DNA of 64,000 nt from positions 1 through 64,000 of IMG/VR virus record IMGVR_UViG_3300042453_004886. One strand, written 5' to 3'. Shown in pieces: positions 1 to 64,000 of the stretch (within the stretch, counting starts at the first letter, position 1; the number at the start of each line of letters is the position of its first letter). The DNA comes from a virus. The position numbers and the translations under genes were made by a program. The notes under the pieces were generated by a model that saw only the letters and a list, made by a program, of their open reading frames with translations, was not told where the DNA came from and did not search any database.

Positions 1-129
1 CTTTATCAGCCTCCGCTACCCCGGAGTTTCCCTACGGTCAACTCCGTGGATGTTTAAAAAATAGTTAAACAATCCCGCCCGCGAGGGGAGAAAACCCCAC
101 CGCTAACCCGCCAAGAAACACCCCCACTG

Positions 130-174
130 AACACAGAGAGCCTCGCACATACGCGTACGCTCTCTGTGTTTTGT
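130..174 (+). terminator. Perfect 11-bp hairpin, probable terminator
   Basis: Positions 130-140 (AACACAGAGAG) pair perfectly with 160-170, leaving a 19-base loop, and TTTT spans the end of the stem (169-172). The U tract is short, so termination is likely but not certain. It lies just before the promoter at 187-215, which fits a boundary between two transcription units. A protein-binding operator is an alternative. Confidence 0.45.
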
Positions 175-186
175 GCTGTCTGGGCA

Positions 187-215
187 TTGAACAGCTCATT
201 CATCGAAGTTATAAT
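187..215 (+). promoter_or_regulatory. Sigma70-type promoter for the first plus-strand gene
   Basis: TTGAAC at 187-192 and TATAAT at 210-215 are separated by exactly 17 bases, which is close to the sigma70 consensus. It sits 34 bases before the GTG at 249. It shows that a longer reading from the TTG at 171 is not the true start, because that would place the promoter inside the coding region. It implies use of host housekeeping polymerase for the following replication genes. Confidence 0.7.
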
Positions 216-248
216 AGATCAACCAACACTCTGAGAAAGGATCCAGCT

Positions 249-740
249 GTGTCCGAGGTTACACCAGAATCTCTCAGAACCATTCAAGCTAACATCAACA
301 AGTCAAGGCGCAGTCTTTCCAGGTGCATGGCTGATATTGAAAAGCTTGAAAAAGAAATTGATATTTACGAGAACACGGTTATCCTGAACTTTGTGTTTAA
401 AAGAAACAATCTTGAATTGAAGGGTAAGAATGAACCTACTCGACAAGCAGAGATAAAAGAGTATTTACTTGAAGATATTAATTACACCCTTAAACAAGAA
501 GAACTAGAAGAACTTAAATCTAAAAAAAGAGATCTAAACCTGGATGTTGAAAAATTAGAACTAGATCTAAGAATCAGCATGGCTTTGTTTGAAAACGAAA
601 GAAGCAAAGCAAACCGAGAAGTTCTTAATAGATTTATTGATAGCAAGCTAAATATATCTCCAGAGATATCTGCCATTACACAAGAGATTTCCCACAAGCC
701 TCTCAGTAAATTCTTCAGTGATGACTTGGACAGTATTTAA
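249..740 (+). CDS. Coiled-coil protein of unknown function
   Basis: This is a 163-residue, highly charged protein rich in Glu, Lys and Leu, with long heptad-like stretches at about residues 10-110 that predict coiled coil. No catalytic motif or membrane segment is seen and the family is not recognised. I chose the GTG at 249 because AAAGGA lies 8 bases before it and a consensus promoter ends at 215. The frame also has a TTG at 171, which I reject. It is the first gene of the plus-strand replication block and lies 13 bases before the SNF2-like helicase, so it may be an early accessory protein. That role is inference only. Confidence 0.7.
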   Translation: MSEVTPESLRTIQANINKSRRSLSRCMADIEKLEKEIDIYENTVILNFVFKRNNLELKGKNEPTRQAEIKEYLLEDINYTLKQEELEELKSKKRDLNLDVEKLELDLRISMALFENERSKANREVLNRFIDSKLNISPEISAITQEISHKPLSKFFSDDLDSI

Positions 741-753
741 TTAGGACAACACC

Positions 754-2619
754 ATGATTGAAAAATTTGATACTCCGGAACTCCTGGAAGACGCCGGGTT
801 TCAAGTCTTCCCTCAGGAGACTTTAAAAGACTCAGATCTTTTCTGGCACTACATGAGAAAAATAGATAAACTTACTCAAAAAAATGAGTTTATTGCAAAG
901 CGGCCTCCCAGAAAATATCAAGCCGAGTACGCGTCTATCATGGCTTGCAGAGCCCAGAACTTTCCCATCTGGGATATGGGTGTAGGAAAATCTTTTCTAG
1001 CCTGTTTGCTTATTCACCTCTGGTACGGAGACTCTCTTGAAGCAGGTTTGAAATTCAGGGGAGAAAAGCCGGAAGATTCCAAAAACTGGACCAAGACAGC
1101 TCCGCTGCGTCCAGGCGCCATTCAAATCGTGGCCCCTCGCCATACGCTCAGGCTGACCTGGCTAGACAAAGAATTGAAGCAATCCGGACTTGCTGAGTAT
1201 GCTGAAATAATCAGCTCTGAAGAAGACATCGTAAGCAGTCAGAAACCTATCTGGCTTTACTCCTATGATCTACTTTCCAGACAGACAAGAGCTGGAAAAG
1301 ATATGCTCAAGTACAACAAAACTGAAAAAGACGAAGCTCATAAAAAGGGTATGCGTAAACGGGGTCAAAGCTATTACTTTATGGGGAAACCCATAAGTAA
1401 ATTAATCGCCAAGGAATACGCTCCCAAGTTTCTTATTGCAGACGAAATCCACAGACTTCGTGCTGGAACGGACCGTACCCGCAGTTTCAAGCACATTTCA
1501 AAGAAGGCCCGTAGAAAGCTCGGGATGACCGGTACGCCCATGGATGGGTGGGTCGAGCATATCGCCACTGTTCTAGGTATTACTTACGGGCTACAGTCCA
1601 AAGCTTTTCCTTTCAGCGAGGAAAGCTTTACCAAGCGGTTTACCCGGGTCAAGATGGTCAACCAAGACTGGTCTACAGGGGCTGAAGACCACGTAGCCAA
1701 GGAACGGCAGGTACCTGGGGTTAATCCAGCTCAGCTTCCTGAATTCTATAAATCTACCCGTCATCTCATGCACCGGCTCATGATCCGAGATCCGGAGGTT
1801 AACGGTCAGGTGCAGTTTCCTCCCGTGACTCTGCACGAGTGCTCAATTCCCATGACACCGGATCACTATCGTTACTACAACAAGATACGCAAAGAGCAGC
1901 AGCACGCTATTCAAGAAACCATTGAACAAATGGAACGCGGGGAGATCTCTGCATTCAAAGGCAAGAAAACTGTTCTTGGACAAATTCAAAATCTTCGGAT
2001 GGCCAGCAATATGCCATGGGCAGTTCACTTCACAGATTCTTTGAATCAGAGCACCAGTAAAATAAATAAAATTGTGGAGATTTGTTTGGATGCCAAGAAG
2101 CAAGACCGCAAAGTCATTGTCTTCACATCCTTTATCAAGACCGGCGGAAGAATCGTAAAAGAACTTCAAAAAGCAGGTCTTGGCGTGGTCCGTGTATATG
2201 CGGATGACGAAACAGCAAATCCCAGAAAGATGACCCCTTCCATGCGAGACGAGCAGATTGAGCTCTTTCAAGAAGACCCCGAGATTACCGTCTTGGTGGC
2301 TAACTTGGCTCTGATCAGCGAAGGCTTGACCCTCACGGAAGCCTCCGTCATCATCAATCACGACCACCCTTGGCGCTCTGTCTTGAGGTCTCAGGGAATC
2401 TCCCGAGTCGTCCGTCCTGGCGGCAGAATGGAAGGCGTGGATGTTTACGAGCTTGTTCACGAGCACACGGTTGATGCCTATATCTGGGATATGGTGAAAG
2501 CCAAAGACGCAGCAAACAAAGCTCTGATTGATCGGGATGTTACAGGGCTTGTACCTGAATCTGATCTGGATGAGATGTATGTTGCTCAAAAACTTATTGA
2601 GGATCTTACCCATGTTTGA
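754..2619 (+). CDS. SNF2/DEAH-like superfamily 2 helicase
   Basis: A 621-residue ATP-dependent helicase or translocase. Visible motifs in order: Walker A GVGKS at residues 76-80, DEIH box at 230-233, TGTP motif III at 259-262, KVIVFTSF motif IV, ISEGLTLTEA motif V and QGISRVVRPGG motif VI at about 547-557. This order and spacing fit SNF2-type superfamily 2 enzymes, which remodel or unwind DNA. The specific substrate cannot be read from sequence. The ATG at 754 follows a short AGGA-type site. Its end overlaps the region just before the clamp-loader gene, with which it is probably co-transcribed. It begins a run of replication genes, suggesting a role in phage DNA replication or recombination. 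Confidence 0.9.
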   Translation: MIEKFDTPELLEDAGFQVFPQETLKDSDLFWHYMRKIDKLTQKNEFIAKRPPRKYQAEYASIMACRAQNFPIWDMGVGKSFLACLLIHLWYGDSLEAGLKFRGEKPEDSKNWTKTAPLRPGAIQIVAPRHTLRLTWLDKELKQSGLAEYAEIISSEEDIVSSQKPIWLYSYDLLSRQTRAGKDMLKYNKTEKDEAHKKGMRKRGQSYYFMGKPISKLIAKEYAPKFLIADEIHRLRAGTDRTRSFKHISKKARRKLGMTGTPMDGWVEHIATVLGITYGLQSKAFPFSEESFTKRFTRVKMVNQDWSTGAEDHVAKERQVPGVNPAQLPEFYKSTRHLMHRLMIRDPEVNGQVQFPPVTLHECSIPMTPDHYRYYNKIRKEQQHAIQETIEQMERGEISAFKGKKTVLGQIQNLRMASNMPWAVHFTDSLNQSTSKINKIVEICLDAKKQDRKVIVFTSFIKTGGRIVKELQKAGLGVVRVYADDETANPRKMTPSMRDEQIELFQEDPEITVLVANLALISEGLTLTEASVIINHDHPWRSVLRSQGISRVVRPGGRMEGVDVYELVHEHTVDAYIWDMVKAKDAANKALIDRDVTGLVPESDLDEMYVAQKLIEDLTHV

Positions 2620-2633
2620 GCAAAGGAATTGCC

Positions 2634-3860
2634 ATGGAGGTTACTTCCAAAGTTGTATCACTTGCAAATGATTATCGACCAAAAACTTTTGATGAAGTTC
2701 TGGGTCAAGAATCAATTGTAAGATTTTTCAAAAACAGCCTTTCTAAAAATAACCTCAGATCGGTATACATGTTGCCCGGGCTTCACGGCTCGGGCAAGAC
2801 ATCTGTAGCTAAAATCCTTTCAAGGTGGATCAATTGCGATAACCGTCAAGGATACAACCCATGTAACGAGTGTCGGTATTGCACAGCTTCCTTGAGAGGA
2901 CAGTCTCTCGTTTCTATCGAAGTAGATGGTACGAGTCAGAACAAGGCTGAGTTTGTCGAGAACGAGCTCATGGCTTTTCTGCAAGCTGTTCCGCCTTCTG
3001 GCAAATATCATGTCGCTATCATTGACGAGTTTCACCGTATCCGAGATCCGGCTCGCTCCATGTTCTTGCCCTTTCTGGAGTTCATGGATGTCGAGCGTCC
3101 CAAAAGCATTGTCATTCTTTGCACCACCGAGGTTCAAAGTATTGATAAAGCTCTATGCTCTCGGATGGTTATTCCAGGCACCTTTCAGGGTCTCAATCCT
3201 TCTCAGGTGGCCGATCGATACGCAAACAAGCTGGGTATCTCTCATGAGACCTGCTCCTTGATTCTCAAGGTGTCAAATGGCTCAATGCGTCAGTTCTGGA
3301 ATACTTACGATGCGCTCAAAGAAAGCTCTGAGTCTGGAAGCATTACTCCAGATGAAATACTTTCTTGGGCAGGGGGCGTCAGTGACACCGAAAGGTATCG
3401 CCTCTGGGATTCTATTGCGAAGAAGAACAGAAAACTACTTAAAGAAATCTGGAACGGTTGGATGAACTCCAACAAAAACGGATTGGATTTTGTAGTCACG
3501 CAGCTTCTTGAAGACCTGGATGACATGGTTGCTACCGACCCAGAGAACGACCTGTACGTGCAGGCTCATGTCAAGCTGGCTCAAGCTTTGAGCTATGCCA
3601 CACATCCCATGGCCAGGGTACAGCAACTCATCTTGGGTGCGTTGTATACCATGACACTTCCAGGTAAGATTGAAATCAAACGCAACCTGCCACCTGAACC
3701 GGAACCGCGAGAACTTGTCATTCAAGTTCAAGCTTCTGAAAAAGAAAAAGCTGGATCTCGGTTTGATTTTGATGACGATGAAGAAGACGTCATTATTCCT
3801 GTAAGCCCACCAGCACCACCCGCACCAAGAGTTTCTAAATTTGATTTTGAGGATGACTGA
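2634..3860 (+). CDS. Clamp-loader subunit, DnaX (gamma/tau)-like
   Basis: A 408-residue AAA+ ATPase that should load a sliding clamp for the phage polymerase. Seen: a DnaX-type start (YRPKTFDEVLGQ at 14-25), Walker A GLHGSGKT at 49-56, zinc-binding cysteines C68, C77, C80 and C83, Walker B DEFH at 131-134, a sensor 1 region near 161-166 and sensor 2 SNGSMR at 214-219. The tail (about 370-408) is acidic and Pro-rich with two FDF motifs. Start: the ATG at 2634 has AAAGGA 6 bases upstream, better than the TTG at 2616 that overlaps the helicase stop. The next gene overlaps its stop (TGATG). Bacterial DnaX is longer; this form lacks a tau-like C-terminal region. Confidence 0.9.
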   Translation: MEVTSKVVSLANDYRPKTFDEVLGQESIVRFFKNSLSKNNLRSVYMLPGLHGSGKTSVAKILSRWINCDNRQGYNPCNECRYCTASLRGQSLVSIEVDGTSQNKAEFVENELMAFLQAVPPSGKYHVAIIDEFHRIRDPARSMFLPFLEFMDVERPKSIVILCTTEVQSIDKALCSRMVIPGTFQGLNPSQVADRYANKLGISHETCSLILKVSNGSMRQFWNTYDALKESSESGSITPDEILSWAGGVSDTERYRLWDSIAKKNRKLLKEIWNGWMNSNKNGLDFVVTQLLEDLDDMVATDPENDLYVQAHVKLAQALSYATHPMARVQQLILGALYTMTLPGKIEIKRNLPPEPEPRELVIQVQASEKEKAGSRFDFDDDEEDVIIPVSPPAPPAPRVSKFDFEDD

Positions 3861-4663
3861 TGAATATCTATCAAACTCAAATCGGAGTAGCGAGACTTTC
3901 TGGTTTATTTCCCGAGGGGCACAAAGTCATTTCCCAAGCAGGGGATGACGATGTGTTTAAATTCTGGAAACAACGCGGATTTAGCTCACCCAAGGTAGTT
4001 TTTGTTGATCCAAAATCTAAACCAACGGGTGAGCTAAAATCTCTCAAACCTAATCCAAACGTCACTCTGATCTTTACAACAACACCAAATAAAGATTGGG
4101 TAGACTGGATCAAGAAAAATCAACTTGAGCTCAAAGTAAAAAAAGAGCTGACAAAAGATAAAATTGTAGGGGTATTGATGTCAGATAAAAAACCTCTCGG
4201 GGATTTCTATCTGACACAATCCGCCGCTGAATTTGTAGCAGATGTCTTCTACGAAGAATCTATAATGGGACTCTTCTCTATAGCTTTTACGTTAAGCAAC
4301 TGCAGGCCAGAAAATAAAGTACTTCTAGACTTAGAAGATGTCATTGAAATATGGCCCGACGAAAACCTTAAACTGGCCAATAAGATCAGTAATGTTCTGG
4401 GTACAAAAGAAGCGGTTACCATGTACATGGCAATCAACAAGGAGACTGCTGACATCTTTGGTCTATGGAGATACCTTGATATTGTATGCCAGTTCAAGCA
4501 TGTCGCTTGGCTTCATCTTAGCCACGCTTACCGTTCTGCGGCAGATAAAAAATATTTGCCTTACAGAACAGCTCTCATGCTATTTATTATTCATTGCACC
4601 AAGCAAAGAAAGGGAGTAAACACTAACAAGATGCTACGTGATTTTTGTAACATTCCTGGTTAA
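3860..4663 (+). CDS. Unknown; possible delta-like clamp-loader partner
   Basis: A 267-residue protein whose ATG overlaps the stop of the DnaX-like gene by one base, so the two are translationally coupled. It has no Walker motif. Residues 40-85 read like the part of HolA/delta where a beta-alpha segment (KVVFVDPKSK) leads to a hydrophobic strand after Pro-Asn (NPNVTLIF), and the rest is mostly helical, as in delta's lid and collar. Delta subunits commonly lack a working P-loop. The similarity is impressionistic and the identification is an inference from context and fold pattern. It could equally be an unrelated replication accessory protein. Confidence 0.35.
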   Translation: MNIYQTQIGVARLSGLFPEGHKVISQAGDDDVFKFWKQRGFSSPKVVFVDPKSKPTGELKSLKPNPNVTLIFTTTPNKDWVDWIKKNQLELKVKKELTKDKIVGVLMSDKKPLGDFYLTQSAAEFVADVFYEESIMGLFSIAFTLSNCRPENKVLLDLEDVIEIWPDENLKLANKISNVLGTKEAVTMYMAINKETADIFGLWRYLDIVCQFKHVAWLHLSHAYRSAADKKYLPYRTALMLFIIHCTKQRKGVNTNKMLRDFCNIPG

Positions 4664-4678
4664 GTCTAAGGATGTTTT

Positions 4679-5071
4679 ATGTCAATACAAATTTTGGAGG
4701 AAGAGGGTTTTACAAAATTTATTGTATTTACCCCCGAAGAACACCCTTCTCAAGGACCCTTGCCTGAGTTAAAATATAAGCTCATCGGACTTTGGAAACT
4801 GAATAAATCCATCGTCAGAGCTTTCTTCGAAGCAGAAGAGATACCAATTGAAAACAACGAATCAGCGTTCTATCGCTGGGAACCGGTTATCAGTCCTGCC
4901 CGTTCCAAGCACCACTACTTTTATGTGCCGGGAGCTGCAGGTTTGAGCCTTAAACAAAATCACCTACAAAAATTGGTGCGTAGTGGGGATGAGGCACCAA
5001 CTTATCTTGAGGACATCTGTGGCAATTTCAGCCCTTTGTCTTTGCAAGATTTGATTGAATCCCAATCTTAA
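4679..5071 (+). CDS. Hypothetical protein
   Basis: A 130-residue acidic protein not recognised as a known family. It is a mix of predicted strands and helices with no cysteines arranged for metal binding except an isolated one near residue 113, no membrane segment and no signal peptide. The ATG at 4679 follows TAAGGATG, a good ribosome binding site. It lies between the clamp-loader pair and a candidate ssDNA-binding protein in the same direction with short gaps, so it is probably expressed with the replication machinery. Function unknown. Confidence 0.75.
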   Translation: MSIQILEEEGFTKFIVFTPEEHPSQGPLPELKYKLIGLWKLNKSIVRAFFEAEEIPIENNESAFYRWEPVISPARSKHHYFYVPGAAGLSLKQNHLQKLVRSGDEAPTYLEDICGNFSPLSLQDLIESQS

Positions 5072-5086
5072 TGGAGGTTGAAATTA

Positions 5087-5998
5087 ATGGATATCGATCT
5101 TGATTTTCTGATGGCCCAGGCCGAACAAGTTAATGAGCGCAGCAAAGAGCGCTACAACCGCAAAGAAGTCAGTAATTACATTCCCGCTCCTGCTTACGAT
5201 ATCCAAATTCCTAAGTGGGGTGCATCCAAGAAGTTCAAGTATTCGCTCTCTACGGGAGAGAAGATCGAAGGCACCCGCCTTCTGGTGGTGATCTTGGGAG
5301 CCAAAAGCGGTTTCATTCGCTGGGGCAACCGTGAGCACGACCGTAAGAAGGGCCCTGTTTGCCAGAGCCGTGGATACCACAACCCCGTGACCGGTGAGCG
5401 AGTCAATGAACGCAACTGGGAGCTGGGCCGTGCTTCAGTGGGGGACACCATCCGCGACTTCAAGCCTTTCGGTAGTCGAAAGGATGAAGAAACCGGTGAG
5501 TTCCTTTCTTGTGAGACTTGCATTGCTCAGGGTCTCAACAAGTCTGATATTCCTAACAGCTTCAACGGTGTCGATCGTTGTGACATGGATAATTACCTCG
5601 AGGTGGCTATCTTCAAGCACATGGTCGAAACTGACGAAGGCGTTCTTTTCAAGACCGTTACAAACGATGAGCCTTACCTCGCAAAGCTTCCAATGACGGG
5701 TAAAGCTCATGCAGCCTTCCTGGATTACGTATTTGGTCTTGCTCGTAACAAAAAGCTGACTTACAGCAGCATTGTGACCGAGATCAAGATCGAAGAGACC
5801 CGTAACAAGGCCGGCTCTCTTGTCGGTACACTTGACTTCTTTGACAAGAATCCCGATTCCAAAGGCTTCATCACCGCAGTCAACGAAGCCAAGCTTCTGT
5901 ATGCAAACCGACTTGAAAAGTCCAAAGCTGAGTACGAAGCGAAGCGTAGTCAGAAGAACCCGGTTTCCAAGTCTTCTGCAAACATCAACCCGTTTTGA
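5087..5998 (+). CDS. Candidate single-stranded-DNA-binding protein
   Basis: A 303-residue protein with a well-conserved look and richer GC codon use than its neighbours, as for an abundant product. It has cysteines at about residues 88, 140 and 143 (CETC) and 165, with nearby His residues, which could bind zinc as in T4 gp32-like proteins. The end is a flexible Lys/Ser/Asn-rich stretch closing in NPF; many phage SSBs end in a short hydrophobic tip used to recruit partners. The ATG at 5087 has GGAGG 9 bases upstream, better than the TTG at 5078. Context between clamp loader and helicases supports the call, but no OB-fold signature is certain. Confidence 0.4.
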   Translation: MDIDLDFLMAQAEQVNERSKERYNRKEVSNYIPAPAYDIQIPKWGASKKFKYSLSTGEKIEGTRLLVVILGAKSGFIRWGNREHDRKKGPVCQSRGYHNPVTGERVNERNWELGRASVGDTIRDFKPFGSRKDEETGEFLSCETCIAQGLNKSDIPNSFNGVDRCDMDNYLEVAIFKHMVETDEGVLFKTVTNDEPYLAKLPMTGKAHAAFLDYVFGLARNKKLTYSSIVTEIKIEETRNKAGSLVGTLDFFDKNPDSKGFITAVNEAKLLYANRLEKSKAEYEAKRSQKNPVSKSSANINPF

Positions 5999-6007
5999 TG
6001 TAAGTGC

Positions 6008-6042
6008 CCGGGGTGGAGTAACATCCACCCCGGTTACCTTTT
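6008..6042 (+). terminator. Rho-independent terminator
   Basis: A perfect 10-bp GC-rich stem (6008-6017 with 6024-6033), a 6-base loop and a weak T-rich tail (TTACCTTTT). It follows the candidate ssDNA-binding gene by 9 bases and would limit read-through into the UvsW-like gene, allowing higher expression of the upstream gene. Confidence 0.75.
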
Positions 6043-6056
6043 GAAAAGGATTTGGA

Positions 6057-7544
6057 ATGTCAAACGTTATTATTTACGACGCTACCAAAGCCAAGTATCA
6101 ATCCCCTCCAAGCCCTGAAGAAGTAAAAGAACTTTATAACGTTCTTTCATTTCAAGTTGTAGGAGCTGAGTTTTCTCCACAAGCCCAGAAGTTCGTGTTT
6201 GACCCCCGCAAGGGAGGTATGGTTTACAACAAACGCTACAACGGATGGGACGGCATCAAGCGCCTGTACAACAAGAAAACCCATACTTTTCCAATCGGCC
6301 TTATTCACCGAGCTCTGGATGTCACACCAGATGTCAAGCTAGTTCCGTTGCTGGCTCCAATCGATAGAAAGCCTTTAGACTCTTTTATCGATAGCCTGAA
6401 ATACAAACCTTACCGACATCAGGTTAAAGCGTTTGAAAAACTGATAGAACGCGGTCACGGCATGGTCGAGCTTCCTACTGCAAGCGGTAAAAGCTTGATT
6501 ATTTCAATGCTTGCCATGGCCATGAAACACGGTATTGGTCTGATTACAGTTCCAAGTAAATATCTTTTGCATCAAACTAAAAAAGATATTGAAAGTCTGA
6601 CCAATAACCAGATTGAACTAGGTATCTACGGGGATGGAATTTGTGAACTCAAACCCATCACGATTGCTACCGTTCAAAGCGTTTACTCCGGTATCCAGAG
6701 TAAAAGTGAGATTCTGGCCTGGCTTCGAGAAGTGCAGTGGTGGGTTTCAGATGAAACTCACGGAGCTGCAGCAGACAGCTGGCAAGATATCAGCAAAGAG
6801 ATGGTCAACGCAGCGGTTCGCTACGGATTGACGGCTACCTTGAAACGGGAAGACAATGCCGAACTCTTGATTGAAGGCGTTATCGGTCCCCTTGTTTACC
6901 GAGAATCTCCACTTGACCTGATTCAAGAAGGAGTACTGGCTACCCCTGAAGTAGAAATTCACTGGTTTGACGCAGGAAATATTGTTTATAACTCTGAAAA
7001 GCCAAAATATAATACAGTGTACAAAGCCTGTGTCACCCAGAACAAAGAAAGAAACAAAAAGATTCTTGAGCAGTGCCACCGAGCTATTCATGAAAACATG
7101 ACACCTGCTCTTGTGATCGTTGATGAAGTCGAGCACGGCAAGATTCTGTCTGAGTTACTTAACAAAAACGGTATCTTGACCGAAAATCTGGACGGTAGTG
7201 ATTCCAGCAACGAAAGAAGCGAAGCCGTATCCAAGTTGCTTGGCGGAGAGTACAAGATTCTGGTAGCATCTGGAATCTTCAATACCGGAATCAACATCCC
7301 TCCAATCCGTACAGTAATCAATGCTGCTGCGGGTAAGTCTGAAGTTGAAGCGATTCAACGCGCTGGGCGAGTTCTCAGAACCTCTCACAGCACAGGTAAA
7401 TTGAAGGGAAGGTTAATCGATTTCTACGATGACGAACCCAAATACCTGAGAAAGCATGCCAAACAGCGTAGGTTGATCTATATGACAACCTACAGGGGTT
7501 ACGTGTTTGATTACACCCAGGATGGGGAGCTAGATACTTTATGA
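6057..7544 (+). CDS. UvsW-like superfamily 2 helicase
   Basis: A 495-residue helicase. After an N-terminal domain of about 110 residues, visible motifs are: Q-like YRHQ at 119-122, Walker A TASGKS at 141-146, DETH box at 232-235, LTAT at 258-261, a motif V region (SGIFNTGINIP) and QRAGRVLR motif VI. The pattern and length match the UvsW/XPB-like group; T4 UvsW (about 500 residues) remodels branched DNA such as stalled forks and R-loops and drives the switch to recombination-dependent replication. The ATG at 6057 follows AAAGGATTTGGA. It sits 12 bases before the primase gene. Confidence 0.88.
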   Translation: MSNVIIYDATKAKYQSPPSPEEVKELYNVLSFQVVGAEFSPQAQKFVFDPRKGGMVYNKRYNGWDGIKRLYNKKTHTFPIGLIHRALDVTPDVKLVPLLAPIDRKPLDSFIDSLKYKPYRHQVKAFEKLIERGHGMVELPTASGKSLIISMLAMAMKHGIGLITVPSKYLLHQTKKDIESLTNNQIELGIYGDGICELKPITIATVQSVYSGIQSKSEILAWLREVQWWVSDETHGAAADSWQDISKEMVNAAVRYGLTATLKREDNAELLIEGVIGPLVYRESPLDLIQEGVLATPEVEIHWFDAGNIVYNSEKPKYNTVYKACVTQNKERNKKILEQCHRAIHENMTPALVIVDEVEHGKILSELLNKNGILTENLDGSDSSNERSEAVSKLLGGEYKILVASGIFNTGINIPPIRTVINAAAGKSEVEAIQRAGRVLRTSHSTGKLKGRLIDFYDDEPKYLRKHAKQRRLIYMTTYRGYVFDYTQDGELDTL

Positions 7545-7556
7545 GCGAGTAGAGGT

Positions 7557-8843
7557 ATGGACCAACAAGAATTACTTGGCTTTATAAAAGCAAAGAAGAA
7601 GATTGGCGACTTGGCAAACACAAGTCGCCAACGTATTCGATGCCCCTTTTGCAATTCCAAAGATCCCGATCTTCAGCTGTATCACGATTCAAACAAGTTT
7701 CGCTGCTGGAACGGAAGCTGTGAAAAGCGTGGCTCAGTCATTGACTGGGTCATGCTTGAGCAGAACTGTAGCGTCAGCGAAGCTATCAAATACTTGGCTG
7801 CTTCTCTGGGAATTGACATCAGCACTCGAGATGAGCGATCTGATGTAATTCAAAGAGCAAGTAGAACTTTTCAAAAAGCCCTGTTCAAAAACCAAGAAGT
7901 TTTGGACTACTGGCAAAGTCGAGGTATCACTGAAGATACGCTGTACGAAAACAATATCGGCTACTGTTCGATGGAGGTGCTTCAAGAAATCATTCACTCA
8001 GGTGATTCAGAAAAACGAATCAGTTACAAAACCCTTGAGGATTCTGAACTGATCAACAAGTACGGTCGCGCTGCTTTCTGGAATCATACCGTATTTCCCT
8101 ACTGTCACTGGAAATCGGGAAAAGCTGTCCAGCTACAAGGCAGAATTGTAGGCACTCCAAAGGAAAATGAAAGCCGTTGGAAGTGCTTGGCGACACGTTC
8201 AAAACTGGGTTACCGAAACCTGAATGCCATGCTCTGGGGCGAGGAGAAGCTCTCCAAGTACTGGAAGTATGCCGGCAAAGACGGAAAAACCTATTCGTTT
8301 ATGCTGGAGGGAATTCCGGATGCCCTCACTCTCAGGCAATTTGGTGTTCACGCCATGAGCTTTGTGGGCAATCAAAATCTCAAACAGCACGTCTGGAAGA
8401 TTTCCAAGCTCGACAAAGTCTATCTCGTGATGGACAACGAAAAGTCGAGTCAAGACCATCTTCCTTGGGAACTTTACGACTTGCTGCTAGAGACTCCAAA
8501 TACTCAAATTATCAATGTCACTCTGCCAAACCTTCCCGGACTTAACGAGAAGGGAAATCCTATCAAGCAGGATGTCAACGATTTCTTTAAAAACGGAGGT
8601 ACTCTGCATGATCTTAAAAGTATTGTAGACCGCTCTCCTACTGCCACCGAATATCTTATCGATTGCTGGGGCAAAGACGAAGATAAATACCAGATGCTTT
8701 TGGGTATGATCCACGAGCGTCCCGAATTGGAGAGGAATGTCTTGCTTGAAAGGCTTTCCTCGATCGGATTGTTTTCCATGGACCAGCTTGAAGCTTTTAC
8801 CAAGCTCATGAAGCTAGACCGAAGCAGAGGTAAATCCAGTTAA
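7557..8843 (+). CDS. DNA primase, DnaG-type (zinc finger plus TOPRIM)
   Basis: A 428-residue primase that should make RNA primers for lagging-strand synthesis. It has a CHC2-like zinc ribbon with C29, C32, C50 and C55, then a linker, then a TOPRIM domain with the motif EGIPDALTL (catalytic Glu 251) and a metal-binding DNE at 293-295. No helicase domain is fused, so a separate replicative helicase is expected outside this window. The ATG at 7557 follows AGAGG. The ordering primase, then RNase HII, fits primer synthesis followed by primer removal. Confidence 0.9.
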   Translation: MDQQELLGFIKAKKKIGDLANTSRQRIRCPFCNSKDPDLQLYHDSNKFRCWNGSCEKRGSVIDWVMLEQNCSVSEAIKYLAASLGIDISTRDERSDVIQRASRTFQKALFKNQEVLDYWQSRGITEDTLYENNIGYCSMEVLQEIIHSGDSEKRISYKTLEDSELINKYGRAAFWNHTVFPYCHWKSGKAVQLQGRIVGTPKENESRWKCLATRSKLGYRNLNAMLWGEEKLSKYWKYAGKDGKTYSFMLEGIPDALTLRQFGVHAMSFVGNQNLKQHVWKISKLDKVYLVMDNEKSSQDHLPWELYDLLLETPNTQIINVTLPNLPGLNEKGNPIKQDVNDFFKNGGTLHDLKSIVDRSPTATEYLIDCWGKDEDKYQMLLGMIHERPELERNVLLERLSSIGLFSMDQLEAFTKLMKLDRSRGKSS

Positions 8844-8865
8844 CCCACCAGGAAAGGAGGGCGCT

Positions 8866-9672
8866 ATGGATAGTGATTTGATTCTGGTGGGAATTGACGA
8901 GACAGGGTATGGGGCCATTGCTGGCCCCATTACCGTCTGTGTTTGTGTTGTCAAACCAGAATTCAGACAACAGCTAGAAGATATGAATTTCCAGGATTCC
9001 AAGGCTTGCTCTCCTGAAGAGCGCTACAGGATTGCTACTTGGATTGTTGAAAACAAAGCTTGTGATTGGGTCATCATGAACGAGCCTGTTTCTGTTATTG
9101 AAAAGATCGGTCCCTGGGACTCGGTATGTAAAGCAGCTCGTACTGCTTTGGTTATTCTCAGTAATCAACTCGGGTTTTCTGGAGAGCTTGAAAGGTTTGA
9201 CATCATGCTTGACGGAAGATTTCCCCTGAAAGGTATCCCGGAACATATCAGCAACCGCTCTAAAATTGCAGCGGATGAAACAATTCTCGAAGTCAAGATT
9301 GCCAGTATTCTGGCAAAAGTTCATCGAGATTTTTATATGGACCAGATGGCACAACTTTATCCTGTTTACGAATGGGATAAAAATAAAGGTTACGGAATTG
9401 GTAAGCACCTTGAAGCTCTTTACTATTCTGGGCCCATGCCAGAACATCGTCTCAAGCGAGGTGTCTGGAAGGCTGTCAAGAACTACTGGGAAAAGAATTT
9501 AAGGGAAATGGAGCCCATGCCAAAATGGCTTGCAGAGTTAAATCCAAAGTATGCAGCTACTCAAGAGGTTTACAGAAGGGAATTACTGCGTGACAAGCGG
9601 GAACGTTTTGAAAAATCTAAATCCGCAGCAACTGGAAGCAGCAACGTCCTCAGCCCGGGTAACGAAGGTTGA
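8866..9672 (+). CDS. rnhB: Ribonuclease HII
   Basis: A 268-residue RNase HII, which cuts RNA of RNA-DNA hybrids and single ribonucleotides in DNA, probably removing primers here. Seen: GIDETGYG at 9-16 (catalytic D11, E12), DSK at 44-46, LDG with D116, ASILAKVHRD at 146-155 (D155) and YGIGKH at 176-181. All four acidic residues expected for the family are present. A strong AAAGGAGG precedes the ATG. The last 60 residues extend past the usual family end, are charged, and overlap the start of the helicase gene downstream. Phages more often use RNase H of other types, so type II is notable. Confidence 0.92.
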   Translation: MDSDLILVGIDETGYGAIAGPITVCVCVVKPEFRQQLEDMNFQDSKACSPEERYRIATWIVENKACDWVIMNEPVSVIEKIGPWDSVCKAARTALVILSNQLGFSGELERFDIMLDGRFPLKGIPEHISNRSKIAADETILEVKIASILAKVHRDFYMDQMAQLYPVYEWDKNKGYGIGKHLEALYYSGPMPEHRLKRGVWKAVKNYWEKNLREMEPMPKWLAELNPKYAATQEVYRRELLRDKRERFEKSKSAATGSSNVLSPGNEG

Positions 9673-11587
9673 GGCCGGTGCTGGCACCGGTAAGACCCAG
9701 ATGCTCATGGGGCGTATCGAGCATTTGATGGAAGTGTCTAACGCCAAAACCTTGTTTCTGAGCTTCAGCAGTGCAGCTACGGAAGAAATTGAACGTCGTA
9801 TCAACAGCCTGTTTGATAAAGACGACACCAGCATGATTCACGTAAAAACATGCCACGCCCTGGGCAACATGCTCCTTCTCAGGAATTACCACCGAGCAGG
9901 GTTTCGCAAGCGGCCTGTTTTGGTAAAAGACTGGGAACTGATTGACAGTTACGCCGAGTACTGTCGAGAGATGGGGGAAAAGCTGCCAGACCAGACTTTT
10001 CTCAAGACTTGTCTGGCAGCAGAAGCCATGTCTTACGCTTCCAACAAACCTATTACCGATGACTTTGTTATTAACTTTGGTGGATCGTTTATCAAGAAAA
10101 CCAAGCGAGGTGGAAGCTGGTCAAATCCAGTCTTTCCAAAGACCGAGTTTATTCTTGAAACAATTGAAACGCTTAGAGAATTCAGAAAAGAAAACGGGTA
10201 TTACCTGTTTCAAGATATGATCTCGATGGCGCTTGAGCTACCGGAAAATCTGTTTACAGATTTCAACTATGAACATATCTTGGTAGACGAAGTTCAAGAT
10301 TTGAACTATGCACAGCATCAGTTTATTCAAAGAATGCAGAAGTATGCATCAACCTTGACCCTCGTGGGTGACACTTCACAGTGTATATACGGCTTCCAGG
10401 GCTCACAGCCGGAGATCTTTCAGAACATTGAAGAAGTCTACCCTGAAACGGTTTCTTACAAGCTAGAAGTCAACTACAGGTGCTCTCAACCTGTTTTGAA
10501 CTTAGCTAACCAGATCCTTCAGAAAGAACTTAACTCTACCCTCAATCTTGTAACGAATGAACCCAAGCCTGGGGTTGGGGTTCAGGTTTACAAAGATCAA
10601 CTCAACGACATTGTTTCTTGGGTAACCAAGATTACAGATTCTCAAGATGCAGAAGAGAAAGACTACTCCAATGTAGCAATTCTTTTCAGATCTCACCGGC
10701 ATACTCCCCTGCTAGAAATTGCTCTTTCAAAAGCAAATATCCCTTACTTGTTGGAAGGAAAGAGCTTCTTTGACGATCCTGTCGTGGAAGACATTCTTGC
10801 ATACTTTCACTTTTTCAGTGAAAAACCTTTCAGCAACAAGTATTTAAACGCCTGGCAAAAGATCATCAGGCATAAAAAGTACCTGGGAAGAAAAACCGAG
10901 GAGGCTGCAGTAAAAGCTGCCAGCGTTTCTGCCAAGGATATTCTTTCCATGTATGGAGACCTCAAGACGATTCCCATCGCATGTAGGACGGAGTCTCAAA
11001 AATCTTTGTTCAAGCAATTGATTTTAGACCTTCGTTCTGCGTATAATCTTTATACAAACCAGCAGTGGGAGAACCTGGCCGAGTTTGCATCGCAACTTTG
11101 TGAGGAGTGCTGGATCGATCGCTACGCGTCGGACAGCTCTCAAGGCAAAATTGCCATGGACAACAAGGCCGGATTCGTCGAGTGGCTCAAGAACATTGAA
11201 AATGGAAAAAATCCCCTTGATGTCATCCGGGAACACCAAGAGCGTGTGAGCCGGATGAAGGGAACCAAGTCAGGTGAGGGCGTTCAAATCATGACAGTCC
11301 ATAAATCCAAGGGACTCGAGTGGGATAACGTCGCCATCTGGAACGTGGGTAGATCCACGTTCCCGTTGGATCATGCCGATCCTCGGGAAGAACGACGTCT
11401 TTGCTATGTCGCTGTGACACGAGCAAGACACAACCTCGGGATATTTCAAAATGAACTTGAAAAACCAGTTGAAAAATCTCAGGCTTCTGCGTTTAATAAC
11501 AAAGAAGTTGAGGTACAAGAACAACTGAACCCGATTATCAAATACGCAATAGAGGGCGTTCAAAAGCTTTTAGACGCTCTCATGTAA
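9590..11587 (+). CDS. UvrD/Rep-like superfamily 1A helicase
   Basis: A 665-residue 3'-5' type helicase. Motifs in order (numbered from the GTG): NPQQLEAAT Q motif at 11-19, Walker A EAGAGTGKT at 28-36, DEVQD motif II, GDTSQCIYGFQG motif III, NYRCSQP motif IV, TVHKSKGLEW motif V and VAVTRARH motif VI. The start is uncertain: GTG 9590 has AAGGGA about 8 bases upstream; an ATG at 9551 and a TTG at 9608 are alternatives. Any start before 9673 overlaps the RNase HII gene in another frame. Probable role: unwinding during replication, repair or recombination. Confidence 0.9.
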   Translation: MTSGNVLKNLNPQQLEAATSSARVTKVEAGAGTGKTQMLMGRIEHLMEVSNAKTLFLSFSSAATEEIERRINSLFDKDDTSMIHVKTCHALGNMLLLRNYHRAGFRKRPVLVKDWELIDSYAEYCREMGEKLPDQTFLKTCLAAEAMSYASNKPITDDFVINFGGSFIKKTKRGGSWSNPVFPKTEFILETIETLREFRKENGYYLFQDMISMALELPENLFTDFNYEHILVDEVQDLNYAQHQFIQRMQKYASTLTLVGDTSQCIYGFQGSQPEIFQNIEEVYPETVSYKLEVNYRCSQPVLNLANQILQKELNSTLNLVTNEPKPGVGVQVYKDQLNDIVSWVTKITDSQDAEEKDYSNVAILFRSHRHTPLLEIALSKANIPYLLEGKSFFDDPVVEDILAYFHFFSEKPFSNKYLNAWQKIIRHKKYLGRKTEEAAVKAASVSAKDILSMYGDLKTIPIACRTESQKSLFKQLILDLRSAYNLYTNQQWENLAEFASQLCEECWIDRYASDSSQGKIAMDNKAGFVEWLKNIENGKNPLDVIREHQERVSRMKGTKSGEGVQIMTVHKSKGLEWDNVAIWNVGRSTFPLDHADPREERRLCYVAVTRARHNLGIFQNELEKPVEKSQASAFNNKEVEVQEQLNPIIKYAIEGVQKLLDALM

Positions 11588-11633
11588 CCTGTGTCCATCT
11601 GCATCCCAAACCCCTTCAGAGAGGTTTATATCC

Positions 11634-12272
11634 ATGCCTAGCGCAACTCCCGAATTCATCTATGCTACCGTCTTTGCTGACAACGGCGTCACGCCTGCCA
11701 ATGAGCTGGCAGCGCAGTTTGGCCTGAAGAACCACGGCCAGATCATGCAGGCTATCGGCAAGTACATTCTCTCCGAGTTCAACAAAACCGGTGAGATGCT
11801 GCCCTACCCCAAGATGAACGTCACCATTCAAGAGACCCGTAAGGTGCGTTCGACCAGCAACCACGTCAACCGTCAGGGACCGGATTCTCCGGTTTCCATC
11901 AAGACCTCCAAGCTCAAGGAGCTCGGAAACTTCGATCAGATCTCGACGTTCGAGGTGTCCGTCAGCAACGGCGCTCTCGTCTTGACGCCGCTCGCTCGCT
12001 TTGCACCCAGCGCCTATCAGATGGTGGCAGAGCTCAGCGATCAGCCCAAGAAGCGCGGTCGTCGCCCCAAGAACGAGCAGCTTGAGACCATTCCCATCAC
12101 GGGAAACGGACTCAGCGCTGCGGTGTCTACCTCGGTCAATGCCAGCTCCGCTACACCTACTGAAGTAGCCGCTGCAGTTCCCGTTGCTCCTCCCGCTCCC
12201 GTCATCACCAATGATGAGGATACCGACTACGAGGACGAGGAAGAGCTCGAACTCAACGCCAACATGGTCTAG
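11634..12272 (+). CDS. AT-hook-like protein with acidic C-terminus
   Basis: A 212-residue protein of unknown family. It has a globular N-terminal part to about residue 135, then KKRGRRPK at about 140-147, which resembles an AT-hook minor-groove DNA-binding motif, then an Ala/Ser/Pro-rich linker and a strongly acidic tail (DEDTDYEDEEELE). The base composition is distinctly GC-rich with frequent GAG, CTC and CGT codons, suggesting high expression or different origin. The ATG follows AGAGGT. A strong terminator follows. It may be an abundant DNA-organising or regulatory protein; that is inference. Confidence 0.75.
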   Translation: MPSATPEFIYATVFADNGVTPANELAAQFGLKNHGQIMQAIGKYILSEFNKTGEMLPYPKMNVTIQETRKVRSTSNHVNRQGPDSPVSIKTSKLKELGNFDQISTFEVSVSNGALVLTPLARFAPSAYQMVAELSDQPKKRGRRPKNEQLETIPITGNGLSAAVSTSVNASSATPTEVAAAVPVAPPAPVITNDEDTDYEDEEELELNANMV

Positions 12273-12290
12273 TACCCTGTAGGTAATACA

Positions 12291-12330
12291 AACCGGGGTG
12301 GCTGGAATTCCAGCCACCCCGGTTTTTTTT
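12291..12330 (+). terminator. Strong Rho-independent terminator
   Basis: A perfect 15-bp stem (12291-12305 with 12310-12324), a 4-base loop AATT and a run of eight T. It ends the plus-strand block after the AT-hook gene. On the minus strand the tail is weaker, so it mainly serves rightward transcription, while the facing minus-strand PAAR gene ends at 12340. Confidence 0.93.
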
Positions 12331-12339
12331 ATTTGCTCT

Positions 12340-12702
12340 TTATTCTGCAAAAGTATCAGGGCTGCAGAATCCCATTACAACTCCAGCTGGATCAGTGGGC
12401 AGTCTTGTTAGATGATTTTTGCAATGCTCTGTAAAGTCGTTTTCTCTGATACAAGCTTTGCTGTTTATAAATACAGTTGCACTAGTTCTTTCTTTTGCTT
12501 CAAACGTATTAGATCCAGTACAAACAACATGAGTTCCTGTGTCCCCTACACGTACAGCAGCTTTACTATTTACAAATACGTTACCAGACCCGCTTGTAAA
12601 ACTTCCTAAAACAGGAAATACAAGAGGTATCTGCGTGACAGGATCATTATGTGAGTGAGTTCCGTTATAAACAAGATCTCCAACTCGAGCTATTCCAGGC
12701 AT
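12340..12702 (-). CDS. PAAR-repeat baseplate spike tip protein
   Basis: A 120-residue protein typical of PAAR proteins, which sharpen the tip of contractile-tail spikes and pierce the host envelope. It starts with PGIARVGDL and has repeated short beta units (VNSKAAVRVGDTGTHV, VFINSKACIREND) plus His and Cys residues suited to metal binding. The length is normal for a stand-alone tip. It is the last gene of a three-gene minus-strand unit, placed far from the main baseplate cluster near 49-64 kb. Confidence 0.88.
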   Translation of the reverse strand: MPGIARVGDLVYNGTHSHNDPVTQIPLVFPVLGSFTSGSGNVFVNSKAAVRVGDTGTHVVCTGSNTFEAKERTSATVFINSKACIRENDFTEHCKNHLTRLPTDPAGVVMGFCSPDTFAE

Positions 12703-12704
12703 TT

Positions 12705-13865
12705 TTACTCCTTTATAACTTTGCTATCGTCATAGCTGTAGTCATAAGATATTTGCATGTCTGTGTCATTTATAAAAGATATTAAATTTGACGTCAGGGT
12801 TACAGTATTTGTAGTTGAATTAAAAGCCACGACACTTGATTCTTTTTCAGTTTTAAGCGCCAAGTAGACCACGCTAATAGTTTGCCCTGAAGAGGGTCTA
12901 GGTGGCCTGCCTTGAGTTACTGTTTTCCAAGTAATAGTAACTTTTGTTTTCGATTTGTCTTCAGAAGAAATAACAGGTTCAGATTGAGTAAAGTCAGTAT
13001 CAGATAAATAGGTATACTCACCAAAAGTTATTCTATCTATTTTTTTAAAATCAATAATAGACGAGTTAAAACTTAGTTCTATTTGCTGCTGATACTGGCT
13101 AGTAACCGTATACTCAACTAACCCCTTTACATGATTTACTTTTGTTATTTTGGATTTATTTGTTTTTGGTTTACTAAAATCGTAGCTTACAAATGATCCT
13201 TCTTGAATAGAGATTTGATAAGAAGTTTGAGAACTTAAATACTTGGTTGTGTAAGTATCCGTTGTTTCACCCGCAGGGGGATTTAACCCACTTGTGTTTC
13301 TTTCATCAAATTTATCTTTAGGTTTAATAGATACGGGTATAGTTATTTTACCTATTTCTCCAAGACTGCTATTTATCTTTACAGAAAAAGATTCTATTTG
13401 ATTTGTAGATACACCTTGTTTTGTTGTTAAATTTACTAATCCTACATAAATAGATCCTGGAATACTATCAACTGCAAAAGTATTACTGGGAGCGCTTGTT
13501 GAGCCAAGGGTTGGAATAAAAGAAACCCCAAGCGGGCTTAGCCAGCTAAGGTCCCAAGTAATTGGAGGAGTAGTAGGAGTTACTGCAAGACTTAAAATAT
13601 TAACTATAAAGTCTGCTGGTTTTACAATAACAGCTGGAGTAAGAGGGGTTATACACCCTAAAAAAGATATATTAAAACTTAGCAACCAGGCTGGATTAGA
13701 ATCTTTTTCAAATACCAAATTATTAGCAAGTGGTAAAATTCCGTGTTGAATAATTATAGGAGTAACGTAATTATTTACTTTGTCATCTGAGCCAATCATG
13801 GGAGACAGAGTAAGTAGGTTTTTAGATTCACCTACTTGTTGGTTGAGTAAAATATAGTTACCCAT
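12705..13865 (-). CDS. Beta-rich probable tail/spike-associated protein
   Basis: A 386-residue protein of unknown family, rich in Ser, Thr, Val and Ile with many predicted strands and few charged helices, as in virion or baseplate proteins. I chose the ATG at 13865 (MGNYILL): it overlaps the stop of the upstream gene by 8 bases and avoids 21 residues read from an upstream start that would lie inside that gene. It lies 2 bases from the PAAR gene and is surely co-expressed, so a role in or near the spike is likely. Confidence 0.7.
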   Translation of the reverse strand: MGNYILLNQQVGESKNLLTLSPMIGSDDKVNNYVTPIIIQHGILPLANNLVFEKDSNPAWLLSFNISFLGCITPLTPAVIVKPADFIVNILSLAVTPTTPPITWDLSWLSPLGVSFIPTLGSTSAPSNTFAVDSIPGSIYVGLVNLTTKQGVSTNQIESFSVKINSSLGEIGKITIPVSIKPKDKFDERNTSGLNPPAGETTDTYTTKYLSSQTSYQISIQEGSFVSYDFSKPKTNKSKITKVNHVKGLVEYTVTSQYQQQIELSFNSSIIDFKKIDRITFGEYTYLSDTDFTQSEPVISSEDKSKTKVTITWKTVTQGRPPRPSSGQTISVVYLALKTEKESSVVAFNSTTNTVTLTSNLISFINDTDMQISYDYSYDDSKVIKE

Positions 13866-14100
13866 TATTTTGCTCAATAATACCAACGTCAGAGTTAAAG
13901 TGAATCCATCTATTTGACTTCTGATCAATATCCCGAGCTGCTTTTAGCTGGATGTCCCCGTTGGTAGCAAACGTGATAGAAGAGCCTGTTTGCTTGTGTT
14001 TCAACGTAACGTTTCCAAAGCAGTCCGCAGAAAGATCCAGAAACTTGAAAACTTGTTCTAGCTTGTCCTCAAAAGTTGGCTGCTTTGACAGTTCTTGCAT
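13858..14100 (-). CDS. Small spike-associated beta-repeat protein
   Basis: An 80-residue protein. Residues 25-65 contain short repeated strands with Gly-Asn turns (FGNVTLKHK, NGDIQLKAA) that recall the C-terminal beta-helix of gp5 or VgrG-type spikes, though too short to build a full needle alone. The ATG follows AAGGAGT at good spacing. As the first gene of the PAAR unit it may form part of the spike base or link it to the hub. The resemblance is weak and the family is not certain. Confidence 0.6.
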   Translation of the reverse strand: MQELSKQPTFEDKLEQVFKFLDLSADCFGNVTLKHKQTGSSITFATNGDIQLKAARDIDQKSNRWIHFNSDVGIIEQNNG

Positions 14101-14110
14101 CTTGTACTCC

Positions 14111-14139
14111 TTGACATGTAGAACAGATGGGCCTATGGT
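14111..14139 (+). promoter_or_regulatory. Probable sigma70 promoter
   Basis: TTGACA at 14111-14116, a 17-base spacer and TATGGT at 14134-14139. It lies 46 bases before the ATG at 14185 in the divergent gap between the PAAR unit and the nuclease gene, so it is well placed to start the 14-19 kb plus-strand block. The -10 box matches only four of six bases. Confidence 0.5.
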
Positions 14140-14184
14140 TGCTTAAGTCCACTTTATCTCAAATTTTTAAACAAGGCAATTATT

Positions 14185-14811
14185 ATGCCAAGACCTCGAA
14201 AAAACAAGATAAACATTGCTGAAGAACTTTCAAATAAAGTAACTTCAGAAAAAATAACCAAAGCATCGAAAGACATAGAAACCAAGACAACCAGAAAAAG
14301 AAGGTCCACCGCGTGGAAAGGCCTTGAGTACTCGATTGCAGAAGCTTTCAAAAAAGCTGGGTTTTTAAAATCTAAAAGAGTACCCAAGCAAGATCAGATG
14401 ACGGCCATGTCAAGCGGGAAAGAACTTCCGGACGTTTATGTGCCTGAAGCACCTTTCTTGCAGCTCGATGGCAAGTACTCTGAAAAAGCGTGGGACAAGG
14501 TTGAAAAACTATTTCTTGAGTGTCAGGCAAAATATGAGCTCAAACCTCAAGATCGTTTTGCAATGGTTACCCAAAAAGCAAATAGCAGGACAAGAATTGC
14601 TCACATCACTCTTGAATTCTTTGCTGAGCTTTGCAGTAAAGCTTATCTGGGTGGAAAAACTTCTGAGCATTGGGTTTGCCCCAGATGCCGATCAGAGCAT
14701 CTCACAACAAAACAAATTGGATTAGGGCAGGAACTTACACACTGTGAAACCTGCACACTTGAGTTTGTAACAAAAGACGGAACAAGGCCCACCCCACCTG
14801 AAACATGTTGA
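14185..14811 (+). CDS. PD-(D/E)XK nuclease-like protein with zinc ribbon
   Basis: A 208-residue protein. The N-terminal 45 residues are very basic. The middle has a helix with E48, then P82-D83, then the strand LQLDGKYS with D95 and K97, matching a PD-x(n)-DXK active site of the restriction-like nuclease fold. The C-terminal part holds a zinc ribbon, C165-x2-C168 and C187-x2-C190. This architecture would suit a structure-selective DNA nuclease such as a Holliday junction resolvase. No exact family is recognised, so the nuclease role is inference from motif spacing. It may be driven by the promoter at 14111. Confidence 0.55.
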   Translation: MPRPRKNKINIAEELSNKVTSEKITKASKDIETKTTRKRRSTAWKGLEYSIAEAFKKAGFLKSKRVPKQDQMTAMSSGKELPDVYVPEAPFLQLDGKYSEKAWDKVEKLFLECQAKYELKPQDRFAMVTQKANSRTRIAHITLEFFAELCSKAYLGGKTSEHWVCPRCRSEHLTTKQIGLGQELTHCETCTLEFVTKDGTRPTPPETC

Positions 14812-14866
14812 CTAAAAATTGTTTCAATGCAATAACTAAGTAAATACCCTGCCCGAGGAGTTGTTC

Positions 14867-16018
14867 ATGTCCTCTCAAAACGATTTCCCGCATCTCTATA
14901 GCTACAGCCAGCTCAACACCTACAAAGACTGCGGTGTCAAATACCGCAAGTATTATCTTGAGAACAACAAGAAAAGGGAAGTTACCCAGGCAACCGAAAT
15001 TGGTTCTCTGGTTCACTCTTGCATTGAGAATTTTTATCTTGGGGAAGCTCCTTCAGCTGGTATTGCTTTTGAAGCAGTTATCAGTAATTATCTTGAAGAA
15101 CGAAAGATCGATAAGTACTACTACGATCTTCAAGAGATTTCTCACTTTTTTAACGCCCTGTACTACCGGGCTTCCGCAGAGTACAAGGGCAGAGACGCTA
15201 TCAGAACAGCGGATGGTGGTATCCCAAAAAATCCTACCATGACGCGTGTCTGGAAAGACGAAGTCAAGCGAAGTGGTATCGATCAAAAGATCGATGATAT
15301 CAACAATGAAATCAATTACATCCTTCCGGATTCGTATGCCAGTATCAAGATGGCCACGGTTTATTCGGAAGCCGAATTTCTAGCAAAGCGTTACAAGCAC
15401 CCGACCCTGATCAAAGAAGTCTCGTCGATCGAGTTCGGTTTCTCTGTTCCAGACCACGTAGGAGACCCTACAAGCCCTGATCCGGAGCAGCAGGTCCCGC
15501 ACATCAAAAACCTGGCGACGCTGCCAAATGGCGCCGTATTCAGGGGTTTTATCGACCTTGTCGGTAAGCTTGCAGATGGCAGCACCATCATTGTCGATCA
15601 CAAGACTTCTTCGGGGGAGCCCCCCTCAGAGCTCAAAGTCAAGCATCACGAGCAGTTGCTCTTGTATGCCTTCTTCTGGAATCAGCTCACGGGAGAATGG
15701 CCTTCCAAAATCGGTATCAGCCACCTGAGAAGTGGCACGCTGGTCACGGCAAACGTGAACCAAGAGATGGCTATTCAAGCTGCTTTGCGCCACAGCGAGG
15801 TGGTCGAAGCTATTGGTAAGAACGTATTTCTTAAAAACGCTCCATTCGAGTTTGGATCCCCTTGCCTGGGCCGGGAAGGAACGCTTGCTACAGCGTGTCC
15901 TTACCTACCAGAGTGCCACAGAAGCGTTGCAGTTTCTCTGGGCTGGGTTGATCCTCGAGTGGCGGAAGCTATGGAGGAAGATGATGATCTTTCTTCATTT
16001 GGCGAAAAGCGATACTAA
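14867..16018 (+). CDS. RecB-like PD-(D/E)XK exonuclease, possible Fe-S cluster
   Basis: A 383-residue nuclease of the Cas4/AddB-like group. Seen: SYSQLNTYKDC at 12-22, G46-x3-H50, the core motif GFIDLV followed by IIVDHKTSSG (about 228-248) with catalytic Asp, Asp and Lys, and a following QLLLYAFFW. Cysteines C22, C333, C344 and C350 have the one-plus-three arrangement that binds a 4Fe-4S cluster in this group. It probably degrades or resects DNA ends during replication and recombination. The ATG at 14867 has CGAGGAG 6 bases upstream, better than the TTG at 14861. Confidence 0.85.
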   Translation: MSSQNDFPHLYSYSQLNTYKDCGVKYRKYYLENNKKREVTQATEIGSLVHSCIENFYLGEAPSAGIAFEAVISNYLEERKIDKYYYDLQEISHFFNALYYRASAEYKGRDAIRTADGGIPKNPTMTRVWKDEVKRSGIDQKIDDINNEINYILPDSYASIKMATVYSEAEFLAKRYKHPTLIKEVSSIEFGFSVPDHVGDPTSPDPEQQVPHIKNLATLPNGAVFRGFIDLVGKLADGSTIIVDHKTSSGEPPSELKVKHHEQLLLYAFFWNQLTGEWPSKIGISHLRSGTLVTANVNQEMAIQAALRHSEVVEAIGKNVFLKNAPFEFGSPCLGREGTLATACPYLPECHRSVAVSLGWVDPRVAEAMEEDDDLSSFGEKRY

Positions 16019-16032
16019 AGGAGAAATACGCC

Positions 16033-16344
16033 ATGGGAAAAGCCAAGAATAACCCGATCTCTCGTTCAGAAGTTGCAGAGCTTGTTGCAGCTCGAATGGC
16101 TCTAAACGTCACCCCTTCGCTGGTGTTTGAGGTCATCAAAGAACTCGGCAACGTTGTAGGTGATCTTGTCAGCAATGGGGACTCGGTCATGCTCGATAAC
16201 CTGGGCGTTGTGAAGCCTACCCTGATCAAGGCACGTGCTTACAACAACCCTCAGCGAGCAGGAGAGGCTGTTCAGTCTCCTGACCGCGTAGGTGTTCGTC
16301 TTCGCGCAGGAATGCCTCTGCTGCGTAAGCTCGGTCGCCGCTAA
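16033..16344 (+). CDS. HU/IHF-like DNA-binding protein
   Basis: A 103-residue protein matching the HU family in length and layout: an N-terminal helical part (ISRSEVAELVAARM), a VFEVIKELGNVV helix, a GDSVMLDNLGVVKP turn and strand, and a basic arm rich in Arg. HU proteins bend and compact DNA. The arm lacks the usual conserved RNPQTG (it reads AYNNPQRAG), so binding may differ. The ATG follows AAAGGAGAAATACGCC. GC-richer codon use suggests good expression. It lies between a nuclease and a helix-turn-helix protein. Confidence 0.8.
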   Translation: MGKAKNNPISRSEVAELVAARMALNVTPSLVFEVIKELGNVVGDLVSNGDSVMLDNLGVVKPTLIKARAYNNPQRAGEAVQSPDRVGVRLRAGMPLLRKLGRR

Positions 16345-16347
16345 TTT

Positions 16348-16815
16348 ATGAGAAGCAAGCTAAACCCTGAAAGAGTAAACTTTTTAGATTACCTCAGAAA
16401 AGGGTTTGGTTACGGCAAAGACTTTTGTAATTCTGAATCACTGAGCATCTCTCACGAAAATATAAATTTAGCTCTGAAGCACTTTTCCAAAACAGATCCA
16501 CTTTCGTGGGATCTTCTACATACCTGGATGACTTCCAATCTAGACATGGAAGGTATGTCCAAAAAGCATCACTGGCCTCCTCACACCATCAGGAGAAGGT
16601 TATACGCTTGTGTAGACGCTCTCATGAACTGGATTCAAACCGAAACATACAAGCCTGTAGATGAAAACATAACTATGATGTCTCACTGTGAGATATTTCA
16701 AAAGTCTTTGCTGCTTGCTTTTAAAAAATTAGAGCCTGAATTACTTGAAGAAATTAAAAAATCGATTAAAATAACAAATAGTATCAGAAGAAAAGGTAAA
16801 CAGCATGGGCATTAA
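16348..16815 (+). CDS. Small protein with possible helix-turn-helix
   Basis: A 155-residue, mainly helical basic protein. Residues about 60-95 (a Trp-rich helix, then GMSKKHHWPPHTIRRRLYACVDAL) look like a helix-turn-helix of the type seen in sigma region 4 or ArpU/RinA-like phage regulators. No clear ribosome binding site precedes the ATG; it starts 3 bases after the HU stop and may depend on coupling. The last 11 bases overlap the next gene. A transcription regulator is plausible but unproven. Confidence 0.6.
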   Translation: MRSKLNPERVNFLDYLRKGFGYGKDFCNSESLSISHENINLALKHFSKTDPLSWDLLHTWMTSNLDMEGMSKKHHWPPHTIRRRLYACVDALMNWIQTETYKPVDENITMMSHCEIFQKSLLLAFKKLEPELLEEIKKSIKITNSIRRKGKQHGH

Positions 16816-17389
16816 TTCAAATCATCAAACCAGCTGCCCGCACTGCGGTGAAGAATTTGAAGACATGGTTTTGATCAGCATGCCCAAAGAAGCATATGAC
16901 TTGCCCAATGCCGTTCATCAAAAAGAGATCGATCAGTTTGGACTTGGTCCCGAGGTCATCAAACTCAAAGGACAAGGCCTGACCAACGAAGAGATTGGCA
17001 TCAAACTTGGGTTTACAACCTCTCAGATTCAACACTACGTACAAAGTTATCGCGCCATGCCAGTTGAGCAAAAGAAGCAGCTTCATAGCCGCTCGGTTTT
17101 TCATGTTGCCGACGAGCTTCAAAGTCACTATTCCGAACTTCTTCTTTTGCTCAAAGAAGCTACCCGAGACGAAAACCCCGATTTAAAACTCAATACGCTC
17201 AGGGAGCTTCGTAATTACATGAAGCTTTCTGCTGACCTGGTCGAAAAGCTTCAGAAGATGAAAGACGATGAAGCTTATAAGAATGCTGTTTTGGATATCT
17301 TGGACAAAATGAGTCCAGGGTCCAAAGCGACTGCGTTAAAACAGATTGCAAACTTTAAACAAGGTATTGCAATTATCAAACCTATCTAG
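16805..17389 (+). CDS. Zinc-knuckle and HTH protein, possible small terminase
   Basis: A 194-residue protein. It begins with a CPHCG knuckle (C11, C14), then has a helix-turn-helix at about 57-79 (GLTNEEIGIKLGFTTSQIQHYV), then a long helical part with coiled-coil character. Small terminase subunits often combine an N-terminal HTH with central helices, and no other candidate is seen in the window. However it is far from the large subunit at 39.9-41.8 kb and on the other strand. A general DNA-binding regulator is equally possible. Confidence 0.45.
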   Translation: MGINSNHQTSCPHCGEEFEDMVLISMPKEAYDLPNAVHQKEIDQFGLGPEVIKLKGQGLTNEEIGIKLGFTTSQIQHYVQSYRAMPVEQKKQLHSRSVFHVADELQSHYSELLLLLKEATRDENPDLKLNTLRELRNYMKLSADLVEKLQKMKDDEAYKNAVLDILDKMSPGSKATALKQIANFKQGIAIIKPI

Positions 17390-17397
17390 GGGGAGAA

Positions 17398-17556
17398 ATG
17401 TTGGACAAGCTAACTGAGCAAATTGATCACCTGATTCGTACAGTTAGCTTGAACGAAATACGAGGTCTCTCCAAAGAAGGGCGAAGTTTGGTACTGGAAA
17501 AGCTAGAAGACATTAAGTATGTTCTTCAGATAGCAAACGGTGACAAATGGATTTAG
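17398..17556 (+). CDS. Small helical protein, 52 residues
   Basis: A short open frame (MLDKLTEQIDHLIR...) with a strong GGGGGAG ribosome binding site 4 bases before the ATG. It is mostly amphipathic helix and its stop overlaps the following small gene by 10 bases. Codon use and tight packing match neighbouring genes, so it is probably real. No function is recognised. Confidence 0.65.
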   Translation: MLDKLTEQIDHLIRTVSLNEIRGLSKEGRSLVLEKLEDIKYVLQIANGDKWI

Positions 17557-17723
17557 GAATTGAGAAAGAAATACTAAATGCATTCTGTCAGCTTGTTCTG
17601 GATATCCAGTATAGCCCGGAACGTAACCCCATGGACTTCGTACATCAAACTGTAGACGAGCTGAGTCCAACTGCTCAGATGCGTGTGATGCAAGTCATGG
17701 CCATCATGAAAGCTTTCAGATGA
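17547..17723 (+). CDS. Small helical protein, 58 residues
   Basis: A short open frame (MDLGIEKEILNAFC...) between two coupled genes: its start overlaps the upstream stop by 10 bases and its stop overlaps the next ATG (ATGA). It is predicted helical, with a Met-rich end. No ribosome binding site is obvious, so translation probably depends on coupling. Function unknown. Confidence 0.6.
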   Translation: MDLGIEKEILNAFCQLVLDIQYSPERNPMDFVHQTVDELSPTAQMRVMQVMAIMKAFR

Positions 17724-18265
17724 GTTTATTTATTCCCGGAATGCACTGGCAGGTAGATGGCCAGGTCATAGATTTTGATGCCTCTACCCAAAAAGGGCGT
17801 GTTCAGCTTATTGGGGTATACGGTAAAGATCCAGATGGAAATCCTATTTACCTGGATGTAGAAGCAGACCCGCTGTATGCCTCCAGAAGTCCCTTTTTAC
17901 AGGATTACTTGGACGTCAAGGCAAGCTACACCAAAGGTGAGTGGGTGGTCGTTCTAGGCGTTCCTGGAGGCCCTACAGGGCCAGAGAATCCAAACAACCT
18001 ACTCGCAGGCATACCTCAGATGCCCTACAGACAAAATTATTTTATTATTGGAAGTATTCGCTGGAAGAACGAGTCTAGATCTCGGCTTACAGAAACAGTC
18101 AATAAACAAACCAATTTCTTGGTCAACCAAGATAAAGATTTTTCACCGCCACCTGAAAACTTCGATCACTCCTTGCAGCAAAAACTTAACGGCAGCAAAC
18201 TTAGCTTCCCTCCTATAACGTATGAATATCTTCCCCACGAAGATCCTTCTGGAGGGACAACCTGA
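17720..18265 (+). CDS. Beta-rich protein, possible tail component
   Basis: A 181-residue protein with an N-terminal beta module (GQVIDFDASTQKGRVQLIG) followed by loops rich in Pro, Gly and Asn. The pattern suggests an OB-like or small barrel fold at residues 10-110. The next gene starts with a similar module, so the two may form one structure. The ATG overlaps the previous stop (ATGA). No catalytic motif is seen. It may be a virion accessory protein, given its composition; the family is not recognised. Confidence 0.6.
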   Translation: MSLFIPGMHWQVDGQVIDFDASTQKGRVQLIGVYGKDPDGNPIYLDVEADPLYASRSPFLQDYLDVKASYTKGEWVVVLGVPGGPTGPENPNNLLAGIPQMPYRQNYFIIGSIRWKNESRSRLTETVNKQTNFLVNQDKDFSPPPENFDHSLQQKLNGSKLSFPPITYEYLPHEDPSGGTT

Positions 18266-18873
18266 TGCTTTTGCAAGGAACTATTCTTTACTACAATCCA
18301 TCTACCCGCGTTGGTTCTGTAGAAACAATATCTGGTATATTTCAAGCAACAAACTATTTATTTCCAGCTGATCAAGCTTACCCCGCCGCAGTAAATTCTT
18401 TTCTAGTTCCTTCTGAGTACAATACTGTTTTTCCGTCCCATACTTTTAATGAAACTGACAAAGTTGTTTTGTACAAGGACTCTTTTGAGAACTTGATCAT
18501 ACTTGGTAGAATTAATTCCGGTAATTCTACTACAACGACTCAGCCTTTTGTTCTGTATCAACCTGGAAAGTTTACAGTTACTAAATTATTAACAGTTCAA
18601 GCAAATGTTCCTGTTGAGTTAAAAGATTTTGCAAATAGAGCTCTCGTAAGAAAAGTAAAAATAACAAAGGTAGCTGGCGGAGAGTTTACCTTCAAAATAT
18701 TGAATACTAATGAAGAACTTCAGGCTTCTTGGGGAGATGGAGAAGTTATTTTAGAAAATGTTTTGGAAGACTACGCAGGGTTCTTCTTTGAAGCAACAAA
18801 CTTTACCTGTGTTTTATTGTTTAATACTTCTGGAACTTACGAACTAGAAATTGTTGGAGAACGCTTTTCTTAA
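18265..18873 (+). CDS. Beta-rich protein, possible tail component
   Basis: A 202-residue protein with almost only predicted strands. Its beginning (GTILYYNPSTRVGSVETISGIFQA) resembles the start of the upstream protein and may be the same kind of module; the C-terminal 100 residues resemble a jelly-roll or carbohydrate-binding sandwich in strand pattern. The start overlaps the upstream stop (TGATG). The gene runs into the end of the converging 2667-residue gene with a 4-base overlap and no terminator between. Unknown function, likely virion-associated. Confidence 0.6.
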   Translation: MLLQGTILYYNPSTRVGSVETISGIFQATNYLFPADQAYPAAVNSFLVPSEYNTVFPSHTFNETDKVVLYKDSFENLIILGRINSGNSTTTTQPFVLYQPGKFTVTKLLTVQANVPVELKDFANRALVRKVKITKVAGGEFTFKILNTNEELQASWGDGEVILENVLEDYAGFFFEATNFTCVLLFNTSGTYELEIVGERFS

Positions 18874-21800
18874 CAATTGAAAGTATCGTTAAAATCTCTA
18901 TCTGAACCCACCTGATAAGTGTCGGCGTGGTTCATCAACGCTTTATCCATTTTTTCAAATCCATGCGTAGACGATAAGAATACCCCATTTGGAGTTCTTG
19001 CAAAAAGCCTTTCTCCAAATTGGTTATGTTTTGATTGTTTCATGTGAGGCTCTGCATGTAGTTCGTGTGGATCTATTTTTTCTGGTGTAGACGCAGCAAC
19101 TTGCATAACGTAGCCTTTTGTTTTTTTTGTTTCAGATTTAGCAGACTCTCTTGCAGCTTTTTCAACGGCTGCAAGTTTTACAGCGTGCTGAACCTTTGAA
19201 GCAAGAGTTCCTTTTACCTCTCTTGCAGCAGTTCTAACTGTAGGTGCCGGGTTTGCTGAAACAGTATCCGTTGCTTGGCCCATGGGTTGGTTTGGATTAA
19301 CACCAAGTCCTTCCATATTGATTGGATTTGGTGGAGCGTCATTTATTGATTCTCTATTTGATCTAGGACGTATATAGCCTGAGTTTGGCCTTGCTTGCTG
19401 AATTACCTGTTCTCTTTCTGACCTTGTTGGATCTGACGTAACGATAGAAGCTTTTGTTTGTGTAAAAGCTCTTCCAAATCTGGATGGATCGATGACGCTA
19501 ACTAAGAAACTCCTTGGAGGCATTCCTACGCCAGATCTCGGATCATACGCAGAGCTGTAACTAAAAATTTTATTTATGTAGAGTCCCTGATCAGTCAAGT
19601 TCATAACAACTTGCGTCATTAAATCAGCTCTTCTCAGCATTTCAGCCTGAACACCTGCATTTTGAACCAAGTTAGGCGGCCTAAACATGTGACTTCTATA
19701 ATCACCACGCATCCATGTTGGGCCAAGTGCATCGGAGCCGTCTTTGTTTGAAGTTACCTGTTTTGCAGAAGGTAAGTAACCAAATATACTTGAGTGTAAA
19801 GTATACCTGTTATATGCATCTGAGTCTTGGAACGGTAAAAGATTTTGAACAGGCGCCATGTAAGCAACGCCGTAGTCTAATTCGTTACCTACCCAAAATA
19901 CAGATTTGTCAACGAAAGCTCCGTGACCTTCCTGATCAAGGGAAGGGGATCCTCCACGTAATCTATAACTCAGGTAAGGAAGGTTTGTTCCTGGATTTTT
20001 ATCTTCTCTATAGATAATATCAATGGCTTCTCTTATTGGGGATTCGTTTAGTGCCCAATTCTGGAGAACTTCCCACCCTTCTAACCTGTTTCTCATTTTT
20101 TTAGAAGTTAGGGTTTTGCTCATATTTTCAAACATGTCGTGGAATCTCATCTCGTTTTTAAACCAAGAATTGAGAATCCCACCCATGTAGTTGTCTTTAG
20201 CTATTTCCCTTCCTTCTCTGATCTTGTCAGTTCTTGAAGCTCTTTCCGCTGCTCTTTCAAACAGCAATCCCGTTCCAATTGCACCGGCTATACCTACTCC
20301 AAGTACACCAAGCCCAACAGCAGTTTCAGCGATCAAACCAACCGGTCCTCCGATTGGAGCAAGGAGTGCTATGCCTCTAAAAAAGTTTACAATTGTTCCA
20401 AAGTTTAAAATGATTTGTGAAGCTACTTCACCAAACATGCCGCCGATAAATCTTTGTCTTTCCTTGTAGAGTTCTGTGTAAATATAGTTTTTTTCTTGCA
20501 TGTTTAAATCTTCGTTTTCTAGCTGACTTTTCAAGTAAGACATTCTTCTTATAGGGTCTGCAACAAGACTGTTTACAAACCAAGCTTGAAATCCAAAAGT
20601 AAAAGTTCCTTTTACAAAAGCACCTACGTTTGGAGTAAGAAGTCTTGTAAGTCCAGTTTCTATGAATGCGTTTCTTCTAAATAAACTTAATCTTTTTTCT
20701 ATGTTTTCTTCAAAAGCATCTTTACCCATTTTTTCTTTGAGTATTTCAAGTATCTTCTTTTCCCTTGTTGATCCATCTTCCAAGATTGTGTTAGAAGACA
20801 TTGCTCGCATAAAATCTGCATCATCTAGCAAATCTGTTAAATCTTTAGGAGCTACTTGAGATACAACCTGGGAAATAACAGATCTCTCGAAGTCGAGTCT
20901 AAGTTTTTTTACCCATCCAGGTTTTTTAAGTTTATTAGATTCTGCGTTGTTTTTACCAACGCCTCCGGCCATTTCATACTCGGCTATCCGGAGGGCATCC
21001 CTGGTGTTTCTACCGGTAAATCCAAGTTTTTCTTTTAAGAATCTTCTGAATCTATCACTCTCTAAAGGACCTACTTCCTCAATTACTTTTTCATCTTCTA
21101 AAGCATTTATAAGATCACTCTGTAGATCTTTTACAGCATGACTTGAATCAAAAAGTACACCAGTTATTGTTCTTGCTTTACCTGCATTGTCCGCATGAAT
21201 TTCTTGCATGAGATCGATAGACTCTTCCATGAGTCTTTCTAATTTTGTTTTATCTCCAGCCGCGTCCTCAATCATGTGCTTCATCATGTTATCAAGTTCA
21301 GTTTTTGCTTTATTTATTGAACTTACACGTGCCTGTAATTCTGTAGCTTTGGCAGTTAGTGGACCATGAGCCATGTTATCTAGAGTATTTTCTAATTTGT
21401 GAAGCATATCTCTAGCTTGAACCATGTCAATAAATTTTATTCCTTTTGCTTCTGTAGATCGCTTTAGAACATCTTCAACAGCAGAAATTCTATTAAGAGT
21501 TGCATTTAAATCTTTAAGCTCACCACTTATAAAATCAGCTTCATCCCACATGAACAAACCAAAGTTTGTTGCGCCGGGTGGTTTCATTCCTCGCCCAGAA
21601 GCTGATTCTAGCGTGGTTGATGCCCCATTAGGAGGAGCAGCCCTGTATCTTTCACCTTTAACGTAAATTAGTTCTCTTTTACCGGAGCCGGTACTAAAAA
21701 CATATTTTGAACTTCCGCCTGCTCCTTGAGTGTGATTTATTTTTATAAGTCTTGAAACACTTGTTCTTAAAGAACGAGTCCTGAGCTGCTTAAGTCTTAA

Positions 21801-24800
21801 AGCTTCTTTTAGGCCTCCCCCGATTTTAATTTTTTCCATGAAAGCTACACCAGCACCAGCGATTGCTCCCCCTACAATGGATGCCTCACTGGTAAACATA
21901 CCAATTGTGCCCAAGGCTCCAAATAAGCCTGTTGTGACTAAAGCGGCGGCTACTTGCGGGCTTTGCCAGAAATTATAAGAAGAGCTCAAAGGATTGTAGT
22001 ATTTTCTGTTGAAGTAATCTTGAGCAACCTTTTGATCGTAAACACCTTGGTTGTATTGTATTTCTTCATCTCCGGAAGCTAGTTCTTCCATCGTATTTTT
22101 ACTATCTTCAGAAAACACATCCGATACATAGTAGTTCATAACTTTTGATAAGTTATCTTCTTCTCTTGTATTAGAGTCTCTAAATATTCTTATAGAATGT
22201 CTTGATGCAAAAGTTTGCATGTGCTGGTGACTGACAAGACCAGGTATAAAAACTAGATCCATGGGATCTACTCTTTTAACGTGGGAGAACATAGTAGATC
22301 TTCTTAAGAGCTCAAGTCTAACACTCCAAGTTGTGGCATCTGCCATGATGTCGTCCCTGTACATCTTGGAAGACCGTATAGGAGATACGCGCATGGACTG
22401 CCTTAGTCCAAACGTGTCGTACACCATGTGTTGCATATATTTGGATTCTTGAGCTCGTCTTTTTTCGTAACCAGTTCTAAAAATAGGCTGCTCTGCGTAG
22501 CCAGCGTTCAAAAACATCATCGGGCTTAACTGAACGAACCCACCGGCCCACGCGTAGGTATCTTTATCTATTTTCTTTTGAACGACCCCGTAAGGGCCCG
22601 CAGCCAAGTAAGGGTGAGTTTCCAAGCTATTATAGAAACTTCCATTGAACACACTTAAAATACCGGTGGCCCAAGTTGAAACTGTGTTTGTCAAGCTTGG
22701 AGTTGCAAAAGCTCCTTCTTTTAGTTTGTAATACTGTTTACCAGGATCAAACTTCAAATCATCCATTTTGAAGCCAGCTATTCCATAAAGCAGTTCACCT
22801 GCCATAGCTGAACCGACGATTTGAAGATTTCTAAAATTACCTTGATAGTCAAAAAGATGAGCGCCCATTCTAGCTATTGCAATCAGGGACCGAATCAAAT
22901 CAGGGCCAGTATCGTACGAAAAGTGATCTTCTACATATTTATGAAGAGTGCTTTGTTTTCTTGCATAAGCATCTGCCCGATTAAGCAAAGCTCCGCTAGC
23001 AGCCCATCTTGTTGCAGCGTTTGCTAGCCTAAAAGCTAAGCTTGATTCTAATTCTTTTCTGTTATAGACACTGTTATTAGCATCAAGAGTAAGTCCAATA
23101 GTTCCAGCAAGCATCATAACAGAACCAACAAGAGCTGCAGTTCTTATAAATTTACTTGCAAATGTACTGTGATTATAGGAATCTGAAAAAACATTTCTAA
23201 AATTCAATACTGGATTAGTCAACCTTAAGTAAGCCTTGTATAGCCTTTTCTTTTCTCCGGCATCAAGATTACTTACTCCAAACTTATTTTCAAAGTCCAT
23301 TTGATTTTTTACACCACCGCTTACGCTTTCAAGGTGATGCTTTATTTCGTTACGTGTGTATTCAACACTGAATCCTGAAAATCTTGTTCCTTCTACGCCG
23401 CTTATAAGTAAATCACGAACCTTTGCTAACTTATCTACATCTTTAACTGTAAAAGTATCAGCTTTAAGGGCGTCTATAAATACGTTTTTAGCTTTGCTGT
23501 ATCCATACCCAACATTTGTTTTAGGTACAGTAAAACCATAATTAATTAAAGTTGCGCCAGCGTTAACCATGGCAATTGCTGCATGAATTGGAAGCGTAAC
23601 AGGTATAGACATAATTTTATTAATTGCTTCCAAGTGGCTCATCGGTTTTGAAAACCGTATTCTTGCTCCACCTTGGCTTTTTGTATGGTTATAACTAACC
23701 ATGTAAGCATGGCTAGATTTAGATACAACATTCTTTAAAGCGTCTGATACAGCAGTTCTAAAAGGTGCCGAGGCGTACGCTTTTGCTCTCGCTTTTTCAG
23801 CGACGCTGTGATCAAGCAAGTGAGCCGTTAAAGACAGTGCGCTGTTAAAGCTTAAATGGAATGCGTGTAAAAGCGTTACAGCACCTAATGCATTTGCAAA
23901 GTTTGTTCCAGGTTTGTACGTAAACACCCAAGGGGACTTTGAGTATCCTAGTTGCTTAGCTTCTTTGTCATCCAAAGCTTTATACATTTGAAAAGGAAGT
24001 GTAGACGACACACCCATTGCCAAGAATACTGGACCTTGCAAGCTGAAACCAAATTCTTGAACTTCTTTAGGTGCAAAGTTGTAACCAAAACCTCCACGGT
24101 CGCCTGCACCGGAGTGTTGCGACATACCCCAAGTGAGCGTTCCAACAATAGGCGTCGCCGTGATCTGAACAGCCCAACTTTTCCAGAGGTCAGCTTTAAA
24201 CGTGTCTTTTTCGTAAAGACTCTGTCCCCCAGAAGAAGCCATCAAATAGTAGTTTGCAAGTTTTTGATTTCCCATCATTGCAGCTGTTTGAGCTAGCTCA
24301 AGCTCTTTACCCTGATACATGATAGCAGTTGAAAGAATGTTTTTTGGCTTGGTTTGTTTAGTAAGAGATTCTACAGCGCTTCTCCAAAGCTCTTTCATGG
24401 GGTTTACAGTTAGAGCTCTTATTAAATTGTATGCTGCGTCAATGTACCTATTTCCGGTCAAGTAAACATTTGAGTTTGTAGTTCTTGCTAGCTGAACAGG
24501 ATGCATTCCAACTCTTTCAGCAGCATTTCTTAATATTTCGTTTCCCCTATCAATTGTTCTCGCGTCCACTCCTCCAAGATTTTGCCCTAAGTAGCCTGTT
24601 AATTGATCTACTGCAACTGCAGCAAACATAGTAACTGCAAAAGCTGTACCCCACGTTGAAGCTTTAAACCCAAAGAGGTGTGGATTTTTTCTTATTACTG
24701 CGTTATCAACTTTGTTAGTAACGTGAGACCACACGCTTTTTACACGTTTTAAAACAGTATCTCTTTTACTTTTTGTGTATAGGGCAGCGATTAAGTAGGT

Positions 24801-26873
24801 GCTTCCTCTGTATATTGCTTGCAACCCTTGGTTATAAAACCTAAAAGGGCTGAATAGAATATTTGATTCCGTTGTCTTGTTTGTAAGCACCATTGAACGC
24901 TTTGTGACGTACTCAGTACTCTTTGAGGGATCTTTGATGTCGACCACGACACGGTCTACAAGACGCTGTAAACTTCCCTCTGACCCTGACATCCCTGTGA
25001 GGGTATCAATAGCGCGTAGAATAGGGCTCATGTAGTATCCAAAGCTTTCAGCAGCCATGGATCTCATGATGTAAGAAAGTCCGCCAAGCTTTTCAGGTAG
25101 GGCTTTAGTCAGAGCATGCGAAGCTCCTTTAGCTATTTTATTATTTTCTGGAATTGATTTATTAATTACTTCAGATACAAAACCAAGAAGATTTTTAGTA
25201 TGTCCAAAAGCAAGTGAAAACCCACCCGTAACAAGCTGGAATCCCATCATGTTACCGATCATGTTGTTATTAAAGTCAATAAATGACCTTGTTATATCAG
25301 CAAACGTAGTACTGTGTTCTTTGACTGGTTTTAATCTGTAACCGTAGGTAAATCTTAATTCTTGTTCTTCTCGTGATAGATCAAAACCACTTACTTCATC
25401 ATTTAATCTTTGAACAAGATTAATAATTGAGGTAGATATAAATCCTCTACCCCCAAGCTGACCCCAAGATTCTCCCCAAGTTCTGCTGGTTACCCAGCTG
25501 TTTTGTATGTCAGAAAGAACTTTGTACTCACTTAAAAAGGTATCTTTATCTGTTCCTTTGATGTACGAATTTAAACCATCAAATATAGATTTTTCATTGT
25601 AAAGTCTTTGATAATCCGTGTAAGCCGAGGTAAGGATACCTTTTTCATTTTTAACATTGCCGTTAGATATATCTTCAAAAAAAGTTCTATTCCTTGCATC
25701 CAGTTGCGAAGGTATTAATACATCTTGACCTGACTCTTGCATATAAGAAGTGTGAACGTAGTTTATAAAACCAGTTTCAAACTGACCTTTTCTAAACTTT
25801 TCCACTCTTATAGCGTTTGTGCCTTCTTCAAAATCTTTTTTAAGTTCTTTCGTTACAATATCAGATTGAAATAACCAACCTGATTCAGTTCCTGCCATGT
25901 TGGTATAAGCACTTGTTGAACCTCTGATGCTTCCCTCAAAACCAATATTGCCTTTAAACATGTCGTTTTGGTGTTCTTGGTATTTTTTTTCAGGCTTACC
26001 GGTGCGCTTGTTAATGACTGTCTCAGTTGATTTTGGAGTATGTATATAAAGATAACCAGGGTAATCTGGGTTTGCAGCTCTATTTTGAACTCTTGAAATA
26101 AAGTCATTTTGAGCTTTTTCTTGACCTTCAGACCCCGCGTTCATACCACTTGGCTTGATGTGTACATCGCCACCAGAAGCCAGCTGTCTATAAATAAGTT
26201 TTTCTATTCTGTCTGAAGTGTAGGTTGCTGACTCCATGTAAAGAGGTTCTGGTTTTTTATTAGATTTGTCATTATTAAAAAAAGCGTATTCTAGCCTTTT
26301 CCTACCGGAGTCTTCAGTTGGTGAAAAGACAAGCAAGTCTCGCTGAGATCTTGGTGCTTTCCCGTGCCGGATATCTGTAAAAAATGCATCATTTTGCTTT
26401 GCAATATCTGCGTGGTCTTTTACAACAATATATTTATTTTTAACCCTATCGTTGACGTTGGTAGGCGTCATGTCCGAAGTAAAGATAGCATCAAGCCTTG
26501 AGTTGGTTCCTTTTAGCTTTGCTCGGGCTCCTTTAAAGTGAGCCATTTTGGCATAGGGTTCCGCAGGTAACTCTTGAACACCTTTAGCTATAGGATGTCC
26601 AGTTGTTTTATGGTTTGAACCATAAACAATCATCTTATTAGTAAGAGCAGTATCTAGTATCGACTCGTGGTATGTAACCTTAGATACGTAACCATGCTGA
26701 GCGGTAAATGTAGTTATTTCGCCTTGTTCTGTTTGTTCAGCGTATTGTTTAAAACTACTTTGAGTAAGATTTCCATGCAGGTATAAGTTTTTATCAATGT
26801 TCGTAATAGGAGCTCGAACATTGTATACGCCTAGAAGGCCTTGTTCATATCCTTTATCCTGGAAACTATCCAT
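18870..26873 (-). CDS. Giant 2667-residue probable virion protein
   Basis: A 2667-residue protein with no clear full-length family. Residues about 110-350 show two degenerate phospholipase-D-like halves: HFK at 112-114 with TSDMTPTN at 132-139, and HQND at 301-304 with GFEGSIRGSTSAYTN at 311-325 and E330. Long hydrophobic, probably membrane-crossing or membrane-inserting stretches occur near 740-760, 1240-1262, 1640-1680 and 2166-2212. A coiled coil spans about 1785-1905. It could be a tape measure protein or an internal protein ejected with DNA. The gene stands alone on the minus strand with an AT-rich upstream region, and converges with the plus block at 18873. Confidence 0.7.
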   Translation of the reverse strand: MDSFQDKGYEQGLLGVYNVRAPITNIDKNLYLHGNLTQSSFKQYAEQTEQGEITTFTAQHGYVSKVTYHESILDTALTNKMIVYGSNHKTTGHPIAKGVQELPAEPYAKMAHFKGARAKLKGTNSRLDAIFTSDMTPTNVNDRVKNKYIVVKDHADIAKQNDAFFTDIRHGKAPRSQRDLLVFSPTEDSGRKRLEYAFFNNDKSNKKPEPLYMESATYTSDRIEKLIYRQLASGGDVHIKPSGMNAGSEGQEKAQNDFISRVQNRAANPDYPGYLYIHTPKSTETVINKRTGKPEKKYQEHQNDMFKGNIGFEGSIRGSTSAYTNMAGTESGWLFQSDIVTKELKKDFEEGTNAIRVEKFRKGQFETGFINYVHTSYMQESGQDVLIPSQLDARNRTFFEDISNGNVKNEKGILTSAYTDYQRLYNEKSIFDGLNSYIKGTDKDTFLSEYKVLSDIQNSWVTSRTWGESWGQLGGRGFISTSIINLVQRLNDEVSGFDLSREEQELRFTYGYRLKPVKEHSTTFADITRSFIDFNNNMIGNMMGFQLVTGGFSLAFGHTKNLLGFVSEVINKSIPENNKIAKGASHALTKALPEKLGGLSYIMRSMAAESFGYYMSPILRAIDTLTGMSGSEGSLQRLVDRVVVDIKDPSKSTEYVTKRSMVLTNKTTESNILFSPFRFYNQGLQAIYRGSTYLIAALYTKSKRDTVLKRVKSVWSHVTNKVDNAVIRKNPHLFGFKASTWGTAFAVTMFAAVAVDQLTGYLGQNLGGVDARTIDRGNEILRNAAERVGMHPVQLARTTNSNVYLTGNRYIDAAYNLIRALTVNPMKELWRSAVESLTKQTKPKNILSTAIMYQGKELELAQTAAMMGNQKLANYYLMASSGGQSLYEKDTFKADLWKSWAVQITATPIVGTLTWGMSQHSGAGDRGGFGYNFAPKEVQEFGFSLQGPVFLAMGVSSTLPFQMYKALDDKEAKQLGYSKSPWVFTYKPGTNFANALGAVTLLHAFHLSFNSALSLTAHLLDHSVAEKARAKAYASAPFRTAVSDALKNVVSKSSHAYMVSYNHTKSQGGARIRFSKPMSHLEAINKIMSIPVTLPIHAAIAMVNAGATLINYGFTVPKTNVGYGYSKAKNVFIDALKADTFTVKDVDKLAKVRDLLISGVEGTRFSGFSVEYTRNEIKHHLESVSGGVKNQMDFENKFGVSNLDAGEKKRLYKAYLRLTNPVLNFRNVFSDSYNHSTFASKFIRTAALVGSVMMLAGTIGLTLDANNSVYNRKELESSLAFRLANAATRWAASGALLNRADAYARKQSTLHKYVEDHFSYDTGPDLIRSLIAIARMGAHLFDYQGNFRNLQIVGSAMAGELLYGIAGFKMDDLKFDPGKQYYKLKEGAFATPSLTNTVSTWATGILSVFNGSFYNSLETHPYLAAGPYGVVQKKIDKDTYAWAGGFVQLSPMMFLNAGYAEQPIFRTGYEKRRAQESKYMQHMVYDTFGLRQSMRVSPIRSSKMYRDDIMADATTWSVRLELLRRSTMFSHVKRVDPMDLVFIPGLVSHQHMQTFASRHSIRIFRDSNTREEDNLSKVMNYYVSDVFSEDSKNTMEELASGDEEIQYNQGVYDQKVAQDYFNRKYYNPLSSSYNFWQSPQVAAALVTTGLFGALGTIGMFTSEASIVGGAIAGAGVAFMEKIKIGGGLKEALRLKQLRTRSLRTSVSRLIKINHTQGAGGSSKYVFSTGSGKRELIYVKGERYRAAPPNGASTTLESASGRGMKPPGATNFGLFMWDEADFISGELKDLNATLNRISAVEDVLKRSTEAKGIKFIDMVQARDMLHKLENTLDNMAHGPLTAKATELQARVSSINKAKTELDNMMKHMIEDAAGDKTKLERLMEESIDLMQEIHADNAGKARTITGVLFDSSHAVKDLQSDLINALEDEKVIEEVGPLESDRFRRFLKEKLGFTGRNTRDALRIAEYEMAGGVGKNNAESNKLKKPGWVKKLRLDFERSVISQVVSQVAPKDLTDLLDDADFMRAMSSNTILEDGSTREKKILEILKEKMGKDAFEENIEKRLSLFRRNAFIETGLTRLLTPNVGAFVKGTFTFGFQAWFVNSLVADPIRRMSYLKSQLENEDLNMQEKNYIYTELYKERQRFIGGMFGEVASQIILNFGTIVNFFRGIALLAPIGGPVGLIAETAVGLGVLGVGIAGAIGTGLLFERAAERASRTDKIREGREIAKDNYMGGILNSWFKNEMRFHDMFENMSKTLTSKKMRNRLEGWEVLQNWALNESPIREAIDIIYREDKNPGTNLPYLSYRLRGGSPSLDQEGHGAFVDKSVFWVGNELDYGVAYMAPVQNLLPFQDSDAYNRYTLHSSIFGYLPSAKQVTSNKDGSDALGPTWMRGDYRSHMFRPPNLVQNAGVQAEMLRRADLMTQVVMNLTDQGLYINKIFSYSSAYDPRSGVGMPPRSFLVSVIDPSRFGRAFTQTKASIVTSDPTRSEREQVIQQARPNSGYIRPRSNRESINDAPPNPINMEGLGVNPNQPMGQATDTVSANPAPTVRTAAREVKGTLASKVQHAVKLAAVEKAARESAKSETKKTKGYVMQVAASTPEKIDPHELHAEPHMKQSKHNQFGERLFARTPNGVFLSSTHGFEKMDKALMNHADTYQVGSDRDFNDTFNC

Positions 26874-26935
26874 TAAGTAAATCTCTCAGTAATTATTTAA
26901 TACAATTCTAGCAAAATATATTATAATACGCACAA

Positions 26936-26966
26936 AAATAGGGAGATGAGTTTCCCCACCTCCCTC
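26936..26966 (-). terminator. Terminator after the methyltransferase-like gene
   Basis: Reading leftward, 26960-26965 pairs with 26940-26945 (6 bp, extended by 2 more after one mismatch), followed by ATTTTTG. It ends transcription of the minus-strand methyltransferase-like gene 26 bases past its stop. An almost identical hairpin lies at 27651-27670 on the other side of the same gene. Confidence 0.75.
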
Positions 26967-26991
26967 AAATCTACTTAAATAAAAATATGAG

Positions 26992-27576
26992 TTAGGAAAG
27001 ATTTCCCCACTGGCTGGCCATTGCGTCAGCAATTCCTTGGTAAGTCTTGCTTCTGATTTTCCACCTATCAGCAGAAGGTGTTAGTTTATTCTGTCCGCTT
27101 GCAGTAGTGTTATCCCAAGTATTTCCTATTTTCTCAACAAGATCTGTAGGAATTAGTAGGGGCAAATTCTTGAGCCAAAGACAAGTCTTTTTGCTTTCTC
27201 GGTGACCAAACATCCATGGTTGAATGATTTGATCCGGCTTTCTGATGTGACTGCTGATGATGCTCACCGGGTTTTCAAGCGCGATTCGTTCAATCGGTGC
27301 ATCAAGTAATAAACGAACAAATTCAAGAGCTTCTTGCTGCACCCCACTGGCTCGCTTTTCAGCGAAGTGACGAGCGCCAGATACGGCCAAGTGAGTGCAG
27401 GGAGGATGAGCGATCATCAAATCCCATCCGTCATTAATGATGTCTAATACATTTCCTTTGTAGTGCGGCCCTGGTAGATCTGTATCAAGAAGGTCACACG
27501 ATAAAGCATCGTGGCCAAGTTTTATAAAAGCGTCTCTAACAGTACCGCTATATTCGCAAGCAACAAGAACTTTCAT
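26992..27576 (-). CDS. Cytosine-C5 DNA methyltransferase-like protein
   Basis: A 194-residue protein with features of C5-cytosine methyltransferases: a SAM-binding start (LVACEYSG at 4-11), an acidic strand end, the PPC motif at 58-60 (AHPPCTHLA) containing the nucleophile-type Cys, and ENP at 101-103 in the place of the ENV motif. It is half the usual length and lacks an obvious target recognition domain and QRR motif, so it may modify a nucleotide or act with a partner. Phages carry many such short forms. The ATG at 27576 has only a weak GGAA site. It is flanked by near-identical terminators. Confidence 0.7.
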   Translation of the reverse strand: MKVLVACEYSGTVRDAFIKLGHDALSCDLLDTDLPGPHYKGNVLDIINDGWDLMIAHPPCTHLAVSGARHFAEKRASGVQQEALEFVRLLLDAPIERIALENPVSIISSHIRKPDQIIQPWMFGHRESKKTCLWLKNLPLLIPTDLVEKIGNTWDNTTASGQNKLTPSADRWKIRSKTYQGIADAMASQWGNLS

Positions 27577-27650
27577 TGTTATTCCAAAAAAGTTGGTTAT
27601 TTATAATTATTGTATCAAAATATTTCATACTTTATAAAAAATAAAATAGA

Positions 27651-27670
27651 GAGGTGAGTTTCCCCACCTC
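27651..27670 (-). terminator. Terminator upstream of methyltransferase start
   Basis: Reading leftward, 27665-27670 pairs with 27651-27656 (6 bp, 8-base loop), followed by a T-rich tract (TCTATTTTATTTTTT). It lies 75 bases before the methyltransferase ATG and shares 18 bases with the terminator at 26940-26965. Its position between a leader and its gene suggests attenuation, or the end of a small RNA. Confidence 0.6.
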
Positions 27671-27680
27671 CCCACTAACA

Positions 27681-27735
27681 CTTGGGGGACTAGCCCAAGC
27701 CGCTGGCAACCTCCAGCTTAGATAGGATCACCCCC
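27681..27735. ncRNA. Paired GC-rich hairpins in leader
   Basis: CTTGGG (27681-27686) pairs with CCCAAG (27694-27699), and GCTGG (27702-27706) with CCAGC (27713-27717). Alternatively GGGGG (27684-27688) can pair with CCCCC (27731-27735), enclosing the second hairpin. The mutually exclusive pairings are what an antiterminator or riboswitch needs. The RNA may be read from either strand; no known family is confidently matched. Confidence 0.35.
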
Positions 27736-27736
27736 T

Positions 27737-27778
27737 CTACCAAACCAACCCAACCTTGAAATAACGAGTTGAAACCAT
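27737..27778 (-). CDS. Possible 13-codon leader peptide
   Basis: The frame MVSTRYFKVGLVW begins at an ATG preceded 9 bases upstream by AAAGGAGG, one of the best ribosome binding sites in the window. It ends just before the GC-rich hairpins and the terminator at 27651, about 200 bases ahead of the methyltransferase gene. The layout resembles a leader peptide whose translation controls folding of the RNA. The peptide shows no run of one amino acid, so the signal sensed is unclear. Such a short frame could also be accidental. Confidence 0.35.
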   Translation of the reverse strand: MVSTRYFKVGLVW

Positions 27779-27918
27779 GACAGGTATCCTCCTTTCAAAG
27801 TAAGTTTTGTTTAGAGAGGCCCAGACACTAGGCAACCGCTCTATGCGTAGTGTATCATCAAAGGTGCCTGTTAAAGTTCAAATCTAGGGCCTAACAAAAA
27901 ATATATTTTGGGGGTCAA

Positions 27919-28170
27919 ATGTTGCCTTCTTTTAGCGGATTCATTCCAGTTAAAGACTTAAACACCGTATTTTCTGACTCAAAGGAATGGATCACGATCT
28001 ACACCCAAGAAACAGCCTTGGAGCTAGAGAACGCACCCTTTATTCCGGTATCTTTTCAGATCATTCCCGAAGAACCCATTGAAACCAAGTTAACCGTTAA
28101 CCAGGATAATGGAATTGTAGAGAAAATACAGATCAAGAGAAAATCAATCTCTTTGATAAGACCTTCTTAG
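27919..28170 (+). CDS. Hypothetical protein, 83 residues
   Basis: A small protein of unknown function with predicted beta strands and an acidic middle. The ATG at 27919 is preceded by GGGGGTC, a modest ribosome binding site. It is the first gene after the structured intergenic region, so it and the genes up to the ribonucleotide reductase may share any control exerted there. The following gene starts 1 base after its stop. Confidence 0.65.
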   Translation: MLPSFSGFIPVKDLNTVFSDSKEWITIYTQETALELENAPFIPVSFQIIPEEPIETKLTVNQDNGIVEKIQIKRKSISLIRPS

Positions 28171-28171
28171 A

Positions 28172-28468
28172 ATGCTTAAACCTGGTTTTGAATTTGCAAA
28201 AGCTTACATTGAAAAAATATGTCCCAGTGAAGAAGATCAAATTTATATAGATGTTCTTTCCATAGAAGATGAAGATCTCTATGTAGAAAATGTTATATTA
28301 GATTTCTACACAAATGAAGAAGATATAGAAGAGTCCATATTAAGATTACTTTTAAGAAGTCCCTACTACGTAGAATGGTATACCGATTCCGATGGTAACG
28401 ATTTTCGTATCGTTATCATCGATCATCGTCAAATAGGTTCTTTAGTCAAATCTCTTCGTTGGTTGTAA
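28172..28468 (+). CDS. Acidic hypothetical protein, 98 residues
   Basis: A very acidic small protein (many Glu and Asp at residues 20-60) with alternating strands and helices. It begins 1 base after the preceding stop, with no separate ribosome binding site, so coupling is likely. It lies 28 bases before the ribonucleotide reductase gene and might be a small partner of it, but nothing in the sequence proves this. The family is not recognised. Confidence 0.65.
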   Translation: MLKPGFEFAKAYIEKICPSEEDQIYIDVLSIEDEDLYVENVILDFYTNEEDIEESILRLLLRSPYYVEWYTDSDGNDFRIVIIDHRQIGSLVKSLRWL

Positions 28469-28496
28469 AGCTCAACTTTATAGAAAGGTTACTCAA

Positions 28497-31481
28497 ATGG
28501 ATACCAAGGGAAATCCTGGGTTTCTTTCAGACCCTACGTCTGATTTTATTATTCGTGAGCAGTATGTGATTCGTGACGAAAATGGAAACCCGACGGAAAC
28601 GCCCGTTCAGGTATTCGAGCGTGTTGCAAAGCATATTGCTTTGGTGGAAGCTCCTGAAGATCAGGAAGCCTACGCCGGCAAGTTCCTCGATCTTCACCTA
28701 TCGGGGGACTTCTGTGCAGGCGGAAGAATCCTTGCAGGTGCAGGAACAGAGCACGGCAATCTTTTGAACTGCTACACGCAGGGTGCAACTGAAAATGCTC
28801 CTGACACCTTTGAGGGCGTCATGGAGCTTGCCAAGAAGCTTGCAGTGGTCACCAAGGTAGGCGGCGGTAACGGCGTCAATCTAGATGAGCTCGGGCACGC
28901 TTCCGCAGAAGGCATTGCGCGTGTTCACGAGCCGTATGCCAAAGGTCCTCACTACGTCGGCATGGATGCCTCTCACCCGGACATCAAAGCCTTCATTCAG
29001 GGCGAGATGACCGATATTACCCAGTACGGCGCACCTCGCGTCAGAAAGCCTCTCAAGCGGCTTCAGAAGGTTGTGTACGGCGATAAGGCGTACATGACAC
29101 CTGAAATCGTTCAACTGGCTGCTGAAAACAACGTCATGGTTGTTGAAAACTCTGAAATGCGGCTTGAGCTTGAAGTTGCTACACATGACTCCATCACGGG
29201 AATCATGGATACCGCTGCCAAGCTTGCAAAAGCTGCTCTTGAGGGCAAGAGCTTTGCAGTTGATGTCAGCATGCTTCGTGCAGAGAATGCTTACATCCAG
29301 GGTTCTGGCGGTACCTCAAGCGGAGCATTCTCGTTTGTTTACGAGATCTTCGATAACTTTACCCACTGGGCACTCCTCGGTGGTCTTGAAGCAGGACCTA
29401 TTGCCACGCTTCGTTACATCTATGCACCGGTTCTTCGAGTCATCCGTCAGGGTGGAACACGACGCGGTGCAGGGATGGCCACGATTCGTGTCACGAATCC
29501 CAACCTGCTGGATTTCATCACGGCCAAGGATACCGACCGAGAACAGAATGAAGGCGATATTGGAACTTTCAATATATCGGTTCTGGTCACGCAGGAATTC
29601 ATCGAGCTGCTTCAGGCAGGAAAAGATGTTCCTGTTGCGTACCATCCGGTTAAAGCCAAATACCCTGATGTCAGGGGTCACGTTTCAGCTGCTTACATCT
29701 GGAATGAAATTGCCAAGCATGCCTGGTCAACAGGCGAACCCGGTCTTCTTTTTGAAGACAAGATCAATAAAGAATCCGCACTTGCTGCCATGGCAGAAGT
29801 GGATTCTAAATTTTGGATCAACAAGACTAACCCCTGTGGTGAGATTCCCCTTACTACGGGTGAGCCCTGTGACCTTGGAGCCATGAACTGGGCCAACTTC
29901 GTAGAAGGCGACCCGCTTTATGGGTGGTTTAACTACAGGCGCTTTCGAGATCAAGTTGCTCTGGCAACTCGATTTTTGGATAACGTTCTGGATGTCAACA
30001 ACTTCGTCCTTCCAGACAACCGCAATGCTTCTCAGTCCATGAGAAGACTTGGACTCGGTTTGATGGGGCTTGCAGATGCTCTGATCAAGATGGGTGTAAG
30101 TTACGATTCCGAGCAGGGTCGAAATCTTGCTTACTTGATTGCCAGAGCAGAGGCAGAAACGGCACAGAAGACCTCGGAAGAGCTTGGTGTCGAGCGCGGG
30201 GTATTTCCCCTGATGCTTGAGCATCCAGAAAAGTTTGAAAACATCACGCCTCGTAGAAACGTAGCGGGTCTGACCGCTGCGCCTACGGGAACCACTTCCA
30301 TGGCGTTTGCCGTAACCAGTGGACTTGAACCCATTTACTCGCTCGTGGCTTACCGCAAGGTAGGCGGCAAGTCGATCACCATCATCCACCCGCTGTTCAA
30401 GGAAGTTCTGGATGCTTCCAAGCCTACTGATACCTATAACAAGGATGGTCAGTGGAACTGGGATAAAATCCTGGATGACCTCAACAAGCATCACGGATCC
30501 ATCCAAGAACTTGATTTTCCAGCTGAGTTCAAGCGCGTATTCAAAATCGCTCACGATATCTCACCGGAAGATCACGTCAGGATGCAAGGCGTTATCCAGC
30601 GTGCGTTTGACGAGAACAGCAACTTCTACGGCAACAGCCTGTCAAAGACCATCAACATGCCTGAGGAGGCTACGGTTGAAGACATCCAGAATGCCTACAC
30701 GTTGGCTATCTCGGAAGGCTGCAAAGGCATCACGGTTTACCGAAACAACTCTCGTGCGTTCCAGGTTATTCGAACCTCAAATGAAGAAACCCAGACCGTG
30801 AATGCTCAGGTGTCAGAAGAAAACGCAAGTCTTAAGCTTGAGCTTGAAGCACTCAGGAAAGAACTTGCAGAAGCCAGGTCACAGCTTGCTCTGCATGACT
30901 GCCCTGAAGTGTGCGAAAGCGAAGACTGCATGGAAGCTCCGCGTAGGCGTGCTTCACGTCTATTTGGATACACGGAACGCGTTCAAACTGAAGAAGGACG
31001 CGTCTACATCACGGTCAACTACGACGAGGCAGGACCTCGAGAAGTCATTGCCAACCTGGGTAAAGGCGGCGGTGTCCTGAGCTCTCTGGTTGAAGCACTC
31101 GGAAGAGTTGTTTCAATTGGACTCAAGTACAACGTTCCTGTAGGCGAGTTCTTTACAAGCCTCCGCGGCATTCGCTCAGGCAGTCCTGTTGGATTTGGCC
31201 CTAACCAGATCTTCTCGGTGCCTGATGCCATTGCCAAGGTTCTTGGTGAAGCTCAGGAATACCAGTTCCTGCCTGTAAAGAAGGCACTATGCGCTCATGA
31301 GCACGATGAAACCTGTGAACCTGAAAACAAGCCACTTGAGCTCAAAGTAGCTGCTCCCAAAAAGCTGGATCCAGTAAAGGATCTTGGCAAGTCACCCGAG
31401 TGCCCTGATTGCGGGATTCCTCTGGTGTATGAAGAGGGCTGCTCCAAGTGCTTTGCATGCGGAACCGCCAAGTGCGGCTAA
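28497..31481 (+). CDS. nrdJ: Class II (B12-dependent) ribonucleotide reductase
   Basis: A 994-residue enzyme that should convert ribonucleotides to deoxyribonucleotides using adenosylcobalamin, supplying DNA precursors. Seen: LLNCYTQG with C92, GGGNGVNLDEL at 122-132, the GGTSSGAFSF segment, and NPCGEIPL with N445, C447 and E449 as the radical-site triad, then APTGTTSMA. The end (from about 970) has a zinc-ribbon-like series of CxxC pairs as in long NrdJ proteins, including the last two reducing cysteines. No N-terminal ATP-cone is evident. Compared with typical enzymes there are about 140 extra residues between GGGNG and GGTSSG. GC-rich codon use contrasts with its neighbours. AGAAAGG precedes the ATG. 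Confidence 0.92.
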   Translation: MDTKGNPGFLSDPTSDFIIREQYVIRDENGNPTETPVQVFERVAKHIALVEAPEDQEAYAGKFLDLHLSGDFCAGGRILAGAGTEHGNLLNCYTQGATENAPDTFEGVMELAKKLAVVTKVGGGNGVNLDELGHASAEGIARVHEPYAKGPHYVGMDASHPDIKAFIQGEMTDITQYGAPRVRKPLKRLQKVVYGDKAYMTPEIVQLAAENNVMVVENSEMRLELEVATHDSITGIMDTAAKLAKAALEGKSFAVDVSMLRAENAYIQGSGGTSSGAFSFVYEIFDNFTHWALLGGLEAGPIATLRYIYAPVLRVIRQGGTRRGAGMATIRVTNPNLLDFITAKDTDREQNEGDIGTFNISVLVTQEFIELLQAGKDVPVAYHPVKAKYPDVRGHVSAAYIWNEIAKHAWSTGEPGLLFEDKINKESALAAMAEVDSKFWINKTNPCGEIPLTTGEPCDLGAMNWANFVEGDPLYGWFNYRRFRDQVALATRFLDNVLDVNNFVLPDNRNASQSMRRLGLGLMGLADALIKMGVSYDSEQGRNLAYLIARAEAETAQKTSEELGVERGVFPLMLEHPEKFENITPRRNVAGLTAAPTGTTSMAFAVTSGLEPIYSLVAYRKVGGKSITIIHPLFKEVLDASKPTDTYNKDGQWNWDKILDDLNKHHGSIQELDFPAEFKRVFKIAHDISPEDHVRMQGVIQRAFDENSNFYGNSLSKTINMPEEATVEDIQNAYTLAISEGCKGITVYRNNSRAFQVIRTSNEETQTVNAQVSEENASLKLELEALRKELAEARSQLALHDCPEVCESEDCMEAPRRRASRLFGYTERVQTEEGRVYITVNYDEAGPREVIANLGKGGGVLSSLVEALGRVVSIGLKYNVPVGEFFTSLRGIRSGSPVGFGPNQIFSVPDAIAKVLGEAQEYQFLPVKKALCAHEHDETCEPENKPLELKVAAPKKLDPVKDLGKSPECPDCGIPLVYEEGCSKCFACGTAKCG

Positions 31482-31488
31482 ACAAAAT

Positions 31489-31522
31489 CCAGGGGCGGCT
31501 TAGCCGCCCCTGGTAAACTTTT
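31489..31522 (+). terminator. Rho-independent terminator after ribonucleotide reductase
   Basis: A perfect 11-bp stem (31489-31499 with 31503-31513), 3-base loop, followed by TAAACTTTT. It ends the reductase transcript 8 bases after the stop. Confidence 0.88.
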
Positions 31523-31593
31523 ATGTTTAAAAATAAACGTATGATGGTAGAGTGATAGTATACGCTACCGCAAACAGAGAACAGGAGAACGCC

Positions 31594-31866
31594 ATGATCC
31601 AGGCATTCTTATATGTACGAGACGCAGCGAGTTCTGCCAAGAAAGTTGTTGAGCGACTCATCATGCACCGTTGTTTTCAAGACGATGAGGACCTCAACGT
31701 CAACGAAGTCATGAAGAGCCTTGAATTTTACATCAAAGAAGAACAGCTCAATATTAAAGACGAGATCCTGATTCGAGTCAGGGAAGACCACAAAGTCAAG
31801 ACAGAAGAACTTGATCTCAAGAACTTTGCTGTATACACTCCAGATGTTTTTCCTGAAGGTTACTGA
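31594..31866 (+). CDS. Hypothetical protein, 90 residues
   Basis: A small charged, mainly helical protein of unknown function. I place the start at ATG 31594 because CAGGAGAA lies 5 bases upstream; a GTG at 31552 in the same frame has no such site. Its stop overlaps the next ATG (TGATG). It begins a run of about ten small plus-strand genes with short or overlapping junctions, typical of early phage accessory genes. Confidence 0.7.
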   Translation: MIQAFLYVRDAASSAKKVVERLIMHRCFQDDEDLNVNEVMKSLEFYIKEEQLNIKDEILIRVREDHKVKTEELDLKNFAVYTPDVFPEGY

Positions 31867-32228
31867 TGTACGTCAGGCTTAGAATCAGCGAACAACAAGC
31901 AAAAGAAATCAAAGCATTCTGGAAACACGAACACAGTCTCTGGTACGAAGAACAAAACAAGAACTTAGGTCAAAGAGAAATCAAGTTTGGTTTTCATGAT
32001 CTGGGAACTGCGTACACCTGGTTAACTTGCATGGGTAATCAGGGTATGCTATACCAAGACAAACTTGGTTGGGTCATCTCGTACTGGGGAAGAAGACACG
32101 CTGTAGGCGGTGTTGCCCTTCCCACGGAAATACTTGAAAAGTATTCACACTTATCCAGCCTTGAAATAGAAGAGTTCCAAAGTTCCAGATTAGATGTCAG
32201 TTGGTGGAAAACTTGCACAGGAGGTTGA
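31866..32228 (+). CDS. Hypothetical protein, paralogue of gene at 33919
   Basis: A 120-residue protein of unknown function. Its second half, LYQDKLGWVISYWGRRHAV followed by ALPTEIL, aligns with LYHDSVNWVFEYNGSREAL and ALPVEIL in the protein at 33919-34254, and both start with a strand plus helix of the type LRISEQQA / LELSDNQA. The two are clearly related copies separated by about 1.7 kb. The start overlaps the upstream stop. Confidence 0.75.
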   Translation: MYVRLRISEQQAKEIKAFWKHEHSLWYEEQNKNLGQREIKFGFHDLGTAYTWLTCMGNQGMLYQDKLGWVISYWGRRHAVGGVALPTEILEKYSHLSSLEIEEFQSSRLDVSWWKTCTGG

Positions 32229-32235
32229 ACACATC

Positions 32236-32490
32236 ATGCCTATGACTGAAACCGATATTGAAATGCTCCAGCAAATCTGCAAAACTGTCCGTGAAGAGTT
32301 TATAAGCGCTATCTACATTTCTGCTACAAAGAGATGGAGTCCTTCAAGTGTACAGCGTGTTATTAAAGATGCTTTAGACCAGTGCTCCAAGATCGACGAA
32401 GAGATGATCAAAATTGCTTTTCAAGACTTGGATGAAAAAATTGATGACGACGGTCATTTTTACAAAACAAAAGAGCTAACTCAGGTATAA
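32236..32490 (+). CDS. Hypothetical protein, 84 residues
   Basis: A small helical, acidic protein (METDIEMLQQICK-like start, after MPMT). I chose the ATG at 32236 because GGAGG lies 11 bases upstream at 32220-32224; an in-frame start at 32194 lies inside the preceding gene and lacks such a site. No domain is recognised. It sits tightly between the paralogue gene and a membrane protein gene. Confidence 0.6.
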   Translation: MPMTETDIEMLQQICKTVREEFISAIYISATKRWSPSSVQRVIKDALDQCSKIDEEMIKIAFQDLDEKIDDDGHFYKTKELTQV

Positions 32491-32491
32491 A

Positions 32492-32728
32492 ATGTCTGCA
32501 AAACTGTTTACAGGTATAGCGGCTCCACTAATTTTGATTGCATACTTCATTACAGTTTTTTACCCCAATAAAAAACTGCTGTGGTCTTCTTTAGCATTAG
32601 CTGGAGCCGTATCTCAGCTGATAGGTGGGCTCATTTACAGAGATCTTGGAATCATTGCTTTAGAATCTGTTTTTGTTATGATCAATCTAGTTGCTCTGAC
32701 AACTGAATTATCTGAGAGTAAAAGCTAG
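32492..32728 (+). CDS. Small membrane protein
   Basis: A 78-residue protein with hydrophobic stretches at about 6-23, 29-48 and 52-70, enough for two or three membrane helices, separated by short charged loops (YPNKK, YRD). The short acidic-Ser tail ends in SESKS. Phage small membrane proteins can be holins, superinfection exclusion factors or antiholins; this one is far from the lysis genes and next to nucleotide metabolism genes, so no role can be assigned. It resembles small phage NfeD- or PnuC-like fragments only in topology. Confidence 0.65.
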   Translation: MSAKLFTGIAAPLILIAYFITVFYPNKKLLWSSLALAGAVSQLIGGLIYRDLGIIALESVFVMINLVALTTELSESKS

Positions 32729-32743
32729 AAAGAAACTATAGTA

Positions 32744-32932
32744 ATGGTTCCAAGAACATGCCTTGACCTGTTGAATACGATTCAAAAGAATATTGAATTT
32801 GCTTCAATAGATATTCATTTTATAAAAAATGAAGAACTCAAGAAAAAACTGGTAGAGCTTACCAAAGATCTTGACGATAAAGTCGAGTCTTTCAAGCAGT
32901 CGGAAAAATCCTTACTAAACGAAAGAATCTGA
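32744..32932 (+). CDS. Hypothetical coiled-coil protein, 62 residues
   Basis: A short Lys/Glu-rich helical protein beginning MVPRTCLDLL. No clear ribosome binding site is seen beyond GAAAG 12 bases before the ATG. It lies 1 base before the MazG-like gene. Function unknown; the reading frame has phage-like codon use and fits the gap precisely. Confidence 0.55.
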   Translation: MVPRTCLDLLNTIQKNIEFASIDIHFIKNEELKKKLVELTKDLDDKVESFKQSEKSLLNERI

Positions 32933-32933
32933 C

Positions 32934-33299
32934 ATGAACTTCAGTGAATACCAAGAACTTGCAAGCAGAACAGCAAACCACTTGCTAGAACCAAAGTTTA
33001 GGCTCTCTGTAGCTGGCCTTGGGCTTGCAGGCGAAACAGGAGAAGCTGTAGAGCTTATCAAGAAGTGTGTTGGGCACGGGCACGAACTCAACCTCGAAAC
33101 CGTTACCAAGGAGCTTGGAGACGTGCTCTGGTACGTTGCAGAAATCTCCACGATTCTCCAGCTAAACATGAATGAGATCGCCGAGAAAAATATCGAGAAG
33201 CTCAAAAAGCGTTACCCTGAAGGATTCAGCAGCAACAGCAGTCAGGCACGTGTGGATGTAAATCCGAGACCCGTCGAGATCAAGCGAGTTGAGCTGTGA
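32934..33299 (+). CDS. MazG-like nucleotide pyrophosphohydrolase
   Basis: A 121-residue protein of the MazG/all-alpha NTP pyrophosphatase group, which splits (d)NTPs to the monophosphate and pyrophosphate, adjusts nucleotide pools and may lower the stringent-response alarmone. Seen: GLAGETGEAVELIKK at about 30-44 with the metal-binding Glu residues, ELGDVLWYVAEI at about 60-71 with the following Glu and Asp, and KLKKRYPEGF at about 89-98. The length matches single-domain phage MazG proteins. The next gene starts with a GTG overlapping its stop. Confidence 0.88.
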   Translation: MNFSEYQELASRTANHLLEPKFRLSVAGLGLAGETGEAVELIKKCVGHGHELNLETVTKELGDVLWYVAEISTILQLNMNEIAEKNIEKLKKRYPEGFSSNSSQARVDVNPRPVEIKRVEL

Positions 33300-33904
33300 G
33301 AATAGGAATTACCGGAACTCACGGCACGGGCAAAACAACCCTGGCAAATCTTCTGAGCTTGTATACCCGCATACCGCTAATCAAAGAACGTGCAAGAACC
33401 GTGGCCAAGCGCTGGGGACTTACACCTGCAACCATTCCTTCAAAGAACAAATTTGAGTTTCAGTTTGAAGTTCTTTTCGAGCAAATTATGCAAGAGAAAG
33501 AACATAAGTCCGGTTTTATTTCCGATCGAACGGTGTACGATAACCTTGCCTATTACCGAGCCATCTGGTGGCACCAGAACAGCTCTGATTACTACGACTG
33601 GTGGAATCACGACAGGCAAGATGTTCTCAACCACTGGGAAACGTTTGCAAAGTCTCGGTATGAGCACATCGTCAAGGAAAACAACAACTACGACTTGATC
33701 TTCGTGCTCAAACCCGAATGGGATCTGGTCGATGACGGAGAGCGACACACAGACCAATCGTTTCAAAAAACGATTGAGCATGAAATCGACACCATCATCG
33801 AACAGTACGCAAAAAGCCAGACAGAAGTTATTCTTCTGGAAGGCTCGAGCACACATAAACGCCTTGATTTGGCTTTAAATATTATTGAAGCTAGAACTGA
33901 ATAA
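33296..33904 (+). CDS. P-loop kinase-like protein (deoxynucleoside or NadR-type)
   Basis: A 202-residue P-loop NTPase. Walker A is GTHGTGKTT at 7-15, followed by RARTVAKRWG, a lid-like basic segment, SDRTVYDNLAYY at about 76-87 with a DR motif as in deoxynucleoside kinases, and LIFVLKPEWD as a core strand. The fold type fits phage AAA_28-like or deoxynucleoside kinase-like proteins, probably phosphorylating a nucleoside or nucleotide. The substrate is not readable. Start: GTG 33296 overlapping the MazG stop. Confidence 0.75.
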   Translation: MRIGITGTHGTGKTTLANLLSLYTRIPLIKERARTVAKRWGLTPATIPSKNKFEFQFEVLFEQIMQEKEHKSGFISDRTVYDNLAYYRAIWWHQNSSDYYDWWNHDRQDVLNHWETFAKSRYEHIVKENNNYDLIFVLKPEWDLVDDGERHTDQSFQKTIEHEIDTIIEQYAKSQTEVILLEGSSTHKRLDLALNIIEARTE

Positions 33905-33918
33905 GAAAGGAATATCAA

Positions 33919-34254
33919 GTGTTACTTACACTTGAACTATCAGACAACCAGGCAACAAATATCATCCAAAGCTGGATGAAAGCAGATATGAACGTGGATC
34001 TCAACATCTGCGAAGATCCTGAAGTCTACGGATTCACCGTGGACCCCATGGGAAACGGTGGCCGGTGGACAGAAGTAAACGGAGATGAAGCTAGCCTTTA
34101 TCACGATAGTGTAAACTGGGTTTTTGAATATAACGGATCTCGGGAAGCTTTGAATACTCCTGCACTTCCCGTTGAAATCCTTAAAGAAGCCGACCTGATG
34201 TTTTACTTCGATGAAGAAGAAACAGGATTGGATTGGTTTGAACTTCAATTATGA
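33919..34254 (+). CDS. Hypothetical protein, paralogue of gene at 31866
   Basis: A 111-residue acidic protein related to the 120-residue protein at 31866-32228 (shared LYHD...WVFEYNGSREA...ALPVEIL block). The start is GTG 33919 with AAAGGA 7 bases upstream. Unknown function. The next gene starts at ATG 34251, overlapping its stop. Confidence 0.75.
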   Translation: MLLTLELSDNQATNIIQSWMKADMNVDLNICEDPEVYGFTVDPMGNGGRWTEVNGDEASLYHDSVNWVFEYNGSREALNTPALPVEILKEADLMFYFDEEETGLDWFELQL

Positions 34255-34430
34255 GCGTTGAAGACGATTACCACGACGAAGAATCTCACCGATTGGCGTC
34301 AAGAGCTCTGGCAAACATAGCAGAACTGATCGTTCTCAAATGGGCCAGAAATAGTAGGCCAAGTTCTTTTGAAATAGATTCCAAGTACCTGGAGATGATT
34401 GATCATATTCTTCCAGAAATTAATTACTGA
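34251..34430 (+). CDS. Hypothetical protein, 59 residues, paralogue of next gene
   Basis: A short protein (MSVEDDYHDEESHRLASRAL...) whose ATG overlaps the preceding stop (ATGA). Residues 15-55 align with the next protein: RALANIAELIVLKWARNSRP matches RAVNSVVEIILNDWAQLGRP, and both continue to a SKYLEMIDHIL / GDYLHILDKLL helix. The two are tandem duplicates. Function unknown, but duplication of such small genes suggests a family that diversifies, such as host-interaction factors. Confidence 0.65.
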   Translation: MSVEDDYHDEESHRLASRALANIAELIVLKWARNSRPSSFEIDSKYLEMIDHILPEINY

Positions 34431-34441
34431 AGGAGAAAGCT

Positions 34442-34663
34442 TTGAAATCTAACGAAGAGCTCATCAAGTTATTTGCTTCCGAGATGTCTCAATCAGGAAA
34501 AATAAAAGGTATTTTAGCTCAGAGAGCCGTAAACTCTGTTGTTGAGATTATACTTAATGATTGGGCCCAGCTTGGAAGACCTGGTTTATTCCCTGTAGAC
34601 GGGGACTACCTTCACATTCTTGACAAGCTTCTTTGTGACGTTTCAATTAGCTCAGAGGAATAA
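34442..34663 (+). CDS. Hypothetical protein, 73 residues, tandem paralogue
   Basis: A 73-residue protein starting at TTG 34442 with AGGAGAAAG about 4 bases upstream. Its residues 24-65 align with the 59-residue protein encoded just before it. It is predicted to be all helical with a conserved WAQLGRP turn. Its stop touches the next gene. Function unknown. Confidence 0.65.
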   Translation: MKSNEELIKLFASEMSQSGKIKGILAQRAVNSVVEIILNDWAQLGRPGLFPVDGDYLHILDKLLCDVSISSEE

Positions 34664-34939
34664 ATGCTTGATTGGGTACTAAACCCAAACTTGGATAAAG
34701 TTACCAAGGAGCAGCTACACGCTGAACTGCTTAAAGCTTTTAACCTAATAAATACATCTAAAGAAGAAGAGCTGGTTCACAGAAAAATGCTTGAAAAAGC
34801 TTTGAAAGAACTAGCTCTTCTTCGTAATATTTTCAAAGAAATAAATAAAAACAAGGACAACCAGACATCAGAACTATTAAAATTACTGGTGTCATATGAA
34901 AAAGAATACAAAGAGATATGGAAAAACTATATTTTATAA
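34664..34939 (+). CDS. Coiled-coil protein, 91 residues
   Basis: A Lys/Glu/Leu-rich protein with predicted coiled coil from about residue 15 to the end. The ATG follows AGAGGAATAA. Its final codons lie inside a 24-bp perfect palindrome (34931-34954) that precedes the PhoH gene. Function unknown; no enzyme motif is visible. Confidence 0.65.
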   Translation: MLDWVLNPNLDKVTKEQLHAELLKAFNLINTSKEEELVHRKMLEKALKELALLRNIFKEINKNKDNQTSELLKLLVSYEKEYKEIWKNYIL

Positions 34940-34954
34940 ACTAGTTTATAAAAT
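34931..34954. repeat. 24-bp perfect palindrome
   Basis: A perfect palindrome of 12-bp arms centred between 34942 and 34943, with core AAACTAGTTT and flanking TTTTAT/ATAAAA. It covers the stop of the upstream gene and sits about 70 bases before the PhoH start. Being AT-rich with no spacer it is a better operator candidate than a terminator. A second short inverted repeat, TGAATGA (34971-34977) with TCATTCA (34984-34990), follows. Together they look like a control region for PhoH. Confidence 0.7.
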
Positions 34955-34970
34955 GGGGTAAACTTGAAAT

Positions 34971-34990
34971 TGAATGACACAGATCATTCA
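34971..34990. repeat. 7-bp inverted repeat before PhoH
   Basis: TGAATGA at 34971-34977 and TCATTCA at 34984-34990 form arms separated by 6 bases, between the palindrome and the PhoH gene. It could be an operator or an RNA hairpin in the leader. Alone it is weak evidence. Confidence 0.45.
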
Positions 34991-35024
34991 GGGATCCTTA
35001 AAACCTACAACGGTGAGGTATTAG

Positions 35025-35759
35025 ATGAGTAAACCCCGTCGTTCTCCTGCTGGACGTGGTCGTTCAAACTACGAAGGAGACATCGCTCAAGCGGGCCCAG
35101 TTCCTTTAGCGGCTAAAAAGATTGACACTAAAAAGCTAAAAACTGTTCCTTTTATTCCAAGAGGAAATCAGAAGTCAGTTCTAACTTGCATTAGCAAACA
35201 CGATCTGACTTTTTTAATTGGACCCGCAGGAACGGGTAAAACTTTTCTTCCTGTTGCTTTTGCAGTCGATCAGCTCATCAAAGGAAATATTTCCAAGATC
35301 GTTGCTGTCCGTCCTGCAGTCGAAGCAGGTGATTCCATCGGGTTCTTGACGGGTGGTCTTGCCGATAAAATGGGACCTTACCTCAGACCGGTTCTGGATG
35401 CCTTTGAAAAGTTTCTGGGTAAACCTCAGCTCGATTTGCTCATGGCATGCGGCTTGATCGAAATTACCTCCCTTACATACTTGAGAGGCCGCACGATCGA
35501 GGATGCTGTCTACATCATGGATGAGATGCAGAATGCAACGCCTGCACAGCTCAAGATGGCCCTGACCCGTATCGGGGAGAACTGCACCGCAGTAGTCACG
35601 ATGGACCCCGGACAGTGCGACATTCATCCTGAAGATTCTTGTATTAGAGAAGTTCACAGATTTGAGGGTGCCGAATCTATTGCCGTCGTCAGGTTCTCTC
35701 AGGAGCAAGTTGTACGCTCCAGAATCGTCAAAACCTTGCTTGATTGCTACAACGACTAG
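35025..35759 (+). CDS. phoH: PhoH-like ATPase
   Basis: A 244-residue PhoH family protein, an ATPase of the superfamily 1-like group, often found in phages and thought to act on RNA or in nucleic acid metabolism. Seen: a basic N-terminus, Walker A GPAGTGKT at 66-73, the typical RPAVEAGDSIGFLTG segment, DEMQNATPAQLKMALTRIG at about 165-183 and VTMDPGQCDI, which is close to the family's GDxxQ-like block. The ATG follows GTGAGGTATTAG. It is followed by a strong two-way terminator that separates it from the facing lysis gene unit. Confidence 0.88.
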   Translation: MSKPRRSPAGRGRSNYEGDIAQAGPVPLAAKKIDTKKLKTVPFIPRGNQKSVLTCISKHDLTFLIGPAGTGKTFLPVAFAVDQLIKGNISKIVAVRPAVEAGDSIGFLTGGLADKMGPYLRPVLDAFEKFLGKPQLDLLMACGLIEITSLTYLRGRTIEDAVYIMDEMQNATPAQLKMALTRIGENCTAVVTMDPGQCDIHPEDSCIREVHRFEGAESIAVVRFSQEQVVRSRIVKTLLDCYND

Positions 35760-35768
35760 CTCAAAATC

Positions 35769-35800
35769 AAACCCCCTCTGGAGGCTCCAGAGGGGGTTTA
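35769..35800. terminator. Two-way terminator between facing units
   Basis: A perfect 14-bp stem (35769-35782 with 35786-35799), loop GGC, with TTTA on the plus-strand side and TTGATTTTGAG on the minus-strand side. It stops rightward transcription after PhoH and leftward transcription after the amidase gene, whose stop is at 35810. Confidence 0.85.
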
Positions 35801-35809
35801 AAGCGTTCT

Positions 35810-36388
35810 TTAGTCTACCAAGATCTCTTTGTACTGAAACTTAACTTTACCGGCTTTCAGAGCGTCGTAGCGGCGAATAACGTCTTCCTTGAAAGGCAGA
35901 AACAGCCGACCGATATCAACCTTCTGGTTGCGTCCAATTTCCTTATCAACCCTCAGATGATCCGTAAGGTCATCCGTTCTAGGGTCGAGCTTATGCCAAG
36001 CCATGAACTCTGCCACGAACTGAGCTCCTACAGCCATCATCTCAGGAGTAACCGGACACATCCCTTGCATGGTATCTGGGTTGGTCTTGAACATGGCAGA
36101 AAAGCCTACACCAATATTGGACTTGTTAGCCTTGAAAGCGTGCTGACCATACTCTGAAATCTTCAAAGTCTTGATGACGTGCGCCTGATTCTTGGCTTGG
36201 TCAAAGATGATGTTGTAGTGGTAGCCATCAAAAGCCATGGCGTACGTACCCACAGACCAATGCATGGTAATACGCTCGATAGGACCAAGAGCCATACCGC
36301 GCTGCTCGTTTTCATGCTGAACAGTGTACTTAAGTCCATTGATTGTTCCTTGTAGAGGTCTTCCAGGCTTTGCAGCCTCTTTGCTCAT
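35810..36388 (-). CDS. T7-lysozyme-type N-acetylmuramoyl-L-alanine amidase (endolysin)
   Basis: A 192-residue amidase that should cut the amide bond between MurNAc and the peptide stem to lyse the cell. Numbered from ATG 36388: TMHWSVG with zinc ligand H43, GYHYNIIF, SNIGVGFSA at 90-98 in place of the siGIg block, H144 (TDHLRVD) and K156-V-D158, matching the H..H..K-x-C/D pattern of T7 lysozyme with Asp in the Cys position. I chose the ATG at 36388 because it overlaps the upstream stop (ATGA) in a coupled pair; an ATG at 36415 is the alternative. It lacks a signal peptide and cell-wall-binding domain. Confidence 0.82.
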   Translation of the reverse strand: MSKEAAKPGRPLQGTINGLKYTVQHENEQRGMALGPIERITMHWSVGTYAMAFDGYHYNIIFDQAKNQAHVIKTLKISEYGQHAFKANKSNIGVGFSAMFKTNPDTMQGMCPVTPEMMAVGAQFVAEFMAWHKLDPRTDDLTDHLRVDKEIGRNQKVDIGRLFLPFKEDVIRRYDALKAGKVKFQYKEILVD

Positions 36389-36825
36389 GTCACGGTATCC
36401 CACAGCTTCCTCCATACTTGTTTCAGATACGGCATCACCTCAAATTGTCCCTGAGCCTGTACGGATCCCATGTAAACAATTTTAGGTATACTTTCCATCT
36501 CTAAGTATACAGCACGCATAGAAACTGAATGAATTCCTGGATCTGTTTTTAAAACAGCAATTCCATCTTTTATTGCAGGTATTACCTTAGACTCTTCGTC
36601 AACTGTAATAAGAATTCCATTTGGTTTCCTGCTGTGAACCTTTGTATTCAAATCAAAATTAGACCAGAGTATTTTTACTATTCCTTGATCCATGGTCATA
36701 ACAAGCACTTGAGCTTGATTTTTACTTACATGATTTTTGGGCTCAGCGCTTACCTTTAAAGCAAAACCAAGCCCAAATGACATAACAGCTAAAACAAGTA
36801 AAACAAATCTCCAAAGCTTGAACAT
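36385..36825 (-). CDS. Membrane-anchored or exported protein in lysis cassette
   Basis: A 146-residue protein with a hydrophobic N-terminal helix (about 5-24, after MFKLWR) ending in SAEPK, a possible signal peptidase site, so it is exported or anchored with the body outside. The rest is mixed alpha/beta. It directly precedes and overlaps the endolysin gene, so a holin, spanin or endolysin export helper is possible. A classical holin would have more than one membrane helix, so a periplasmic or spanin-like role is more likely. AGGGGG precedes the ATG. Confidence 0.6.
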   Translation of the reverse strand: MFKLWRFVLLVLAVMSFGLGFALKVSAEPKNHVSKNQAQVLVMTMDQGIVKILWSNFDLNTKVHSRKPNGILITVDEESKVIPAIKDGIAVLKTDPGIHSVSMRAVYLEMESIPKIVYMGSVQAQGQFEVMPYLKQVWRKLWDTVT

Positions 36826-36890
36826 CTGGTCCCCCTGATTCTTACATGTACGTTTCTCCTTCTAGAGCCAGTAAAAACTAAAAATTACAA

Positions 36891-37805
36891 CTAAGAGGGA
36901 ATCTTGCTCTTGAGCAGTTCAACCTCTGCCGAGAGTTCTTTTATAGCGTTAACAAGAACAGGAATTAGTTCTGAGTAAGAAATACCAAGCAAAGGGTTAT
37001 CTCCGTTATCCGGATCTTCCCCAATATTTGAAATAACTTCTGGAATTAATCCTTGAACTTCAGCTGCATTTAGACCAAGGCTTGTTTTTTGGTTGCCAGT
37101 AAAGTTATAAGATATCGGGTTTAGAGACAGTACTTCGGCAAGTCCATAAGACAGGGGCTTAATATTAGATTTTAGTCGAATGTCTGAACTAGATGATAAA
37201 GTGCCTGTTTCGTTTATACTCCAACCACTCGTGTTAATATCTCGTCTCCAGTACCCTAAATTTCCACCAGAGTTGAAATACCAATAAGGTGTAGTACTAA
37301 AGTTGTTTCTACCCTTGGATATTCTGGTTTCACCAGATGTACCATTTGGGGAGATATCAATTGCACCACTTGTTCCATTTCTTCCTAGTGTAAAAACAGC
37401 TAGTTCTGTGCTGTCTACAACAGAAGAAATGTAGTCATTGCCTAAGTTGTTGTCATGCCTTAAAAAAACACCCTGTGTTGTTGTGGATCCAATAAAAATT
37501 TGAGGAACACTGGAAGAAATTGCTCTTATGTTTCCACCGCTAATATCAAGCTTCTGCCCAGGAGAACTGGTACCTATACCTACGTTTCCCCCTGAACCCG
37601 GAGTAAGCACAATGTGCCCGTTAGATTGGTCATTTGCAATTTGAAAATAAGTAATACCAGATCCCGGAATACCGACATAGGCTTGCCGAGCAGACGGAGA
37701 GTAAAACTCTATATACTCGTGATTTGTTCCTGTTAGGCGCAGTAAGCTACCATTTCCGGTTACAAGTGCCTGACCAGAAATAGTCGTGGAGTTCAGTATA
37801 CGCAT
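36891..37805 (-). CDS. Tail fibre with S74 intramolecular chaperone
   Basis: A 304-residue fibre tip protein. The last 100 residues match the peptidase S74/endosialidase chaperone: SSSDIRLKSNI at about 204-214, with the Ser-Asp-x-Arg-x-Lys self-cleavage site, then LGLNAAEVQGLIPEV and SYSELIPVLVNAIKEL, followed by a coiled coil. The N-terminal 200 residues are beta-rich with Gly/Ser/Asn repeats and probably form the trimeric receptor-binding part. The chaperone is expected to cut itself off after folding. AAAGGA lies 10 bases before the ATG. The neighbours are two further fibre genes. Confidence 0.88.
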   Translation of the reverse strand: MRILNSTTISGQALVTGNGSLLRLTGTNHEYIEFYSPSARQAYVGIPGSGITYFQIANDQSNGHIVLTPGSGGNVGIGTSSPGQKLDISGGNIRAISSSVPQIFIGSTTTQGVFLRHDNNLGNDYISSVVDSTELAVFTLGRNGTSGAIDISPNGTSGETRISKGRNNFSTTPYWYFNSGGNLGYWRRDINTSGWSINETGTLSSSSDIRLKSNIKPLSYGLAEVLSLNPISYNFTGNQKTSLGLNAAEVQGLIPEVISNIGEDPDNGDNPLLGISYSELIPVLVNAIKELSAEVELLKSKIPS

Positions 37806-37833
37806 GAAGGTTTAGTCCTTTATAGAATAACTA

Positions 37834-39240
37834 CTAACCAACAACAACGACTCGGTATTGATTTGTGGTGGGTGCCGTAGCAAACGTTACAATTACAGCG
37901 TTGACAGTGGATACGGTTACATCAGGAATAACTTGGCTACCGTCGCTCTTGGTGTAAACAAAAACCTGCACATCAAGAGTGTTGAGGTTATGCGTAACCG
38001 TAATAGCGGTAGCTGATCCGTTGCCTACGTCTACAGAATACTTGCCAACAGCACCGAGGTTTGTTCTGGCTGCTGCAGCTGTTGTAGCGCCCGTACCGCC
38101 CGCTGCAACTGCAAGCGTTCCCCAGGTAGGGGCGCCAGCCCCGCCAGACAGAAGAGCTTGCCCAGACGTACCTGCAGCCGTAATTGCCATAGCAGATGCC
38201 GTAGAGTAAACAATACCACCGTTAGCAGCAGTAAGAGCAGCATTGGTTCCACCCTTGTTAAGGCCAATATTGGTGGCGCTCCAGGTACCAGTTGTAACCG
38301 TACCCAGAGTTGCAATACTCGAACCACCGGCATAGGTAGAGGCAACAGAGATGCTGTTACCTGAAATTGAAATGCCTGTGCCGGCAGTTAGCTGACCGGT
38401 TCCAGAGAACTTGGTAAAAGTCAGAGCAGTTGTTCCAAGCGTGATCGGATTTGCTGTTGAAAGTACAAATGCAGCAGATCCGTTTGATGTACCTTGCTCT
38501 ACATATGTATAAAGCCCCGCTTCAACCTCTCCTGAAGGAGAATTATCCGCGTCTACTGCACGACTCCAGGAGCTAGCTGAAACAACATAGATACCGTTTT
38601 GTGATGCAGTTGTCTGATCTTTTACAAGAACTCTGTCTCCAGCGATGACTGCAATACCGTCAATGGTCTGCGTACCTGAAAGTGTGATGTTGGCAGTTGT
38701 AGCTACTCGCACGGGGTCTTTGAATGCAAGTCCGGTCTTGGTGGCATCTACATAATTCTTGGTTGCAGCATCCTGAGCATTCTGAGGATCAGCAACTGAA
38801 GTGATTCTCTGGCTGTTTGCGTTTAAAGCACTTGTAGGTGCTGCAAACTGATCAAGTCTGTAACCCTGAACAACGGTGGAGAGATCAGAGATGGTGCTGG
38901 CTGTTTGAGAGCCTGTATGGTTTGCTCGAGCCAGTGGATCCGTTGCAAGCTTTGAAAGCGCAATAGCAGCACTTGCGTTGATGTCGGCGTTAACAATGAC
39001 ACCAGACGCAATCGAGGTTGCGTTGCTTGAACCATCCGTCGTAACGTCACCGGTTAGCTGTGGAGCAGTTGCGCCGGTTAAATCTTTCCAAGCGCTGCCA
39101 TCCCAAACGTATAACTTGTTTACTGCCGTATCGTAGTAGACCTGACCTGTAACAGGACTTGAGGGCGCAGCAGCTAGATTTTGAACGCGAGCATTTTGGA
39201 GCTCGTTCTTGTTCAAATCTAAATTGTTTACAAACTTCAT
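37834..39240 (-). CDS. Tail fibre protein
   Basis: A 468-residue protein with low-complexity Ala, Thr, Gly, Ser and Asn repeats typical of long tail fibres (QLTGDVTTDGSSNATSIASG, then a GISISGNSIS block). A domain at about 172-285 (DPVRVATTANITLSGTQTIDG) resembles fibre shaft repeats of many phages. The C-terminal 55 residues (ITVTHNLNTLDVQVFVYT) resemble the C-terminus of the neighbouring 203-residue protein, suggesting a shared small receptor-binding or trimerisation domain. No signal peptide. Confidence 0.85.
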   Translation of the reverse strand: MKFVNNLDLNKNELQNARVQNLAAAPSSPVTGQVYYDTAVNKLYVWDGSAWKDLTGATAPQLTGDVTTDGSSNATSIASGVIVNADINASAAIALSKLATDPLARANHTGSQTASTISDLSTVVQGYRLDQFAAPTSALNANSQRITSVADPQNAQDAATKNYVDATKTGLAFKDPVRVATTANITLSGTQTIDGIAVIAGDRVLVKDQTTASQNGIYVVSASSWSRAVDADNSPSGEVEAGLYTYVEQGTSNGSAAFVLSTANPITLGTTALTFTKFSGTGQLTAGTGISISGNSISVASTYAGGSSIATLGTVTTGTWSATNIGLNKGGTNAALTAANGGIVYSTASAMAITAAGTSGQALLSGGAGAPTWGTLAVAAGGTGATTAAAARTNLGAVGKYSVDVGNGSATAITVTHNLNTLDVQVFVYTKSDGSQVIPDVTVSTVNAVIVTFATAPTTNQYRVVVVG

Positions 39241-39254
39241 TTATTTACCCTCTC

Positions 39255-39866
39255 TTAGTTAAGGTAAGCCTTTCCACTAAACGCTGCACCAAATTCTAAA
39301 ATAACACGAGACGAAGAAATAATTTGAATATCACCAAAAACAACACTTCCTGCAGAGTCCACAACCGTAACGCTTGGAACTTTCCCTAGCGTGTGATCGA
39401 TTGTCCATGTAGACGCAGGAGTTGTTTGATCGTGAACGTAAGTCGGGGATTCTACCTGAATGTTTTGAAACACGCCTTGGCTGTTTATAACCAAAGTCCC
39501 ATTGATAGATAGACCCCCTACAATATCCAGTTGATTGCTCGTGTTCAACGTCATGGCTCGGGTAGAGCCCTGAACAAACTGCAGGTTACCAGCAGAGTTG
39601 GTCGTCAGATCATTTGGGCTTTCGTAGATTTTCCAACCGCTTCCGCCAACCCACTCGATCCCTTCATTGGGACCTGGATCGTTAAAAGCAAGCTTGTTGA
39701 GATTGCTCAGGTTTTTATCACTGAGGTTTAAATCGACATCAACCGTTCCGCTGGATGCCGCCAAGTAAGTTGAGCTATCAATCGAAGCAGATCCATTATT
39801 TAATTTTACGAATCCGCTAGAGTTCTGATTTGAGATGCTAAGATACTTTTTTCTGTTACTAGACAT
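39255..39866 (-). CDS. Short tail fibre or fibre-associated protein
   Basis: A 203-residue beta-rich protein with fibre-like sequence. The C-terminal part (WTIDHTLGKVPSVTVVDSAG) aligns in pattern with that of the 468-residue fibre next door, and the Ser/Asn-rich N-terminal half fits a fibre shaft. It is probably part of the same fibre, or an adaptor. It lies between the terminase and fibre genes with short gaps and is in the same transcription unit. Confidence 0.75.
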   Translation of the reverse strand: MSSNRKKYLSISNQNSSGFVKLNNGSASIDSSTYLAASSGTVDVDLNLSDKNLSNLNKLAFNDPGPNEGIEWVGGSGWKIYESPNDLTTNSAGNLQFVQGSTRAMTLNTSNQLDIVGGLSINGTLVINSQGVFQNIQVESPTYVHDQTTPASTWTIDHTLGKVPSVTVVDSAGSVVFGDIQIISSSRVILEFGAAFSGKAYLN

Positions 39867-39878
39867 CCCAACTCCAAT

Positions 39879-41753
39879 TTATTTCCATTTAGGAATTTTA
39901 GATATTCTTGTAGCACCCAATACAGACATTTTAATACCAGATGCACTCCCTAGTCCATACATTTTTTCTTCTTGAGCAATACGAGCTACAACCGTTACCA
40001 CCGCGTCAGCAAGGTCTTTACTGTTTCCAAGACCTTTACCCTTGGGGTGATCGATCTTTCTACCGTTTACAAGCTGAATCTTTTTAAGCTCTTCGTGAAG
40101 TTTCTTGGCAGCTTTTGAGCTATTTGGGTCAGGTAATCTGATCAAGCCGTTGTCCAGTCTGTGCCTGAACAGCTCGTACATGGCTAGCTGTGTTGGCGCA
40201 GAGAACGTGATTTCTTCTGTGATAACTCCCTGAGTGTACAGTTTCTGTAAGCTAGCTTGGTTTTGCCAGTGGTCAAAGCTCAGTCGTCTGACGTTACGTT
40301 TCATACACACTTCAAAGATGTTCTTCTCGACATCTTGAAGATTAACGGGAATCTTGATCTTGGGATTGTTGGGATCTAACTCGGGTTCCCACTCAAGTAC
40401 CAGATCAATTACAGCAATCAAGCCCTTATCACTGGGCTCTCCGTGCCCTACAGCAAAACCAAAGCTATCGTGCTTGATACCTGGGTCTGCGTGAGCGTAA
40501 GAATACTTGTTGAACTCCATCTCTTCGAGATTGATCACCTGTAACCCGACGTAAGCTCTGTACTGGTTTGACTTCATCTCTCTGGCGGTTTCTTCTGAAA
40601 CCAGAGCCACGCCTTGGGTGTCATAAACCTTTGTAGGAGCGTACTGAGCCACGGGCTGCGCCGTTGAGTACAGTTTGAGCATTTCCTTGTTAAAGAAGTC
40701 TTCCTGAGCCCCAGGGCGAACTCCCATGTAATCTCGACGGGCACCTATGGGGTCCGTTGCAAAGAACGTGGTCAAATCTGGATCGTCTTGTCCGGTGTAG
40801 TTGGGGTTTACGTCCCAGGTACACAGTCTCAAACACATCATGCTGGTAGGATCTAGTTGACCGGTCTCAACAAGCTTCCAAAGACGGTCAGACATGTCTC
40901 CTTCTTGCCATGCAGATCCAATGCCAATTTTAATACCGCCGTCTGGATGCAGCTTGAAACGGGTAGTACCTTTACCGACGTTGTCCCAGAGAGCAAGTCC
41001 TGAGCTTTCTACAGATGCGCCAGGCTCAACGGCAAAGCGGTTGACCTCGTCCATCAGCAGTCCCCAGAGGTTCTTACCGACAAGACCTGCGCCTCTTGAG
41101 TGACCCGCACGGAAAATAACGTTCTTTTTGCGGTGAATAATCTCGGTGCTGAGGACTTCAATGTCTCCGCGCTCAATCATAGAACCAAAATATGCAGAGC
41201 TTTCCATACGTGCTTTGGTGTAAGCAAAGATGGTATCTTTGGCCTGCTGTTCATTTGTAGCGATGGATAGAACGAATACAGGGTCTCCGGGCAAAAGCCC
41301 CAGCTCTTGTCCCGGATCTTCCATTTTTGTAAGTCTGTAAAACTCGTAAGAGGACATTGCGCCCGTCAAACTGCTCTTGCTCGAGCCCATTCCGGATTCT
41401 AAGCTAAGGTTTTTATAGCGTTGTCCGGGCACCCAGAGAGCTTTTTTTTCATCAATCCACTTATCCATAATGGCGGCTTCATCAAACTCTGTGTCGTCGC
41501 TTACGCGCCATTTCTTGAGCTTCTCGCCACGCGTAGGGTCATCAGGAGAAATGCACTCTCCCCACAAGCCTTTGCTGAAAGGAATGCCGTAAAAAGCTTT
41601 CATGATGACACGCTGAGCAGGAAACAGGTACAAACCAAGAATTTCCTTGGCGTACTCAACCGGCGACAACATGGAGTTGTCGTTTTGCATGGCTTCAGAA
41701 ATGATCTGATCTAGTAGTCCATCAAAGCCGCGGTCTTTTTTATCTCTTGCCAT
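39879..41753 (-). CDS. terL: Terminase large subunit
   Basis: A 624-residue packaging motor. ATPase part: Walker A-like ESGMGSSKS at 119-127, Walker B LLMDE at 232-236. RNase H-like nuclease part: D423 (AHADPG), D494 (SFDHW) and D580/D583 (SKDLADAVV), the three-acid metal site that cuts concatemeric DNA. Order and spacing fit tailed-phage TerL proteins, and no intein or insertion is obvious. It sits among virion and fibre genes, unlike the usual adjacency of small and large subunits; the small subunit is not clearly identified. It ends at 39879, 12 bases before the next gene's start. Confidence 0.92.
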   Translation of the reverse strand: MARDKKDRGFDGLLDQIISEAMQNDNSMLSPVEYAKEILGLYLFPAQRVIMKAFYGIPFSKGLWGECISPDDPTRGEKLKKWRVSDDTEFDEAAIMDKWIDEKKALWVPGQRYKNLSLESGMGSSKSSLTGAMSSYEFYRLTKMEDPGQELGLLPGDPVFVLSIATNEQQAKDTIFAYTKARMESSAYFGSMIERGDIEVLSTEIIHRKKNVIFRAGHSRGAGLVGKNLWGLLMDEVNRFAVEPGASVESSGLALWDNVGKGTTRFKLHPDGGIKIGIGSAWQEGDMSDRLWKLVETGQLDPTSMMCLRLCTWDVNPNYTGQDDPDLTTFFATDPIGARRDYMGVRPGAQEDFFNKEMLKLYSTAQPVAQYAPTKVYDTQGVALVSEETAREMKSNQYRAYVGLQVINLEEMEFNKYSYAHADPGIKHDSFGFAVGHGEPSDKGLIAVIDLVLEWEPELDPNNPKIKIPVNLQDVEKNIFEVCMKRNVRRLSFDHWQNQASLQKLYTQGVITEEITFSAPTQLAMYELFRHRLDNGLIRLPDPNSSKAAKKLHEELKKIQLVNGRKIDHPKGKGLGNSKDLADAVVTVVARIAQEEKMYGLGSASGIKMSVLGATRISKIPKWK

Positions 41754-41762
41754 GTAGATTTC

Positions 41763-42200
41763 CTAGTCTTTTGCTAAATTACTCTCAGGGTTAGTTACGT
41801 ATACACTCTCATCTTTTTTAATGATCTGTATACTTCTTGAGTTAGATCTAAAATCATTGTAGTTTACGTAGAGTATTTCCCATTTATCCATTTTAGAAAA
41901 ATAGCATATTTCTGGAAACATAGATCCAAATACGCCTGAGTGTAAATTAACTGTACAAAGCAGGATAAAGTCTTCGGTGTAGACTTTATAGCTTCCTAAA
42001 ATTCCAGGAAGCGTTACACCTCCGAGTAAGTCACCTGTTTCTACAAATATGCTTACATCGGGATGATTTATAACCTTCAAAGCAACATCAGGAGGAATAT
42101 CGTTTTGAACTTTTTCCAGACTTTCTACATCTGAAAAAAGCTGATTAACAGAATCCTTGTACTCATCGTTTACACTAAAACCAGGTTGATTGATAGACAT
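41763..42200 (-). CDS. Hypothetical virion-region protein
   Basis: A 145-residue protein of unknown family with mixed strands and helices and an acidic start. I chose the ATG at 42200: it lies one base after the upstream stop (TAATATG) and has GGAAAG nearby, while a GTG at 42212 would overlap the upstream gene. It is between the HEFAH protein and the terminase gene, so it belongs to the virion transcription unit. Confidence 0.65.
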   Translation of the reverse strand: MSINQPGFSVNDEYKDSVNQLFSDVESLEKVQNDIPPDVALKVINHPDVSIFVETGDLLGGVTLPGILGSYKVYTEDFILLCTVNLHSGVFGSMFPEICYFSKMDKWEILYVNYNDFRSNSRSIQIIKKDESVYVTNPESNLAKD

Positions 42201-42201
42201 A

Positions 42202-45200
42202 TTACTTTCCACTTCCTATTCTTTCCAGTACTCTTAACATTGTCCAGTAGTAATAACCCGGTAATTCAGATTCTAGTAGCTGAGTTTCATTACCAGTTTT
42301 ATCTACCCCAAATAGTCTTATTTCTCCTGTAGTAAGTCTTCTGCTAATAATCGTTTTATACTTCAAGTAAGGATCTGCTGGTACACCCTTTCCACCATTA
42401 AATATTTCATTAATTTCTCTTTGAGTGATTACTTGGTTTGAATTTGAACTGTTTACTTTTGCTTTTATTAAGCTTGATACACCTTCTCTAATATAGTTTA
42501 TATCTTGTAATTCTACAGGATTTATAGGTTTAATATTATTAGTGTTATTCGGTATTAAAACATCTGATCTAGGTATATCTGATAAATCAACACCAGCTAA
42601 ATTTAAGTTTACACTGCTAATAAAAATAATTGAGTTTATATCTATTCCATGAGAAACACACAAAGTACCTAGTATACTAAGTAAATTATTTATCTGTGTA
42701 TTACTTATACTTCTTGTATTGCTAGTATGGCTGTCGCACTCTAATCCTATAAATATAGAGTTTTCTCCTAAGTTGTCGATTCTGCTTCCGTCTTCAATAG
42801 TAATGTAAGCTTTTTTAGGATCTAAAGTACTTACAATTCCTTCAAGTTTAGTTAAAACATTTTCTACTCTTTGTTCTATAGTTCCATCTTTTCGTACAAC
42901 AAAATGGAGAGTTTCTTGTGTACTAGTCTGATCCATATCTTTATTAAATAATCTTATTATTATTCGGGTGGGCTTTAAATCCTGAGTTTTATTACCTGTA
43001 GTCTTAGGTGGAAATTTTATAACTTTAACAGGATTTATAGAAAATTTTATTATATTTTCCGAGTAATTGTATAAAATTTGAACAAGCTCTCCCGTTCTTG
43101 GATCAAATTCGTAAGAATTACCGGAACTTTCTACGTAGGTACCATTTGAACTTTTTGCTAAGCTTCTCATTTTTCTAGAGTTAAGGACTTCTTTTAAAAG
43201 CGCTCTTGCTCCGGCGGGAGTTAAATCTATTACTCCTGAACTTTCTCCAGGAATTGGGTTTCTTCTTATAAACACGCCCTGTATAGGGCTAAACGAAACT
43301 TGACTAATCTGGGTGGGAGTATGGGTACCCCCTTTAACTTTTCTTGATATACCTGTTTTTACAAGAATTAGATCTCTCCAATTACGCTCTAAGTAGTAAG
43401 CAAATCCTTCCCCACTATATTTATCTCCTTGGTAGTGATTTGCGATATTACTGTACTCATCTTTTGTAGCCTGTGGTAAATCTATAGGCCATGGTAACCC
43501 TGTTAGCTCTTGCAAATAATGAGCAAACTCGTGAGCCGTAACACTTAAATAGTCTACTCCCCCAATTAAACGATAATACTTTACGATACTATTATAAGAA
43601 ATTTTTATTATATTTCCGCTATCGTACACTCCTATTGCCCATGTAGTATATATTTCGTGGTCACCCGTGGTTCCTACAAGATCAGTAGAACTAACATTTA
43701 AACTTGTTGGAGCCTCTACCCCGAATACTTCAGCTAATCGAATAGCAAGTTCTTGTGAAGTTTTTGGCATAGGCCTTAACAGTGTAAAACTATTTGTAGC
43801 TGCATCAGTTAGTACGTCAACAGAATCTATACTTACAGAGTTTGCAGTACTTTCAGGGTTAAACTCAAGTTTTAGCGTATTTTCATTGAAACTGTGATCG
43901 GGTATAGGTTGGTTTGTAGCTGCATCCACTATTTCTAGTTTAAACTCTTTAAATTCTTTATTAAGGGGTTTACCTACATCATTTACTAAAACTTCGTTTG
44001 ATCTAGTATTTTCAAATTGATTTAATTCAAATGTTTTTTCTACTTCCCAACTCTGAGAAGAGTTTGTTCTTACGTATAAAGTTACTCTTACTCTACTTGG
44101 GTGATCAGGTATATTAACTGAGAACGAGCTAACTGGCTCAGCTTTATTAAACACTATTGTTACAGTAGTATTCGTATAGGAGTAGTGTCCTTGCTGAAGT
44201 AGTCTAATAGGGTTACTTGTAGTTACTTGCGTGCTTTTTACTGAAGAAGAAGACGCTAGATGATCTAAAGTTTCTACCATGCTTAAAAAGTAAAACTTAA
44301 GTGCTTCTTTTTGGTTCCAAGTTAGTTCTCTATCTTGACTATCGTTTACTACTAAAAACGGAGGGTCTAAATACGCTAGTCTACCGTATTTATTTAATCT
44401 AACTGCCTGTATAGGGGCTTTAAGATCAAGATTTATGTCTATACCAGATTGTTTTATTTCAAATAAGGTAAGAAGATAGTGTTGATTACTGCTGTACCTT
44501 GTGTGAGCATCCTCTTGTCTTAACATACCCTCGGAAGGACTGAAATATAAGGGTATGTCTTTATTTGTTTCTGAATCTTTAAAAGTTAAAGTTATTTTTG
44601 GTCTTAGTAATAGTCCAGAATTTTGTGTTGTTTGAACTATTTTTCTATATTTTGTACTAGAGCTGTTTTGTTTTTCAATCCAATCTATATGGTAATGTGT
44701 GTAATAAATATTCTTATGTCCTTTTACTGCATTACCAGAAGCATCTTGAAAAGTAGACTCAGTATTTGCAGATATTGGAAAGTATCCAATTTTTGGAACC
44801 AAGGAAAAAGTTACGTTAGTAAGTACTCTTTTAAAAGTTTTTGTTTTTTCATCATATTCAGCAATATAGGGAGTTCCATCTGTCTCAAATAATATAACGT
44901 AATTGTCTGTACCGTTCATAACAGCGGTACGACTAAGTTCGGGACTTATATATTTGTCTGAAAATATTACTATACCCCTATTACTTCTAGTTGTTTCGTT
45001 TTCTAGAGTAAGGTCAGAGTAAAGTCTAAAGTAATCCCCAATATTTGTTTTAAATCTGTAATCTAGGTAAACAGCATCTGTTGGTAATTGAATATATTTA
45101 GAGTTTGTAGATAAGATTTGCTTTAATAGTAGCTTTGCATTTTCTCTATCTATGTAAGCAACTTTTCCTGTTGTTATTACAAAAAATTGTCTAGTTATCG

Positions 45201-45549
45201 GATTAAACGACAATTCCTTGTAGGAGTAAGTAGGTAAAAATTGATCGTTTAATTCTTTTTGTTTAAAAAGCTTGGCTTTACTAGTCGGTAACTTGAGAGA
45301 CCTATCTCCACTAATTATTGAGGCTGCCTTTACTATTTTTGTAGACTTTATAGCATAAATTCCTTTTCTTGTTTTTTCTTCAACATCATCTACAATACTT
45401 GATACAAGCTCAGCATCTTCTTTTCCAACCTTTATTATTTCTCTAACTATGCTTTTTAGTACTCTTTGTAAAGTAGAGTAATGCCTTCTAAGAGCAGCTA
45501 TATCTAAATAAGATTTAGATATTTTATTAGACTTTTTTGGATCAGCCAT
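42202..45549 (-). CDS. 1115-residue zincin-motif virion protein (copy 2)
   Basis: A protein closely related to its upstream neighbour. It has a HEFAH zinc-protease signature at 673-677 (TAHEFAHYLQELTG) with a candidate third ligand E714 (SGEGFAYY). Residues about 860-980 resemble a degenerate T7-type amidase: TRIIIRLF instead of the first zinc His, then H882-F-V-V, DGTIEQ, IGLE at 934-937 and a QINNLLSIL helix. Short modules containing FNPxTGxF recur at about 114, 754 and 815. It may cut host proteins or peptidoglycan during entry; that is inference. The next gene starts at its stop. Confidence 0.7.
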   Translation of the reverse strand: MADPKKSNKISKSYLDIAALRRHYSTLQRVLKSIVREIIKVGKEDAELVSSIVDDVEEKTRKGIYAIKSTKIVKAASIISGDRSLKLPTSKAKLFKQKELNDQFLPTYSYKELSFNPITRQFFVITTGKVAYIDRENAKLLLKQILSTNSKYIQLPTDAVYLDYRFKTNIGDYFRLYSDLTLENETTRSNRGIVIFSDKYISPELSRTAVMNGTDNYVILFETDGTPYIAEYDEKTKTFKRVLTNVTFSLVPKIGYFPISANTESTFQDASGNAVKGHKNIYYTHYHIDWIEKQNSSSTKYRKIVQTTQNSGLLLRPKITLTFKDSETNKDIPLYFSPSEGMLRQEDAHTRYSSNQHYLLTLFEIKQSGIDINLDLKAPIQAVRLNKYGRLAYLDPPFLVVNDSQDRELTWNQKEALKFYFLSMVETLDHLASSSSVKSTQVTTSNPIRLLQQGHYSYTNTTVTIVFNKAEPVSSFSVNIPDHPSRVRVTLYVRTNSSQSWEVEKTFELNQFENTRSNEVLVNDVGKPLNKEFKEFKLEIVDAATNQPIPDHSFNENTLKLEFNPESTANSVSIDSVDVLTDAATNSFTLLRPMPKTSQELAIRLAEVFGVEAPTSLNVSSTDLVGTTGDHEIYTTWAIGVYDSGNIIKISYNSIVKYYRLIGGVDYLSVTAHEFAHYLQELTGLPWPIDLPQATKDEYSNIANHYQGDKYSGEGFAYYLERNWRDLILVKTGISRKVKGGTHTPTQISQVSFSPIQGVFIRRNPIPGESSGVIDLTPAGARALLKEVLNSRKMRSLAKSSNGTYVESSGNSYEFDPRTGELVQILYNYSENIIKFSINPVKVIKFPPKTTGNKTQDLKPTRIIIRLFNKDMDQTSTQETLHFVVRKDGTIEQRVENVLTKLEGIVSTLDPKKAYITIEDGSRIDNLGENSIFIGLECDSHTSNTRSISNTQINNLLSILGTLCVSHGIDINSIIFISSVNLNLAGVDLSDIPRSDVLIPNNTNNIKPINPVELQDINYIREGVSSLIKAKVNSSNSNQVITQREINEIFNGGKGVPADPYLKYKTIISRRLTTGEIRLFGVDKTGNETQLLESELPGYYYWTMLRVLERIGSGK

Positions 45550-45550
45550 A

Positions 45551-48500
45551 CTATTTTCTTCCAGCTATTCTAAGCAAAGCTCTTACTGAGGAGTGATAGT
45601 AATAAGCTGGTAATTCAGATTCTAGTAGTTGAATTTCGTTACCAAGTTTATCTATTCCAAACAGCCGCATCTGTCCATTAGGGAGTCTTCTGCTAATAAT
45701 TGTTTTATACTTTAAATGGGGATCAGGTGGCACACCCCTACCGTTATTAAATAATTGGTTAATTTCTTTATAAGTAATAAGGTGATTTAAATTTATACTA
45801 TTTTTATTGGAACCCTTAGATTTTATTAGATTTTCAACAGCTTCTATTATGTAATTTATATCTTGTAAATCTCCAGGACTTACGTTTATACTCATTATTT
45901 CTTGTATAGAAAACGTCGAGCCTTTTACAACATTACTAAAGAAAATTGAATCTTTCTCTATTCTGTAAGATAACCTAATTACAGCTAGCAAGCTAAACAA
46001 AGATTCTATTTGTTTAGGGGTTATGTGAGAGTTATAAATGTCGGCTGGGTCACACTCTATACCTATAACCATAGAATCAGAGAACAAACTGTCAATTTTA
46101 AGATTACCTTGTTGAATGTAAGCACTATCTGAGCTAAAAGATGACAGACAAGTTAAAATATTATTTACTTTTTGTTCAATAGTCCCATCTTTTTTTACAA
46201 CAAAATGAAACGTTTCTTCAGTTTTAGTAGCATGCGTAGAACTTTGAAACATTTTCAATATAATTCTGTTTACAAAGACCATAAGTCCAGGACCCCTGTT
46301 GGGGTATTTTGGAGGCAGATCTACTTTTTCTACAGGCTTTACATTAAACTTTACTAAGTTTGCTGCGTAATTCGTTGAAATCTGACCAAACTCTCCTGTT
46401 CTTGGATCAAACCTGTAAACATTTGAAGATGCATCTATATACTGTATTTCTCCATTAATATTACTTACTGTTGGTAAGTTTCTTACTCCTTGATTATTGT
46501 GTATTTCTCTTAAAAGAAGCTGAGCAACCGCGGGAGTCAGGTCTAAAGAACCTTTATATTCTCCAGTTACAGGATCTCTTCTCATAAAAAGTCCTTGAAT
46601 GGGGCTAAAACTAACTTCCTCTAGTCTAGTTACCTGATAACTTCCTTCAGCTACTTCGGTTAGTACACCTGTTTTTACAATAATAAGGTCTTTCCAGTTC
46701 TCTTCTACGTAGTATGCAAATCCTTCTAATGACCTGTTTTCACCTTGTCTTGTATCAGCGTAGTTACTGTATTCGTCTTTTGTAGCTTGCGGTAAGTTAA
46801 CAGGCCAAGGTACTCCTGTTAAGTCTTGCAAGTAGTGAGCAAACTCGTGTGCAACAACGTTTAAAACGTCACCCTTATAAAACCTAACTGTATCTGCCAA
46901 TTTTATTCTTACTATGTTTCCACCGTCAGTGTATGTACCAATTGCGTCAGTACTGTGAATAACGTGATCACCACTGTTTCCGGAAAGTAAATCAACAATA
47001 TAACCTGATGGAGCTTCCACTCCAAACGATTCCGCTAATCTACTTAAAAGCTCTGCAATAGCACGATCAACATCAGATTTATCTTGAACATTAGATATTC
47101 TTGGAAGGGGTCTTAACAGCTTAAAACTATTAGTTGATGTATCTGTTAAAGCATCAACAGAGTTTATATCTACTAAAGGTACGTGTGACTCGTGTTTGTA
47201 CTCAAGTTTAAACGTATTCTGATTAAAGCCACTAGAAGATGGTAAACTATTTCCAAAAACATCAACTATACGTAATTTAAACTCTCTATATTCAACTGCA
47301 GTTGTACTATCTTTTTCTAATATTTCTATACCAGTCCTAGATGCTTCCGGGTAAATTCCTGCACTATCTGCAAACAGCGATATTTCATTTAGTTGAGTCC
47401 AGCTTTGACTTGAGTTTACTCTTCCAGATACAATCAATCGAATAACTTGAGGGTTGCTTGACGAGTAAGGGATTACAACAGAAAACCGATTTACTACTTG
47501 TGGTCTGCTAAATACAACAGTTATTTCACTATTTGTAAAAGAGTACTGTCCGTTTTGCATCACTTTAGGTGGAGAAATTTGAATATTTAGTCTGCTTTTT
47601 AATGATCTTTCAGAAGATAAATGATCTAGTGCTTTTACCATGCTTAAGAAATAAAATATTAAAGCTTCTCTTTGATTCCAACTAAGTTCTCTATCAGGAC
47701 TATCGTTTGTTATTAAGTATGGGAAATCTAAGTAAGCCAGCTTACCATATTTATTTGTTTTAACGACCTGTACAAAATTTTTCCAGTCAAACCCCATACC
47801 TGATTCTACTATTTCAAACAAGGTAAGAAGATAATGCTGATTGCTGCTGTATCTTGTGTGAGCATCATCTTGTCTTAACATACCCTCTGAAGCGCTAAAG
47901 TACAGGGGAATGTCTTTACCTGTCTCCGAGTCTTTAAATCTTAGAGTTATTTTTGGTCTAAGAGATCCCTTGTTTTCTTCTTGTTGAAATATTTTTCTGT
48001 ACTTAAGTGGTGAATTATTTTGTTTTTCTACTTCAACAATTTGATTGTCTTCCATGTAGTCTAAATCATAAAATGATTTTGCTCTATTGTTAGGATCTAG
48101 TACTGTGTGTTTAGTGTGTGAGCTTACAAGATAGTAACCAGTCTTGGGAATTAGTGAAAACTTTATATGACTAAGAACCTTTGTAAATGTCCTTGTTTTT
48201 TTATTATACTCCGCAATATAAGGTGTTCCATCTGCTTCAAACAGTATACCAAGTTGAAAGTCATTGCCTACAGGACCAAGTGCAATAAGCTCTCTTTTTA
48301 AATCTTTATCTGCAAATATAACTAAATCTACTCTTTGATTTGTTGTTTGCTCAAATTCTAGAGAATTATTAGAGTAAACTCTATAATAGTTATTTTCTGA
48401 TGTTCTAATTCTATACGCTAAGTACGGAGCTTCAACAGCTAGCTGTAGATATTGGGAGTTTGTAGATAAAATTTGCTCTAGTATAAGTGCTGCGTTTTCT

Positions 48501-48916
48501 CTGGTAATAAAAGCAACTCTACCTGTTGATATTACAAAAAACTGACCTGTCAGTGGATTAAATGAAAGTTCTTTGTAAGAGTAAATAATATTACCACTTT
48601 TATCAAGAGCAGTAGTAGAGCTATCTAAAAGATCTTGTTTTAAGTTATTAAGATCTTTTTGTGTAGGTAGTTTTTTAGGTTTTTTTGGAACAAGTCGTTT
48701 GTCTACTAAGTTTACTTTTGGTTTTTTAAGTCTTCTTATTCCCTTTGCTTTATACTCACCTGTTTTAGGGTCTCTTACCATATCTATATAGTCGTCAGAT
48801 CCTGTTGATAAAGACACTACTTCTTTAGCTTTTTGCTTTAACGCCATTAAAAGGGCACGCCAGTATACTCTAGCCGCTGGAGATGTTGCAATTTTTACTA
48901 AGCTCTCAACGCCCAT
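45551..48916 (-). CDS. 1121-residue zincin-motif virion protein (copy 1)
   Basis: A paralogue of the 1115-residue protein encoded just downstream: both share the N-terminal SYKELSFNPxT segment, the ASEGMLRQxDAHTRYSSNQHY block, HEFAHYLQxLTG at 690-700 with a candidate third zinc ligand E731, and the C-terminal degenerate amidase-like part. They seem to have arisen by tandem duplication and then diverged along the whole length. The ATG at 48916 abuts the stop of the 3208-residue gene. It probably forms part of the tail or its tip and may have a protease or hydrolase role. Confidence 0.7.
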   Translation of the reverse strand: MGVESLVKIATSPAARVYWRALLMALKQKAKEVVSLSTGSDDYIDMVRDPKTGEYKAKGIRRLKKPKVNLVDKRLVPKKPKKLPTQKDLNNLKQDLLDSSTTALDKSGNIIYSYKELSFNPLTGQFFVISTGRVAFITRENAALILEQILSTNSQYLQLAVEAPYLAYRIRTSENNYYRVYSNNSLEFEQTTNQRVDLVIFADKDLKRELIALGPVGNDFQLGILFEADGTPYIAEYNKKTRTFTKVLSHIKFSLIPKTGYYLVSSHTKHTVLDPNNRAKSFYDLDYMEDNQIVEVEKQNNSPLKYRKIFQQEENKGSLRPKITLRFKDSETGKDIPLYFSASEGMLRQDDAHTRYSSNQHYLLTLFEIVESGMGFDWKNFVQVVKTNKYGKLAYLDFPYLITNDSPDRELSWNQREALIFYFLSMVKALDHLSSERSLKSRLNIQISPPKVMQNGQYSFTNSEITVVFSRPQVVNRFSVVIPYSSSNPQVIRLIVSGRVNSSQSWTQLNEISLFADSAGIYPEASRTGIEILEKDSTTAVEYREFKLRIVDVFGNSLPSSSGFNQNTFKLEYKHESHVPLVDINSVDALTDTSTNSFKLLRPLPRISNVQDKSDVDRAIAELLSRLAESFGVEAPSGYIVDLLSGNSGDHVIHSTDAIGTYTDGGNIVRIKLADTVRFYKGDVLNVVAHEFAHYLQDLTGVPWPVNLPQATKDEYSNYADTRQGENRSLEGFAYYVEENWKDLIIVKTGVLTEVAEGSYQVTRLEEVSFSPIQGLFMRRDPVTGEYKGSLDLTPAVAQLLLREIHNNQGVRNLPTVSNINGEIQYIDASSNVYRFDPRTGEFGQISTNYAANLVKFNVKPVEKVDLPPKYPNRGPGLMVFVNRIILKMFQSSTHATKTEETFHFVVKKDGTIEQKVNNILTCLSSFSSDSAYIQQGNLKIDSLFSDSMVIGIECDPADIYNSHITPKQIESLFSLLAVIRLSYRIEKDSIFFSNVVKGSTFSIQEIMSINVSPGDLQDINYIIEAVENLIKSKGSNKNSINLNHLITYKEINQLFNNGRGVPPDPHLKYKTIISRRLPNGQMRLFGIDKLGNEIQLLESELPAYYYHSSVRALLRIAGRK

Positions 48917-51900
48917 TTATTGTAACTCTTTTAATATGTTAGGTATATAGTTTATATTTTCGTTACCAGAGGTTGTACCTAACTGATTAACGGCTCTTTT
49001 ATCTGCTTCTACAGAAAATTGTCTATACTCTAGCTTAGTACCTTGAGATAATGCTGCTTCTAGAGCACCTGATATTTGAGAGTGATACCCTCTTACAGCA
49101 ATTAATCCAGCTTGTACTGGGTCTGCTTTCTTTTGATTAACAAGATCTATAAGTTTTAAATCAGAAGTAGAATAGTTATTTGTAATTATATTGTAAAGTA
49201 TTTTTGCACTAAGTATAGTATAGTATTTTACTGGTCTAGGTATTTTAGACGGTTTATTAGTTAATGGGTGATTTAGTAATTTGTAGTAGTTTGTGTAAGC
49301 TTCGTGATCAAGTTCATCAGCAACGGCAACACTTAAAGCCAACTGACTGTGCGTATTTAAAAGAACTTGGCTAATTCCAGATGCACCTGTATTAAAAGAG
49401 CTTGTTGAACTATTCCAAACAAGTTTTTGATCGTTTGTATAGCCTTGACCATCGTTTGCTAGTATGTACGGATTTAAACCAATACTTTCATGAGCTAACA
49501 TTGCAAGAAAAGTTTGAAGCGGAACCATAAGTCTAGCTGTTTCATTACTACCAAAAGCTTTATTGTAAGCATCAGCTATGTAGTAAGTTAGAGTTTTTGC
49601 ATCATCCATTGTGTACTTCATCTCTGTAAAACTACTTAAATAAGCATAAACCGCATCATCCATTGTTTCAGCAAACTCTACTGCAGTCTTAGCTGAATAT
49701 ATACCGGAGTAGGCTTTTTCTACAGCGGTGTATTCTGCTTTTGTTAATAATCTTTTATCATTACCTGCAAGATTACCCTTTTCGTCAAATCTAATTTCAT
49801 CTACTTTTCTTTGCTTTCTACTCGGGTTTTCTAATCTATCTTTTAAATACCTAGCATCTGCTTCAGTTAAAACTAATTGAAACCTACCTGTGATACCGTT
49901 ATAATAAAATTTATTTGATTCTACATCAAATTCAGCTGCATCGAGCATTTTTTTACGTGATTTAGATAATGGTGCAGCAGGCCTTACTTTTTCTGCGGGC
50001 TCTCTAAACTGAGGAAGTTCAAGGTCTATATCAGCAGGTAAAACAGTTTTGGACAGTTTATTTACAAAGTATTCCATGGATGCAATTAAAATTTTAATTT
50101 CGTCTATTATTGATATAGATTTGGTACCAACTGCAGGAACAGTCATGTTTCTTTCTGGAATAGTATACCTACTGTTAGCTTTAACTAGTTCAAATTTAGA
50201 TTTAGTGGTATGAGTTGAAGTAACTTTAGATAGATCTTTAACATCATCACGTGATGATCTATAAGGGCCGGGAGGAGTATTAAAATAAATAGCTTGATGT
50301 GCTTTACTAATCTCTAAAAATGCGGTTTCAAAGTACCTAATAGGTCTTTGAGCAAGCTGAAATAAACCATGTGGATACTCAGTAATACTTACAGCTCCAA
50401 AGAAAACTTTACCGGTGTTATTAAGATAGTTATCAGTAATAAACCTTGAATCTTGAATATTTGAATCTGGATTGTAGACGCTTAAAAGATAGTTAAGAAA
50501 CTCCTGTAAATTGTTTTCGCTAGGAATTACTTCATTCTCTAGTATTTCCTTTTCCCCTGTTTCTGAGTTAGTTTTGGTGTAGTAGTAAAATACAGGTGCT
50601 TTGAAATTGAAGTTATCTTTAACTTTATTGAAAGTTACAAGTAAATGCCAAGGCTTAAAATTAGGTATATCAGGAGCGAGTTTGATCTTTTTTACAAGCG
50701 CGTTTACATCTTTTTCTGAACCGTAAGATTTGGTAGCAAGCTGAACAGCCCAAGATTGAGAAGTTCTATAGTTTGTAGTAGGCCTAGATTTGCTTGAAGA
50801 AGAAGAACTGCCAGAACTTGCAGACGTAGCGCTACCACCACCTCCTGATTTTGGTGTAAATAAAGTATCTTTTGGTAGGTTGCCTGTGGTTGAACCAACT
50901 ACAAAGTCCCCATCTAGGACTTCTAGCATATACGTTACTGCATCTATTAAAAGTCCTACCTCTTCGTATAAAGACAGGTAGTTTTTAGTTTTTGGTGAGT
51001 TAAAATAGCTAAACTGCCAGTTGTTCTCTGTATGTTTTTCTTCATGCTTAATAGTTTTTATGTTTATTGTTCCCTTTAAATTTACTGTTGTGGTTCCGTA
51101 GTAGTTTTCTTGAGTACCTGATCTTTCCGAGGATACATACCTACTAGCCGATTTGTACAGGTAAAAAGCATTTGGCGTCTCCGGGGTTCCCCTAGCATAG
51201 CGCTCAAAAATAGTTCCTAAATATGGGCCTTCTTTAGCTGAAATCCTATCTGATTTCATTGTTAGTTTAGTGCTTGAACTACTTGGCCTACTTACATCAT
51301 ACCTGTCAGGAGAAAAATTAGATCTATCGGATAGATACGCGGTTAAAAACCATTCCAAATCTTTACGAGTCGGAACAACTTCTGTAAAGGTTAGATCATC
51401 CCGACGGTCGGAATCATTGTAAGATAAACTATAGTAAAATTTTCCGTATCTGAGGTCTATACTGCCGTCTTTATTAGTATGTGGTTTAAATATAATTTTT
51501 GGTAAATGCGGATACGATGTTTTATTGCTAGTGCTAACTAAGGTACTAAGACCAGGTATACCGGTTGAAGTTTTTAACATATTAATAAAAGCAGTTACAA
51601 CACGGTTATTTTCAGGAAAGTACTTTGGATCTCTTAGCTGCTCATATACCCCTGGATAACTTTTTGCAGAAGCTGTTCTACCTGCAGCTTGTGCTGCCTT
51701 TTCAACTTTACCCTGAGGATTACCGTTACTTGGAACAGCTCTTCCCGGCCTTCTTGCCGCAGGTCTTGCAGGAGCAGGTTTTTTTCTTTTCTTTGTTGTT
51801 GTGCCGGCTGCTTTTTTACCAGATTTTTCTTTTTTGGATTCCCCAGAACCTGCAGCACCAGAACCAGATTTACCTTTTGAAGCTTGCGCGACTTTAGTCG

Positions 51901-54900
51901 ATGGTTCTTTTCCAGAAGGAGCTTTTTCTGAGTTTAATCCAGATATTTTGTATTTATCATCAAATTTGTGGTCTGTTACTCTAAATACAATTTTGTACCA
52001 AACCCTGTCGTCTCTTTGAATAAATCTTTCAAAGCTTATAATAAATCCGTTGACTTTGATATTTATTCCATCTTCAGGGTACTCTGGAGACTCTACAGGA
52101 GCTTGTCCTTGAGATCTAAGAGTAAGCGTGCAGATGTTTCCAGCAGTCTGCAGTTTTCTGATAATGATGGATTCTTGATACGCCCTGAAATACTGGTATG
52201 TAGTGCCGTCATAGGGATCTTTGTTTCTGTAGTCGTTAAACGGGTCTCTGACAAATTTGGCACCCTTTGCTCCCTGAGCTTGTCCGGTTGTGTATCCAGG
52301 TTGATACTCGCCCAAGAACGAGCCTACAAACTCGATAACTTCATCGCTGACACCCATGGCCTGATAAACAGGTGTAGAGCCAGGGATATTAATCTTTGCT
52401 ATGTTCAGGTTTGTCCTGAACACGACACCATGATCCGCGCCAGGAGCTTGCATGCCCTGAGAAGGACTTGCAGACCGAACAGCAGGCATCATTTCAAAGT
52501 TGTAAGTTGTTCCACCAGATTTAATTGTGAACTCTGGATCAAGAATAAGAGTACTTGTGTAATTCTTTTTAACAGATAAGTTAGTACCATCTCTGTATTC
52601 TTTTATCTTTGAAATAAGCTGCTTGTAATTTTTTGAGTTTCTTCCAACTATAAAATTGGTTCTATCCAGCAGTCTTTCATAGGCGTTTACTACTCTAAGG
52701 GGTAACTTAGGTAGCTTGGGCAGGGGTTTTCCAGATACTGTATTTGTGTATCCAAATAACTGAGCCTGCAAGACGTCTTCAAGTTTTAAATTAGCTACCT
52801 CTGTCGGGTTATCGGAAGCAAGTATGTAACTACTTGTTCCAAGTTTTGTTTTTTCTTCCTTGCTATTTACTGTTTTAATAAGAGAAATACTGTGTATAGA
52901 TAAGATAGCATCTTTATCTAATCCAGTCTTGAATCCAAGATAAAACTTGTAAGGTCCATCTCCTAATACGTTTTCTTTCAAGTTGGTATTTGAGGAAACT
53001 TTTAACGACCGTGATTGAACAGGATTTCTAGTATTCATTCCTCCGTTTATAATTCCTGATAAAATCTCAAAATCATTGGTTCCATTTGTGTAGTATACGC
53101 AAAGATTGAAGTCACTGTATGATTTACCTTTGTCTAGAGAAAACTCTACGGTGTAATTTGCTTCCTCCCCGGCTTCGCTGAATATGATTTTGTTATCTGG
53201 AGTAACTGTAGCAGGAATTTCAAAAAGTCTGGCCCTGAGCTCTAAGCCGTCTTTACCCTGAATATTTTCGTTAAATCCTTCAGTATGTATGTCTAAAGTC
53301 TTACCACTGTTATCGATTACTACATTGACATCTTTCTTTTTTGTAGCTAAATCAAATGTCTGGAAATCAGCTGCCGCTTCAGTTTCAATTTTGTAGTCTG
53401 AGTACCACATTTGAAGAGGTTTTAGGCCTACCTCTTTTAGCTCAAAGTAGGATATAGCAGAGTTTAATTTATTAGCAGATTCTAGTATGCTTGAAAGTAC
53501 ACTATCAGTTTTTTGGTTTAAAAAGAAGTCTGAAATTTGATCTGGACTTACAAAGCTAGCTTGTCTTTCAGCCAGTGTTTTTTTGTAAAAATCATTGTCT
53601 AGAGTAAAATCTTCAAGCTCAAAATTAATCTCTACATCAAAATTGCCATGATCGTTGTTTAACTTAAAAGTGTTAAACTCAAAACTTATAACTTTATTTG
53701 TATTTAATCTACCTACAAATCCAGCCGGAACCTCAATTCCTTTTACAGGATCTACTTCTAGAGCTTCTTTTGCTTGAGTTTGTGTATTGAGTCCAAAAGC
53801 TGATATAACTGAGTCTGATACAATGTATGTTTTTGATGTATTACCAATGTAGTCAACTATAGCTATTTTTGGTCTAATATAAAAATTAGTTAAAGAACTT
53901 AGACTTACCTGTACAGATCCGTATAGAAATCTATTTTTATTAACTCCAGAGTAACTTCCTTTATTTGGTGAAGCTAAATTATTAGACTTGAAAGACAGGT
54001 GTTTTACTTTTCCAGATACTACGTTATCTACATCACCTTTAAACACTGATGTATATATTTTACTTCTTGGATTAGAATTATAAACAGGAACAGTTATTTG
54101 TTGATCATCTGCATAGTAAATATCCTCATTAAGCCCAAAACTAATAAAGTTTGGACCTGAAGAGCTAGAAAACTTTGTTACTATTACATTTGACGAATAA
54201 TCACCATTTTTATCTAGTTTGTCAGATACTTCTCTATACTCTGACTTTAGTGAAATTTTAAATACTACATAGGAAAGGTCACTTGTAGACTTGTTAGGGT
54301 CAAATATTTTTACACCTCCACCAGGTGTAGGTTTAATGACCATGTCTAAGTAGTAAAATTTCGGTTCAACAGGTCCAGGTACATCTCTAAAAACATCTTG
54401 TATTTTTATAGATTTTTCGGAGTTTACAAGAAGTACGTCTTGAAGTGTTGTATCTCCGGGTACGGTTGAAGGTTTGTCTTTTCCTAGCTGACCATTAACA
54501 AAAAAAGTTCTATTTTTTATATTTATTTGAAAATCTTCAATGTAGGTGTATTCCCCTGAAGTATTTGGAGTAACTGAAGGTAAAACATTCCCAATTTCAT
54601 CATAAGGAACACTGGCAATAAACATGGATGCATACGGGTTTTTATCGTAGATATACTTGTGTCTTTGAACTTCATAAGGAATAGATAATTTAAGTTCTTT
54701 TCCTGTGGATAGCAAATACAGCTGTTCTTTAGAAACCCTGAGGTGTACTTCATTCTCAGATACCGTTGCTACAGCAGCATTAATATCAAGATCCTTGATT
54801 ACACCCTTAAAGTCAGGAAGTAAAAACTCTATCTTCTGCTCAACTTTATGCGTGTAGCTAACAACCTTTGAATCAAGCTTTTTGCTTATAAAATCATTGA

Positions 54901-57900
54901 TTCCCTTAAACTGATCGTTAGCCCCTGAAGCTCCCAGATAACTCAGCAACGACTCTGAAGTTATTGAATCCAAGTAGTTTTCAAGGTTTTTGGAAGACTT
55001 GTAGTTTTGAATGGCAGCGTCCTTTACTCCGAGTTTTTTAAGTTCATCAACAGTTTTTTGAGTTTGCATTTGAATTTGGTCAGGGTTTTTCTGTGCAACT
55101 TTTATATCTGTAGCATTTGCTAGTAAGCTCTTAAACACGTAGGGTAGGTCATCTACGCTTTCAGCCTCACTTGCGTAAGACATCTCTCCAACTTGATTTG
55201 TATCAAATAGAGGAACGTTCGCACCGTTTGCATTATTAAATATGAATCCTAAGCCAGATATCTCGTCAGGTATTCTTTCTTTTGGTATAGCGTTTGGGTT
55301 AAACTCAACCTTTATATCAAGTGCTTTAAACACAGCAGGTTTGTTGTAAATAAACTCATTAAGAGGTCTTGTTGCAGTTGAAGGTTGAACAGCAGCTGCA
55401 TTTGTCTGAGGACTGCTTGCCGGAGTAGCACTGTTGTCTAAACCTGGCTTGCTCTCCAGGTTTGCTGCATCTTTTGCATCGTTAACGGGCTTGGTCTCGT
55501 TTTTTTCCAGACTACTTAAAATAGCAGGACTTATGTAGTCATTGTAAACTTTAGATACAGCAGCTTGAACAACAGGATCATCTTTAAACACACTTCCCGT
55601 CACCTGAGGAAGGGTGTCTTTGATAAACGTATCCCAGATCTGGGCAGCCGCTTTCCCGTCCTTTACAAAGGTATCTCCAACTGCCTTTCTCAGAGCATCT
55701 TGAAGCGTAACTGCCATACCTGCATCTGCACCCATGGCAGTGGCTGCAGCTGCAGCCACTGCGCCTAAAAGGCTTGCAGAAGCTCTTGGATTGGCCTGCG
55801 GATTAAACACAGGCACAAACCCATCCATGCCAAATACACCCGACTTTACGGCGCTTACAGCGTTATCCAAGAAAGACCCGTTCAGGTAGCTCATGGGATT
55901 CTTGGGATCATTAACAGCCCCAGCAACGCCTGCAGGACCGTTGACAATGAGATCGCTTAGCATTGAAAGGGCGCTGCGAGGTTTATCTGAAACCGATGCA
56001 TTTGGAGGAGCTGCCACACCAGGAGGCTCAATAGCTGTTGCGGAACCTGCAGGTATATAATTTTTTGGAGTATTTGTAAGAACAAATGATGGACTAACTG
56101 GATCAAAAACGGATTTGGGATCAATGCTTGGATTAACTACTTGCGGGGGTTGAATGGGATTTTGAGCAGAACTTGAATCTGTAATAGAAGGCGGGTCTAT
56201 GTTTCTGATTTCATCAGTGTCTACAACTTGCTGATTTATTTCAGAAGCCCTTTTATCAGAAATAATATTATATATTGCTCTAGCTATGCCTGTAAGCATT
56301 TCGGTGCTTAAGCTTGACGTTGGAACGGGATTATTAATAGTACTAACCGCGTACAGAGCGTCTGTAGCAAGCATTCTTTCAAGCGTGTAAAGATTTACAA
56401 GTGTATCTTCAGATGTAAAGTTAGAAATTATAATTGGATATCTAGTGTTAATACTTTGAATAGACTTCTGTTCGTCTGGGCTAAGAGAGTTATACAAATT
56501 TAGCAAAGCTTTGAAATTTAGTAGATTTTTAGTTTGTTCAAAAAGCTCTGCGTTTGCAGCTTTTACTGCAAGTTTGTAGGTTTTTACATGTTGCGGGTTT
56601 AATGTGATTGCTCTATTTTTTCTCTGCTCTTGCTGAGTTCTTGCACTGTGTAGAGCATTGATTTTTTTAGAAAGTTCTCCAGTATTTTTAAGCTGTAGGC
56701 CTATATCCTCAGTTTCAAGTTTCATATCTTTACCGTACATACCAATAACGTTGGATGTAACGGTAGCGGCCTTTGCCTGATCAATTTGATGGTTCATGTC
56801 TTCAAAGACATCAAACGCACCAACAAACTTTGGTGATGGCCTTTCACTGAATAAAGCTATCTTGATATCTTTTGCTACTTCTAATTCTGAATTAACTTCT
56901 CCAATAATGACATCGTCAGCTGTTCTTATCTGAGAGTGCGAGGAGAATGTTCTGTCTATAAAACCAAACTCATCAATGCCTGACGTCATAACCTTTATAA
57001 TGGTTTCAACACCACCAGGTATCGCTTGATTTTGATTGGTTACAGGGTTAAAAAATATGTTTTTAGGTATTTCCTCAAGCGTTACAACTTGAGCGTATTT
57101 ATCTCCAATGTAGCTGTATGTTTCGTTGTAATCGTTGTAAGCAATAATTGCAAAAGTTGTGATTTCGGTTTCAATCTCTGAAAGCTTGAAAGTCGGGTTC
57201 TCATCTGTAGAATCATCACCGTCTTCAATAACTTTTGCAGTCTTGTTGACAATTTCTTTTCCAAGATGAACGACGTTACAAAAAATAAGTGTGTCATCTT
57301 CGTACTTATCTACTTGGTGCAAATACTGACCAAGATCAAACTCTTCAACAGTTCCACGCGGGATAAGTAGAGTAACAGGTGTATCACAGATGTCCCCGAG
57401 ATCAAACGGAACACTAATATAGTTATTAAACCCGTTGGGTTCAAGAGAAGACCCCAAGATGTAAGCTAACTTACCGCTGAAGCTCTCATTGTCTTCTGGA
57501 GGCTCGTCTACCAAAACCAAGACTGTGGAATCATTTGAGCCCAGCCCAAGTGCGTCTGAAGAGCCCAAGATGAGTCTTGGAATATCTACAGCCTCTTCTT
57601 CTCGATCTGTAACCATGGGGTCTACAAACTGCTTCATGTACTCAGATACAACAATTGGAGCGGAATCAAACGGGTTAGGGTAGTCTGCTGGTACTTCCAT
57701 GGCGTAATCAAAATTGGTAAAACCCCAGGTAGCCAAAAGAGAGCTAATATCTAACTCAAACAAGTTAGAGAGTACAACCATGAAATCCGAGTACTCTTGC
57801 TCAGTGTTTCTGGTAACCTCATTAGATTTATTTAAAAGTGTCTTGTAGCCTGTTTTACACAGGTTCTCAACTTGATGGAACTTACCATAGAAAAGCTCTA

Positions 57901-58543
57901 GCAAGAACCCGTACAGGACATCTGGATCGCCGTCTTCTTCCAAGTCGGCATCAATAAAAGAATCGCCTCTTAAACTCAGTCTACGCTTTCTGTAGCAGCG
58001 AGTAAGCTCTCTGGTGAGCATCTCGTCAAGCGTAAAGGTTTTCTTTGAAAAGCAGGAAGAGCAATAAGAAGACGTGAAGTAAAGACTGTACGTACCAATA
58101 AAACGTTTTAAACCAACGCCAAGTTCAAGGCTTAAAAAGGTTTCACTCTTAGATTCTGCTTCCAAAGCATCTTCTCTTTGGTAGTGCAGAGCAGCATCTC
58201 CAATTGCCTCAAAAAACTCAAAAACAAGAGGATGGTTTTGAAAAGCATTCTGATAAAATTCCGAGAAGTCAGAATTAATCTTAATAACGCCCTCAGAAGG
58301 GCTCCAAACAGCAATGCTTTCACCGATCTCTGTATCAAGTTCAGGATCTACTTCTCTGAATACAAGTTTAGTTCTTATAAGATCTGGGTGAGAGCCCGGG
58401 AAAAACCCCGTGATTTTTTCAAGGTTTTTGGCAACAGATGACCAAAAATCTATAAAATTTCTATTACTAAGGATGTTATCCTCTGTCTCTTGAGAAAACT
58501 CAAAAGATACGACCTCGGTTGTATTTTTTAGTTCAGTTTCCAT
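48917..58543 (-). CDS. 3208-residue virion protein with C-terminal lytic transglycosylase-like domain
   Basis: The largest product in the window. The last 200 residues (from about 3010) look like an SLT-type lytic transglycosylase: AHESIGLNP with catalytic Glu 3019 and GASGISQV at 3053-3060 followed by a helical tail. Other parts: a Cys pair (CSSC) near residue 164, a hydrophobic Ala/Gly stretch around 930-965, beta-rich middle domains, a very basic Lys/Ala/Pro-rich linker at about 2205-2280, two related 200-residue units near 2345-2550 and 2617-2838, and a Ser-rich stretch at about 2560-2590. It may be a tape measure or tail-hub protein that digests peptidoglycan. TAATG overlap with the upstream gene. 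Confidence 0.75.
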   Translation of the reverse strand: METELKNTTEVVSFEFSQETEDNILSNRNFIDFWSSVAKNLEKITGFFPGSHPDLIRTKLVFREVDPELDTEIGESIAVWSPSEGVIKINSDFSEFYQNAFQNHPLVFEFFEAIGDAALHYQREDALEAESKSETFLSLELGVGLKRFIGTYSLYFTSSYCSSCFSKKTFTLDEMLTRELTRCYRKRRLSLRGDSFIDADLEEDGDPDVLYGFLLELFYGKFHQVENLCKTGYKTLLNKSNEVTRNTEQEYSDFMVVLSNLFELDISSLLATWGFTNFDYAMEVPADYPNPFDSAPIVVSEYMKQFVDPMVTDREEEAVDIPRLILGSSDALGLGSNDSTVLVLVDEPPEDNESFSGKLAYILGSSLEPNGFNNYISVPFDLGDICDTPVTLLIPRGTVEEFDLGQYLHQVDKYEDDTLIFCNVVHLGKEIVNKTAKVIEDGDDSTDENPTFKLSEIETEITTFAIIAYNDYNETYSYIGDKYAQVVTLEEIPKNIFFNPVTNQNQAIPGGVETIIKVMTSGIDEFGFIDRTFSSHSQIRTADDVIIGEVNSELEVAKDIKIALFSERPSPKFVGAFDVFEDMNHQIDQAKAATVTSNVIGMYGKDMKLETEDIGLQLKNTGELSKKINALHSARTQQEQRKNRAITLNPQHVKTYKLAVKAANAELFEQTKNLLNFKALLNLYNSLSPDEQKSIQSINTRYPIIISNFTSEDTLVNLYTLERMLATDALYAVSTINNPVPTSSLSTEMLTGIARAIYNIISDKRASEINQQVVDTDEIRNIDPPSITDSSSAQNPIQPPQVVNPSIDPKSVFDPVSPSFVLTNTPKNYIPAGSATAIEPPGVAAPPNASVSDKPRSALSMLSDLIVNGPAGVAGAVNDPKNPMSYLNGSFLDNAVSAVKSGVFGMDGFVPVFNPQANPRASASLLGAVAAAAATAMGADAGMAVTLQDALRKAVGDTFVKDGKAAAQIWDTFIKDTLPQVTGSVFKDDPVVQAAVSKVYNDYISPAILSSLEKNETKPVNDAKDAANLESKPGLDNSATPASSPQTNAAAVQPSTATRPLNEFIYNKPAVFKALDIKVEFNPNAIPKERIPDEISGLGFIFNNANGANVPLFDTNQVGEMSYASEAESVDDLPYVFKSLLANATDIKVAQKNPDQIQMQTQKTVDELKKLGVKDAAIQNYKSSKNLENYLDSITSESLLSYLGASGANDQFKGINDFISKKLDSKVVSYTHKVEQKIEFLLPDFKGVIKDLDINAAVATVSENEVHLRVSKEQLYLLSTGKELKLSIPYEVQRHKYIYDKNPYASMFIASVPYDEIGNVLPSVTPNTSGEYTYIEDFQINIKNRTFFVNGQLGKDKPSTVPGDTTLQDVLLVNSEKSIKIQDVFRDVPGPVEPKFYYLDMVIKPTPGGGVKIFDPNKSTSDLSYVVFKISLKSEYREVSDKLDKNGDYSSNVIVTKFSSSSGPNFISFGLNEDIYYADDQQITVPVYNSNPRSKIYTSVFKGDVDNVVSGKVKHLSFKSNNLASPNKGSYSGVNKNRFLYGSVQVSLSSLTNFYIRPKIAIVDYIGNTSKTYIVSDSVISAFGLNTQTQAKEALEVDPVKGIEVPAGFVGRLNTNKVISFEFNTFKLNNDHGNFDVEINFELEDFTLDNDFYKKTLAERQASFVSPDQISDFFLNQKTDSVLSSILESANKLNSAISYFELKEVGLKPLQMWYSDYKIETEAAADFQTFDLATKKKDVNVVIDNSGKTLDIHTEGFNENIQGKDGLELRARLFEIPATVTPDNKIIFSEAGEEANYTVEFSLDKGKSYSDFNLCVYYTNGTNDFEILSGIINGGMNTRNPVQSRSLKVSSNTNLKENVLGDGPYKFYLGFKTGLDKDAILSIHSISLIKTVNSKEEKTKLGTSSYILASDNPTEVANLKLEDVLQAQLFGYTNTVSGKPLPKLPKLPLRVVNAYERLLDRTNFIVGRNSKNYKQLISKIKEYRDGTNLSVKKNYTSTLILDPEFTIKSGGTTYNFEMMPAVRSASPSQGMQAPGADHGVVFRTNLNIAKINIPGSTPVYQAMGVSDEVIEFVGSFLGEYQPGYTTGQAQGAKGAKFVRDPFNDYRNKDPYDGTTYQYFRAYQESIIIRKLQTAGNICTLTLRSQGQAPVESPEYPEDGINIKVNGFIISFERFIQRDDRVWYKIVFRVTDHKFDDKYKISGLNSEKAPSGKEPSTKVAQASKGKSGSGAAGSGESKKEKSGKKAAGTTTKKRKKPAPARPAARRPGRAVPSNGNPQGKVEKAAQAAGRTASAKSYPGVYEQLRDPKYFPENNRVVTAFINMLKTSTGIPGLSTLVSTSNKTSYPHLPKIIFKPHTNKDGSIDLRYGKFYYSLSYNDSDRRDDLTFTEVVPTRKDLEWFLTAYLSDRSNFSPDRYDVSRPSSSSTKLTMKSDRISAKEGPYLGTIFERYARGTPETPNAFYLYKSASRYVSSERSGTQENYYGTTTVNLKGTINIKTIKHEEKHTENNWQFSYFNSPKTKNYLSLYEEVGLLIDAVTYMLEVLDGDFVVGSTTGNLPKDTLFTPKSGGGGSATSASSGSSSSSSKSRPTTNYRTSQSWAVQLATKSYGSEKDVNALVKKIKLAPDIPNFKPWHLLVTFNKVKDNFNFKAPVFYYYTKTNSETGEKEILENEVIPSENNLQEFLNYLLSVYNPDSNIQDSRFITDNYLNNTGKVFFGAVSITEYPHGLFQLAQRPIRYFETAFLEISKAHQAIYFNTPPGPYRSSRDDVKDLSKVTSTHTTKSKFELVKANSRYTIPERNMTVPAVGTKSISIIDEIKILIASMEYFVNKLSKTVLPADIDLELPQFREPAEKVRPAAPLSKSRKKMLDAAEFDVESNKFYYNGITGRFQLVLTEADARYLKDRLENPSRKQRKVDEIRFDEKGNLAGNDKRLLTKAEYTAVEKAYSGIYSAKTAVEFAETMDDAVYAYLSSFTEMKYTMDDAKTLTYYIADAYNKAFGSNETARLMVPLQTFLAMLAHESIGLNPYILANDGQGYTNDQKLVWNSSTSSFNTGASGISQVLLNTHSQLALSVAVADELDHEAYTNYYKLLNHPLTNKPSKIPRPVKYYTILSAKILYNIITNNYSTSDLKLIDLVNQKKADPVQAGLIAVRGYHSQISGALEAALSQGTKLEYRQFSVEADKRAVNQLGTTSGNENINYIPNILKELQ

Positions 58544-61500
58544 TAGCTACTCAAATCAATCGTTGTTACCGACTCTACAAGAGGAGAAAATTCAACTTCT
58601 TCATAGGTTTCAAATTCATCCATTTTTTCTTGACCATTAAAATAAGCAGAGTCGTAGTTAAGTATTGTAGCAGATTTAAAAACTGAAGTAGTACCATTTT
58701 TTACTTCTGTGATAATTAAGCCAAGTAAACCAGAAAATTTTGCAACAGTACCAGCATCGTTACCAGCAGCGCGTATGAGGCGTTCAAGCAAAGTATCGTC
58801 ATCAAGTTTATTCAGAACTAATGCTATATCTGTATCATCTTCGTCTATATGATTGTAATAAAAATACCTTGATTTTACGGTGTACCCATTTAATAGTGAA
58901 GAAGTATTTTCTATTTTCCAGGTTACTTCTTCTATAAGCACGTCTTCCGCAGAGGTAAAGTAACCTTCAGTACCAAGTTTACTTACTTTTTTATACTTTA
59001 TTGAATCTGTTGTAGTAGTACCTGTTAATAAATTTTGACTAAGTAGGGTCGGTATATACTTTTTAAGTTCATCAGAAAAGCTGTTTACTCTTATCTGCTG
59101 TTCAAATTCTATTTCTTTTACTTCTTCTGATAGCTCAATATCTTGGTAGCTAGTTATAGGTACTTTTTTAACAATACAAATTGGAAGCTTGTACTCTTTT
59201 AAAAGATTTTCATATACTGAAAGTTTTTCTTGGTTGTTGATTAACTTATACTCAAAGTACCCGTCTGGGCCAGATGAGCTATAGTCTCCTCTAAGGTAGA
59301 TAACGTAACTGTTCAGCGCGTCAGAAGTTAGCTTATCAACATGAATTCTAGAAACAAATCCACTAGATAGACCTAAATTACCTGAGTTAGTTCTATCTAT
59401 AAGAAAAGGACTAAACGTACTATCTGGAAAATTCTTTAGCCTTACTTTATTATCGGATACTTCAGTTTCTAGTTGAAACGATTTATATTTAGTTGTACCA
59501 GGAATAAGATCAGTATAGATAAGTTGTTTATTTGTTTCAGTCTGTACAACGTTTAAATCTACAGTAGCGCTGTAGTAAACTGTATACGCGTCTCCTTGAC
59601 TAGGCTCAAGAACTGCAGCAGTCGAGTTGTTTCTCCATTTAATAACTGGATAGGTTCTCTCAGCAGTATTCAAATTACCACTAGTATCTAGTTTTGTTTC
59701 ATATGTTAATTCGTAAACAGCCTGTGGATCTGTTTGGTTTTCATAACCACGTTTAAGAGGTAATGTTTGACCGTTTCTGGTTACTTCTATCTTTTCAACA
59801 TTTACATTACTTATGTAAGCTGGCATAAGTTGATTATTAGAAGATATTGGAAGTCCTAGAAAATCTTTTGGAGAGCTATTGTTGTAGGTAACAGCGTTCA
59901 ATTGTTCTCTGGTCTTAGTTTCTATAAAAAGAACAGAAACTCTACAACCAGATAAGGATGTAAAAGAAGGTGAAATTGGATATTTAGTAGTTTGACTTAC
60001 AAAGTCAAATACTTTATTTATTGAAGTTGTAGTTGTACCTGCAGAGATAGTGGGAAGTACAACATTATCTTCTCTTCCTGCAATATATCTGCCTTCAACA
60101 AAAGCATCGACCACTTTTACTTTTACAGTATTAGTAGAATTTTCTAATTTACGCACTTCAGGGGGTGTTACAAACTTGGTTTTGATAACGCTTTTAAACC
60201 GTTCAGAGAAGAAGTTAGAAGAAATATTTGTAAATTCCCTGTTAGACAAAGAAGAAACAATTTGTCCATTTTTGGTAATGTGTACAGGATAAACACGAAT
60301 AAAAGCTTCTTCTTTTGTAACGCCGTGTGCATTAAAAAACTGCATATCTTCATCAGGAGTGACCTGAGCTTGTCTTATAACCAGATCTGTAATTCCTGCA
60401 GCTGTAAAAGTAGCAGGCATATTTGGAGTTGAGTAGGATGTAAGAGACGCACCAGAAGTCGTAGATAGGTTTTGTCGAACAGCCTGAGTACCTAACTTCA
60501 AGCTTGAAGTAGGTCCAGGAACAAAGTTTGAGTATGAGCTTCCATTAGCCATTACGTACTTGGTAAATTTGGGTCTTCTTTCGTCTGTTTCCGTGTCTGC
60601 CATATGCAGATCGCTTACGTAAATAACCGTACCTTGGGGAAGAGCAGTATCTGGGTGGTAAATTGTAACTCCGATTCTTCTTCCTTTAAAAGTATCCGAA
60701 TTGTTGGTTTGTAAGATATTTAGAACAGCATCAGTAAGCTTAAGTTTTAACTCTACGGAGGAGTCATCAGTTAGAGATTTTTTAAAGTTATTGTTGGAGA
60801 ACAAATCAATAGCAAGAAAACTCTGAGTGTCTGCAATTTGTCCATTAAGGTTTGCTTGAAATACATTAATATACGCTTTTAAATCAGTTGTATTGTATCC
60901 AGAGTTTGCTGGTAACTTTATTCTTACAAAAGCTTTGAGGTATTTATCTCTTTGAAGCTCGGGAAATACTTCAGTTCCACTTATAATATCTATAGTTTCA
61001 TGATTATTAGCCGGTACGACAAATTTTCCACTGTGAACAGCATTGCTAGCCACCTGGACAGATGTTTCTACCGAGGAAAGTAATCTGTTTCCGTTACCAT
61101 CTCTGTAAATAACGGATGCCGCTGCATTGTTATCAAAGTCTGAAGTAACAAGAGTGCCCGCAACCCAAACAGGAACTACCTGTAACCTGTTTGCTCCAGG
61201 TAACCCCAAGTTTTGTCCAGTTGCTTGCTTGATAACAGGGTCTCTTAGGCTCTGGTCTTCGTTTGCCGTAATAACAAACTTGTCCAAGAAAACGCCCATA
61301 AAGCCCCAACCGGATGCAGGCGCCTCTAGGCCAGATACGCTTGGAATATCATGAACAGCACCATCAATCCAAAGCTTGTTATTAGAGTCATCAACAGTTT
61401 TATATTTACCTGAATTTGCAGAATCAGCAGTAACTACCATTCCAGAAACAACGTCACCGTTTTGAAAAATAGCTTCTCCGGCTTGCTGTACTTTGTCTTT

Positions 61501-61626
61501 TAAAAGAGCCTGTATTTCGTTAAACTCGGCAGATTGTGGAACTTCTCCAGCAAGAGCTCTCCACTCTTCGTAGTTTGAAGAGCGAACGTATCTATTAAAA
61601 TAGTTAGGCTCTCTACTGAATTGCAT
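58543..61626 (-). CDS. DUF4815-like baseplate or fibre-attachment protein
   Basis: A 1027-residue protein. The N-terminus (NYFNRYVRSSNYEEWRALAGEVPQ, then SAEFNEIQ and GDVVSG) matches the signature of DUF4815-type phage proteins, found in baseplates or at the base of tail fibres of contractile-tailed phages. The rest is beta-rich with many Thr, Asn and Ser, as in fibre adaptors. It overlaps the 3208-residue gene start (TAATG) and lies with baseplate genes. Its exact place in the tail is unknown. Confidence 0.75.
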   Translation of the reverse strand: MQFSREPNYFNRYVRSSNYEEWRALAGEVPQSAEFNEIQALLKDKVQQAGEAIFQNGDVVSGMVVTADSANSGKYKTVDDSNNKLWIDGAVHDIPSVSGLEAPASGWGFMGVFLDKFVITANEDQSLRDPVIKQATGQNLGLPGANRLQVVPVWVAGTLVTSDFDNNAAASVIYRDGNGNRLLSSVETSVQVASNAVHSGKFVVPANNHETIDIISGTEVFPELQRDKYLKAFVRIKLPANSGYNTTDLKAYINVFQANLNGQIADTQSFLAIDLFSNNNFKKSLTDDSSVELKLKLTDAVLNILQTNNSDTFKGRRIGVTIYHPDTALPQGTVIYVSDLHMADTETDERRPKFTKYVMANGSSYSNFVPGPTSSLKLGTQAVRQNLSTTSGASLTSYSTPNMPATFTAAGITDLVIRQAQVTPDEDMQFFNAHGVTKEEAFIRVYPVHITKNGQIVSSLSNREFTNISSNFFSERFKSVIKTKFVTPPEVRKLENSTNTVKVKVVDAFVEGRYIAGREDNVVLPTISAGTTTTSINKVFDFVSQTTKYPISPSFTSLSGCRVSVLFIETKTREQLNAVTYNNSSPKDFLGLPISSNNQLMPAYISNVNVEKIEVTRNGQTLPLKRGYENQTDPQAVYELTYETKLDTSGNLNTAERTYPVIKWRNNSTAAVLEPSQGDAYTVYYSATVDLNVVQTETNKQLIYTDLIPGTTKYKSFQLETEVSDNKVRLKNFPDSTFSPFLIDRTNSGNLGLSSGFVSRIHVDKLTSDALNSYVIYLRGDYSSSGPDGYFEYKLINNQEKLSVYENLLKEYKLPICIVKKVPITSYQDIELSEEVKEIEFEQQIRVNSFSDELKKYIPTLLSQNLLTGTTTTDSIKYKKVSKLGTEGYFTSAEDVLIEEVTWKIENTSSLLNGYTVKSRYFYYNHIDEDDTDIALVLNKLDDDTLLERLIRAAGNDAGTVAKFSGLLGLIITEVKNGTTSVFKSATILNYDSAYFNGQEKMDEFETYEEVEFSPLVESVTTIDLSS

Positions 61627-61636
61627 CTAAATCTCC

Positions 61637-62203
61637 CTAAATCTGAATAACCAGCTGAAGCTTTTTGCTCTGTCCGCTAGTGATATTTATAGCACCCCCT
61701 GTTTGATCTGCAAAAGAGTGTGCTACTTGAATAGTGTAGGTAGTATTTGTTGCAATACTGGGAGCCTTGGGAATAAATCCACCTACTCCAGAACTATATG
61801 ATTCTTTGATAGAAAGATTACTTACGATGAAAATACCATTAATTGCAGTATTGGGAGCGTTGTTAAACATCAAAGAACTTACTTCAAAATCTAGATAAAG
61901 CCTCAATCCCGCTACGTTACCGATAGATGCGGAAGAACTATAAAATTTATAGATAGTTGTTTGAGGGGTAGCGCCGCCTGAAACGACCGTAACACCAGCC
62001 TCCCCAGAGGATAAACTTGCAACAGCAGTACAAATAAACTGATTGCTTACAGGAACAATTCCTAACACACCGTCAGTAGTAGGAGAAGCGAAAGATAAGT
62101 CTCCTGGCCACGTATACCCAGGCTGCATCAGCACGCAATAAAGTCGTTGACTTGCAAGTATTTTTAATCTTTCTGCTCTTCCGTCGTTGTGAATAGTAGC
62201 CAT
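61637..62203 (-). CDS. Beta-rich tail-region protein, 188 residues
   Basis: A protein rich in Gly, Ser, Thr, Val and Ile with predicted strands throughout, like a small tail or fibre accessory. No known family is recognised. It lies between a baseplate protein and the DUF4815-like gene with short gaps, so it is probably a baseplate or adaptor component. The ATG follows AGAGGG. Confidence 0.65.
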   Translation of the reverse strand: MATIHNDGRAERLKILASQRLYCVLMQPGYTWPGDLSFASPTTDGVLGIVPVSNQFICTAVASLSSGEAGVTVVSGGATPQTTIYKFYSSSASIGNVAGLRLYLDFEVSSLMFNNAPNTAINGIFIVSNLSIKESYSSGVGGFIPKAPSIATNTTYTIQVAHSFADQTGGAINITSGQSKKLQLVIQI

Positions 62204-62223
62204 CTAGTTACCCTCTGTAAGTA

Positions 62224-63369
62224 TTATGGGCCGAAAACCACGGAGTAATTAATTGTAGGGTCTAGGTTTAAAACCACCGATTCGTTGCTACTAGGGTAAG
62301 ATCCCAGATAAATATTTGGCGTGCTGTCTGCAAAATACAATTGAGTATCAAACACTAGTTGCTGAGTCTCCCCTAAAAAAGTAGAAACATGTAATCTTGT
62401 TAGAACTCCTGCAGGACGTATATTTTTAAAAGACTCAGGAACCTCGAAGTTTAAGTTAGTAGTCTTTACGTATACGTCTACAATTCCCCCCGTGTCTTCT
62501 ATATTAAAATATTTTTTTGTAGATCCTTCTAGATAACTAGTATAACTTCCAAGTTGGTTTTTAAGCAAGCGTATTCTTTGTTTTTTTACATCTGCAGGTT
62601 CAATATAATTTCCAGTTTCTGTAAGTCCAGGTATAGAAGTATTTGTTGTAATTCCAGACACTGAAAGTAATTCAGAGTCTAAGAACTGCACAGGGTAAGT
62701 AGAATTTATTTGTTTACTGAACCTTCCATCGCTATAGTAGTTTAAATTGTCGTAGTAATACTTCCTGTATACTTCACATCTTTTGTTAAAACTATCATCT
62801 GACTCACCAACAAATTTAGTAGGAACATAAAGTTTTGCAGAGGGGTAAGGCTTTAAGTTTTTCCAAGTTTCTCTAAGAGATACTTCTCCGTATACGCCAA
62901 AATCAGTCAGATTTTCAAAGTAAGACTTTATTTCTTGGAGTGTTACGCCGGCTGTTTTAAAAACGCTTTTAAGCTCAGTAGCTATTTCTAAAATTCGTGC
63001 TTGGTAATCTTCTACAGTTTCCGTAGAGGCCTTATCCCAAACAATCTGATTGGTTTTTTCTTCACCGTAGTAATCTAAATACGTGTTTTTGACATGCTGT
63101 ATCCAACGATCTGTTACAAGGGGTGGGGTAAGGTACAGGTTTTGATCAAACTCTTTTATGGCATGCACAAACTTTGCAATAGAATCAGACACAGCTATTA
63201 CAATATTTGCAGCTACAGTTCTTGGGGCATTTGTTGTCTGGTTTATACGAGACGCCGCTACACCAAACCAGTTTCTATGTTCAGGGATCTTACTTTTTAA
63301 ATGAAGCGTAACGTCAGTTTTTACGCCATCTAAACTTACGACATTTTGGTTTATTCTATTAAAAGGCAT
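62224..63369 (-). CDS. Baseplate-region protein, 381 residues
   Basis: A protein with an N-terminal helical half and a beta-rich C-terminal half. It is immediately downstream of the baseplate-J-like gene: its ATG abuts that gene's stop (TAAATG). In many contractile phages a gp6/J-type protein is followed by a gp7/P2-I-type protein, so this may occupy a similar role, but no family signature is seen. The Tyr- and Asn-rich middle suits a structural protein. Confidence 0.65.
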   Translation of the reverse strand: MPFNRINQNVVSLDGVKTDVTLHLKSKIPEHRNWFGVAASRINQTTNAPRTVAANIVIAVSDSIAKFVHAIKEFDQNLYLTPPLVTDRWIQHVKNTYLDYYGEEKTNQIVWDKASTETVEDYQARILEIATELKSVFKTAGVTLQEIKSYFENLTDFGVYGEVSLRETWKNLKPYPSAKLYVPTKFVGESDDSFNKRCEVYRKYYYDNLNYYSDGRFSKQINSTYPVQFLDSELLSVSGITTNTSIPGLTETGNYIEPADVKKQRIRLLKNQLGSYTSYLEGSTKKYFNIEDTGGIVDVYVKTTNLNFEVPESFKNIRPAGVLTRLHVSTFLGETQQLVFDTQLYFADSTPNIYLGSYPSSNESVVLNLDPTINYSVVFGP

Positions 63370-64000
63370 TTAGTTTTCCGCCGATACATTCAAGCTATTA
63401 AGTAAAATAATTTTTCCAGCGGGAAGTGTAACTACTCTGTTACCGCCAGAGCCTGTATACGCTGGCTTTCCCCTTAAAGCTACATCTGAGTAATCGTTTG
63501 GGTATAAAACTTCAATACTAACCCCTCTGTCAGAAACAGCTGCCGTGAAAACAGTTGCTTCAAGTGCAGAAAGATAAATAGTTTGACCAATACTAAGATT
63601 TGAAAAGTAGTTTTTTACAGTTGTCTGAGCAGCTGCCAAAGCGTTAGTTACAGATTCATCTGTGAGTGCTTTAGAAGTCTTTATTTTTACAACGCAATCT
63701 AAAGCAAACACAGGAGGAAGTTTTATGTCGTATCGTATACCGGCTGGCTTTTTTTCTTGTATTCTATTTTCAACTGATTCTTTTACTTTTGCTGGCAAAT
63801 CTCCGGCTTCCCAAGTTTCAGGAGTTACCTCTACTACAATCGAACCAGGATGGTTTCCTTCTATAACGTTATTTATAACCCTTGAGTTGTCGTGAACAAT
63901 TACTGACTTAACTCCAGATACAGACTTGAGGTAATTTTCAATAATACTAATAGTCCCGTAACCAATATTTTGAATATAGGCCTGAAAGCCTCTTCTAGCC
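63370..64000 (-). CDS. Baseplate J-like protein, partial
   Basis: The reading frame is open from the right edge of the window (no stop from about residue one of the visible part) to the stop at 63370, so the visible 209 residues are the C-terminal end of a longer gene. An in-frame TTG at 63798 is not needed as a start. The visible part has SVSGVKSVIVHDN, an acidic VEVTPETWEAG segment, RIQEKKPAGI and a beta-rich end, which fit the C-terminal domains of baseplate J/gp47-like wedge proteins of contractile tails. Its start lies beyond the window. Confidence 0.65.
   Translation of the reverse strand, partial: ARRGFQAYIQNIGYGTISIIENYLKSVSGVKSVIVHDNSRVINNVIEGNHPGSIVVEVTPETWEAGDLPAKVKESVENRIQEKKPAGIRYDIKLPPVFALDCVVKIKTSKALTDESVTNALAAAQTTVKNYFSNLSIGQTIYLSALEATVFTAAVSDRGVSIEVLYPNDYSDVALRGKPAYTGSGGNRVVTLPAGKIILLNSLNVSAEN

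What the first reader, a model, noticed from the sequence alone, without database searches (positions are those of the whole stretch)
42202..48916. Tandem 1.1-kilo-residue virion paralogues with HEFAH zinc-protease motif and degenerate amidase-like end
Seen: two adjacent related proteins both have HEFAHYLQ (673-677 and 690-694) with a Glu about 37-41 residues later, and both have an amidase-like C-terminal region lacking the first zinc His. Known: HExxH plus a later Glu is the metal site of gluzincins. Inference: virion-linked proteases, possibly acting on host surface proteins or on other virion parts, kept in two diverged copies. Such a combination in a tail cluster is not a standard arrangement.
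Basis: partly seen in the sequence, partly recalled or inferred. Interest (0 to 1): 0.85.

Follow-up and report, generated by a model that had tools for sequence, protein, structure and literature searches.

The report
Paired phage tail proteins, probable zinc-protease
A previously unseen pair of large sister proteins, encoded among the tail genes of an uncultured phage, each carry a well-kept zinc-protease signature and a broken cell-wall-amidase-like end; protease domains in phage particles are a known theme, but this family matches nothing else in the databases searched and its fold and activity are unproven.

Summary
Two adjacent genes (1115 and 1121 aa, 47% identical) each contain HEFAHYLQ with EGFAYY exactly 41 residues after the first His. 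The full PROSITE-type pattern plus the later E-x-F-A occurs in at most 1 of 20,000 shuffles of either protein. The C-terminal region reaches the Pfam Amidase_2 cut-off when scanned as a domain, but no conserved candidate for any of the three amidase zinc ligands remains, not only the first His. dN/dS between the copies is 0.18 around the HExxH/Glu part and 0.52 in the amidase-like part. The genes abut a 3208-aa baseplate/hub-like protein and lie in a contractile-tail cluster ending at the terminase. No homologue was found in 50,697 phage records, IMG/VR or one-per-species genomes by the searches used. In the one close relative (a 39-kb contig) the pair is absent at that place, and the hub is three separate genes. 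The zincin fold could not be confirmed: both AlphaFold runs had low confidence. Best reading: a divergent gluzincin-type peptidase in a tail-associated protein, probably acting at host entry; processing of virion proteins, including the fused hub, is the main rival. Protease domains in phage virion proteins are an established theme, so this is a new variant.

The parts
42202..45549 (-). Paralogue 1 (P0001), 1115 aa: probable tail-associated protein with zincin-like domain
   Evidence: ORF; 47% identical to paralogue 2; in the tail gene run
45551..48916 (-). Paralogue 2 (P0002), 1121 aa; start codon abuts the hub gene's stop, and its own stop lies 1 nt before paralogue 1's ATG
   Evidence: ORF; junctions read directly
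43345..43767 (-). Zincin-like domain of paralogue 1, about residues 595-735
   Evidence: 58% identity between copies in this region; element order helix, strands, HExxH helix, Glu helix in a low-confidence model
43519..43533 (-). HEFAH, residues 673-677 of paralogue 1
43393..43410 (-). EGFAYY, residues 714-719 of paralogue 1 (E714 = proposed third metal ligand)
46661..47098 (-). Zincin-like domain of paralogue 2, about residues 607-752
46835..46849 (-). HEFAH, residues 690-694 of paralogue 2
46709..46726 (-). EGFAYY, residues 731-736 of paralogue 2 (E731 = proposed third metal ligand)
42631..42933 (-). Amidase_2-like region of paralogue 1, without recognisable zinc ligands
   Evidence: PF01510; paralogue alignment
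45947..46219 (-). Amidase_2-like region of paralogue 2, without recognisable zinc ligands
   Evidence: PF01510; paralogue alignment
44254..44616 (-). Most conserved block of paralogue 1 (residues 312-432; 75% identical to paralogue 2), function unknown
48917..58543 (-). Adjacent 3208-aa hub/baseplate-like protein; equals three separate ORFs in contig L005 plus an extra C-terminal part of about 1000 aa
   Evidence: phrog_37225; comparison with L005, L003, L004
41763..42212 (-). 149-aa ORF overlapping the end of paralogue 1; in L005 it follows the last hub ORF directly
   Evidence: 49% identity
39879..41753 (-). Terminase large subunit, anchor of the cluster

Best explanation
The two genes encode duplicated, tail-associated proteins of a contractile-tailed phage. 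Each carries in its middle a divergent gluzincin-like zinc peptidase domain: H-E-x-x-H on one helix supplies two ligands and the general base, and the Glu of EGFAYY, 41 residues after the first His, supplies the third ligand. The N-terminal ~450 residues are probably the structural part; the C-terminal amidase-like domain has lost its zinc site and probably serves to bind peptidoglycan or as a spacer. The most likely job is at host entry: the proteins ride near the baseplate and cut envelope proteins or peptide cross-links as the tail passes. Two diverged copies would let them form a hetero-complex or cut two substrates. Shown: the genes, motif, duplication, selection pattern and gene context. 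Inferred: fold, metal, activity, presence in the particle, target.
For: Motif and spacing identical in both copies and far above chance. dN/dS 0.18 around the motif, against 0.52 in the amidase-like region and 0.31 overall. Weak hits to the isolated domain are Peptidase_M90 (E=0.037) and SprT-like (0.1) in Pfam and a YpfJ-type neutral zinc metallopeptidase (0.17) in NCBIfam, all over HEFAH; a discordant NCBIfam hit is noted under evidence against. The order of predicted elements matches the MPTase core described in PMC5512222. The same spacing pattern returned zincin-like HEFGH...E-x-FA regions in other large phage ORFs. Contractile tail cluster on the same strand: portal, major head protein, sheath, baseplate wedge genes, hub, the pair, terminase, fibre genes. 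Amidase-like end without zinc ligands.
Against: Both AlphaFold runs were of low confidence (pLDDT 31.5 and 37.4) and the fold searches found nothing, so the fold is untested. Only two sequences exist, so conservation rests on one pair. The strongest NCBIfam hit to the isolated domain was an unrelated synthetase subfamily (E=0.0014, far below its cut-off). Profile matches to other phage zincins cover mainly the HExxH helix. No secretion, adhesion or virion data. The pair is absent at the same place in the closest relative.
Confidence: 0.42

Rival explanations
1. Assembly protease: the zincin domains process virion proteins, themselves or above all the neighbouring 3208-aa fused hub, cutting it into the parts that related phages make from separate genes.
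For: In L005, which lacks the pair at this place, the same hub region is three ORFs matching residues 12-768, 849-1201 and 1943-2197 of the giant, and other relatives have short separate hub proteins. The first linker (769-848) holds 4 of the giant's 6 Pro-Pro pairs, a dipeptide cut by some gluzincins such as PPEP (the PPEP point is from memory). Processing of large polypeptides is the proposed role of many phage zincins (PMC5512222). The genes are contiguous with the hub gene.
Against: The correlation rests on one contrast; linkers are often Pro-rich anyway; L005 is only a 39-kb fragment, so its phage could carry the protease elsewhere; two 1.1-kilo-residue proteins are large for a maturation protease.
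Confidence: 0.28
2. Injected effector: the proteins enter the host cell with the DNA and cleave host proteins, as proposed for some polyvalent-protein metallopeptidases.
For: Zincins are the commonest domain of polyvalent proteins (PMC5512222) and some jumbo-phage zincins are thought to target host proteins (PMC7824862).
Against: No second effector-type domain was found in either protein; the amidase-like end and baseplate-side position point to the envelope.
Confidence: 0.13
3. Purely structural tail proteins: the motif marks a degenerate or non-catalytic zincin-like fold, or a different fold in which HEFAH is a chance helix.
For: The most conserved blocks lie outside the zincin (residues 312-432 and 1051-1100); the amidase-like domain has clearly decayed; a third HExxH, in the giant (residue 2500), fails the consensus, so isolated HExxH does occur by chance here.
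Against: Full consensus plus spaced Glu kept in both copies, with synonymous changes within the motif.
Confidence: 0.17

Closest known systems
Zincin-like MPTase domains of phage polyvalent proteins and N4-type virion RNA polymerase (PMC5512222)
   Same: HExxH on one helix, later Glu on a second helix, embedded in a large phage protein; the low-confidence model shows the same element order
   Different: No other polyvalent effector domain; sits in a contractile-tail operon; sequence similarity is confined mostly to the HExxH helix; lacks the Asp three residues after HExxH of one widespread clade
VgrG2b C-terminal metallopeptidase of the Pseudomonas T6SS spike (PMC6899460)
   Same: A zincin attached to a contractile injection machine, acting in the envelope of the target cell
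   Different: VgrG2b is fused to the spike and has an immunity partner; no sequence relation was tested or claimed
Peptidase_M90 (MtfA) and SprT-like families
   Same: Best Pfam hits of the isolated domain of copy 2, over the HExxH stretch
   Different: Below family cut-offs (12-14 bits against about 26); match covers only 23-34 residues
Amidase_2 / PGRP-fold amidases (PF01510)
   Same: Domain-level score at the Pfam cut-off
   Different: Match stops before the profile end, and no conserved zinc ligands are recognisable
Contig L005 (IMGVR_UViG_3300042554_002954) and Microcystis phage LMM01-type and Microcoleus phages
   Same: Related terminase and hub proteins, same gene block order in L005
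   Different: No homologue of the pair in any of 15 related records searched

Membership tests
Gluzincin-type zinc peptidase | HExxH in the zinc-protease consensus | tested here: met
Gluzincin-type zinc peptidase | Glu third ligand downstream on a second helix | tested here: inconclusive
   EGFAYY at +41 in both copies; helix only in a low-confidence model
Gluzincin-type zinc peptidase | Zincin fold with H, H and E close in space | tested here: inconclusive
   pLDDT 31 and 37; fold searches empty
Gluzincin-type zinc peptidase | Bound zinc and proteolysis | not testable with these tools
   needs protein
Polyvalent-protein MPTase | Profile similarity to phage MPTase domains beyond the HExxH helix | tested here: inconclusive
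   hhalign probabilities 1.5-34% singly and 68% against a three-sequence set, mostly over HExxH; those loci were picked by the same motif
Polyvalent-protein MPTase | Several unrelated effector domains in one polypeptide | tested here: not met
   no such domain in Pfam, PHROGs or NCBIfam
Peptidase_M90 / SprT-like | Score over the curated cut-off | tested here: not met
   12-14 bits against about 26
Amidase_2 | Score over the curated cut-off | tested here: inconclusive
   26.3 and 26.2 against 26 as isolated regions; 21 bits in the whole proteins
Amidase_2 | Zinc triad His/His/Asp or Cys | tested here: not met
   no conserved candidate residues at these places, judged by eye on the paralogue alignment

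The most novel reading that the evidence does not exclude
A phage lineage fused its separate baseplate-hub genes into one 3208-aa polyprotein and acquired a duplicated zinc protease in the same operon that cuts the polyprotein (for instance at Pro-Pro linkers) during tail assembly: a protease-matured tail hub.
Probability: 0.15. Interest if true: 0.75.

Novelty: new variant of a known kind. Interest (0 to 1): 0.45.

Why it matters
If the domain is an active zincin, this is a protease family of phage tails with no detectable relative in the collections searched. It would bear either on how tails breach the envelope by proteolysis rather than glycan cutting, or on how giant tail polyproteins are matured. 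The contrast with L005 makes the second idea directly testable by virion proteomics.

Tried and rejected
(1) HEEKH in the 3208-aa protein (residue 2500) as a third zincin: fails the zinc-protease consensus; by eye the second half of a weak internal repeat reads THTTKS there (repeat similarity itself only marginal). (2) An F-x-P-x-T-G-x-F module shared by the pair and the giant's end looked significant, but those profiles contained the sequences they found; profiles built without them find neither the second module within the pair nor the giant. Rejected. (3) A lysozyme/SLT domain at the end of the giant (AHESIGLNPY...GASGISQV by eye): no Pfam, PHROGs or PDB match. Not claimed. (4) Single-sequence AlphaFold of the whole paralogue 2 was a poor choice. 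(5) The first fixed-spacing scan used 107 instead of 108 N and is invalid; the corrected viral scan is, and the strict genome scan found nothing. (6) Scans with A1, A2, A4 and the terminase alone found no relatives. (7) HEFAHYLQ itself occurs in unrelated viral ORFs, so the octamer alone is not diagnostic of this family. (8) Photosynthesis markers psbA/D and nblA are absent from the record, so a cyanobacterial host is not shown.

Full report
What is there. Window 42202-45549 and 45551-48916 (minus strand) are two intact ORFs of 1115 and 1121 aa that align end to end at 47% identity. The hub gene's stop directly precedes the start of the upstream copy, and that copy's stop lies one base before the start of the second; the 149-aa ORF overlaps the end of the second copy. 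The window lies in a 194,626-bp virus record, in which the two copies are the only matches.

The motif. HEFAH is at 673 and 690, EGFAYY at 714 and 731, spacing identical. Shuffling each protein 20,000 times gives HExxH in 1.4-1.7%, the zinc-protease consensus in 0.07-0.09%, and consensus plus the later E-x-F-A type motif in at most 0.005%. Nei-Gojobori dN/dS between the copies is 0.31 overall, 0.27 over the zincin-like domain, 0.18 in residues 655-725, 0.14 in the most conserved block (312-432), and 0.52 in the amidase-like region; dS is about 1.0-2.0, so these are rough. Several identical residues inside the motif use different codons. The motif therefore looks kept by selection, but it is not the best-kept part of the protein.

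Fold evidence. Scanned alone, the domain gives only weak Pfam/NCBIfam hits; those to peptidase families are HExxH metallopeptidases (M90 0.037, SprT-like 0.1, YpfJ type 0.17), and one unrelated NCBIfam subfamily has a lower E-value (0.0014) while far below its cut-off. AlphaFold on the two-sequence domain alignment gave pLDDT 37; the order helix, strands, HEFAH helix, helix, EGFAYY helix fits the core described for phage MPTases, but at this confidence it is only a hint, and Foldseek found nothing.

The amidase-like end. PF01510 scores 21 bits in the whole proteins and 26.3/26.2 bits (cut-off 26) as isolated regions. The match stops at profile position 114-115 of 131, and the paralogue alignment shows no conserved residue where the two zinc His and the Asp/Cys would lie.

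Context. On the same strand, from high to low coordinates: portal, major head protein, tail sheath, a gp25-like and a second baseplate wedge protein, a DUF4815 protein, the 3208-aa hub, the pair, a 149-aa ORF, terminase, head-decoration/fibre-like and S74-chaperone proteins. Terminase relatives are Microcystis LMM01-type and Microcoleus phages at about 30% identity. Contig L005 has a near-identical N-terminal terminase part interrupted by an intein-like insert, while its neighbouring genes are only 31-49% identical; it lacks the pair between hub and 149-aa ORF, and its hub is three ORFs. Fifteen related records hold no homologue; L005 is a fragment.

Searches for relatives. None in phage records, IMG/VR with several peptide patterns, or species genomes. 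These pattern scans miss distant relatives. A fixed-spacing motif scan returned other large phage ORFs with zincin-like HEFGH...E-x-FA regions, which show mutual profile similarity but little to this family beyond the HExxH helix.

Reading. A divergent gluzincin-like peptidase in a duplicated tail-associated protein is the best reading (domain identity about 0.75 by my judgement; entry role 0.42). The strongest rival is processing of the fused hub, suggested by the L005 contrast and the Pro-Pro-rich linker (post hoc). Virion zincins are an established theme, as are zincins on contractile injection machines, so this is a new variant of a known kind.

Noticed in passing
48917-58543: The 3208-aa ORF is a fusion of what are three separate genes in contig L005, plus about 1000 extra C-terminal residues; other relatives have short separate hub proteins.
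   Followed up: partly
L005 9992-12031 versus window 39879-41753: L005's terminase is split by an intein-like insert after a stretch 98% identical to the window's, while the adjacent genes are only 31-49% identical: a sharp mosaic boundary.
   Followed up: partly
18870-26873: A 2667-aa minus-strand ORF with no Pfam or PHROGs match.
   Followed up: no
28497-31481: 994-aa ribonucleotide reductase with a weak B12-type insertion-domain hit; PhoH-like gene at 35025-35759.
   Followed up: no
L033, L034, L035, L038, L040, L042, L043, L044, L046, L048, L050: Other uncultured phage ORFs with HEFGH and E-x-FA at the same 41-residue spacing, many in very large proteins.
   Followed up: partly
P0001 residues 312-432 (44254-44616): The most conserved block of the pair (75% identity, two conserved His in DAHTRYSSNQHYLL) has no known family.
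   Followed up: no
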